From NCBI GenBank assembly GCA_025354795.1, contig JANXMF010000124.1:1-37602 (forward strand): a DNA stretch of 37,602 bases, read 5' to 3'. The position numbers were made by a program, and so were the translations under genes. The DNA is from Pseudobdellovibrionaceae bacterium (GTDB taxonomy: Bacteria; Bdellovibrionota; Bdellovibrionia; Bdellovibrionales; UBA1609). A model generated the notes under the pieces. That model was given only the letters and a program-made list of their open reading frames with translations. It made no database searches and was not told the origin of the DNA. Each line of letters starts with the position of its first letter. Positions within the stretch are counted from its first letter, which is position 1. Shown here one piece after another: positions 1-37,602 of this stretch.

Positions 1-1182
1 CTGGTCTTGCGTGCGGGGCAGTCTTACCACTTGGTTCTCAGCGTGGCTCAGGATCAGCCGGGCACAACCTATGTGTTGCAACAGGTTCAGACCAACGTGA
101 TCTCGGGCGGCAGCAACGTTTTCATCAATCTTGCGGTGGGCGACAATGCCTTCACTATACCGAACGATGGACAAGGCGCTTTCGCATGGAAGTTGGTCGC
201 ATCGGGTCCGAATATGACTCCGATGTCCAAATCCTATTTGGCCGAAGTGCAGTGTATGAATCCTTCGTTCAGTGAAGGAAGTCTGAATGCATCGGCGATT
301 TCGGTGAGTGCGGGTTCAGATCACAACCTGTACAACCTGTCGGCGAGCGGCGTGACGGCGAATGCGGATGGAACGGGTCCGTATTTCTGTGCTTGGGATC
401 CCACCGGCACCGGCATTCAGGATACCGATTTCAAACCGTGTGGTGACGTGGCCAGCAACATCTATATTAACTATGTTCAGGACCGCAACATCGGTCTGCT
501 GGTTAAGGATTCTTGCTTTAAGGTCCACACGATTGCGAAGCTAGTGAACCTGCTGTCGACGACTCCGGCGATGGGTGTAGGGATTGTATTCATCTCTGGA
601 GTAAACAGTGGCGCTACGGGCACCGCGGCTACCAACACTGTGATCGGCGATCCACGCGTCGAAAATGTTAACTATCTAGCCACAAATTCGGGCGGCAACA
701 ATGTCGTGCAGCCGGATTATGCGCACGGAACTTTCACCATTAGGTCGGAGCAAAGCTACGGTTTGTTGTCTTCCAAGGCATTTGGTATCAACATCACGGT
801 ATCAAATATTGCGGACACTCTGGATCTCGCTACAGGCGGGGGCAGTGTAGATGTAACCAATGCCAAGCTGCATTCCCTGACTTACACCACCGACCAAGCC
901 GGCGATCAAAAGCCTGTGGTTGCATTGAGCGATATGAATTGCACGTTGAGCAATCAACATGCGAAAACATTGTTTTCGGTGGGCCAGCCGTGTTCCACGG
1001 GTGAGACCGGTACCAATCACATGTTCGTAGTTGAAGTGTGGGGCCACTACAGCTGCTCACTCACCAACGCTTCTGGCAATACCCTGATCGAAGGTGACTT
1101 TGACGGCCTTAAGAACCTCGCCGACAGCTGTGTTGGTGGCGGCGGTCAAGGCGGCGGCGGTATCGTTCCGATCGGCTTATAG
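1..1182 (+). CDS. Hypothetical probably exported protein, 5' end outside window
   Basis: The reading frame is open from base 1 to the TAG at 1180-1182, so the true start lies upstream and about 393 residues are visible. I do not recognise a family. The sequence is rich in Asn, Ser, Thr, Gly and Val with alternating beta-like stretches, and has scattered cysteines (for example FCAWD, KPCGD, KDSCF, MNCTL, YSCSL, DSCVGG) that could form disulfides. It ends in a glycine-rich tail followed by VPIGL. This composition suits a secreted or surface beta-sandwich protein, but no signal peptide can be checked because the N-terminus is missing. It converges on the envelope operon at 1252-7345 and is separated from it by a hairpin, so it is probably not part of that operon. 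Confidence 0.6.
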   Translation: MVLRAGQSYHLVLSVAQDQPGTTYVLQQVQTNVISGGSNVFINLAVGDNAFTIPNDGQGAFAWKLVASGPNMTPMSKSYLAEVQCMNPSFSEGSLNASAISVSAGSDHNLYNLSASGVTANADGTGPYFCAWDPTGTGIQDTDFKPCGDVASNIYINYVQDRNIGLLVKDSCFKVHTIAKLVNLLSTTPAMGVGIVFISGVNSGATGTAATNTVIGDPRVENVNYLATNSGGNNVVQPDYAHGTFTIRSEQSYGLLSSKAFGINITVSNIADTLDLATGGGSVDVTNAKLHSLTYTTDQAGDQKPVVALSDMNCTLSNQHAKTLFSVGQPCSTGETGTNHMFVVEVWGHYSCSLTNASGNTLIEGDFDGLKNLADSCVGGGGQGGGGIVPIGL

Positions 1183-1211
1183 TTCTAGTTCGATAGTCTG
1201 CACAACTTCCC

Positions 1212-1240
1212 ATTCGCGGTCCCAAGGGGGGCCTGCGAAT
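1212..1240. terminator. Hairpin between convergent genes, possible bidirectional terminator
   Basis: The stem pairs ATTCGC (1212-1217) with GCGAAT (1235-1240) and is extended inward by GG(T)CCC against GGGGCC. It sits in the 69-base gap between two convergent stop codons, where a shared terminator is expected. No T-run follows on either strand, so it is not a textbook intrinsic terminator. Confidence 0.4.
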
Positions 1241-1251
1241 CTGAGGGCTCA

Positions 1252-2079
1252 CTAAAATAAAATTGAAAACTCAACCATAGAAACCATCGCGGGTGCAACC
1301 AACCCCGGATCGGCACGCACGTCCGGACTGTCGTAATAGTAGGTCCAATTTTCCTTAGTTTTGACGTTCGAGTAAGTTTGTTTATATACAACTTCACTCA
1401 CCTGGATTAAATACTCTTTATACGCAAAAGTCTCGCTCACAATGCCGCCATAGATCATCCCGCGGGACGAGTAAGCCTCATACGGCGTTTGGTAGGGCGA
1501 TTTGATTAGCTTTGCATCCAAATTGGGGAAGGTTACGTACTCATAGCCGATCAGTGGGCCAAAGCTAAACAGGCTACCCCATTTGAATTTTACGTGGCTG
1601 GTAAAGGTAAAGTTATTGGATTGATAGGCCGTCGACTGCGCGCGGGTGACGCCATAGGAGGCGCCCAGGATTTGGTAGTCCCAATTGGAGTTGATGTAAT
1701 GCAGTTGAAAGAAATCGGCGGCGAGCAGGGTCTTGTCTTTAAGCACGCCAATCGGAATCAAGCCAAAGCCCATGTAAAATCCGGAACCGGGCTCCTTATA
1801 AATATAGGGTTTGAGATTGGGATAGTTTTCTAAAAAAGGTTTCTCGATCACTGAAGTCGCGGGCACGGCTGCTGCTGAGGTGGGCGGAGCTGGCATTGGA
1901 GGAGGTCCTGCAGGTGCCGTGGGCATCACCGGATCCTCGCCCGCTGACGATTCCGGTGCGGCGGCGGAGGGAAGGGATGGTCCATAGATTGGCTTGCCTT
2001 GCGCCCGCGCCGGCGACGCCGGCGCTAAGCAAAGGAGCAATAGAATCACACCTAACGGGCGCCGTTTCGAATCGTACAA
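1252..2079 (-). CDS. Outer-membrane beta-barrel protein of gliding-type envelope operon
   Basis: 275 residues. An N-terminal signal peptide (VILLLLCLAPASPARAQ, about residues 10-27) is followed by a Pro/Ala-rich linker to about residue 75. The rest is aromatic, alternating beta-strand sequence ending in the hydrophobic pattern EFSILF with C-terminal Phe, the usual outer-membrane insertion signature. The TTG start was chosen because a GAGGAGAGGG ribosome site lies just upstream and no other start precedes the signal sequence. It is the last gene of a minus-strand operon with two TPR proteins and a second barrel. In Myxococcus the gliding barrels GltA, GltB and GltH accompany TPR proteins, so a GltA/B/H-like role is likely by context. 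I cannot say which one it matches. Confidence 0.7.
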   Translation of the reverse strand: MYDSKRRPLGVILLLLCLAPASPARAQGKPIYGPSLPSAAAPESSAGEDPVMPTAPAGPPPMPAPPTSAAAVPATSVIEKPFLENYPNLKPYIYKEPGSGFYMGFGLIPIGVLKDKTLLAADFFQLHYINSNWDYQILGASYGVTRAQSTAYQSNNFTFTSHVKFKWGSLFSFGPLIGYEYVTFPNLDAKLIKSPYQTPYEAYSSRGMIYGGIVSETFAYKEYLIQVSEVVYKQTYSNVKTKENWTYYYDSPDVRADPGLVAPAMVSMVEFSILF

Positions 2080-2089
2080 GTCCCTCTCC

Positions 2090-5000
2090 TCAGTTCGCGC
2101 GGGCTTGCGCGCGAATTTGCCGTAAACACTCTTCCTTGTGGCCGTTCAATTCACTGGCCTTGGCCAAATGAAATTGCGCCTCACTCATCAGACCCATATT
2201 CATCAATGCACAGCCCAGTATGGCATCAAACTCTTCCTGATTTTGTGGAAAAGTCGAAGTGGCAAAAGTGGCTGTGGCCGCGGCGTGATTCCACATGTGC
2301 TTGTTCAAATAGAGTTCGCTGACGTCGAAATAAAGTTTCCAATCCTTGTGATTGAGAAACAGCGCCTTTTGTTGCTCAAGAATATCACTGCCCTTGGGAT
2401 CGGCATTGGTGGACGCAAGCGGCAGGGGTTTACGCCAGCGCAAAGCATCGCTGAGAGTGGGGAGGCGCCCGCTGGAGCAGGCCTGGTTGGTAGGCGAAAT
2501 CAAATTGGCGGTGGCGATCACCTTTTGACATTGGGCGCGACTGGACTTTGCGGAGTTCATGCTTTCGTTGGCTTTGGACTTTAAGATAGCTGCGATTTGT
2601 TTGTTGGCGTCGGCGGTGCGGTTGAGATAGGTCGCGAAGCCTTGATAGACATCGCCGCTCCCAAGCGCGATCAAAATATCAAGCTGAGGTTCGCCGCTGC
2701 CCGATGAGAACTTAAGCTCTTCCAGGACCGCGTTCATTTTTCCCGCCACTGGTTCGACCGAAGCAATGGTGGTCGGCGCGGTCCTGGTGCCGGCTACGAA
2801 TTGCGCGATGTGACCCGCACTTTGCGGCCACGTAGACCATTTGCAAAGTGCCGAACCCTGACCTTTGTGACAGCGAGCGGCCACCTTGGCGAGCAGATCG
2901 CGGCGCAGGTTCTCGGGCATTTTGGTTTGCGCTTTAAATAGCTCGAGCCACTCTTCATCGGACTGCGCCTGAGCCAGCAGTGATTGCAAGGATTTCGCCG
3001 GCATACTGATGGCCGACTCGAGTACGCCGGTGAGTTGCTGTTTGATCGCCTTGCGCGTATCTGGCGTGAGCGTGCTTGCATAGGAACTGGCCATCATGGC
3101 TGTCACTTGGGGCAGATCGTGCATCATGACTGAAAGTTTGGTCATTTTCTCAAATGCTTGGGTGCGTGCGGGCCCCGGCACTTTGCCGTCTTCAAGAATT
3201 TTCCGCCAAATATTCTCCGTCATATTGAAGCGGGTAATAGCCAGGGTTTCGTCGGCCATGGAGTTGAGCAGATCCGCGCGTTTCTGTGGATTGGTCTCGG
3301 CTTTGGCCATTACAAACGCGGTTTTTAAAAAAGTCTCGATGTCCTTTTCGGCGCGCGAACGACCCAGCGCTTGTTCGAAGGCCGCGGACCGCAATTTGGC
3401 ATCGCCGGCAGACAAGGCCGTTTGCAAGTAACTTTTTCCTTGGGCAAATTGATCGTAGCCCTTTTGAGTTTTGACCTGTTCGTCGAGGCGTTTGAGCAGG
3501 GCTTTGGATCGCACACTTTGCAAACGCGTGCGCAGCTCGGCGTTGCGTGGCTTGAGCGCCAACATCTTGTCGCTCCAATCGACGATACTTTTGAAGTCGC
3601 TACGGGTGTTGAAATAGTTGAGGATCAATTCCACAGCTGAAGGCACCTCACGGCCCTCTGGATAGCGTTTCATAAATTGATAGAGATCTTCGAGCGCGTG
3701 ATCGTAAAAGCCTTGCTCGTAGTAAGTCTTGGCGAGAGTGAACACTAAGTCGGGATCGTTTTTCTTTTTCGGTTTAAAGGCTTGGTAGGCCCGGATCGCC
3801 TTGACCAGGAGGCCTTTCGAGCGCAGCTGTTCATAAAATCCGTAGTCCGAGGGTTTTTGCAAAGCTAAAATGGCGTTTTGAATTAAAATTTCTTTTTGCG
3901 GGGGCGGGCCGAACTCACCGCTGAAGACGCGCAAGTAATAGGAGGCACTTTCAAGGTAATTGCCTTGGTTAAAATAGACGTCGGCCAGATTGGTGGCGAT
4001 TTTCACCGAGCGCGTGTCTTTGTGAAAAAAGCCGAGGTAGAGCAAATAATATCTGCCGGCCCGCTCAAACCGGTCTTTGCGCGTTTTGGGATCGTGTTCG
4101 GTTTTAGCCAAATCATGGCTGTGGGTTCCGAGTTCGCGCACCTGAGTTTCGAAAAACTGAAATGATTTCAGTTTGAGCTCAGGGGTGAGCGTATAGTGGG
4201 TGAACCAGTAGTTGTACTTTTCAAGCACGAACTGAATCTCCTGCACCGGCAGGTCGATGCGGTCCTTGATCGGAATCATCTGCAGCACTTCATGATAAAT
4301 ATTCATGATCTTTTGCGCATCCGCCGTGCGCTCACTCAAAGTCCGCAGCAGTTTAATGGCAAAATTGTATTTCTTTAGAAAAATATAGCGGTAAGCCAGT
4401 TTTTCGATGGTCTCTTGAAACAAAACCTCGGTTGGCGCGATCCTCGAGTAGAAGGCCACCGGGTCGCCCCCTTTAGGATAGACTTGGGTGTACGCCCGCA
4501 CCGAGTCGATCAGGGCTTCACGTTTGATATTGTTTTTCGCGGTCTTAGTTTTAAGATCAATCGCCATCGGATTGTCATCTTCCTTAAGTTCCGCATCGGT
4601 GGCGACTTGTTCAAAATGCGCGAGGGCGCTGATGTGTTTCTCTTGCAGAATCTCGATCAGGCCGATGCGGTAACGGGCGGCATTGCGTTCAAACGGATGG
4701 GGACTGTCTTTGACCGCGTTCAAGTGTTTGAGCGCGCTCTCGTAATCTTGTTGATCATAGAAATATTGACCAAGCAAGAGCCGCGCCTGAATGGCCTCTT
4801 TGGTGTCGGGAAATTGCGCGATCAATTTTTCGGAAGTGTCGACAAAGCCCGCGGTCTCATCGATTGCTTTTTGGGCGACGGCCAGACGGTACATCACTTT
4901 GTCGAGTTTATCGAAAGTGGGAAATTCCTTAACTAGCTGTTGATAGATGCCGATGGCTTCTTGCTCCGTCGCCACCACCGGTGAAAATTTCTTGGTTTCT

Positions 5001-5350
5001 GTCACTTTCAGATCGGTGTTTTTGTCATGCTCCATCTGCAAGTAGTAAAGCACATTGGATTTTTGCGAGAGCAAGTCGCCCAGCTGCATGTAAAGGTTGG
5101 CCAAAAACGGCGCGCTTTGATTTTGCGTAATTTGAATGCGCAGCAATTTAATTGACTGCTCCGCGCGTTTTAACATGACCGTTAGCTTTTCTTGAAACTT
5201 GGGATCATTGGTAGAGCCAACGTTCTCGTCGAGGGAATCCAATTCTTCATCGACCGCGGATTTAGGCGCTGGCTTAGCGTTGGCCGCGTGACTGGCCCGC
5301 CCACCGCTGCACAGAACAAGGAGGGCCAATGGAACGGCTAAAGATCGCAT
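2090..5350 (-). CDS. Large periplasmic TPR protein, GltD/AgmU-like by context
   Basis: 1086 residues from the ATG at 5350, preceded by GAAGAAAAA and overlapping the previous gene by 13 bases, which suggests translational coupling. Residues 1-25 form a signal peptide (LAVPLALLVLCSGG, cleavage near SHAANA). The remainder is almost entirely helical tetratricopeptide-like repeats, e.g. around residues 140-260 (LLGQYFYDQQDYESALKHL), 450-500 (LADVYFNQGNYLESASYYL) and 550-600 (LAKTYYEQGFYDHALEDLY), with further repeats near the C-terminus. Size and repeat content match the long periplasmic TPR scaffold GltD (AgmU) of the Myxococcus gliding machine, and the neighbours (second TPR protein, barrels, AglRQS-like motor) agree. 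Assignment to GltD rather than another TPR scaffold is inference. An earlier in-frame start would place 19 extra residues before the signal peptide and was rejected. Confidence 0.75.
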   Translation of the reverse strand: MRSLAVPLALLVLCSGGRASHAANAKPAPKSAVDEELDSLDENVGSTNDPKFQEKLTVMLKRAEQSIKLLRIQITQNQSAPFLANLYMQLGDLLSQKSNVLYYLQMEHDKNTDLKVTETKKFSPVVATEQEAIGIYQQLVKEFPTFDKLDKVMYRLAVAQKAIDETAGFVDTSEKLIAQFPDTKEAIQARLLLGQYFYDQQDYESALKHLNAVKDSPHPFERNAARYRIGLIEILQEKHISALAHFEQVATDAELKEDDNPMAIDLKTKTAKNNIKREALIDSVRAYTQVYPKGGDPVAFYSRIAPTEVLFQETIEKLAYRYIFLKKYNFAIKLLRTLSERTADAQKIMNIYHEVLQMIPIKDRIDLPVQEIQFVLEKYNYWFTHYTLTPELKLKSFQFFETQVRELGTHSHDLAKTEHDPKTRKDRFERAGRYYLLYLGFFHKDTRSVKIATNLADVYFNQGNYLESASYYLRVFSGEFGPPPQKEILIQNAILALQKPSDYGFYEQLRSKGLLVKAIRAYQAFKPKKKNDPDLVFTLAKTYYEQGFYDHALEDLYQFMKRYPEGREVPSAVELILNYFNTRSDFKSIVDWSDKMLALKPRNAELRTRLQSVRSKALLKRLDEQVKTQKGYDQFAQGKSYLQTALSAGDAKLRSAAFEQALGRSRAEKDIETFLKTAFVMAKAETNPQKRADLLNSMADETLAITRFNMTENIWRKILEDGKVPGPARTQAFEKMTKLSVMMHDLPQVTAMMASSYASTLTPDTRKAIKQQLTGVLESAISMPAKSLQSLLAQAQSDEEWLELFKAQTKMPENLRRDLLAKVAARCHKGQGSALCKWSTWPQSAGHIAQFVAGTRTAPTTIASVEPVAGKMNAVLEELKFSSGSGEPQLDILIALGSGDVYQGFATYLNRTADANKQIAAILKSKANESMNSAKSSRAQCQKVIATANLISPTNQACSSGRLPTLSDALRWRKPLPLASTNADPKGSDILEQQKALFLNHKDWKLYFDVSELYLNKHMWNHAAATATFATSTFPQNQEEFDAILGCALMNMGLMSEAQFHLAKASELNGHKEECLRQIRAQARAN

Positions 5351-6684
5351 TTTTTCTTCACCACGCCCTGGTAAAGCGCGCGCTCGTCGCGCCAGAAGTC
5401 TCCCCACTGCAGCCAGTTCAGGCGGAAATTTTTATCTTCAACGTTTTCGACCAATTGTAGCGCTTCGATTGGTGGCTCGGCAAAAACCCGGTCGGGATTA
5501 AAGCGTTCGCGGGCCACATCGAATTTTAAAAACTTGAGGCTCTCGCCCAGAATCACCAGGTGCTTGGCCAAAGCGGCGAGGGCGCGGTCTTCATAATACT
5601 GGCGACCGCGGGTAAGCATGGTAGTTTCGGATTGATAAACGTAAGTGGCCAGCGCGCGCACTTTTTCCGGTAAACCGCCGATTTTTTTGGACTCCGTCTG
5701 CAACTGAGCAATGGTTTGCGTGTATTGCCGATACTCCTGGGCTTCGGGATGTTCCAGATTGATCAGCTGTGGATAGTTGGAAAGCGGTTCGCCCATCTTG
5801 ATGCCGCTGATGGTGGTCGCGAACTCTTTGTCAAAGCTGCGAATCAATTGATCCGTCGCCCCCACCGAGCAGTACTCGCGGTAAATTAGCCCGCGCAGAA
5901 CATATTTTTCAAGCTGAATGGCGGAGCCAGTGGATTTGGACTCAAGATTATAAAGAACCCCAAGCGCCTCAGGAAAGCGCTTTAATTGGTAAAGATTCCA
6001 CGCCGCTTCGATCCAATCCGAGGGCATAATAGGATTTAGCTTTAGTAGAAATGTTTGATAAATTTCCAGCGACTTCTCGTATTGGCCGAGCTCATATTGA
6101 ATGCGTGCCAAGGTGCGGGCCTCTTTATGTGCCAGGCTCATCGACTCCGCACCACTGGTTTGCGCCAGGGCCTTATTCAGCCATTGAATCGCATCTAGGG
6201 GTTGGCCGTTGGCATAGGCTTCGGTGGCACGAAAAAATAAATACTTGGGCAGACTGTCTTTATCGATCTTGGAAAAATAATACTCCGCCCATTTTTCCAT
6301 TTTCTTATTGTGATTGATGATGCCTTTGTAAAGCGTGTAGTTCTGCGAGAAATCATCGTGTCCCGAAGGATCCAGGTCGCCGGGAATAAAATCCGCGCGA
6401 GTGGAGTAGGGATAACCCAGATCCACGAATTTGATGATTGCTGCGTAGGCTAGTTCCTTGCTTGGCAGGTCCGAAAAGAAATTGAGCATATCGCGCGCGG
6501 TGGCGATCGCGCCAAAATACATTTCACGACTTGCGAGTTCCGGCAGCAAGCGGTTCCAGTCCTCGGGCTTGGTCGCCATTTGCGGAATCTGGCCCAACCA
6601 TTTGGTATCGGTCGGGGAGGCGGCTTGAACCGGGAGGCTAAAGCAAAAGCTCAATCCGACAGCAACCGCAGATTTAAAAGGCAT
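5338..6684 (-). CDS. Exported TPR protein, GltE/GltC-like by context
   Basis: 448 residues from the ATG at 6684; the upstream TTG would only add residues in front of the signal peptide MPFKSAVAVGLSFCFSLPVQA. The mature protein is helical with TPR-type pairs such as LARIQYELGQYEKSLEIYQ (about residues 190-215) and AAWNLYQLKRFPEALGVLY (about 230-250). The first ATG overlaps the stop of the upstream barrel gene by 11 bases and its own end overlaps the next TPR gene by 13 bases, so all three are probably translated together. In Myxococcus, gliding loci contain more than one exported TPR protein (GltC, GltD/AgmU, GltE/AglT). This is the shorter partner here. The exact orthologue cannot be decided by eye. 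Confidence 0.72.
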   Translation of the reverse strand: MPFKSAVAVGLSFCFSLPVQAASPTDTKWLGQIPQMATKPEDWNRLLPELASREMYFGAIATARDMLNFFSDLPSKELAYAAIIKFVDLGYPYSTRADFIPGDLDPSGHDDFSQNYTLYKGIINHNKKMEKWAEYYFSKIDKDSLPKYLFFRATEAYANGQPLDAIQWLNKALAQTSGAESMSLAHKEARTLARIQYELGQYEKSLEIYQTFLLKLNPIMPSDWIEAAWNLYQLKRFPEALGVLYNLESKSTGSAIQLEKYVLRGLIYREYCSVGATDQLIRSFDKEFATTISGIKMGEPLSNYPQLINLEHPEAQEYRQYTQTIAQLQTESKKIGGLPEKVRALATYVYQSETTMLTRGRQYYEDRALAALAKHLVILGESLKFLKFDVARERFNPDRVFAEPPIEALQLVENVEDKNFRLNWLQWGDFWRDERALYQGVVKKKCDL

Positions 6685-7345
6685 ACGCCGTGCCCAAGCC
6701 AAACACTAAGTTGTTGTCAATATTACTGGGCGCGTACACGTCGCGGATTTGAAGCACCCACGAAAAATCGTCATTTACAAAGGTTTCAAAGCGAATGCCA
6801 AGGTTTACTCCCACTGTACCGCGCACATTGCTGACGGCATAGACGGGGCCACCAATCAAACTGCTGCGAAAATAACGGATGTGTTGTTTGAAAAACACGA
6901 ATTTTCCATAGGCCATGACATATTGGATGCTCGAGGAAGCGATAAACGTCAGACGCTCGATGGATTTTGGATTCTTGGTGAATTTTTCGGCCAGCTGGGA
7001 GCGCAAATCTTTGTCGACGCTATAAATGTAGTTTACGTCTAGAACTTGCCAGGTATAGGTCTTGTCAAAATAGTGGTTGTAGCCCAGGTCGATGCCGAAG
7101 CCGTTGTAGTAGGGATCCACCGGATACACACAAAGACCAAAGTCAATTTGCCGCGATTTCGGATTGCGGTAAGTTTCCACCGCTTCAATATTGACCCCAT
7201 CCATGGGTTGGACCCCGGCCGGCAAATTGATTTGCGGTCCGGTGGGCGTTTTCGGCGCGGCCTTGGTCGGGGCAGCTGCGGCTTCGACGGTTGAACTATT
7301 TAGAGTGAGAATTAGAATGAGATTTGCGAAAAAAATAAAGTGCAT
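6674..7345 (-). CDS. Outer-membrane beta-barrel domain protein
   Basis: 223 residues from the ATG at 7345. A TTG 36 bases upstream also opens the frame but would put 12 residues before the signal peptide HFIFFANLILILTLNSSTVEA, so the ATG is preferred. After a short Ala/Pro/Lys linker the protein is made of beta strands rich in Tyr, Phe and Gly (DFGLCVYPVDPYYNGFGIDL, GVNLGIRFETFVNDDFSW) and ends in GLGTAYAF with C-terminal Phe. This resembles the myxobacterial-type outer membrane beta-barrel domain family. It is the first gene of the minus-strand operon, facing the motor operon across a 247-base intergenic region. A gliding outer-membrane component is the likely role. Confidence 0.72.
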   Translation of the reverse strand: MHFIFFANLILILTLNSSTVEAAAAPTKAAPKTPTGPQINLPAGVQPMDGVNIEAVETYRNPKSRQIDFGLCVYPVDPYYNGFGIDLGYNHYFDKTYTWQVLDVNYIYSVDKDLRSQLAEKFTKNPKSIERLTFIASSSIQYVMAYGKFVFFKQHIRYFRSSLIGGPVYAVSNVRGTVGVNLGIRFETFVNDDFSWVLQIRDVYAPSNIDNNLVFGLGTAYAF

Positions 7346-7384
7346 TATTAGGACGTTAAGAGAGGCTCTCGGCGGTGTCAAATT

Positions 7385-7403
7385 CTAGACCAGTTACTAG
7401 ACC
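7385..7403. promoter_or_regulatory. Direct CTAGACC repeats in divergent promoter region
   Basis: The 247-base region between the divergent envelope and motor operons holds two CTAGACC copies at 7385-7391 and 7397-7403, one helical turn (12 bases) apart, and two GGACGTTAA copies at 7351-7359 and 7409-7417. These are candidate operator sites for shared control. I could not assign convincing -35/-10 boxes. The rest of the region is AT-rich toward 7593. Confidence 0.3.
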
Positions 7404-7592
7404 CCTTCGGACGTTAAAGGACGCTGCCCTTGAAGACATTATGGACAGTGCCTAAGGGTTCGCCATTTTAGAAGTCTGAATTTCATTTTGAGATTTAAAA
7501 AAGTAAGTAATTTCATGTAGTTAAATATTTATCCCGCGGAGCCGTTTTTGCATTTCAAATGACCAAGGGTTTTAAATTGTCGGGGGAAAAAT

Positions 7593-7991
7593 ATGTTTAG
7601 CAAAATCGTCGCAATCTGGTGCGGACTCTGTGCACTCACACTCACACCAGTGATGTGTGAAGCCGGCCCAGCAAGAACTAAAAAAGCGTCTCATGGTGAT
7701 AAAAAGTACGTGAAGCCAACCACTGGAGCAAAGGCGACCGCGACTTCTTCCGCTGGCAAAAAGCTGGATTCATCCGAAGCGGCTGTGAAACGCGCACTTG
7801 CAGGGGTAGGTGGTGGCGGTGGGACTGTTGGTCCAGGCGGCGCCAAAAATGATCCGAATCATGCGGTGGAAATTCGCGGGCAGTCCCGCACGCTGTCCAT
7901 GATGCTGGTCTTGAAAAATGGCAAAGAGAACATTAACTTCATCAAAATTCGCAAAGACTATAACCCTGAAATCGCCGGGACCCAGTACTGA
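7593..7991 (+). CDS. Small exported protein heading the gliding motor operon
   Basis: 132 residues; the ATG follows a GGGGGAAAAAT ribosome site. The N-terminus (MFSKIVAIWCGLCALTLTPV) is a signal peptide ending near MCEA. The preceding PVMC does not fit a lipobox well because Met stands directly before Cys, so a lipoprotein is unlikely. The middle is Lys/Ala/Thr-rich and disordered, with a glycine run (GVGGGGGTVGPGG) near residues 71-83. The last 40 residues (VEIRGQSRTLSMMLVLKNGK to the end) look folded and may be the functional part. It leads the AglRQS-like genes by 83 bases. I do not recognise the family; a periplasmic accessory of the motor is a guess from position. Confidence 0.6.
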   Translation: MFSKIVAIWCGLCALTLTPVMCEAGPARTKKASHGDKKYVKPTTGAKATATSSAGKKLDSSEAAVKRALAGVGGGGGTVGPGGAKNDPNHAVEIRGQSRTLSMMLVLKNGKENINFIKIRKDYNPEIAGTQY

Positions 7992-8074
7992 CGGACAGTC
8001 TAGATCCACTTCCTGTCCTGTAGACAATTCGCTCGTCTCTCCCAGATACTGAAGTCTCGGGGAGGCAGAACTCA

Positions 8075-8758
8075 ATGCTAAAATTTATTGTCGAAAATTT
8101 CACCCACGTGTTGCCGATTTTGATTTCGGGAGCAATCGCCTTGTTGATTATTATCGAGCGCTTCGTGGCCCTGACGTATTCCTATCCGATGAGTAACTAC
8201 GATGCCTTTTTTGATCGCCTGCGTTTGTTGATTATGAAAGATTCCATTCAAGATGCGATCGCACTTTGCGATGTGTTTCGCTCTAAGCCGGTGGCGCGCA
8301 TTGCACGCGTGGGCCTGATGCGCGCGCACCAGCCGACCAGCCTGATCGAGAGCGGCTTGCAAATCGCGGTGTCGGAATCCAACGAAAAGATTCAGGCGCG
8401 CACCGCGTTTCTAGCGACCATTGCCAACGTAGCTACACTCTTTGGTCTATTCGGAACTATTATTGGTCTGGTGCAATCTTTCGAAGCCGTGGGAAATGCG
8501 ACCGCGCAAGCGCGCTCAGCGCTGCTGGCGCAAGGTATCTCGACCGCGATGAACGCCACCATGCTCGGGCTGGGGGTTGCGATCCCGGCCATGATTGCCT
8601 ATGCAATTTTGATGAATAAGAGCAACAAAATCAGCGGCCAGATTGACCAATCCGCGATTCGCATCATGGACCTTTTGCAGCAGCGCTATTTTGCCACTGA
8701 GGCCGCGCCCCACGACAACAATGAATTTCCGCAAGCTGGTTTAAGGGTGCAAAGGTGA
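8075..8758 (+). CDS. aglR: MotA/TolQ/ExbB proton channel protein, AglR-like
   Basis: 227 residues, ATG preceded by GGGGAGG. It has the three membrane segments of the MotA/TolQ/ExbB family: one near residues 10-32 (VLPILISGAIALLIIIERFV), then a long cytoplasmic loop, then the paired helices near 108-132 (ANVATLFGLFGTIIGLVQSF) and 152-176 (ATMLGLGVAIPAMIAYAILM). These are the conserved G-L-x-G-T-x-x-G-L and G-x-A-x-P motifs. With the two TolR-type proteins that follow it would form an inner-membrane proton-driven stator. The gene order TolQ-TolR-TolR followed by an AgmX-domain protein matches AglR-AglQ-AglS of the gliding machinery better than ExbBD (iron uptake) or TolQR (envelope constriction). 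The stop overlaps the GTG of the next gene. Confidence 0.85.
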   Translation: MLKFIVENFTHVLPILISGAIALLIIIERFVALTYSYPMSNYDAFFDRLRLLIMKDSIQDAIALCDVFRSKPVARIARVGLMRAHQPTSLIESGLQIAVSESNEKIQARTAFLATIANVATLFGLFGTIIGLVQSFEAVGNATAQARSALLAQGISTAMNATMLGLGVAIPAMIAYAILMNKSNKISGQIDQSAIRIMDLLQQRYFATEAAPHDNNEFPQAGLRVQR

Positions 8759-9222
8759 GCGGACCCGTCGGGGACGGCGCTTCCAATCAAGATGTTGATT
8801 TAAATCTCGCCCCCATCATCGATTGTTTCACGGTTTTGATTACCTACTTGCTGGTGACGGCTTCGTTCCTCACGCTCTCGTCCGTCGACGTCAGTGTGTC
8901 GGCCACAGGTACAGGCGCGCCGCCACCGGAAAGCACCGGGCCGCCGCCGATGACAATGGCCATTGAGCTCAAAGCTGGAGGCAACCTCGAAATTCAAATT
9001 CGTGGCGGCGCTGAAAATAAAAAACTTTCTTATAACGTGCCCGGCGAAACCGGCGGGTGGAATATGGCTCTCCTCACTTCGCGTCTGCAAGAGATCCAGG
9101 GCAAATGGCCTGCGATCACTGAGGTGAGCGTAACCGCCGAACCGGCCATCATCTATAAGGACATTGTTTCGATTCTGCATGAAATTCAAAACGTAATGCC
9201 CAAAGTTTATATTTCCGGGTGA
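8755..9222 (+). CDS. aglQ: ExbD/TolR-family motor protein, AglQ-like
   Basis: 155 residues. The GTG start at 8755 overlaps the preceding stop. A short cytoplasmic N-terminus leads to one membrane helix, about residues 19-41 (APIIDCFTVLITYLLVTASF), carrying the family's proton-binding aspartate at D23. The rest is a periplasmic ExbD-type domain with a Pro-rich start (GAPPPESTGPPP) that may contact peptidoglycan or a partner. The conserved Asp implies an active channel. The gene sits between the AglR-like channel and a second TolR-like protein, the arrangement found in gliding bacteria where AglQ and AglS are both needed. Which of the two TolR genes is the true AglQ rests on order alone. Confidence 0.8.
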   Translation: MSGPVGDGASNQDVDLNLAPIIDCFTVLITYLLVTASFLTLSSVDVSVSATGTGAPPPESTGPPPMTMAIELKAGGNLEIQIRGGAENKKLSYNVPGETGGWNMALLTSRLQEIQGKWPAITEVSVTAEPAIIYKDIVSILHEIQNVMPKVYISG

Positions 9223-9235
9223 TTGGCAGGGTGCC

Positions 9236-9721
9236 TTGAGAACGTCATTTATCAAAAAGAAGAAAAATGCCTCTACCGACGTGGCTCTGCAAATTACCTC
9301 GATGGCCGATATTTTTATGATTCTCCTGGTGTTCCTATTGAAGAACTACGCCACATCGGTGACCAATATTGCTCCCACCGCGCACCTGTCGCTGCCGGAA
9401 GTGAACAAGAGTAAAGGCGTGATCAAAGAGACTCTGAAAGTGGAGATTGCTAACGATTTAGTGATGATCGATCAAAAACCGGCGCTCGCGCTCCATGCCT
9501 TTCAGTTTGATCCGAGTGAAGACGGTCCCGGAGGCGTCTCGCCCACCGTAGCCCGAGTGTTGAACGAACAACGCAAATTGCGACCTGAGCCCAATATGGA
9601 CTCAAGCCTTTTGGTCATGGCCGATCAGCAAACGCCTTACTCCACCATCAAACGGGTGGTGGCTTCAGCGGCCAGTGCCGGCTTTGTCGATCTGCAATTG
9701 GTGGTGGTGCAGGGTGAATAG
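9236..9721 (+). CDS. aglS: Second ExbD/TolR-family motor protein, AglS-like
   Basis: 161 residues from a TTG start 13 bases after the previous stop; AGGGTG nearby is a weak ribosome site. A lysine-rich N-terminus (KKKK, residues 7-10) precedes the single membrane helix (about residues 17-38), with the proton-binding aspartate at D25 in the context SMADIFMILLVFLL. The periplasmic part ends in a typical TolR/ExbD fold (LLVMADQQTPYSTIKRVVAS). Having two TolR paralogues, both with the aspartate, after one TolQ gene is the hallmark of the AglRQS stator rather than of ExbBD. The next gene begins four bases downstream. Confidence 0.8.
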   Translation: MRTSFIKKKKNASTDVALQITSMADIFMILLVFLLKNYATSVTNIAPTAHLSLPEVNKSKGVIKETLKVEIANDLVMIDQKPALALHAFQFDPSEDGPGGVSPTVARVLNEQRKLRPEPNMDSSLLVMADQQTPYSTIKRVVASAASAGFVDLQLVVVQGE

Positions 9722-9724
9722 TCC

Positions 9725-11479
9725 ATGAGAGCACGCCCAGACGAGTATTTGATTCACACTAAGATCGGGAAAATCTCGCGCAAAACCGTATGGCAGTGCG
9801 ACCACAGAATTGATCTTGATCTGCCGCGCGGATGGAAAATCGAAAGGGTCAAAGATCAGCTGCGCATTTGGGATCATTCGTCACCCACACAGGCATTGAC
9901 GATGGCCGACATTGCCAGCGGTGAATCCAAGTTCTTCAATCTACCCGCCGCCCGCGGTCCGGGTCGCCGCCGTCCCATCGCACTCAAACTCAGTAAACTG
10001 CGCCCCCCGCGCCCCGTATATGTCAGCAAGCCGTCGCAGCCCGCGCTACGCACCACCGGGCCTCGCCAACTTTGCGCCTTTTATGGCCAGCGCTACTTTT
10101 TGATTCGCTATCGCCCGGTGGGCTCGAGCTTTACCATTTCACTCGGTGGCAGTGGAGTTTTTAGCTACAAGAAAAGCATAGCCGGTTACACTATCACACC
10201 GAAAAAAACCAGTATTCGGGTCAATGTGGGCGGCAAGAAGACGACGGTTCCCCTCGGCAGCAGTCTGGAATTGTCGGAAGTCGATTTTTTTCGCAGCACA
10301 GTTTTAGAGGGTATTCATTGGTGGCGTTTTCGCATGGTGCCCACACCGGATGGGCAGCCGCCGCTAGAAACCGACGAGACCGACGAGGATTTGCGCGAGG
10401 TCGTGCGTCTTCAGTACAGCACAGTGGCGTTTCTCGGTTTGGTGGGAGTCATTCTTTTCGCGGTGTTCCTCATGGGAAAACTCTATCCACCGGCGCCGAA
10501 AATGATGCGCGCGGAAGTGGCCCTTAAACAACCGAAAGTATTTCCGGCATTTGAGGAAAAAAAGCCGCCTCCTCCGCCGCCGAAAGTGGTGGAAGAACCG
10601 CCGCCGCCTCCCCCAAAACCAGTCGAACCGGTGAAAGAGCCGGAAAAGCCCAAGAAGGTAGTAAAGGCACCGCCAAAGGTGAAACATCCGCCCAGGAAAA
10701 TTGCCAAGGCCTCGCTCAAACCCGAACCGAAGGTTGAACCTAAGGCCGAACCGCCACCGACGCCTCAGCCACCCAAGGATCCAGGGCCCACGCCCGAGCA
10801 ATTGGCCGCGGCCGAAAAGGCGCGCGAGCAAGCGGCGGAGCAAAAACAAATGCTCAACTCGTTAAATTTTCTGTCATCCAACAAGAACCGCCCGACCATT
10901 GATCCTGCCAATTACGAAAACCAAGAGGGTAAGTTTGCCGAGACCGCCATGGTCGGCGGCATGACCAGCAAGTCCAACGTTTTGGATAAAATGGCAAAAG
11001 GTGCGCCGGGCTCAGGCAGTATCAGCACAAAATCGAGCCGCGGCATCGCCTCAAAATTATCCTTTGGCAAAAACAAAGGCCTCAACGATGTCCAGGGCAA
11101 AGTTTCGTTAGGAGAGTTGGTGAGCAAAAACGGCGATCCGGGCAGCGCTTTGGGCGGGAAAAGTCTCGAGCTTTCGGGTCCGGGAGAATTGTCTGAGAGT
11201 CAGATTGAAAAAGCCTTGGCCAAATTCCTGGCGAAATTTCAGTACTGTTATGAGAAGGCGCTACTGAGCGACTCCAGTCTCAGCGGCAATGTTATGGTGC
11301 AGTGGTCGGTTACAACCGGCGGAAAAGTCGAGGATTCGCGCGTGCTCAAATCGCAGATGAACAATGTGGATTTACAAAAATGCGTTTTAAAAGTTCTCAG
11401 CGGCGTACCATTTCCCAAGCCTAAGGGCGGCGTGGTTATCGTGAAAAAGACTTTCGCGTTCTCAAGCGCCTCGATGTAA
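9725..11479 (+). CDS. TonB-like envelope-spanning protein with AgmX/PglI C-terminal domain
   Basis: 584 residues. A cytoplasmic N-terminal region (about 1-230) of beta-rich character has no motif I can name with confidence; an FHA-like fold is possible but the phosphothreonine-binding residues are not evident. One membrane helix lies at about 233-253 (TVAFLGLVGVILFAVFLMG). Then comes a long Pro/Lys/Glu-rich stretch (about 265-365: PPPPPKVVEEPPPPPPKP and similar), as in TonB, able to span the periplasm. The C-terminus (about 490-584) matches the AgmX/PglI domain: CYEKAL, G-N-V-M-V-Q-W, a second cysteine in LQKCVLK, and PFPKPKGG before the final beta strand. The two cysteines may form a disulfide. 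In Myxococcus, GltG and GltJ (AgmX) have this layout and link the AglRQS motor to the outer membrane. It is co-transcribed with the motor genes. Confidence 0.82.
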   Translation: MRARPDEYLIHTKIGKISRKTVWQCDHRIDLDLPRGWKIERVKDQLRIWDHSSPTQALTMADIASGESKFFNLPAARGPGRRRPIALKLSKLRPPRPVYVSKPSQPALRTTGPRQLCAFYGQRYFLIRYRPVGSSFTISLGGSGVFSYKKSIAGYTITPKKTSIRVNVGGKKTTVPLGSSLELSEVDFFRSTVLEGIHWWRFRMVPTPDGQPPLETDETDEDLREVVRLQYSTVAFLGLVGVILFAVFLMGKLYPPAPKMMRAEVALKQPKVFPAFEEKKPPPPPPKVVEEPPPPPPKPVEPVKEPEKPKKVVKAPPKVKHPPRKIAKASLKPEPKVEPKAEPPPTPQPPKDPGPTPEQLAAAEKAREQAAEQKQMLNSLNFLSSNKNRPTIDPANYENQEGKFAETAMVGGMTSKSNVLDKMAKGAPGSGSISTKSSRGIASKLSFGKNKGLNDVQGKVSLGELVSKNGDPGSALGGKSLELSGPGELSESQIEKALAKFLAKFQYCYEKALLSDSSLSGNVMVQWSVTTGGKVEDSRVLKSQMNNVDLQKCVLKVLSGVPFPKPKGGVVIVKKTFAFSSASM

Positions 11480-11483
11480 CCGC

Positions 11484-13184
11484 ATGGCTAATGGAAACCG
11501 CTTCTTTGAGCGTTTTTCCTATCTAATAATTCTGTTGTTACAGTTGCCCGGTTTATTTATGCTGGCGCATTTTCCGCAAAGTCCGGACGGGTCCGAGATG
11601 CTCACGACGGCGCTCAATGGCGGCGTGATGCATCCCTCGGGTCTGCCACTGCAGGCTTGGCTTGATCGTCTCTTTGTATTGAATGGTGAAACTCCCGCCC
11701 TCGGGCTTAGTTTTCTGTCCTGGCTTGCGGGTGGTGCGACCCAGTTCGTGCTCTTCGCGCTTCTGCGGCGCCTGGGCACGCGGCCGGGCGCGGCGCTTAT
11801 GGCGGTGATCGCTTATGCATTTTCAGTGCCGGTCGCCACGCTCGCGCTGCAGCCGGAAAAGTATGCGCTGATGGCATTTCTACAAATAGGTTTTATTTAT
11901 ATGACGACAGGGCCGACGTTGCGGCGCGCGGACTACGTGTGGATGCCCTTGGTATTTGCGCTCGGTCTCGCCCAGCATACGGCTTTGGTGATCATGACTC
12001 CGTTCTTGCTGCTGCCCGCGCTAGAATGCTGGCGGCGCGGAGAACGGCACAAGGCAAGCACTTATGCGTTGGCGACAATAGCACTCACTCTGCTTTTTAC
12101 GGCCGCATTTTATTTGAGCTTGCTGTGGCTGCGGGCCGTTCCTCCGTGGCCCGATTGGGGTCGACTGGAATCCCTGGGGCAGTTGTGGGATCACGTCTCG
12201 CGCCGGGAATTCGGGGGTGGCTTGATCAACGCCCAGGATACGCCGTCCGATATTTATTTGTCGGGGCTGGGCCTGCTCTGGAGCGTCCTCAAGCAGTGGA
12301 CGGTTCTTATGCCTTTGCTTCCGTTCGGTCTCTATTTGTTATTCAAGTCCAACCGGACGTTCGCTAACACTCTGTCCTTGAGTCTGTGCGCGGGACTGGG
12401 GGTCTTAGTTTGCATTGAGCTGCCCGCCAGCGATTTTTCCACGGCAATGGGGTACGGCGAACGCTATCCGTGTTTGTTGCTACCACTTTTAACGGTTGCC
12501 CTGGGAGTAGGGATTGACCAAATGCGCGGATGGGCACTCTCTAGTCTGGTGCTGATGGCTCTTGGTTACACGGTGTCGCGCGCACTGCCGTTGATGCGTC
12601 AAGTGGATAGTCGTTTGATTGAAGTTTACCGTAACGAAGTCGCGCGCGAATTCAGGCCTGAGGCTATGTTTGTGAGCACCAGTGAACTGGATTTATTTTA
12701 TGGGATTCCGTGCGCCGGCAAAGTTTGCTTTCCGCTGAAAAACCTATTCGGCTCCGCCTGGTACCGAGAGAGAACAGCTCCCGCGCTCGACCCGCGCGTG
12801 CGCGAAATCTTGTCCGAATTTCAACGCCTGCCATGGAGTTATGCTGAGTTTTTGCGCCAGGCCCATAAGCGCGGTTATGTTTTACTTAGCACTAGTGGCG
12901 ATTTGTTTATAACTGAGGTCGAGTTTCAAGGGCACATCACGCAACGCGGACTGGTGTGGCTGGTCACGCGGGAGCCGGTTTCACTATATGACAGCGAAAT
13001 TGAGGTGAGTGCGCGTGAATTGTGTCAAAGCCTTGAGCGCGCGCCGGATTCCGTGGCGCAAAATGGAAATTATTTTTTGCACGAACTTGTGCACAAAATA
13101 AATTTTGTTTTCGTCAGCGCCGGCGACGCGCGCGGAGCATCCGTGGCGTGCCCAGCTTTGCTCCGAATCGCGCCGTGGCTATAG
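11484..13184 (+). CDS. DUF2723 multi-spanning membrane protein, GT117-type glycosyltransferase
   Basis: 566 residues, starting four bases after the AgmX-domain gene. The N-terminal half has about ten hydrophobic helices. The luminal-loop signature SPDGSEMLTTALNGGVMHPSG (residues about 32-52), the helix following LAQHTA (about 165) and RREFGGG (about 235) fit the DUF2723 family, now classed as protein O-mannosyltransferase-like GT117. The last ~180 residues are soluble, presumably periplasmic, with a Cys pair in IPCAGKVC. Family members are thought to transfer a sugar from a lipid-linked donor to an exported acceptor. Position at the end of the motor operon suggests the acceptor could be a gliding surface protein, but that is inference. 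Substrate and sugar are unknown. Confidence 0.72.
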   Translation: MANGNRFFERFSYLIILLLQLPGLFMLAHFPQSPDGSEMLTTALNGGVMHPSGLPLQAWLDRLFVLNGETPALGLSFLSWLAGGATQFVLFALLRRLGTRPGAALMAVIAYAFSVPVATLALQPEKYALMAFLQIGFIYMTTGPTLRRADYVWMPLVFALGLAQHTALVIMTPFLLLPALECWRRGERHKASTYALATIALTLLFTAAFYLSLLWLRAVPPWPDWGRLESLGQLWDHVSRREFGGGLINAQDTPSDIYLSGLGLLWSVLKQWTVLMPLLPFGLYLLFKSNRTFANTLSLSLCAGLGVLVCIELPASDFSTAMGYGERYPCLLLPLLTVALGVGIDQMRGWALSSLVLMALGYTVSRALPLMRQVDSRLIEVYRNEVAREFRPEAMFVSTSELDLFYGIPCAGKVCFPLKNLFGSAWYRERTAPALDPRVREILSEFQRLPWSYAEFLRQAHKRGYVLLSTSGDLFITEVEFQGHITQRGLVWLVTREPVSLYDSEIEVSARELCQSLERAPDSVAQNGNYFLHELVHKINFVFVSAGDARGASVACPALLRIAPWL

Positions 13185-13202
13185 CATCCAACCTCGCGCC
13201 CG

Positions 13203-13219
13203 CAACACCGCCGGTGTTG
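13203..13219 (+). terminator. Stem-loop after the motor operon
   Basis: CAACACC (13203-13209) pairs perfectly with GGTGTTG (13213-13219) around a 3-base loop, 18 bases after the stop of the DUF2723 gene. No T-run follows, so this is a candidate rather than a certain terminator. Confidence 0.4.
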
Positions 13220-13227
13220 GGGCCTCG

Positions 13228-13333
13228 GGCATATGCCAAACGCCTGTGGGCTTACCCATTTAGCCTATGCCGGAACCCATATGCGTTTGTGCCGTTTGCC
13301 ATTTCCCGAGTTCTTGCCGTATGCCGTATGCCC
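13228..13333. repeat. Cluster of short GGCATATG/GCCGTATGCC-like repeats
   Basis: This gap contains GGCATATGCCAAACG (from 13229), TGCCGTTTGCCAT (13290-13302) and a tandem GCCGTATGCC-type pair (about 13315-13330). Related copies, one in inverted orientation, recur at 15215-15240 after the aspartic protease gene. The repeats are imperfect and partly palindromic. They look like a small dispersed intergenic repeat family, not like insertion-sequence ends. Confidence 0.4.
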
Positions 13334-13343
13334 GAGTTCCCCT

Positions 13344-13790
13344 TCAAAAGTCCTCAGTACTGACCCCGGCTGGCATCTGAGCCGGAAGGTATGCTCGGCC
13401 CTTGACCATTTTCGGCAAATCCCAAAACTCGAAGACCACCCGGCCGGCATCGACTTTACGGTAGTGGATGCGGCCCGCCCGCGGCGGGTGGTTTTGCTCG
13501 TAATCATGTAAATCGTTTTTATATACACCAAGCAGAGTGTGAACCTTTTCATCCCTTCGGCCAGTCCAGGTTACCGCGAACACCCGGTTGTCGCGCATGG
13601 ATGCAAATTGACGAACGCGCGCGTGCTCGGTGCCGCTTTCGAGGCGGCGAAAAGGTCTAGACATTTTTTCGGTGACCTGGCCGCCCGAGTTTTCGGGTTC
13701 CGGAGGCAGGACTTCGCCGAGCGCGGCGCGGGCGGAAAGTGGTGTGGCCAAGGCCAAAAACAGGAAATATTTGTAGTAGCGCAAATACAT
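13344..13790 (-). CDS. DUF2844-family exported protein
   Basis: 148 residues. The signal peptide MYLRYYKYFLFLALATPLSARA is followed directly by ALGE, the usual beginning of mature DUF2844 proteins. The middle contains NRVFAVTWTGRRDEKVHTLL and the end contains KGRAYLP, both positions conserved in that family (FAVxWxGP near the middle, GRAYLP near the C-terminus). DUF2844 proteins are short exported proteins of unknown function. The gene is divergent from the aspartic protease lipoprotein, with 134 bases between the two starts, so the two could share control. Family recall is from memory of the pattern. Confidence 0.65.
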   Translation of the reverse strand: MYLRYYKYFLFLALATPLSARAALGEVLPPEPENSGGQVTEKMSRPFRRLESGTEHARVRQFASMRDNRVFAVTWTGRRDEKVHTLLGVYKNDLHDYEQNHPPRAGRIHYRKVDAGRVVFEFWDLPKMVKGRAYLPAQMPAGVSTEDF

Positions 13791-13924
13791 ATTCTCTCAT
13801 GTTACGCGCAATCGCGTGGCAGTTCCAAGCCGATTCCGCGACTTTAGCGACCAAAGGCCGACCGGACCTATCGGTCACCGCGAATTTCAATTACGCTTAA
13901 TATTTGTCGGGATGAGGGTGCCGA

Positions 13925-15190
13925 GTGCGAATTGCGATTTTTTTGCTTGTGGGAATAATGCTCAGCCCCGCTCTGTTGTCCTGTCACAATTCCTCTTCAG
14001 TGGACACTAAGAGTTCTTGCAGTCCCCAACCCGGCACCCTTCCTTCGAGTTCGACAGCCGTACCGGGCGCGCCCATCGCGGTGGCGCTGATAGGATGTAC
14101 CACGATTGACTACAGCATGCCCGCGAACATTGGCGGTCAAGCGGGAATCAATATGATTGTGGATTCGGGATCAACCGTCCTGGCGGTCGCGGGTTCCAAC
14201 TGTGTCAATTGCTCAGGTGTCAGTCCGGTTTACGTGGCCACGCATGGCAAGAATTTGTGTAAGAGTTTAATCTCAACTTATGGTGACGGGACCGGTTGGA
14301 TTGCGCCGGTTTTTCAAGACACTGTTAAAGTGGGCACGCTGCCTTCCATAGTCATGAACTTCGGTTCGATGTCGGAGCAGCTGCAATCGCCGAACTCGGG
14401 CACTTGGTTTTTTAACAGTTTTGATTGCAACATGGGAGCGAGCGCGGTCAATCAGACCCAGGGTATTTTTGGGCTCGCGTTTCCAGGCTTAAGCAGCGCG
14501 CCCGCGGTCGGATATCTTGATGCACTTCAGGCGCAAGCCAGTGTTCCCGATGTTTATGCCACCCAACTGTGCATGAGCGGCGGGCAAATTTGGTTTGGCG
14601 GCTATGACACTAATTTTGCTTCAACCGCCCCTGTTTACACGCCAATTAGTCCACCGCTGGGACAGGAAGATACATTTTTCTGGATAAAAATTAATGATCT
14701 GAAAGTCGGTAACACCTCTATTGGCAGGCCTGCGAACGCTTACACCATGCCTTTGGTGGACTCGGGCACTAGCATCGCGCTTCTTCCGCCGACGGTTTTC
14801 ACCGCGTTGCAAACGGCGATCGGCTCCAATGCGGCATTTCGCGCACTGGTCGGAGCGCCCAACGCCAACTCTTGGTTCGCCAACGGCGGATGTTTTACAA
14901 CCTCACAAACTCAAGCGCAGCTCGATGCCGCGTTGCCGACGCTGACGATGGTGCTTCCGTCGACTACAATCGGCCAAACCATCTCCGTGGTTATGCCCGC
15001 GACGATGTCTTATCTTGATTACCACAAAGATGGTAGCAACGTGATCCACTACTGCGCGGGTTTTGCGCCCAATTCTTCGTCTTCTGATCCGACCATTATT
15101 GGTGGGACTTTTCTGCGTTCGTTGATTACGATTTTTGACCGGACTGGGGGACGGGTAGGGTTTGCGACCGGGACTGGGTGCAGTTCTTAG
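13925..15190 (+). CDS. Pepsin-family (A1) aspartic protease, lipoprotein
   Basis: 421 residues. The GTG start at 13925 follows GATGAGGG by seven bases. The N-terminus ends in a lipobox LLSC (C20), so the protein is probably membrane-anchored and exported. Both catalytic motifs of two-domain pepsin-like proteases are present: IVDSGST with D80 and PLVDSGTS with D279, about 199 residues apart (183 in pepsin). Between them are a flap with Tyr (TYGDGTG, Y119; followed by DTVKVG) and IFGLAFPGL, matching the pepsin GxxGLG strand. The C-terminus IIGGTFLRSLITIFDRTGGR then VGFA matches the final pepsin motif (xxGDxFLRxxxxxFDxxxxRVGFA). Several Cys pairs (SNCVNCSG) suggest disulfides. A1 peptidases are common in eukaryotes and rare in bacteria (shewasin of Shewanella is the known type). 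Likely role: degradation of external or prey proteins in an acidic or periplasmic setting (inference). Confidence 0.9.
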   Translation: MRIAIFLLVGIMLSPALLSCHNSSSVDTKSSCSPQPGTLPSSSTAVPGAPIAVALIGCTTIDYSMPANIGGQAGINMIVDSGSTVLAVAGSNCVNCSGVSPVYVATHGKNLCKSLISTYGDGTGWIAPVFQDTVKVGTLPSIVMNFGSMSEQLQSPNSGTWFFNSFDCNMGASAVNQTQGIFGLAFPGLSSAPAVGYLDALQAQASVPDVYATQLCMSGGQIWFGGYDTNFASTAPVYTPISPPLGQEDTFFWIKINDLKVGNTSIGRPANAYTMPLVDSGTSIALLPPTVFTALQTAIGSNAAFRALVGAPNANSWFANGGCFTTSQTQAQLDAALPTLTMVLPSTTIGQTISVVMPATMSYLDYHKDGSNVIHYCAGFAPNSSSSDPTIIGGTFLRSLITIFDRTGGRVGFATGTGCSS

Positions 15191-15220
15191 GGCGGAACTT
15201 GGGAGAGGGCAGACCGGCAT

Positions 15221-15233
15221 ATGGCAAACGGCA
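15221..15233. repeat. Inverted copy of the 13290-13302 repeat
   Basis: ATGGCAAACGGCA at 15221-15233 is the exact reverse complement of TGCCGTTTGCCAT at 13290-13302. The two flank the DUF2844 and aspartic protease genes. The wider context GGCATATGGCAAACGGCAG also resembles GGCATATGCCAAACGCC at 13229 in direct orientation. Confidence 0.5.
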
Positions 15234-15324
15234 GATGGGGTGCCGCGGATGTTTGGCCGACTTTGTTCTGGTGGTCTGGGGACTTTTGCATAAAATTGGC
15301 TAATATGGATAAAAAGCGTTGGGC

Positions 15325-15352
15325 TTGGTTTGGGACTTATTTTGCCTATACA
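15325..15352 (+). promoter_or_regulatory. Candidate sigma70-type promoter
   Basis: TTGGTT (15325-15330) and TATACA (15347-15352) are separated by 16 bases and lie about 100 bases before the start at 15452. The rest of the 261-base gap 15191-15451 holds only the short repeat near 15221 and AT-rich sequence. Confidence 0.33.
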
Positions 15353-15451
15353 TTTTTCATTAGGGTGGGCCTGGGTTAGTAGTGCTTCGTGGCCAACGGA
15401 GGAATTGCTAGGCTTTCCGTAACTAAAACTAAAACGAGAGATGAAATATTT

Positions 15452-15865
15452 ATGCGCGCAATTTTCCTTTTCATTTTAACCGTAGCCACTTCGTTCGCCT
15501 CCGCGAATAGTTGCGTGGTAGCACTTGCCTTCGGTCAGCGGGTTGTGGACGAGACGAGCCAACTTAGGGTGCGCCTACAATATTTGCGGGTGGAGTCGAA
15601 GTATGTCGAGCCACTCGCGGCGGCGGCGGCGTGGTGCCAGGATGAAACGGCCGTTATCTCCATGGAAAATTTGACGACGCTCATAAATATGGGCGTCGCC
15701 AACGAAAATGGTTACATCCGTACCGCGCTCTGCGCGGCATTTGGTCAGGAGGATGACGAAATGGCATCATCTCTGCAGGCCTGGATTGACGAGCGTCTGG
15801 GGCCGCGCTCACTCGGGCGATTCAAAACCAAGATGCTCGACGATCGCTTCGGTCCCATATTTTAG
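15452..15865 (+). CDS. Small exported protein of unknown function
   Basis: 137 residues from the ATG at 15452, chosen because it begins exactly at the signal peptide MRAIFLFILTVATSFASA; the frame is open for 21 more codons upstream, which would disrupt it. GAGAGATG about ten bases upstream may serve as ribosome site. The mature protein is mostly helical and acidic with three cysteines (NSCVV, AWCQDE, ALCAAF) and a region LTTLINMGVANENGYIRTAL. No family recognised. An N-terminal signal and no membrane anchor suggest a periplasmic or secreted protein. The DUF5522 gene follows after 65 bases. Confidence 0.55.
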   Translation: MRAIFLFILTVATSFASANSCVVALAFGQRVVDETSQLRVRLQYLRVESKYVEPLAAAAAWCQDETAVISMENLTTLINMGVANENGYIRTALCAAFGQEDDEMASSLQAWIDERLGPRSLGRFKTKMLDDRFGPIF

Positions 15866-15930
15866 TGCACGAGGGGCACGGCCTCCACACCCAAAGGCAC
15901 TGCAATGAAAAAGGCCATAGGCCAAGCGCA

Positions 15931-16092
15931 ATGAATGACGAGCAGCCGCGCAAAGAGGAACTCAAGGAAGGCGAAGACTTCTACATTGATCCCGTGAGGG
16001 GACTGCTGACTTTCACCGCGGCTTACTTGAAAAAACGCGGTTACTGTTGTGAATGTGGCTGTAAACACTGCCCGTATAGGCTCACGTCCTGA
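15931..16092 (+). CDS. DUF5522-like small cysteine-rich protein
   Basis: 53 residues. The ATG at 15931 gives the compact form (MNDEQPRKEELKEGEDFYID); a GTG at 15865 would add 22 residues of unlike composition. The pattern LKEGEDFYID, FTAAYLKKRGYCC, then CGCKHCPY matches the DUF5522 family, whose hallmark is a C-terminal CCxxGCxHCPY cluster probably binding metal. Function is unknown. Its last 11 bases overlap the 3' end of the convergent photolyase gene. Confidence 0.7.
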   Translation: MNDEQPRKEELKEGEDFYIDPVRGLLTFTAAYLKKRGYCCECGCKHCPYRLTS

Positions 16093-17467
16093 ATAATTTG
16101 AGTGCCTTCACCCGCTGCGCGCGGCGATCGACAATGGGCTTTGGGTAATCGCGCCCTAAACGAAACCCGACCGGCAAGGTCTTGGCGGCGTGGGGGGCGT
16201 GGATCGCGCGGTCAGATAGCGAGTGCAATTCCGGTAAGTAGCGGCGTAAGAAATCACCGTTGCGGTCAAAACGCTCGGACTGGACGGTAGGATTGAAGGT
16301 GCGAAAATAGGGTTGCGCATCACAGCCGGTGGAGGCGCACCACTGCCACCCGCCATTGTTCGCCGCTAAATCAAAATCGATTAGTTTGGAGGCGAAGTAA
16401 CTTTCGCCTAAGCGCCAATCCACCAGGAGGTCCTTAACCAAAAAACTGGCGGTAACCATGCGCAAGCGATTGTGCATCCATCCAGTTTGGTTCAATTGGC
16501 GCATGGCCGCGTCGATCAGTGGATAGCCAGTGGCTCCCGCGCACCAGACTTTGAAATGGCGCGCGGAGCCCGGCCACTGGAGCTGGCGATATTTGGCCTG
16601 AAACGCCATCGTCTCCACTTCGGGAAAACGATCGAGGATCATATGGTAAAACTCGCGCCAAATCAGTTCGGTCAGCCAAGTTTGAGCGCCTGGGTTTTGC
16701 TCCTCCACGCAGGCTCGGACGCAAGTGCGGATCGAGATCGTGCCAAAACGCAAATGTACCGAGAGCTTTGATGTGCCGTCCACGGCTGGGAAGTCACGGG
16801 CCTCCGCGTAGCGCCCGATCTTGCGAGTAAATGTTTTTAGTAGATCTTTGGCTTTAGCTAGCGGCGGGAGGTCAAGTGAAACCGCCTTCGCAGTAAATTT
16901 AAATAGTTTATTCAAGTCTGGCCGCTGTTCGCTCACGCAAGCCGACGTGAGTCGGGCAAGCCAGGCCTTTTTATAGGGAGTGAAAACCCGGTAGGGTGTG
17001 CCGTCCGCTTTCAAGATCTCATCGCCGGCAAAGATCACATGGTCCTTGAGCCGGTGAAATTCCACACCCGCCTTCGCCAATTTGCGGGCGACCGCCACGT
17101 CTCGCTGCTTGGCCGCGGGCTCACACTCCCAGTTGCAAAACACGGCTTCGATTTGATGCTGCTTGAGCACCTTGAGGAGTTCCGCTTCGGGCTTACCCGT
17201 AAGGTGTAGCAGGGCCGACCCGTGCCGTCGTAACTGCGCATCGAGTGCCGCGAGCGCAGCCAGCACAAATTCGTTCTGCACGGGTGCGAAGTCATCGGGT
17301 GCGGAAATAAAAGCGACCAGCACCTGATCGGATGTGGCGCAGGCGCGGGCCAAAGCGTGATGATCGATTAGGCGCAAATCGCGCCGTAGCCAACACAGGC
17401 TGGTTCGATAGTTACGCTCCGTTAAAATGGTGTGCCCCTGTCGACGTTCAAGAGTTCGTCCGCGCAC
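16082..17467 (-). CDS. phrB: Class I deoxyribodipyrimidine photolyase
   Basis: 461 residues. The N-terminal antenna domain starts with SLCWLRRDLRLIDHHALARA. The C-terminal FAD domain shows TELIWREFYHMIL, then TGYPLIDAAMRQL with TGWMHNRLRM, then LAANNGGWQW (about residue 370) with DAQPYFRTFNP. These are the FAD- and lesion-binding motifs of CPD photolyases. The enzyme uses blue light and FADH- to split cyclobutane pyrimidine dimers. The GTG at 17467 is the only usable start upstream of the domain but lacks a clear ribosome site; it lies 46 bases inside the preceding gene, so translation may be coupled. Length fits the family (450-480). A cryptochrome is less likely because there is no C-terminal extension. 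Confidence 0.92.
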   Translation of the reverse strand: MRGRTLERRQGHTILTERNYRTSLCWLRRDLRLIDHHALARACATSDQVLVAFISAPDDFAPVQNEFVLAALAALDAQLRRHGSALLHLTGKPEAELLKVLKQHQIEAVFCNWECEPAAKQRDVAVARKLAKAGVEFHRLKDHVIFAGDEILKADGTPYRVFTPYKKAWLARLTSACVSEQRPDLNKLFKFTAKAVSLDLPPLAKAKDLLKTFTRKIGRYAEARDFPAVDGTSKLSVHLRFGTISIRTCVRACVEEQNPGAQTWLTELIWREFYHMILDRFPEVETMAFQAKYRQLQWPGSARHFKVWCAGATGYPLIDAAMRQLNQTGWMHNRLRMVTASFLVKDLLVDWRLGESYFASKLIDFDLAANNGGWQWCASTGCDAQPYFRTFNPTVQSERFDRNGDFLRRYLPELHSLSDRAIHAPHAAKTLPVGFRLGRDYPKPIVDRRAQRVKALKLFRT

Positions 17468-18606
17468 GGTTCAAAGCGCGCCGTGTGCTGGCTTAGGTTC
17501 GATTGCAGGCGATAGCCTTGAACATAAGTTCGGTAAAAGCTGATCAACGGTTGCGGCCGAATCTGCAAATAATGCTCGTTGATCGCGTTTAGTATGTGAT
17601 CCAGTTCAGTCAATGATAGCCCCATCGCCAAAAATTTCGCAGTCGGGATCAGCAAGATTTCTTCGGCTTCATGAAACGTAAGTTCTAATTTCTCAAAAAC
17701 ATACCGTTCCATGCCGCTCAAGACCATACCGCGTAACCACAGCGGAGTCATCGCACTTTCCGGCGGCTGCACGGCTTCCACGACAGAAAGCTTAAGCCCG
17801 ACGCCGCGTTCCGCCGACAAAAGCGGCAGTCCCGTCCGAGTAACGACGCGGGTCGCGATATCGCGCATAAACAGACGCGGTTTACGTTCGGGATGGCTTC
17901 CGTCCCACCTCATATGCTCGGCAATGGCGGCGTAAGGGGCGACCTGGTGAGGAGACTGAAAAATGAATTTCATCAGTTGTTGTTGCTTAAGCGTGAGCGG
18001 CACCAAATGTCCGTGATAAACCAAACCTCGTCCGCCGCGGTCAAAGCCCAAGAGAATGCTACCGATGTCTTCTTGGACTTCCTGATAAAGCGCAAGTTCA
18101 CCGTTGACGTCGACCACCACCGAGCGGCGAATGGCTTTGACCGTCATTTCATTGACCCGGGCTATTTCCAGCCGCACCTGATCTGGTTCGAAGTCGGAAC
18201 CCATTTGTACGGCCAGCTCGTTAACGGTCAGTGGATCTTTCGCCGAGAACAACAGAGCCAGCAAGCCGAACTGCGTTGCGTTGACTTCCAGTTGTCCGCC
18301 TTTGGCAAAACCCAGATTGTAAGTTTCGCTCAATTGAAAATCGTCGAGGGAGGCCTGCACATAGATAAGCGGAATTTGTGCCGCAATCCCGAGCTTGGCG
18401 TCTTGCAGCGCCAGTTTGCGGCGTGCCACAAGGGCCTCCAGTAGGACTGTGTACTGCAAGTAGCTCAGAGCGAGAGTGGAGCGCCGGTCACGCACCTGAA
18501 GGGAGTGCGAACGGTCCAAGCTCAAACCCTCAAATTGGGCCACCACCTCAGCCTGTGAAGCGGGGAAAATTGGGACACAAAAGAGAGTGAACAGAAATAA
18601 TTGCAT
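17422..18606 (-). CDS. Protein with signal-like N-terminus and two winged-helix-like domains
   Basis: 394 residues, ATG preceded by AAAAGGA. Residues 1-19 (MQLFLFTLFCVPIFPASQA) resemble a signal peptide, though without N-terminal positive charge. Residues about 195-273 look like an OmpR/PhoB-type winged helix: LVPLTLKQQQLMKFIF, a recognition-like helix around KPRLFMRDIATRVV, and the wing motif SAERGVGLKL (compare R-G-x-G-Y-x-L). Residues about 105-172 (VNATQFGLLALLFSAKDPLT and following) look like a degenerate second copy. The C-terminal ~120 residues are helical and unassigned. A cytoplasmic transcription regulator would not carry a signal peptide, so either the N-terminus is only a hydrophobic helix or the domains act in the envelope. 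It overlaps the photolyase start by 46 bases. No family name can be given. Confidence 0.55.
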   Translation of the reverse strand: MQLFLFTLFCVPIFPASQAEVVAQFEGLSLDRSHSLQVRDRRSTLALSYLQYTVLLEALVARRKLALQDAKLGIAAQIPLIYVQASLDDFQLSETYNLGFAKGGQLEVNATQFGLLALLFSAKDPLTVNELAVQMGSDFEPDQVRLEIARVNEMTVKAIRRSVVVDVNGELALYQEVQEDIGSILLGFDRGGRGLVYHGHLVPLTLKQQQLMKFIFQSPHQVAPYAAIAEHMRWDGSHPERKPRLFMRDIATRVVTRTGLPLLSAERGVGLKLSVVEAVQPPESAMTPLWLRGMVLSGMERYVFEKLELTFHEAEEILLIPTAKFLAMGLSLTELDHILNAINEHYLQIRPQPLISFYRTYVQGYRLQSNLSQHTARFEPCADELLNVDRGTPF

Positions 18607-18678
18607 CAGAGTCCTTTTGAGCGAAGTGATGGGCTCAAGAGGTAAAAGCTAAGCAGTAACTATGCCAGAGCAGTGGTA

Positions 18679-19395
18679 CTAGATGGCCGCGAATTTAACG
18701 GCTTTGACCTTGTGTTGCGCATCCCTAATTTCAGAATAGAAATCGATGTAGAAGCGCATCACCGCGTTGGCATAGTCCTTCGGCCATACGTTGTTTTTTA
18801 AGGCATGGTCGACGTTGCGTTTGCCCATGTTGTAAGCCGAAATATAAAGCTGCGCATGGGAATCGAAGCGGTTGCGAAGGTAGTTCATATAGGCCGCGCC
18901 GATTTTAATATTCTCGATCGGATCATGCAAGCTGGCATCACCTTTAAATTTGAGATCAAATTTTTCTGTGATCCACTTGGCGGTGCTGGGCCGAATCTGC
19001 ATCAAGCCGATCTCATCCAGTGATCCTAAACGATTGGGATCAAATTTACTTTCGTTTTGAATGACCGAAAGTAAGAAGACCGGATCAAATTGATACTTCG
19101 CGCCCTGATCAATCACCGCCTGAGCAATCTTTTTATACTGCTTCTTATATTTTTTGGGCAGGCGCTCAAGAGTCCAGAGGTAGATTTTGGAATTGATCTT
19201 GTTCACGCGCTCGCCCGACTGCACCGAGCTTCCCTTATAATACTTGCCCAAAAGCTCATGGGCGTGACTCAGTCGCGTTTGTCGCTGCGTATCCGACAAA
19301 CTCAGTGATTCGTCGGCACTTTCCTGGTGGGCGCGAGCCGTGAGTCCGACCGTGGTGATGGCGACGATTAGAATGATTTTGAGATTTCTTATCAT
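18679..19395 (-). CDS. SLT-family lytic transglycosylase
   Basis: 238 residues from the ATG at 19395, which begins the signal peptide MIRNLKIILIVAITTVGLTARA; the frame is open 87 codons further up but that part has no protein-like character. The SLT domain spans about residues 90-220: FLLSVIQNESKFDPN with the catalytic glutamate E115, then EIGLMQIRPSTAK (130-140), then IKIGAAYMNYL and SAYNMGKRNV. These are the classic motifs of Slt70/MltC/MltE-type goose-lysozyme-like enzymes that cleave peptidoglycan to 1,6-anhydroMurNAc products. It would act in the periplasm on the cell's own wall or, in a predator, on prey wall. The size suggests a single catalytic domain with a short N-terminal linker. 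Confidence 0.88.
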   Translation of the reverse strand: MIRNLKIILIVAITTVGLTARAHQESADESLSLSDTQRQTRLSHAHELLGKYYKGSSVQSGERVNKINSKIYLWTLERLPKKYKKQYKKIAQAVIDQGAKYQFDPVFLLSVIQNESKFDPNRLGSLDEIGLMQIRPSTAKWITEKFDLKFKGDASLHDPIENIKIGAAYMNYLRNRFDSHAQLYISAYNMGKRNVDHALKNNVWPKDYANAVMRFYIDFYSEIRDAQHKVKAVKFAAI

Positions 19396-19507
19396 GCTGA
19401 AATAAAATGCAATTTCAGTGCTGACGCGAGGCTTTACTAAGTGGGCCGAACTGCAATCCACCCCTGTCAAAGCTTTGGTCGGGTGAGCATGGAGGTGACA
19501 ACGTCTC

Positions 19508-19527
19508 AGTTTGAAACAGTTTGAAAC
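19508..19527. repeat. Perfect tandem 10-base repeat AGTTTGAAAC
   Basis: Two adjoining copies (19508-19517 and 19518-19527) lie in the 249-base region between the divergent transglycosylase and Cys-rich protein genes. The spacing of one helical turn fits a regulator binding site. An inverted repeat AACACC (19549-19554) / GGTGTT (19574-19579) follows. Confidence 0.45.
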
Positions 19528-19644
19528 TAGCGTGACGTGCTGCAGTCTAACACCGTTGTCTTCTTTACAGAATGGTGTTTCATAATGGAACCACCCCACC
19601 ATTTCCTTTAAGTTGACTGCATTCAGACATTTTTGGGGGCAGCC

Positions 19645-19911
19645 ATGACAAAGCAATTCATCCTCATTGTACTATTTATTTCCGTCACCGCTTCTGCAGA
19701 TCTATTTTCGGCGCGCGAAAAATCCTTCTGTAGCACGATCACCACGGTTTCAGGCTTGGTTTGTTCGACTAACTTCAAATGGGGCTGCGAAGAATATCCG
19801 GTTTGCCAGGGCGAGGGCGCGTGTGGGTTGATGCAGCGGGATTCGGGCGATTGGTGCACGATCAAGAGCAGCTGGGGATGCGCGGATTACGTTCCCTGTT
19901 CAGCCAACTAA
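19645..19911 (+). CDS. Small secreted protein with two tandem 4-cysteine modules
   Basis: 88 residues; the ATG at 19645 follows GGGGGCAGCC and starts the signal peptide [18 protein letters not shown]. The mature part contains eight cysteines at 29, 40, 48, 54 and 60, 71, 79, 85. The two halves have identical spacing (C-x10-C-x7-C-x5-C) and share the pattern S-G-x2-C-[ST]-x4-[KS]-W-G-C-x-[DE]-Y-x2-C. This is an internal duplication of a 26-residue disulfide-type module separated by five residues. I do not recognise the family. Small disulfide-rich secreted proteins often act as toxins, inhibitors or surface ligands; none of these can be claimed here. The intergenic region upstream carries the AGTTTGAAAC tandem repeat. 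Confidence 0.72.
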
Positions 19912-20045
19912 TCGCGTTTGCCGACGAAAGAAAGAATCACCGGACGCTCAAATTCGGCCGCGACCTCGCGCAGGATGTGCACGCTTTCGGCCTCAAGCTG
20001 GCGCAGATGTGAGAGAGAATATCCCATGGGCTTAAGTATGTCGAT

Positions 20046-20059
20046 CCCGTCTAGACGGG
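20046..20059. promoter_or_regulatory. Perfect 14-base palindrome
   Basis: CCCGTCTAGACGGG is its own reverse complement. It lies 79 bases before the start of the small gene at 20138, in a position suitable for an operator. No T-run follows, which speaks against a terminator. Confidence 0.35.
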
Positions 20060-20137
20060 GCCAGCGACGATGCGCATGGCTAGGGCTTTTTCATGAAAGC
20101 GCGCCTTCTGCCGATAACAGAGTCGCAAGGAGGCATT

Positions 20138-20347
20138 ATGCGACGAATTGGCGAAATCATGCAGGACATGGGCTTTAAACCGGGTTCTTCCGAGGAAACT
20201 CAAAAAGCGTTTATTTTGCATCTCATAGCCGCGGCCAATCGATCCGCGCCTAGGCCTGTCGCGATTCCACCTGAACCGCCGCAAGCTCAGCAGCTGAGCT
20301 TTGATGCGGACATTCTTGGAGTATTGGCCCGCCCCCCGAAGGGATAG
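20138..20347 (+). CDS. Small hypothetical cytoplasmic protein
   Basis: 69 residues. The ATG at 20138 is preceded by AAGGAGG, one of the strongest ribosome sites in the window, which is the main reason to call the gene. The frame is open from 20093 but the earlier start has no such site. The N-terminal half is helical and charged (MRRIGEIMQDMGFKPGSSEE, then TQKAFILHLIAAANR). The second half is Pro-rich (VAIPPEPPQAQQ) and ends in LGVLARPPKG. No signal peptide, membrane segment or known motif. Function unknown. Confidence 0.55.
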   Translation: MRRIGEIMQDMGFKPGSSEETQKAFILHLIAAANRSAPRPVAIPPEPPQAQQLSFDADILGVLARPPKG

Positions 20348-20437
20348 GGTGCGAAACTGCGCCCGCCCGCCGTCGAGTTTGTTTCCGAAAATGCCGTATC
20401 ATATTGAGAATCATTGGCAAACTCCCGAAGAGAAGTC

Positions 20438-20752
20438 GTGGACTTCCGCATTCGCTATACCCTTTTAGGCTTAATTCTTTTTCACGGCTTCAACGTTGTC
20501 GCGATCCAAGTGCCAAGCTGTGAGAAACCAGCGATCAAAGTGGAAGCAGAAGACGAGTTTACCGCTCTTTGCGTCAGCATCTGTGACCGTACGTTTGAAA
20601 ATCATGATTCGACAAAAACTACATTTTTTCGCAAACAATGTGCGCAGTCCAGTGCGGACCAAAAAAGGCGCGAGCACTTTCGCAGCCTTCTTCTCCCTCT
20701 ACCTGTGCAGTATCGACGCTCAAGGAGAGTAATTCAGCCTGAGGGGGCTTAG
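20438..20752 (+). CDS. Doubtful small exported protein
   Basis: 104 residues from a GTG at 20438 with AGAGAAG upstream. The first 22 residues (MDFRIRYTLLGLILFHGFNV) look like a signal peptide, followed by PSCEKPAIKVEAEDEFTALC and a second Cys in VSICD. The last 40 residues become Arg-rich and unlike the rest, and overlap the 3' end of the transferase gene by 33 bases. Just before the change is a run of six T (about 20624-20629); loss of one T would move the frame to one ending at 20732 with a more protein-like tail (STFAAFFSLYLCSIDAQGE). Either the C-terminus is genuine and odd, or the gene is frameshifted by mutation or a base error. Confidence 0.35.
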   Translation: MDFRIRYTLLGLILFHGFNVVAIQVPSCEKPAIKVEAEDEFTALCVSICDRTFENHDSTKTTFFRKQCAQSSADQKRREHFRSLLLPLPVQYRRSRRVIQPEGA

Positions 20753-21460
20753 GGCCGCGATCCCCTGACGCACTCGAATCTCCGCCCGCTCCCCACCCGC
20801 ATCCGCCTTTAGCGCGAGGGCCCCTTGATACTCACCGCCAAACTCAAAAAGCTGAAATTGCCAGGCGGTGGGGTCTTGGTAGAGAAACCGCGGCGCAAAG
20901 TGAACCTGCACATCGGGCGCGAGTAAAAAAGAAATATTCCGCGGCTGCGCCGTGAAGCCAAGGCCCATGGCCTTGAGCAAGCTCTCCTTGAGGGTCCAGT
21001 ACTTAAAGAATTTTGTGCACTGAGCTTGAGGAGTAGTGTCTTCAATATCGTCAATTTCACGGGGAGTAAAATAATCGCCGGCGACTTCACGCCAGGAAAC
21101 CTGGCGCTTCAGCGATTCAATGTCGACTCCGATCGCGCGCTCTTCGCTCAAAGCACACACAATCAGGCCTTGAGTGTGGGAAATATTGAAATGCATCCCA
21201 GCGAAACCGACCAGTGATGGTTTGCCACAGGCGTTAAAGGTAAACTCCCATTGCCGGGGCGAACGCGAGACTAAAGTGCGGGTCAAAAGTTGGCGCAGCA
21301 GCCAGCGCCCACCAATAAATTGAAGACGGGTCTCAACGTGGCCTATGCCTTCAGCCCTTTGCAATTCTAGGTGGCTCAGAGTACCGGCAATTTCCGCCGG
21401 CGTCAGGGCCCGAACCTCGTCCAGTTTTAATGTCCACATATCGACCTGGAGAGCACCCAT
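20720..21460 (-). CDS. Sfp-type 4'-phosphopantetheinyl transferase
   Basis: 246 residues from the ATG at 21460; a second ATG at 21439 is also possible. The signature residues of the Sfp/Gsp family are present: GKPSL, then HFNISHTQGL, then AIGVDIESL (Mg-binding Asp and Glu), and KYWTLKESLLKAMGLG (catalytic Lys-Glu motif). The enzyme transfers the phosphopantetheine arm from CoA to a serine of carrier proteins. The Sfp length (about 230-250) rather than AcpS length (about 125) implies it serves secondary-metabolite synthases. The obvious local clients are the free ACP (27482) and the two ACP domains of the PKS (28433). It is divergent from the CheX gene, with 157 bases between starts. Confidence 0.92.
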   Translation of the reverse strand: MGALQVDMWTLKLDEVRALTPAEIAGTLSHLELQRAEGIGHVETRLQFIGGRWLLRQLLTRTLVSRSPRQWEFTFNACGKPSLVGFAGMHFNISHTQGLIVCALSEERAIGVDIESLKRQVSWREVAGDYFTPREIDDIEDTTPQAQCTKFFKYWTLKESLLKAMGLGFTAQPRNISFLLAPDVQVHFAPRFLYQDPTAWQFQLFEFGGEYQGALALKADAGGERAEIRVRQGIAALSPLRLNYSP

Positions 21461-21617
21461 GAGCTTTCTATCGGCCAAAGTCAGAGGTGAACCAAGACTA
21501 AAAGCTAGAAATATAACCGATTCGCCTGCGACCTTTGTTTGCTTTTGGGACTGATCTCATTGAGAGACAAACACAAATGCTTTACCATCGTGGTAGGTGT
21601 GCAAGGAAGCTTAGAAT

Positions 21618-22184
21618 TTGGAAAACTCGCCAGTCACAGATTTGACCGTTGTTGAGGCGCTAAAATCCGCCGTGCGCAGCCTCTCTGCGTCGCGCTTAGC
21701 CGCTCACGCCAATGATGCCAACGTGCGTTTGCTTGAGGACGATTCCAGCGATCTGGTCAAGGCCCATTGGATGAGCCTTATTCTCGGGGCGGGACGGGAT
21801 ATGCGCATTACTTTTAAGTGTCACTTTATGAGTGAAGATGGGCCTGGGTTTGGCCGCGGCTTGGCGGAGGTCTCGTCCCTGACCGAAGAGCGAATTTTGG
21901 ATTTTTTTAAGGAGTTTTGCAATCTCACCATGGGTGGGCTTAAAATCTTACTGGAAAACAATCAAATTCAAATCGGCACAAGTTTGCCGTTGGTCACGCG
22001 CGGTTTTGACGAAGTTTTTTTTCCGCGCAGTTCAAGCGGCAGCTGCTTTGAGGACAAATGGATTCTGGACAACGGCATAGCCCGGGTCTATTGCGCGGTT
22101 CACTTTGAGATTTTTAATCCGATAAAATTTTTCTTCAATGCGAGCGAACTGGAAGAGAGTTGGGGAAAGGTGGAGTTTTTTTAA
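21618..22184 (+). CDS. CheX-like phosphatase-domain protein
   Basis: 188 residues from a TTG start with AAGGAAG nine bases upstream. The central region GRGLAEVSSLTEERILDFFK is followed by EFCNLTMGGLK, carrying the E-x-x-N motif (E99, N102) that CheX, CheC and FliY use to position water for dephosphorylating CheY-P. The glycine pair after it (MGGLK) and the following strand (IQIGTSLPLVTRG) fit the CheX fold. The gene abuts the next one with no gap, so the two are translated together. The CheY-like receiver at 23378-23743 is an obvious candidate substrate. Assignment rests on the motif and fold pattern; overall similarity to true chemotaxis CheX is weak. Confidence 0.65.
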   Translation: MENSPVTDLTVVEALKSAVRSLSASRLAAHANDANVRLLEDDSSDLVKAHWMSLILGAGRDMRITFKCHFMSEDGPGFGRGLAEVSSLTEERILDFFKEFCNLTMGGLKILLENNQIQIGTSLPLVTRGFDEVFFPRSSSGSCFEDKWILDNGIARVYCAVHFEIFNPIKFFFNASELEESWGKVEFF

Positions 22185-23375
22185 ATGGATTTAAATCGCG
22201 ACGTTCAATCCGTTCACCACATCATTCATCTCTTTGAACGCGCGCATCTGCGCGGCGAAAAAATGCTGGACGGGTTGCCCGCACTGTTTAGTGTGGTCGA
22301 CAAAAGCGGACAGGTCTATCGCGGCAATAAATATCTTGGAAATCTTATAGAGGTTGGCCAGGAACATCTTTTAGGGGAGTCGATCGCACCCCTATTTTCG
22401 GCTGCGAACTGGACCATCTTTCAGGCCCGGCTGCAAGGTTTAATCGCCGCGGGCAAAGCCTCGGATGAATTTGAGCTGGAACTGGACGGGCTCAAACAAA
22501 AGCGAACGTTTGTTTGGTATCTGGTACCCTTGCGCCACGAGTACGAGGTCAAGTTCAGTTTGGTGACGGTCTTCGCGGTCGATGTATCCGAGCTTAAGAC
22601 CACGATGCAGCAAAAGGCACGAATGCAAATTGAGCTCAAAACGGCGAAGGCCGTGCAAGAAACATTGTTGCCTCCGCCTGAAGCGAGTTTTGCCTTCGCA
22701 ACGGTTTCAGGACGCTACCGTTCGGCTTCAGAATGTGGTGGCGATCTGTGGTTTTATAAGCAAATCGATGATCAGTTGCTGGTTTGCATTGCCGATGTGA
22801 CTGGCCATGGCGCTTCGGCGGCGCTGCTGGCGAGTGCCGCGCGCGCGGTGCTGTCGGTGGACGCGGTGATCTCGACAAAATCACCGGCAAAGATTCTTGC
22901 GACGCTCAATAATACCATGATCGACCTGGCCAATCGACAAAGCTGCATGACCTCCATCGTTGGCGTCTTAAATGGCACCACGGGCGAATTTACCTATGGC
23001 TTCGCTGCCCACGACCCGCTGCTTTTCTTTCCCGCGCAAACCGGTCACGAGGCATCGAGTTTGATTAAGATTCGACCCACCACACCTGGGAATTTGTTAG
23101 GGTTGGAACGCGACATTGAGTACCACCAACAAAGTATTTTTTTACATCCCGGAGACCGCTTGTTTTTTTATTCCGATGGCTTGCTGGATTTGGTGGTGGA
23201 TGAGAGCAATCGCAAAATCGGCGCCCGGAGAATTTACAAACTGGTGGGCGATTTTATGAAAAACGGCGCCAATGTGCGAGAAGTGGCAGAACATGTCGAT
23301 CACGTCGTAAGTGAGTTTAGCCTGAAATATGAGCTGGAAGACGATGTGACATTTTTTCTGGTGCAATACAAATAG
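22185..23375 (+). CDS. PAS-like sensor with SpoIIE/RsbU-type PP2C phosphatase domain
   Basis: 396 residues, ATG directly after the stop of the CheX-like gene. Residues about 20-145 look like a PAS domain (LFSVVDKSGQVYRGNKYLGN at its start, then FVWYLVPLRHEYEVKFSLVT). A short helical linker ends in VQETLLPPP, the usual entry to SpoIIE domains. The PP2C part has SECGGDLWFY, VCIADVTGHGASAALL and GDRLFFYSDGLLDLV, giving the metal-binding aspartates, so it should be active. Such phosphatases usually dephosphorylate STAS-domain anti-anti-sigma factors in partner-switching systems; no STAS or anti-sigma gene is visible here. The PAS part could sense a small ligand or redox state. Confidence 0.88.
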   Translation: MDLNRDVQSVHHIIHLFERAHLRGEKMLDGLPALFSVVDKSGQVYRGNKYLGNLIEVGQEHLLGESIAPLFSAANWTIFQARLQGLIAAGKASDEFELELDGLKQKRTFVWYLVPLRHEYEVKFSLVTVFAVDVSELKTTMQQKARMQIELKTAKAVQETLLPPPEASFAFATVSGRYRSASECGGDLWFYKQIDDQLLVCIADVTGHGASAALLASAARAVLSVDAVISTKSPAKILATLNNTMIDLANRQSCMTSIVGVLNGTTGEFTYGFAAHDPLLFFPAQTGHEASSLIKIRPTTPGNLLGLERDIEYHQQSIFLHPGDRLFFYSDGLLDLVVDESNRKIGARRIYKLVGDFMKNGANVREVAEHVDHVVSEFSLKYELEDDVTFFLVQYK

Positions 23376-23377
23376 AA

Positions 23378-23743
23378 CTATTGAACCAGTTTCTTTACGG
23401 CCGCAACCAGCGTCTCAGCCACATACGGCTTAGTCACCCAAGCTCTGAGGCCAAGTTCTTTGCCGCGGGCTTTTAGATCCGCGCCGCTTTCCGTAGTGAG
23501 CATCAGCACGGGGATATTTTTTCCGGCCTCGATTTGTCGCACCTTTTCGATCATAGTCATGCCATCCATATTCGGCATATTGACATCGCAAATAACCAGC
23601 TTGATTTCGGGATGGCTCCGGTATTTTTCCAAACCATCCACACCATCGACCGCTTCCAACACGGTGAGTTGAGCCTGTTCAAGATGTTTGCGCAATTGGC
23701 TGCGCAGAGTTTCTGAGTCATCGACAATCAGTACCGTCGCCAT
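23378..23743 (-). CDS. Single-domain CheY-like response regulator
   Basis: 121 residues from the ATG at 23743, preceded by AGAGGAAAAACTT; an upstream in-frame start would add 23 residues outside the domain. All receiver residues are present: the acidic pair in VLIVDDSETL, the phosphoacceptor Asp in VICDVNMPNMDG, Thr in LMLTTES, and Lys in VTKPY. There is no output domain, so it acts by protein contact. It is convergent with the PP2C gene with only two bases between stops and lies beside a CheX-like phosphatase gene, so a phospho-signalling circuit is likely. No histidine kinase is in the window. Confidence 0.92.
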   Translation of the reverse strand: MATVLIVDDSETLRSQLRKHLEQAQLTVLEAVDGVDGLEKYRSHPEIKLVICDVNMPNMDGMTMIEKVRQIEAGKNIPVLMLTTESGADLKARGKELGLRAWVTKPYVAETLVAAVKKLVQ

Positions 23744-23906
23744 AAGTTTTTCCTCTAAGCCGCGAGCGTCCACAGCGTTTAGGCTTGGTTGTAATGATAG
23801 ACTAAAATCCATTGCGTTAGCAAGGGTGGCGTCTAGTTTGCGCTCGCGGACTCTAAACTAATTTGGCCTTTGCTGCACATGCCACTTTAAACTGGCCGTA
23901 GGTTTA

Positions 23907-23936
23907 TTGCTTGCGGAGTCGCTTCACTGTTAAAAT
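23907..23936 (+). promoter_or_regulatory. Candidate promoter of the polyketide operon
   Basis: TTGCTT (23907-23912) and TAAAAT (23931-23936) are 18 bases apart. The predicted transcript start would be about 15 bases before the TTG of the ligase gene, leaving just room for GAGGAGTGACG. The -10 box is good, the -35 box weak. Confidence 0.42.
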
Positions 23937-23957
23937 TTAAGTGTCGAGGAGTGACGT

Positions 23958-25292
23958 TTGCTAATTGCGGTTGTGAAAAAAAATGCCCTGGAGTTTCCGG
24001 ATGATCCGGCTCTGATCCTTATGGACGAGCAGGTGACGTGGTTGCAGTTGCAAGAAAAGGTTAACCATTACAGTAAAGTGGTCAAGCCCTACACCGGCCA
24101 GCGTATACTGCTCTATCTCGATGGCAGGACAGTGGATGACGTGGCCTTGATGATAGCCAGTAGCTCAGTGATCGCCGAGACTATTTTAGTTTCGACCTTT
24201 ACTGAAATTGGACGCGCCACCGGTTTTCTAAGCGAATTCAATGGTGATGCACTCATTTCGGCCAAGGACGGGCAAATTCAGATCCATGCGAAGTCCGAGC
24301 GCAAGCCGATCCGCTCAGTGTCGCCACAGCCCCTGGTGTGTCTGCTGACCTCGGGCACTACGGGAATGCCAAAGTGTGTGCAGCAAAGCTGGCAGGGCCT
24401 GGCTAATGCAGTCACAATCCACAGCCGGTTTCACGGTCGTAAGTGGATGATGGGTTATCACGTGACGAACTTTGCCGGCACGCAGGTTTTTCTTCAGTGT
24501 TTCTTAAATGCCGGCTGTCTGATCGTGCCAAAAACTTTTCCACCGGGCATGGCAAACGATATCGAAGCGCTGATCAAGTATAAGGTCCAATATCTTAATT
24601 GCACGCCGACCTACGCTCGCAGCCTGTTGTTGTCGTCCGCCGGGCGCACGCTGGACACTTTGTTAAAGGTCACCTTAGGTGGTGAGATCGTGGACCAACA
24701 GCTGATCAATTCCTTAAAAGAAAACTGTCCTAACATCAGAATCACCCAAATTTATGCCTCGACCGAACTTGGGGCCAGTTTAACGGTTACGGATGAGCGT
24801 GAGGGGTTTCCGGCCAATCTGATAGACGGTGTAAACTTGAAAATCGAAAATGACGAGCTCTATGCGCGCCCGACTAACCGAGCGATGCTGGGCTATTTGG
24901 CGCAAAACTCCAGCATCAAGACCCCCAGCACTATCCGCGAGGATTGGTTCTCGACTGGGGATTTGGTTGAGATCCGCGGGGACCGAGTCTTGTTTTTGGG
25001 ACGCCGCGATTTTGTGGTGAACGTCGGGGGATTTAAGGTCAATCCCATGTTGGTGGAAAATGTTATCCGCACTATTCCCGGAATCTTAGAGGCCGTGGTG
25101 AGTGGGCAAAAAAATCCAATCACCGGAAATATCCTTAAGGCTAAAATTTTTCTCGATCCGAGCAAGGACCCCGAAATCATCCGCGCTGAAATCATTGAGC
25201 TGTGTAAACTGAAATTGCCCTACTATGCAATCCCCAGGCTTTTTGAATTTGATAAAATTAAACACACCTCCAGCTACAAGTTGCAGCGCTGA
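23958..25292 (+). CDS. AMP-forming acyl ligase (ANL superfamily), starter activation
   Basis: 444 residues from a TTG with GAGGAGTGACG upstream. ANL motifs occur in order: the phosphate loop LTSGTTGMPK (TSGTTG at 131-136), YASTELG, WFSTGDLVEI with the ribose-binding Asp, GRRDFVVNVGGFKVNP (hinge), and the C-terminal catalytic lysine in SSYKLQR (K442). The protein is about 60-100 residues shorter than typical acyl-CoA synthetases, mainly in the N-terminal domain. It would adenylate a carboxylic acid and pass it to CoA or a carrier protein. As first gene of the operon, with a free ACP three genes on, loading a starter acyl group onto that ACP is the likely task. The acid substrate cannot be read from the sequence. 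Confidence 0.87.
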   Translation: MLIAVVKKNALEFPDDPALILMDEQVTWLQLQEKVNHYSKVVKPYTGQRILLYLDGRTVDDVALMIASSSVIAETILVSTFTEIGRATGFLSEFNGDALISAKDGQIQIHAKSERKPIRSVSPQPLVCLLTSGTTGMPKCVQQSWQGLANAVTIHSRFHGRKWMMGYHVTNFAGTQVFLQCFLNAGCLIVPKTFPPGMANDIEALIKYKVQYLNCTPTYARSLLLSSAGRTLDTLLKVTLGGEIVDQQLINSLKENCPNIRITQIYASTELGASLTVTDEREGFPANLIDGVNLKIENDELYARPTNRAMLGYLAQNSSIKTPSTIREDWFSTGDLVEIRGDRVLFLGRRDFVVNVGGFKVNPMLVENVIRTIPGILEAVVSGQKNPITGNILKAKIFLDPSKDPEIIRAEIIELCKLKLPYYAIPRLFEFDKIKHTSSYKLQR

Positions 25293-25331
25293 TGTCCAAC
25301 CGGTACCTTCGGAGTCCAACAGGAGAACTTC

Positions 25332-26651
25332 ATGGCTTGTCGTCATTACTACGCTATTCATAGTGGACATGAGTCCGCGTTTTCAGTGGACACCTCGATC
25401 ATTTCCTATGGTCCACGCGTGATTTTGGAAGTCGGAGAGCATGCCAAGGCGCTAAAAATGTCACGCGTGGCTCTGTTTACCGATCGGACAGTGCGTTCTC
25501 TACAATGCGTAGCCGATGCACTTCAGGCCCTAAAGGATGCAAAAATCGAGGTCGAGATTTTTGCGGACGTGCATGTGGAACCAACCGATGCCTCGGTTCT
25601 CGATGCGGCACGCTTCGCGGTCAGCGGCAGTTTTGATGGCTATGTTTCAGTCGGTGGGGGCTCGGTCATTGACACTTGCAAAATTGCCAATCTCCTCGCC
25701 ACTTACCCAGAAAATCTTTTGCATTATATGCGCCCGCCGATCGGAGCGGGCTCTCCCATTCCTGGACCGCTCGAACCGCACATTGCGTGTCCGACCACCT
25801 GCGGGACGGGTACGGAGGCTACGGCTGCCGCTGTTTTCAAGTATTTGCCATTAAGCATGAAGTTGATTGTGTCCGGCAAAGTCATGAAGCCTTCGCTCGG
25901 GTTGATCGATCCCACAACGACTTATTCACTGCCCAAACCTGTGGTGGCCGCTAGCGGCTTTGATGTGTTGTCGCACGCCATTGAATCTTATACCGCAAGG
26001 CCTTACACCCGGCCGGTGCGTCCCGCGTCTACTTTTCATCGACCCTATTTGCAGGGTGCCAACCCATGGAGTGATATCGGTTGCGAGGCGGCGCTGAAAA
26101 AGATGGGAAAGTACTTTGTTAGGGCCTACAACGACCCCGGCGATCATGAAGCGCGCGATGCGATGATTTTTGCAGCAGCCATGGCGGGCACAGCCTTGGG
26201 CAACGCCGGGACTCAACTTCCGCATGGAATGTCTTACGCGGTTTCAGGCTATAATAAAAGTTTTCGTTGTGAGGGCTATGCCACCGATGCCCCGATCATT
26301 CCCCATGGCATGTCGGTGATTGTGAACGCGCCCGCGGCGTTTCGCTTTTCGGCCTCAGCTTGTCCCGACCGGCATCTCGAGTGCGCGCGGTTTTTAGGAG
26401 CCGACACCAAAGGTGCGGAACTCGAAGACGCCGGCGAAATTTTAGCCGCCACGGTGGTGCAGCTCATGAAGGCCACGGGTATTCCCAACGGGCTGCAAGC
26501 GATGGGCTATCAAGAAGGTGATGCGGACCGACTGGCCGAAGGTGTGTTTTCATACCAGCAGCGTCTGATCGGACTCGCGCCGCGCGAGGTAACCAAAGAA
26601 AACCTCAAGGACCTATTTAGAGGCTCGATGACTTGCTGGTCGCAGGCCTAG
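25332..26651 (+). CDS. HOT/ADHFE1-family iron-dependent dehydrogenase
   Basis: 439 residues; AGGAGAACTTC precedes the ATG. It is a group III iron alcohol dehydrogenase: nucleotide motif VSVGGGSVIDT (GGGS 108-111), CPTTCGTGTEAT, and metal ligands in GFDVLSHAIES, LPHGMSYAV and IPHGMSVIV. The inserted segment ARPYTRPVRPASTFHRPYLQ followed by GANPWSDI is characteristic of hydroxyacid-oxoacid transhydrogenases, which oxidise 4-hydroxybutyrate to succinic semialdehyde while reducing 2-oxoglutarate. In this operon it probably acts on a hydroxy or semialdehyde group of the starter or product. Whether it is a true transhydrogenase or an NAD-linked dehydrogenase cannot be told by eye. The 64-base gap to the next gene is the largest within the operon. 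Confidence 0.85.
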   Translation: MACRHYYAIHSGHESAFSVDTSIISYGPRVILEVGEHAKALKMSRVALFTDRTVRSLQCVADALQALKDAKIEVEIFADVHVEPTDASVLDAARFAVSGSFDGYVSVGGGSVIDTCKIANLLATYPENLLHYMRPPIGAGSPIPGPLEPHIACPTTCGTGTEATAAAVFKYLPLSMKLIVSGKVMKPSLGLIDPTTTYSLPKPVVAASGFDVLSHAIESYTARPYTRPVRPASTFHRPYLQGANPWSDIGCEAALKKMGKYFVRAYNDPGDHEARDAMIFAAAMAGTALGNAGTQLPHGMSYAVSGYNKSFRCEGYATDAPIIPHGMSVIVNAPAAFRFSASACPDRHLECARFLGADTKGAELEDAGEILAATVVQLMKATGIPNGLQAMGYQEGDADRLAEGVFSYQQRLIGLAPREVTKENLKDLFRGSMTCWSQA

Positions 26652-26715
26652 TCGAGTCTAAGACAGTTCAAAAAATGTAAAAGAATGCCGATGGTTAAAG
26701 CAACAGGAAATAAGT

Positions 26716-27465
26716 ATGAATGTAACCCAGTCCAAAAAGCCTCGAGTCGTCGTCGTCAGTGGTGGGAGCCGCGGCCTGGGCAAAGCCATAGTCGCCGAGC
26801 TATTGGCTGAAGGTGACATTGTTTACACCTTTAGCCGTTCGCAAACTGAATTTGTAACTAGCTTGATGGCCGGCCCTGAAAGTCAAAGATTCTCCTGGCG
26901 CGCCATTGACGGCACTGATTTTGAAAGCGTCGAGCATTACGTCAATGAGATCTTCGAACGCGAAGGCCGCATTGATGCGCTAGTGAACAACGCCGGTATT
27001 GCGATTGACGGCGTGCTTACGCTTATGCGCACGGAAGACATTTCTTCACTCCTTGGTTTGAATCTCGAAGGTGCAATACGCTTGGCTCGCAGTTGCGCCA
27101 AATTCATGCTGCAAGCCCGCGCCGGCTCGATCATTAATATTTCTTCTATCATCGGAATCCGCGGCTACTCTGGGCTTTCAGTCTATAGCGCCACCAAAGC
27201 CGGACTCGATGGCTTTACCCGTGGTTTGGCGCGTGAATTGGGTGGGCGGGGGATTCGGGTCAATTCCGTCGCTCCAGGCTATCTCGAGACGGACATGTCG
27301 GAAAAGCTCAACCCGGACCAGCGTGACCAAATTATTCGCCGAACTCCCATGGGGCGGCTGGGGAAATCCGCGGATGTGACTGGGGCGATCAAATTTCTAA
27401 TTTCTGACGAAGCGCGCTTTATCACCGGGCAGACGGTGGTGATCGATGGCGGCATAACATGCTAA
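26716..27465 (+). CDS. FabG-like short-chain dehydrogenase/reductase
   Basis: 249 residues, ATG after AACAGGAAATAAGT. It has every classical SDR mark: GGSRGLG (16-22) for NADP binding, NNAG (91-94), catalytic S144, Y157 and K161 in SVYSATKAG, and the end GQTVVIDGG typical of 3-oxoacyl-ACP reductases. It would reduce a beta-keto acyl group, most plausibly on the free ACP encoded next to it, using NADPH. Length is normal. Fatty-acid synthesis FabG is the alternative, but no other fab genes are near and it lies inside the PKS operon, so a pathway-specific role is favoured. Confidence 0.9.
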   Translation: MNVTQSKKPRVVVVSGGSRGLGKAIVAELLAEGDIVYTFSRSQTEFVTSLMAGPESQRFSWRAIDGTDFESVEHYVNEIFEREGRIDALVNNAGIAIDGVLTLMRTEDISSLLGLNLEGAIRLARSCAKFMLQARAGSIINISSIIGIRGYSGLSVYSATKAGLDGFTRGLARELGGRGIRVNSVAPGYLETDMSEKLNPDQRDQIIRRTPMGRLGKSADVTGAIKFLISDEARFITGQTVVIDGGITC

Positions 27466-27481
27466 AAAGAGGATCGGGAAA

Positions 27482-27826
27482 ATGAAACGCAATGAAATAG
27501 AAAAAACTGTGATGGAATGCATTCAGCGCGTTTGCCATGAGCAAAGCATTCCGCTTAAGACGGTCGAATTTCACCACCGGGTGGTCGAGGATTTGGGCTT
27601 GCGTTCCCTGGATGTCGCGACCTTAACGGCGTTTCTCGAGTCGTCCTTCAAATTTGATCCGTTCTCACAAAATTTGGCGTCGATAACGGATATCCGCACG
27701 GTCAAGGACATTTGCGACCTCTACGAAAAAGGTTTAAAAGGCACGTTGAAACCGGCAGCCACAGACGATGCAAACGACGCGGATAGCGCTCGCATCAAAC
27801 GCAAATTAGCGCGCCGGTCGGCCTAG
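27482..27826 (+). CDS. Discrete acyl carrier protein with charged C-terminal tail
   Basis: 114 residues. The carrier core (about 1-82) contains VVEDLGLRSLDVATLTAFLE with the predicted phosphopantetheine serine at S42. The usual Asp before Ser is replaced by Arg (RSL instead of DSL). After the core comes a 30-residue tail rich in Asp, Ala, Lys and Arg (ending IKRKLARRSA), absent from ordinary AcpP and possibly a docking segment for the PKS. It lies between the reductase and the NIPSNAP gene. Likely role: holding the starter acyl chain made by the ligase, to be handed to the first KS. It needs activation by a transferase such as that at 20720-21460. Confidence 0.82.
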   Translation: MKRNEIEKTVMECIQRVCHEQSIPLKTVEFHHRVVEDLGLRSLDVATLTAFLESSFKFDPFSQNLASITDIRTVKDICDLYEKGLKGTLKPAATDDANDADSARIKRKLARRSA

Positions 27827-27841
27827 TGATGGGCGGGCTGG

Positions 27842-28417
27842 ATGAAACATGAGCTTTGCATTGAGAGTGTGACTCCGGGTACCGTAAGCGAAGTCATGGA
27901 CCATACTTGGTCCACGGCTCAACAATCCCCTGCGGTTCGTCAGTTGGAAGGCTTTTGGAGCAGCGAATTTGGCGTGCTCAATCAAGCCGTGTATCTTTGG
28001 AATGGACCTTTTGAGGGCCCGCGACCGCAGGCAATAAGTGGCGTCCGCTCACGCGAAGTCACGCTCCTGCAGCCCGAGATGCCCCTGCGGAAACCGCCTT
28101 CCGCAGGTAACATTTATGAACTACGCACCTACCGCTTACGCCCGGGCACGGTCCCGCAATGGCTCAGACTATTGCACGAAGCTCTTCCCGTACGTGAGAA
28201 GTACTCGCGCCCAGTCGGTCTTTGGTCAGTTCTTTCAGGCACTCCAGATCAAGTCAAAATGCTGTGGGTTTATCCCGACCTGAATGCGCGTATGCGAGCC
28301 CGTGCCGAGGCGGCCCGCGAGCCGGTGTGGATGGAGTTCACAAAACGTTGCTTAGAATTGTTTTTAGACATGCATTCCGTGATTTTACTTCCGGGAAAAA
28401 ATTCACCGCTGGCTTAA
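27842..28417 (+). CDS. NIPSNAP-family protein, tandem alpha-beta barrel
   Basis: 191 residues. The second half has the family opening NIYELRTYRLRPGTVPQWL (about residues 90-108), followed by the strand LWSVLSGTPDQVKMLWVYPD and a helix with WMEFTKR. The first half (HELCIESVTPGTVSEVM, then AVYLWN) looks like a second, diverged copy. NIPSNAP domains adopt the dimeric alpha-beta barrel fold related to ABM monooxygenases and small cyclases. The biochemical role is not established. Sixteen bases separate it from the ACP gene and 15 from the PKS gene, so it is surely co-transcribed. A role in folding, cyclising or oxidising the polyketide is a reasonable but unproven idea. Confidence 0.75.
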   Translation: MKHELCIESVTPGTVSEVMDHTWSTAQQSPAVRQLEGFWSSEFGVLNQAVYLWNGPFEGPRPQAISGVRSREVTLLQPEMPLRKPPSAGNIYELRTYRLRPGTVPQWLRLLHEALPVREKYSRPVGLWSVLSGTPDQVKMLWVYPDLNARMRARAEAAREPVWMEFTKRCLELFLDMHSVILLPGKNSPLA

Positions 28418-28432
28418 CGGGGGACTTTGGAC

Positions 28433-31400
28433 ATGAGAGATATCGCGATCATCGGCATGGCTGGGCGCTTTCCGGGCGCAAAGAATATCGATGAATACTG
28501 GGAAAATTTAAAGCAGGGGCGCGAATCCGTGCGCTTTTTTTCAGAGCAGGAATTGCTCAATGCGGGAATCCCCGAAGAGATGTTAAAAAGTCCTGACTAC
28601 GTTAAGGCCGCTCCGATTCTAGAAAACATCGACCTGTTTGACGCGGAATTTTTTGGTTTTTCCCGGCGTGAGGCTGAGTTTCTCGATCCCCAGCAGCGCT
28701 TGCTTTTAGAGTGCGCATGGAAGGCCTTTGAACACGCAGGTTATGATCCGGACCGGGTGGATGGTTCGGTGGGAGTGTTTGCGGGCTCGGGCGGGGTGGT
28801 CACCAATTACCTGTTGAACTGTCTTGAGTCTTATCCAGAGATGCGGGGGGCGACGGCGAGTTTTCAGCATTTGGGCAACGATAAGGATTTTCTAGCAACT
28901 CGGATTTCGTATAAATTGAACTTGCGCGGGCCCAGCATCGTGGTGCAGTCGGCTTGCTCGACTTCATTGGTTGCCATTCACATGGCCTGTCAGAGTGTGC
29001 TGAATGGTGAATGTGACATGGCCCTGGCCGGTGGAGTCAATGTTCGCATCCCCCAATTTGCCGGCTATGTTAAAGATGAAGGCGGAGTATTTTCGGACGA
29101 CGGTCATTGCCGCGCTTTTGATGAAAAGGCTACAGGCATTGTCTTTGGCAGCGGCATGGGACTGGTGCTTATTAAACTTTTGGACGATGCCGTTCGGGAC
29201 CAAGATAATATCCTCGCCGTGATCAAAGGTTCTGTCGTCAACAATGACGGCGGGGTTAAACTGAGCTATGCCGCCTCAAGTGGTCCGGGCCAAGTCCGCT
29301 GCATTTCGGAGGCGTTTGCCTTAGCGGATGTGAGTCCCGAAACTTTGCAATATGTGGAGTGCCACGGTACCGGCACGGCCATGGGAGATCCGGTTGAAAT
29401 CGGCGCACTCTCCCAAGTGTTTCGCAAATTCACCAAAGAAAACCAATTTTGCGCCGTGGGCTCGGTCAAAACTAATTTTGGCCATTTGGATGTGGCGGCC
29501 GGAGTGGCCAGCCTGATCAAGACAGTCTTATGTTTACAGCATCGTGAAATTCCCCCGATCGTTAATTTTAACAAAGCCAATCCTCGCATCGATTTCAAAA
29601 ACAGCCCTTTTTACGTGAATACAGCATTGAATCCGTGGACGAGCAAGGGGGGCGCCCGCCGTGCGGCCGTGAACGGTTTGGGAATCGGCGGAACCAATGC
29701 GTTTATTATTCTCGAGGAGGCTCCACCGGTTCAGCCGGTCGAAGCGAAAGTCAGCGCGAGGCCAAAACATTTGCTGGTGATTTCAGGCAAAACCCGCGCG
29801 GCGTTGACGGAGCTGGCGCAGAGTTACCGCCAACATCTGACGCAAAATTCTAAAATGACCATCGAGGATCTGTGTTATTCCGCGGCACTTTGCCGCTCGC
29901 ATTTCAAAGAGCGTTTGGCTCTGGTCGCCGCAACGCCGGAGCAGCTGCAGGAAAAGCTGACGCTTTTTTGTAACGGCGAGCCTGGACCAGGTATTGTGAC
30001 GGCCCAGGCGCGAACCGATGATGCCCACACTGTGGCATTTTTATTCGCCGGACAGGGCTCGCAATATTTCAATATGGGCAAGCAACTCTATGACCACCAT
30101 CCCGCTTACCGGGCCGCGATCGAGCGATGTGAGGCGGTCCTGCGGCCCTACCTCGACAAACCGCTGAGTCAGGTTTTGTTTGATCCGCGCGAACAAACCA
30201 CACTGGTCAATGAACCGCTCTATGCGCAATCCGCGCTGTGTGCGGTGGAATACGCAGTGGCACAACTTTGGCTTTCCTGGGGCGTTCGACCCACTTCACT
30301 GCTTGGCCACAGTATGGGCGAGTACATCGCGGCCTGCATTGCCGGCGTCTTCAGTTTGGAAGACGCCTTTAAACTCATCGTGCGCCGGGCACAATTGGTG
30401 CAAACTAAAACGGCGCCGGGGGAAATGGGTGCGATCGCGGCAAGCGAGGCCGACGTTGCCAAAGAGATCATGGAATATCGTGATACGGTTTCCATCGCAG
30501 TCCTCAACGGTCCCGAGAGTTCGGTCATCTCCGGCAAGCGCGAAACTGTGCGTAAGGTTCTGGACATATTTGCAGCCCGTGGCGTGCAAGTTAAACTGCT
30601 ACAAATCGGTTGGGCGTCGCATTCTCCCCTCGTCGATCCGATCCTGGATGAGTTTGAAGCCGTGGCCCGCGAAATTACCTATCACAAGCCCAACATTCCC
30701 ATTATTTCCAACGTCAGCGGGCAAAGAGTCGATATGGAAATGAGCGAGGCTGGCTATTGGCGTCGCCACTTGCGCCATTCCGTGCGTTTTACGGACGGGA
30801 TTGCCACCCTTTTTGCGGAGGGTTGCCGGCATTTTATTGAAATGGCGCCCGGCACGACATTGGTGGGAATCGGTAAAGCACAATTGCCCGAGGGCATGAG
30901 TGCTTCATGGCTACCCACCCTCAAAAAAGATCGTGAAGATTGGGATCAGCTGCTCGAATCCTTGGGTGAAATGTACACTCAAGGCTATAAAGTAGATTGG
31001 AAAAAGTTTGCCACCTCTACTCACAAGCGCATTCCTCTTCCCGCCTATCCGTTTCAAAAGCAGCGCTATTGGATCGAGGGCCAAAAAGGTTTAGCACGAG
31101 AAATGCCGGCGCGCGAAGGGATGCCGGCCTTTTTAGGCAATCGCTTGGAATCTTCAGAGCGTGCCGGTGAAGTCGTGTTCTATGGTTCTCTTGCACCTGA
31201 CCGTACCGAATCGGTCGGCGCGTTTCTGCTCGATCACCAGGTCTTTGGCGAAATCGTGGTACCCGGTGCAGCCTATGTGGATATGGCGCTCTCGGCCGTT
31301 AGCGCCGCCACCGCCACCACAGGTAGCGCCGCCTATGGGCTCGAAGGCATTGAAATTTTAGCGCCCATGATTTTGCGCAGCGGAGAGATCCGCGATGTGC

Positions 31401-34400
31401 AGCTAGTCCTGGCCAAAGAAAATAATAACTTTGCATTCCGGATTTTAAGCAAAGCCGCGGGCGGTGAGGCGGGAGCCGCTTGGCAGGTGCACGCGCGCGG
31501 GCGTGCGGTTCTGCAAGAAGAAAGATTGGCTCAGCTGCCCTCAAGTTCCGACCTCGCTGAATTGCGTGGCCGCCTCACGCAAGAAGTCGCAAGGGAGGCG
31601 CTCTATGATTTCACCCGCACTTTGGGCGTAGAGTACGGTCCACATTTTCAGGGCGTGCAAAAAATTTGGCAGGATTCCACGCAGCAGGATTTTCTCGCAC
31701 TTATCAAATTTGATCCCGAACTGAAACGCAAAGGCATAAAGCTTCACCCGGCGCTCCTCGACGCTTGTTTTCAAGTGATTTTGGCTCCGCTCCTCATTAG
31801 TGGCGATGGTCCTAAGCCCTTCTTGCCCGTAAGTATTGAGAGCGTCACATTCATCGAAACTCCATTGGTGGATGTTTGGTGTCATGTTCACTTCGCAATG
31901 CCAGCGGAAGTTGGAGGAAAGACCACTCGCGCCGACCTGCGCCTTATGGACGAGAGTGGAAAAATCCTGGTGGAAATTCGCGATTTCGTGGCCGTGGTGG
32001 CGAGTCAGACGACATTGTTTAGTGAGGCCGCGCGCAAACCAAGCCGTATCCCTCTCGCTAGCTGGTTCTACCAGGTGAATTGGCCTGAGGTCGCACGAGT
32101 CACATCGGTGCAAAAGGATGCCCAAGGCCCCTGGCTCATTGTCACGGGTCAGGACCATACGGCGGAGGAGTTTGCCAAAGTCTGCAAAGCCAGAAATATC
32201 GAGGCCACCTTTATTGTCGCCGACAATCTCAATTCGAGCCCCGGCACATTTTCATTCAATGCCGGTGATCCACAAGATTATTCTCGCGCCTTGAATGCGG
32301 CTTCGGCCTTGGTCGCCGGCCGGGAATTTTCGCGGGTGGTAAGTTTTCTGGCCCTGGACGCGGAAATGCCGGGCTCCTTTGCCAGCAGCAAGTTGCAGGC
32401 GCCGAGCGCGGATTTTTCTCAGCTCCATAAGATTTCATACGGCCGTACAATCTGTTTGATTCAGGCACTATTGGAGCAAAAAACTTTTGCCAATACGCCC
32501 CTGAGTGTGGTGACACGCGGGGCGCAAGCTGCAAGCGGCAAATGTGGTCCCGGTGTTCTGGCGCAATCGCCGGTTTGGGGATTGGCGCGAGTGGCGCGCG
32601 CGGAGGCGCCGCAGTTACGCTTGCAAACCATCGACTTGGACGGCGGGGCCAATGCCGAGGCGCTATTTGAAGAGATTTTGCACTTCACCGCCGAAGATCA
32701 AGTGGCTTTGCATGGTCAGGCCCGGCGGGTGGCGCGTCTTCAGCGCCAGCCTATGCAGGCCTTGGCCGGTGACATGCAATTTGCCGCCGACACTTCCCAT
32801 TTGATCACCGGTGGCCTGAGCGGATTGGGCTTGGGTTTGGTGGGTTGGATGATTGCTCGGGGCGCAAAAAACTTTGTGCTCGCCGGACGCCGCGATCCCA
32901 GCGACGAAACGCTGAAAACCATTGCCGCATACATGCGCGCCGGCGCGACCATCTGCGTGGTTCGTGCCGATGTGGCCAAGGAAGAAGACGTCATCAAGAT
33001 TATGCGCAGTCTCAAGGCTATGCCTCGCCTGAGCAGCGTCATTCACGCCGCTGGCGTTTTACACGACACCTCGCTCGCCAAGCAGAATTGGCAAGCCTAC
33101 GCGGACGTTATGGCGTCTAAGGTAAATGGTGCATGGAATCTGCATCGCCACACCCTTGAGGTTCCGCTCGATCGCTTCGTCATGTTTTCTTCGGTGGCCT
33201 CGGTGGTGGGAACGCCAGGACAAGCCAACTATGCGGCCGCCAATATATTTCTGGATGAATTCGCCAACTACCGACGCAGCCTGGGTCTGCCGGCGCTAAG
33301 TCTTGGTTGGGGGCCGTGGGCTGAAATCGGTTTGGCCGCAAAACTTGAAAAGTCCCATATCCAACAGCTCGAACAGGGCGGACTTCAGTTTATCACTAAG
33401 GATCAGGGTTTTGCGGCTTTTGCCGAGGCCTGCGCGCGCGCGGAGCAAAACAGTGCGCCTGGCATTGTCGTCGCCCCCATCTGGTGGGACAAGTTTTACC
33501 ATGAAAAATTGCTGGCTCGTGAAGTGGCGTTCTTTGCCAATGTGATTGACCGCGGCCAAGTGACGCCTACGAAGCCTGCGCTAGTTAAAACGCCAGTAGT
33601 CTCGGCCGTTGGCGGCGGACTGTGGGATAAGATTGCGGGCCTAGCGGAGGCCGAGAAGAGAGTACAAACTCAGGTGCAGGTCGAAAAATTACTGCGCGAG
33701 GTTTTGGCGCTGGATGCGAAAACCGAATTGGATCCGCGGCGCTCACTGTCGTCGTATGGCATGGATTCGCTTTTGGCGGTGGAATTCCGGCGGCGTGTCC
33801 GCAAAAGCTTGGGCGAAGAGTTTGGCAAGGCCGTCAATGCCACTTTGGTTTTTAATTACCCGACGATCGAAGCCCTCACTGAATTTCTGACGAAGAGTGT
33901 GCTGCTACCGCGGCAAAGGAGTTCCGAGCCTGCACCGGCTCAGGCGATGGCCAAGAAACCAGCGCTTGCAAAAAAGGGCGAGTCCATTGCCATCGTAGGC
34001 ATGGGCTGCCGCTTTCCAGGCGGTGCTAACGATCTCGCGGCCTACTGGAAACTTTTGGCCGAGGGAGTTTGTGGAATTTCAGAAGTGCCGAAGTCGCGTT
34101 GGGATATAAACAAATATTATAGTGCCAACCCGGATGATCCGGGAAAAGGCAATGTGCGCTCCGCCGGATTTCTTAAAGATTTATCAATCCAACATTTCGA
34201 CGCGGACTTTTTTGAATTCTCGCCCCGCGAAGCGCGCGCCACGGATCCTCAGCTGCGCCTATTGCTGGAAGTGGCATGGGAGGCCATCGAGAACGCCGGT
34301 GAGTCCGCTGATAAATTGTACGGCAGCAAAACGGGCATTTTCGTCGGCTCGACCTGGAATGACTATTTGGAAGTGGTCAAGAAATCCGGAGATGCCGAAG

Positions 34401-37400
34401 AGCTTGAACTCTACCTCGGATGGCTGGCCTCTTCGAGTACCATTTCCGGCCGGCTCGCGTACTTTTTGGGCGTCCATGGTCCAACCATGCAGCTCGACAC
34501 CGCCTGCTCTTCTTCGTTGGTTGCCACTCATCTCGCTTGTCAAAGTCTATTGTTGGGTGAGTGTGACAGGGCTTTGGCCGGAGGAGTGAATGCCTTACTT
34601 TCGCCTTCGCTGTTTAATTATATTGCAAAGATGCATCTGCTTTCGCCCACGGGTAAATCTTATTCGTTTGATTCTAGAGCCAATGGTTTTGTGCGTGCCG
34701 AAGGCTGCGGTGTGGTGGTGCTCAAGCGCTTATCCGATGCGGTGGCTGCGAAGGATCAGATTTTTGCGGTGATCAAAGGTAGTTCGGTGGGCCACGGTGG
34801 GCGGGCGGCAAGCCCCGCGGCACCTAACGGTCAAGCGCAAGAGGTTTTGATCCGCCAAGCCTTGGCGAATGCCGGCGTCACTCCGGCGGAGGTCGGCTAT
34901 CTCGAAGCGCACGCGACCGCCACCATTTTAGGCGATCCGATTGAAGTGGCGGCGGCCGGGAATGTTCTGAGTCAAGGACGTGGTGTCGATCGGCCGCTTT
35001 ATCTTGGTTCGGTCAAAGGCAATCTTGGGCACTGTGAGGGTGCCTCCGGAATGGCCGGCTTGATAAAAATCGTTCTGGCTATGCAGCACAAACAGATTCC
35101 GGCGCAGGTGAACTTTGCCACCCTAAATCCCCATATCAATCTGCAGCAAATCCCGGCGGTCATTCCTCTGCAGTTGACCGCTTGGCCGGCACTTGATGGT
35201 AAGCGTCTCGCGGGAATCAGCTCTTTTGGTTTAAGTGGCGTGATCGCGCACGCGGTGATTGAAGAAGCACCTCCCGTTAAAACTGCTGCCAAGCCTGGTG
35301 AAGTGGAACGGGCGCAGCAAATTCTAACATTATCCGCCCGTAGCGAAGCGGCACTTCAAGGAATTGCGCGCAAGTATGAAGGCTACTTTGTCGACCACCC
35401 GCGCGCCAATATGGGCGATGTGTGTTACACCGCCGGTACCGGCCGTGCCCACTTTGCTCACCGCCTCGCAATCGTAGGTTCGAGCGCTTCAGACATGCAA
35501 AAGAAACTACAAGCATTTTTAATCGGAACTACGGGTTGCGGGGTTGCGACCGGCAAAGCACCGGTGGGCGGGGCGCTAAAAACGGCGCTACTGTTTTCCG
35601 GTCAGGGTTCGCAATACCTTGGTATGGGCCGCCAGCTGTATGAAACCCAGCCGGAATTTCGTCGCCAATTGGACGGTTGTGCCAAGGAGGTGGACAAGTA
35701 CTTGAAGGAGCCTCTGCTCAAAGTCATGTTTGAGAAGGAGGAGTTGCTCAATCAGACCCAGTACACCCAACCCGCGCTCTTTGCGCTCGAGTATTCGCTT
35801 TTCCAGCTATGGAAGTCATGGGGGCTGGCCCCTCAAGCTGTCATGGGTCATTCCATCGGCGAAGTGGTCGCGGCCTGTGCGGCCGGCGTTTTTAGCCGCG
35901 AGGATGGTTTGAAGTTGATCGCTCATCGCGGACGGCTGATGCAAGAGTTGCCAGGACGGGGCGGAATGTCGGTGGTGAGCGCGGATGAGGCGCGGGTGCA
36001 GAAAATCATTGATCAGTATGGATTGGATATTTCCATCGCGGCTATCAATGGGCCGGAGAGCACCACGGTTTCGGGCAAGCTGAAGGAGCTCGAGATTTTG
36101 ACCGAGCATTTAAAAAGAGAAGGTCTGCGCGTGAAAGCGCTCAAAGTTTCCCACGCTTTTCATTCCAGCCAAATGGACGCGATGTTAGCCGAGTTTGAAG
36201 CCGTAGCAAAACAAATAGTGTTTAATGAGCCAAAGATAAAAATTTACTCCAATCTCAGCGGTCGGGAATTGCGCCGCGAGGAAGCCTGCGACCCCGCCTA
36301 TTGGCGGCGCCACATTCGCGAGCCGGTGCGCTTTGCGGACGCGGTGCTGGCGATTTGGGAGTCAGGAATTCGTCATTTCATGGAGATCGGACCCGGAAGC
36401 TCGCTGGTTGGAATGGGTCAGTTTTGTGTCGCGAAAAAAGAAGAGCAGGGCGTCTGGTTGGCGTGCCTTAAGAAAGACCGCGAGGACTGGGAGCAAATTC
36501 TCGAGTGTACGGGCGCGCTTTACACCCGCGGCTTCAATCTCGATTGGAGTGGATTTGAAAAGGACACGCCGGAGCGCCATAAGCTGGCTCTTCCGACTTA
36601 TGCCTTCCAGCGCAAGACGTATTGGCCGGCGCAAAGCGAAAGCGCTGAGGAAAATGTCAGTGTAGCCACCGCCGTGCCGAAAGCTAAATGCTCGTTGCTG
36701 GAGGACCTCAAATCAGCTCCGGCGGGAAGGTTCGAGGACATCCTCACGCGCTTTGTATTGAGCAGTACCAAAAAGGTTTTTGGTTTGGATGCGTCCACCG
36801 GCTTAACGCCGGAGCAAGAATTTGGCGGCTTGGGCATGGACTCGCTACTTGCCATGGAGTTGCGCAATGAGCTCATTGCCGGATTGGGCCGCCAGTGGAA
36901 TCTTCCGCCCGGACTGCTCTTTGAATTTCCGACCGTGGCCGGACTGGTGCAAAATCTTGGCGCACGCATTCGGGACAATATGGCTCAGCTCGCGCCTACC
37001 CAGCCCCACGCGGAGGCGGTAATTCACGCAGTGCAAGCGACAGGCAGCCGCTGGATTCGCAGCCGCAAAACTAGCAGTGAGGTCGACTCGCGCTTATTTT
37101 GTTTTCACTACGCCGGTGGTGCCGCACAGATCTTTGATCCATGGTTTGATGGATTTCCGGCCAATATTGAACTGTGCCCGGTTCAGCTTCCCGGTCGTTG
37201 GGAGCGAGCCAATGAATTGCCGGTCACCAATATGAACCGCTTGATCGCCATGCTTGGCGAAGGCCTAAGTGGAAAGTTGGACAAACCGTACGCGGTATTT
37301 GGTTATAGCTTTGGGGCTTTGGTCGCCCACTGCTGGATGCGCGAGCTGCGTCGTCAAGGTAAACCGTTGCCGTACTACTTTTTTCCAAGTGCCAGTCGCC

Positions 37401-37602
37401 CCCCACAATCCATGGGTATGGATACGCGCGCATTGGCTTCGGATGACGTGGGCAATAAGGAACTGCTCGAAGGTTTCCAAAAGATCTTTGGCGGGATTCC
37501 AAAGGAGCTGCTCAACAGCACCGAACTACAAGATATGTTTGTTCCCACATTGCGCTCAGATATGCAAACCGCTCAGTCCTTGCAATATGAGGTCGAGGCG
37601 CC
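28433..37602 (+). CDS. Bimodular type I polyketide synthase, 3' end outside window
   Basis: 3056 residues are visible and the frame is still open at the last base. GGGGGA stands eight bases before the ATG. Domains in order: KS1 (about 1-430; C175 in QSACSTS, ECHGTGT, NFGHLD); AT1 (531-840; GHSMGE with S627, specificity motif WASH 727-730); DH (about 890-1190; H935 in [12 protein letters not shown]1110 in LLDACFQ); KR (structural half about 1200-1450, catalytic from 1456: TGGLSGLG, S1587, Y1600); ACP1 (S1779 in GMDSLL); KS2 (about 1850-2280; C2025 in DTACSSS); AT2 (S2474 in GHSIGE, HAFH 2574-2577); ACP2 (S2804); and a thioesterase from about 2887 (S2959 in GYSFGA). There is no ER domain. All catalytic residues are intact. 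The KR lacks the A-type Trp and has LHD at the B-type position, predicting a D-hydroxyl that the DH would convert to a trans double bond. Module 2 leaves a beta-keto group. The protein starts at the KS with no loading module or docking helix. Confidence 0.95.

Follow-up and report, generated by a model that had tools for sequence, protein, structure and literature searches.

A predicted lipoprotein of peptidase family A1 with memapsin-like features encoded in a Pseudobdellovibrionaceae genome

The gene at positions 13925..15190 (+ strand) of the window, by which the whole stretch of 37,602 nucleotides, here a complete contig, is meant, encodes a two-lobed aspartic peptidase of family A1 that carries a lipoprotein signal and groups with other bacterial lipoproteins. 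With a probability of about 0.78, this protein is a lipid-anchored, catalytically competent and monomeric A1 endopeptidase from a memapsin-like bacterial clade, acquired horizontally, with proteolysis at the cell surface as its likeliest task. Family A1 is mostly eukaryotic, and its peptidases were regarded as eukaryotic until 2009. The lipoproteins related to the window protein form a small family, mainly from Myxococcota and sporadic in its distribution, apparently not described before, as a search of open-licence papers for A1 lipoproteins in myxobacteria or in this clade returned none.

Catalytic domain and structure model

The open reading frame is complete, running from a GTG start to a TAG stop over 421 aa, and is preceded by a GAGG at 13914..13917, 7 bases 5' of the GTG and on the same strand (as are all features of the gene given below), which can be read as a likely ribosome-binding site. 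The best profile match is PF00026, the A1 family, and not a non-A1 family, with an E-value of 1.3e-24 and a score of 87.7 bits where the cut-off is 19.9 bits, covering residues 68-415 of the protein and positions 7-314 of the 315 in the profile, in agreement with the full two-lobe peptidase proposed by the first-pass annotation. A chance open reading frame is ruled out by this profile match (E 1e-24), and a retropepsin-like A2 enzyme of a single lobe by the presence of two full lobes.

The catalytic domain comprises residues 48-419 (14066..15181), the modelled residues 48-420 lying on BACE1. Regarding the active site, D80 of the first lobe (DSGST, in IVDSGS; 14162..14164) is aligned with pepsin Asp32 and D279 of the second lobe (DSGTS, in LVDSGT; 14759..14761) with pepsin Asp215, while the flap contains Tyr119 (STYGDG; 14279..14281), aligned with pepsin Tyr75, and Trp125 (14297..14299), which is invariant in the clade and common to BACE1 (KWEGE). 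Both psi-loop glycines are intact (IFG183 and IIG393), and the C-terminal FLR..FDR..RVGFA strand is present; D80, Y119, D279 and this strand are all found where they had been placed before. The catalytic residues are kept across a clade whose members are 24-36% identical to the window protein, as expected of working enzymes.

An AlphaFold2 model was computed on an alignment of 19 sequences, composed of the window protein and the loci of its relatives, reaching a pLDDT of 81.9 and a pTM of 0.83, compared to a pLDDT of only 33 in a single-sequence run. When this model was searched with Foldseek, each of the top 50 matches was a BACE1 or BACE2 structure, with 2.6e-26 as the best E-value, and VIA-align superposed its residues 48-420 on BACE1, pairing 338 residues at 2.4 A with a Z of 39.8. 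Because the model superposes end to end on an active enzyme, D80 and D279 very likely adopt the normal active-site geometry, and the prediction speaks against two aspartates that do not face each other. From the sequence, D80 and D279 would activate a water molecule between the lobes, under the flap with Tyr119 and Trp125, and so cleave peptides, probably at acidic pH. Thr282 occupies the position of pepsin Thr218 in the alignment, differing from the Ala found there in six of the seven published bacterial A1 homologues (PMC2761423), and it argues weakly for an acid optimum, since shewasins bearing that Ala are acid enzymes nevertheless (PMC4814920).

Lipoprotein signal and cysteine pairs

At the N terminus, VRIAIFLLVGIMLSPALLSC fits a lipoprotein signal by a PROSITE-style lipobox pattern, with a positive R2, a hydrophobic stretch at residues 3-16 and the lipobox LLSC at residues 17-20; the lipoprotein nature already read from the LLSC box is upheld by one Arg, the hydrophobic stretch and the pattern match together. 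The signal peptide corresponds to residues 1-19 (VRIAIFLLVGIMLSPALLS; 13925..13981), followed by Cys20 (13982..13984), the predicted site of lipid attachment, and by a linker of residues 21-47 (13985..14065) that has low pLDDT in the model. As judged from this signal, the precursor would leave the cytoplasm through Sec and, after lipidation and cleavage by signal peptidase II at Cys20, would probably be sorted to the outer membrane, because the +2 residue is His and not Asp. The mature enzyme would thus be tethered through a flexible linker of ~27 residues. Inspection of the linker revealed neither a basic pepsinogen-like prosegment nor an RLPR-type (furin-type) site, and with no recognisable prosegment the enzyme is probably not a zymogen.

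Such a signal is present in all 12 clade members with a readable N terminus, compared to none of the 13 other bacterial A1 proteins found. It also sets the window protein apart from the bacterial A1 proteins published so far, as those of Shewanella, Colwellia, Marinomonas and Sinorhizobium were predicted without signal peptides (PMC2761423) and shewasin D is cytoplasmic (PMC4814920); what they have in common with the window protein is a bacterial host, two lobes and the lack of a pepsinogen-like prosegment.

The window protein has 11 Cys, including C20, the predicted lipid site, and family conservation backs four pairs (58/168, 93/96, 216/419 and 323/377), in line with the extra Cys pairs noticed by the first-pass annotation, so that up to four disulfides may stabilise the enzyme. 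Cys58 (14096..14098) and Cys168 (14426..14428) are proposed as partners because they are jointly present or jointly absent in 12 of 12 comparable clade sequences, as expected of a disulfide. Cys93 and Cys96 (14201..14212) form a pair, invariant in the clade, that lies near pepsin Cys45-Cys50. Cys216 (14570..14572), likewise invariant and aligned with BACE Cys216 (LQLC), would be joined to the invariant Cys419 (15179..15181), at the BACE Cys420 position, after the model of the Cys216-Cys420 pair of BACE. Finally, Cys323 (14891..14893), aligned with BACE Cys330, is the proposed partner of Cys377 (15053..15055), aligned with BACE Cys380.

A bacterial lipoprotein clade and its affinity to BACE

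Relatives were sought by scanning 84,980 species genomes with a DNA pattern of the second psi-loop and the C-terminal strand. Of the 27 loci that it matched, 13 proved to be real A1 genes. Four loci were clearly nearer to the window protein, at 33-34% identity and E-values down to 3e-46: a Myxococcota MAG contributed two of them, a Polyangiaceae MAG the third, and the fourth came from a MAG labelled 'proteobacterium' that belongs to the same phylum set as the Myxococcota relatives. Searches of the genomes of these relatives and of their groups added further members, a single genome having as many as four copies or fragments. Scans of genomic and viral contigs with the window protein as single query, as well as tblastn in plasmids and phages, gave no relative, and in viral contigs the alignment-derived patterns likewise revealed no relative and a less stringent form of the DNA pattern had chance matches only.

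In the tree, the window protein falls into a single clade together with ten full-length relatives, with support 100/97, or 100/98 without endothiapepsin. The window gene has a long branch, and by the AU test (p 0.28) it may lie either within the Myxococcota set or as its sister. Both catalytic Asp, Trp125, C93, C96, C216 and C419 are invariant or nearly so in the clade. A lipoprotein subclade of five loci carries DSGGP or DTGGP instead of DTGTS as its second motif and is devoid of the 323/377 Cys pair; owing to the DSGGP motif, activity may vary among clade members.

Other bacterial A1 types appeared in the same searches, so the first-pass statement that only a few bacterial enzymes of this family are described is now dated by Endozoicomonas, Duganella, signal-less Myxococcota and lipoprotein types. 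The signal-less Myxococcota proteins (four loci), on a long branch, are the nearest bacterial sister of the clade in trees (90/84, and 84/54 without endothiapepsin), differing from it by the absence of a lipoprotein signal. Endozoicomonas and a related Oceanospirillales strain possess A1 genes (five loci) whose products are 31-39% identical to human pepsin and have apparently ordinary signal peptides, representing a separate probable transfer. A further type (three loci), from Duganella and two proteobacterial MAGs, has no lipoprotein signal and a very long branch.

As seen by the family profile against all solved chains, BACE1 is the best match (E 2.2e-44); it scores 145 bits, compared to 88 bits for pepsin, 81 for cathepsin D and 60 for endothiapepsin. 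In the trees, which hold only three or four eukaryotic references, BACE1 falls on the side of the lipoprotein clade and the signal-less Myxococcota type with support 97/94, rising to 100/98 without endothiapepsin, and constraining BACE1, pepsin and cathepsin D into one group is rejected (AU p 0.001, tree without endothiapepsin). The pepsin, cathepsin D and endothiapepsin references were checked against solved chains, and BACE1 was taken from the family-profile alignment. With so few eukaryotic references, these trees speak of an affinity to BACE1 and not of a direction, and an A1 enzyme from an unsampled protist could be nearer than BACE1.

Features of the protein point the same way. The metazoan BACE1 and BACE2 (MEROPS A1), with the highest profile and structure scores among solved A1 enzymes, resemble the window protein in the flap Trp (W125), in the missing Trp39, where A87 stands (Ala or Gly occurring in place of Trp39), in having Cys where BACE has its residues 216/420 and 330/380, and in the predicted membrane tether. 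Meanwhile, identity to BACE1 is 24.5%; the tether of BACE is a C-terminal transmembrane helix, compared to a predicted N-terminal lipid here, where the protein stops two residues past C419; the furin-cut prosegment of BACE is not recognisable; and the Cys278-Cys443 pair is absent, there being no Cys at the 278 place and the protein ending at residue 421. Pepsin and cathepsin D are alike in fold and catalytic residues, at ~27-28% identity in the alignment, but differ in Trp39, prosegment and pepsin-type disulfides, besides their lower profile scores. By these comparisons of sequence, the lipoprotein clade is memapsin (BACE)-like rather than pepsin-like. The window protein is nevertheless classed as a memapsin-like A1 peptidase and not as a memapsin, because the 278-443 disulfide, the C-terminal anchor and the furin-type prosegment are missing.

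No bacterial sequence resembling BACE emerged from a 2013 survey (PMC3865767), and a marine group of bacterial A1 proteins had earlier been placed nearest to memapsins (PMC2761423). It is conceivable, though doubtful, that the memapsin branch is common to animals and to the lipoproteins of Myxococcota and their kin through an exchange in either direction, rather than being an animal invention; the bacterial side of the exchange would be a membrane-tethered protease that resembles BACE in its flap, its disulfide and the way in which it is tethered. The lipoprotein branch offers a bacterial outgroup for BACE as well as a genetic and biochemical handle on exported bacterial A1 enzymes, and the origin of two-lobe pepsins becomes testable if protists, as well as Myxococcota with their kin, are sampled more densely.

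Role, origin and genomic setting

By analogy with BACE, which is membrane-tethered, the enzyme would most likely cleave proteins on the cell surface or close to it, whether the bacterium's own or those of a prey or host. Many Myxococcota are predatory, and a more specific role may be considered in which the protease, held by its lipid anchor, degrades the proteins of prey cells where the two surfaces touch or inside the periplasm of the prey. The relatives live mainly in this predator-rich group, the host, probably Bdellovibrionales-like as judged from its gene content, has gliding-type genes, and a membrane tether would confine digestion to the site of contact. However, any A1 gene is found in only 6 of 379 Myxococcota genomes and in 10 of 318 genomes of one Myxococcota class, several of these being of the signal-less type, and 368 other genomes of the host phylum lack the gene, so that it does not belong to a core predation kit; neither are prey-digestion genes seen adjoining it. 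A predatory function is thus a tentative and rather unlikely reading, and the broader one of surface proteolysis is preferred.

The restriction of the gene to the host alone among 369 genomes of its phylum, as seen both by PF00026 and by the clade profile, makes its acquisition by horizontal transfer into this lineage probable. The lipoprotein relatives belong to a different phylum, which is a larger group. Most economically, the donor would be another bacterium and not directly a eukaryote. Acquisition from a eukaryote had been considered by the first-pass annotation, as an old event in view of the codon use. A recent one, from a eukaryotic prey, host or grazer, would fit a gene unique in its phylum from a mostly eukaryotic family, and it has parallels in the bacterial A1 genes of plant symbionts, judged probable transfers (PMC2761423), and in the Endozoicomonas genes close to pepsin. 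Against it, the closest relatives found are bacterial lipoproteins, the window protein scoring 289 bits with their profile compared to 72 bits with BACE1 by BLAST, and the lipoprotein signal throughout the clade indicates a long bacterial history. Moreover, GC (53.6%) and GC3 (58.1%) are inside the range of the neighbours, and codon use is inside that of 23 window genes, confirming the neighbour-like codon use noted at first. A recent eukaryotic donor is accordingly improbable.

The assembly itself has to be weighed in the same way, as the gene could be that of a Myxococcota contaminant. The host MAG (3.15 Mb, 94% complete) is 3.9% contaminated and has several odd-GC contigs; the gene is absent from all kin, and to the right of position 11479 the window has weak or no match in the relatives tried, the flanking genes in eight related genomes having one distant kin (11484-13184) or none (17422-18606). 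On the other hand, the left 11.5 kb (1-11479) of the same contig is syntenic with G006, a genome of the same family but another genus, at 34-69% identity, the synteny ending just short of the A1 region. The window GC of 53.1% equals that of the main bin. In tetranucleotide correlation, the middle (0.49) and right (0.52) parts of the window come just below the 0.55-0.70 of the bin's own large contigs. In addition, the Myxococcota relatives are too distant, at only 24-36% identity, for any known contaminant to fit closely. A binning or assembly artefact is for these reasons very unlikely, and horizontal acquisition by the host is retained.

Least probable of all is a non-catalytic homologue binding peptides or enzymes, like xylanase inhibitors or pregnancy-associated glycoproteins, for although PF14541 (TAXi_C) also matches with 45 bits and some clade members carry DSGGP, the PF00026 score is twice as high and the window protein retains both Asp, each followed by its small residues, as well as the flap Tyr, G183 and G393.

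Gliding-type genes, mentioned beforehand as gliding-machine genes of this genome, are indeed located at 5338-11479. They are part of a gliding-type cluster at 2090-11479, with TPR proteins, an outer membrane protein and TolQ/ExbD-like and GltG-like proteins, up to 69% identical to those of G006, whereas the large TPR protein of the cluster shares no more than 22-24% identity with the copies in its own genus. Next to the A1 gene, 134 bp away and divergent to it, lies a gene for a DUF2844 protein (13344-13790, - strand; PF11005, E 3e-17). Copies of TGCCGTTTGCCATATGCC bracket both genes, several at 13228-13332 and a single inverted one at 15216-15233, the left and right copies matching over 19 nt at 89%, 1.9 kb apart. 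The motif has four matches in the window against 0.05 expected and none in 20 other contigs of the host genome. These copies could be the ends of a mobile cassette, and no target duplication is seen at them.

Rfam and tRNA scans of the ORF-poor window end were empty. At 28418-37600, a single open frame, 3061 aa long or more, runs off the contig end and corresponds to a two-module type I PKS with KS, AT, DH, KR and ACP domains and part of a thioesterase, making up a biosynthetic cluster with the genes of a PPTase (20720-21478), an acyl-AMP ligase (23958-25292), an Fe-ADH, an SDR and a NIPSNAP protein.
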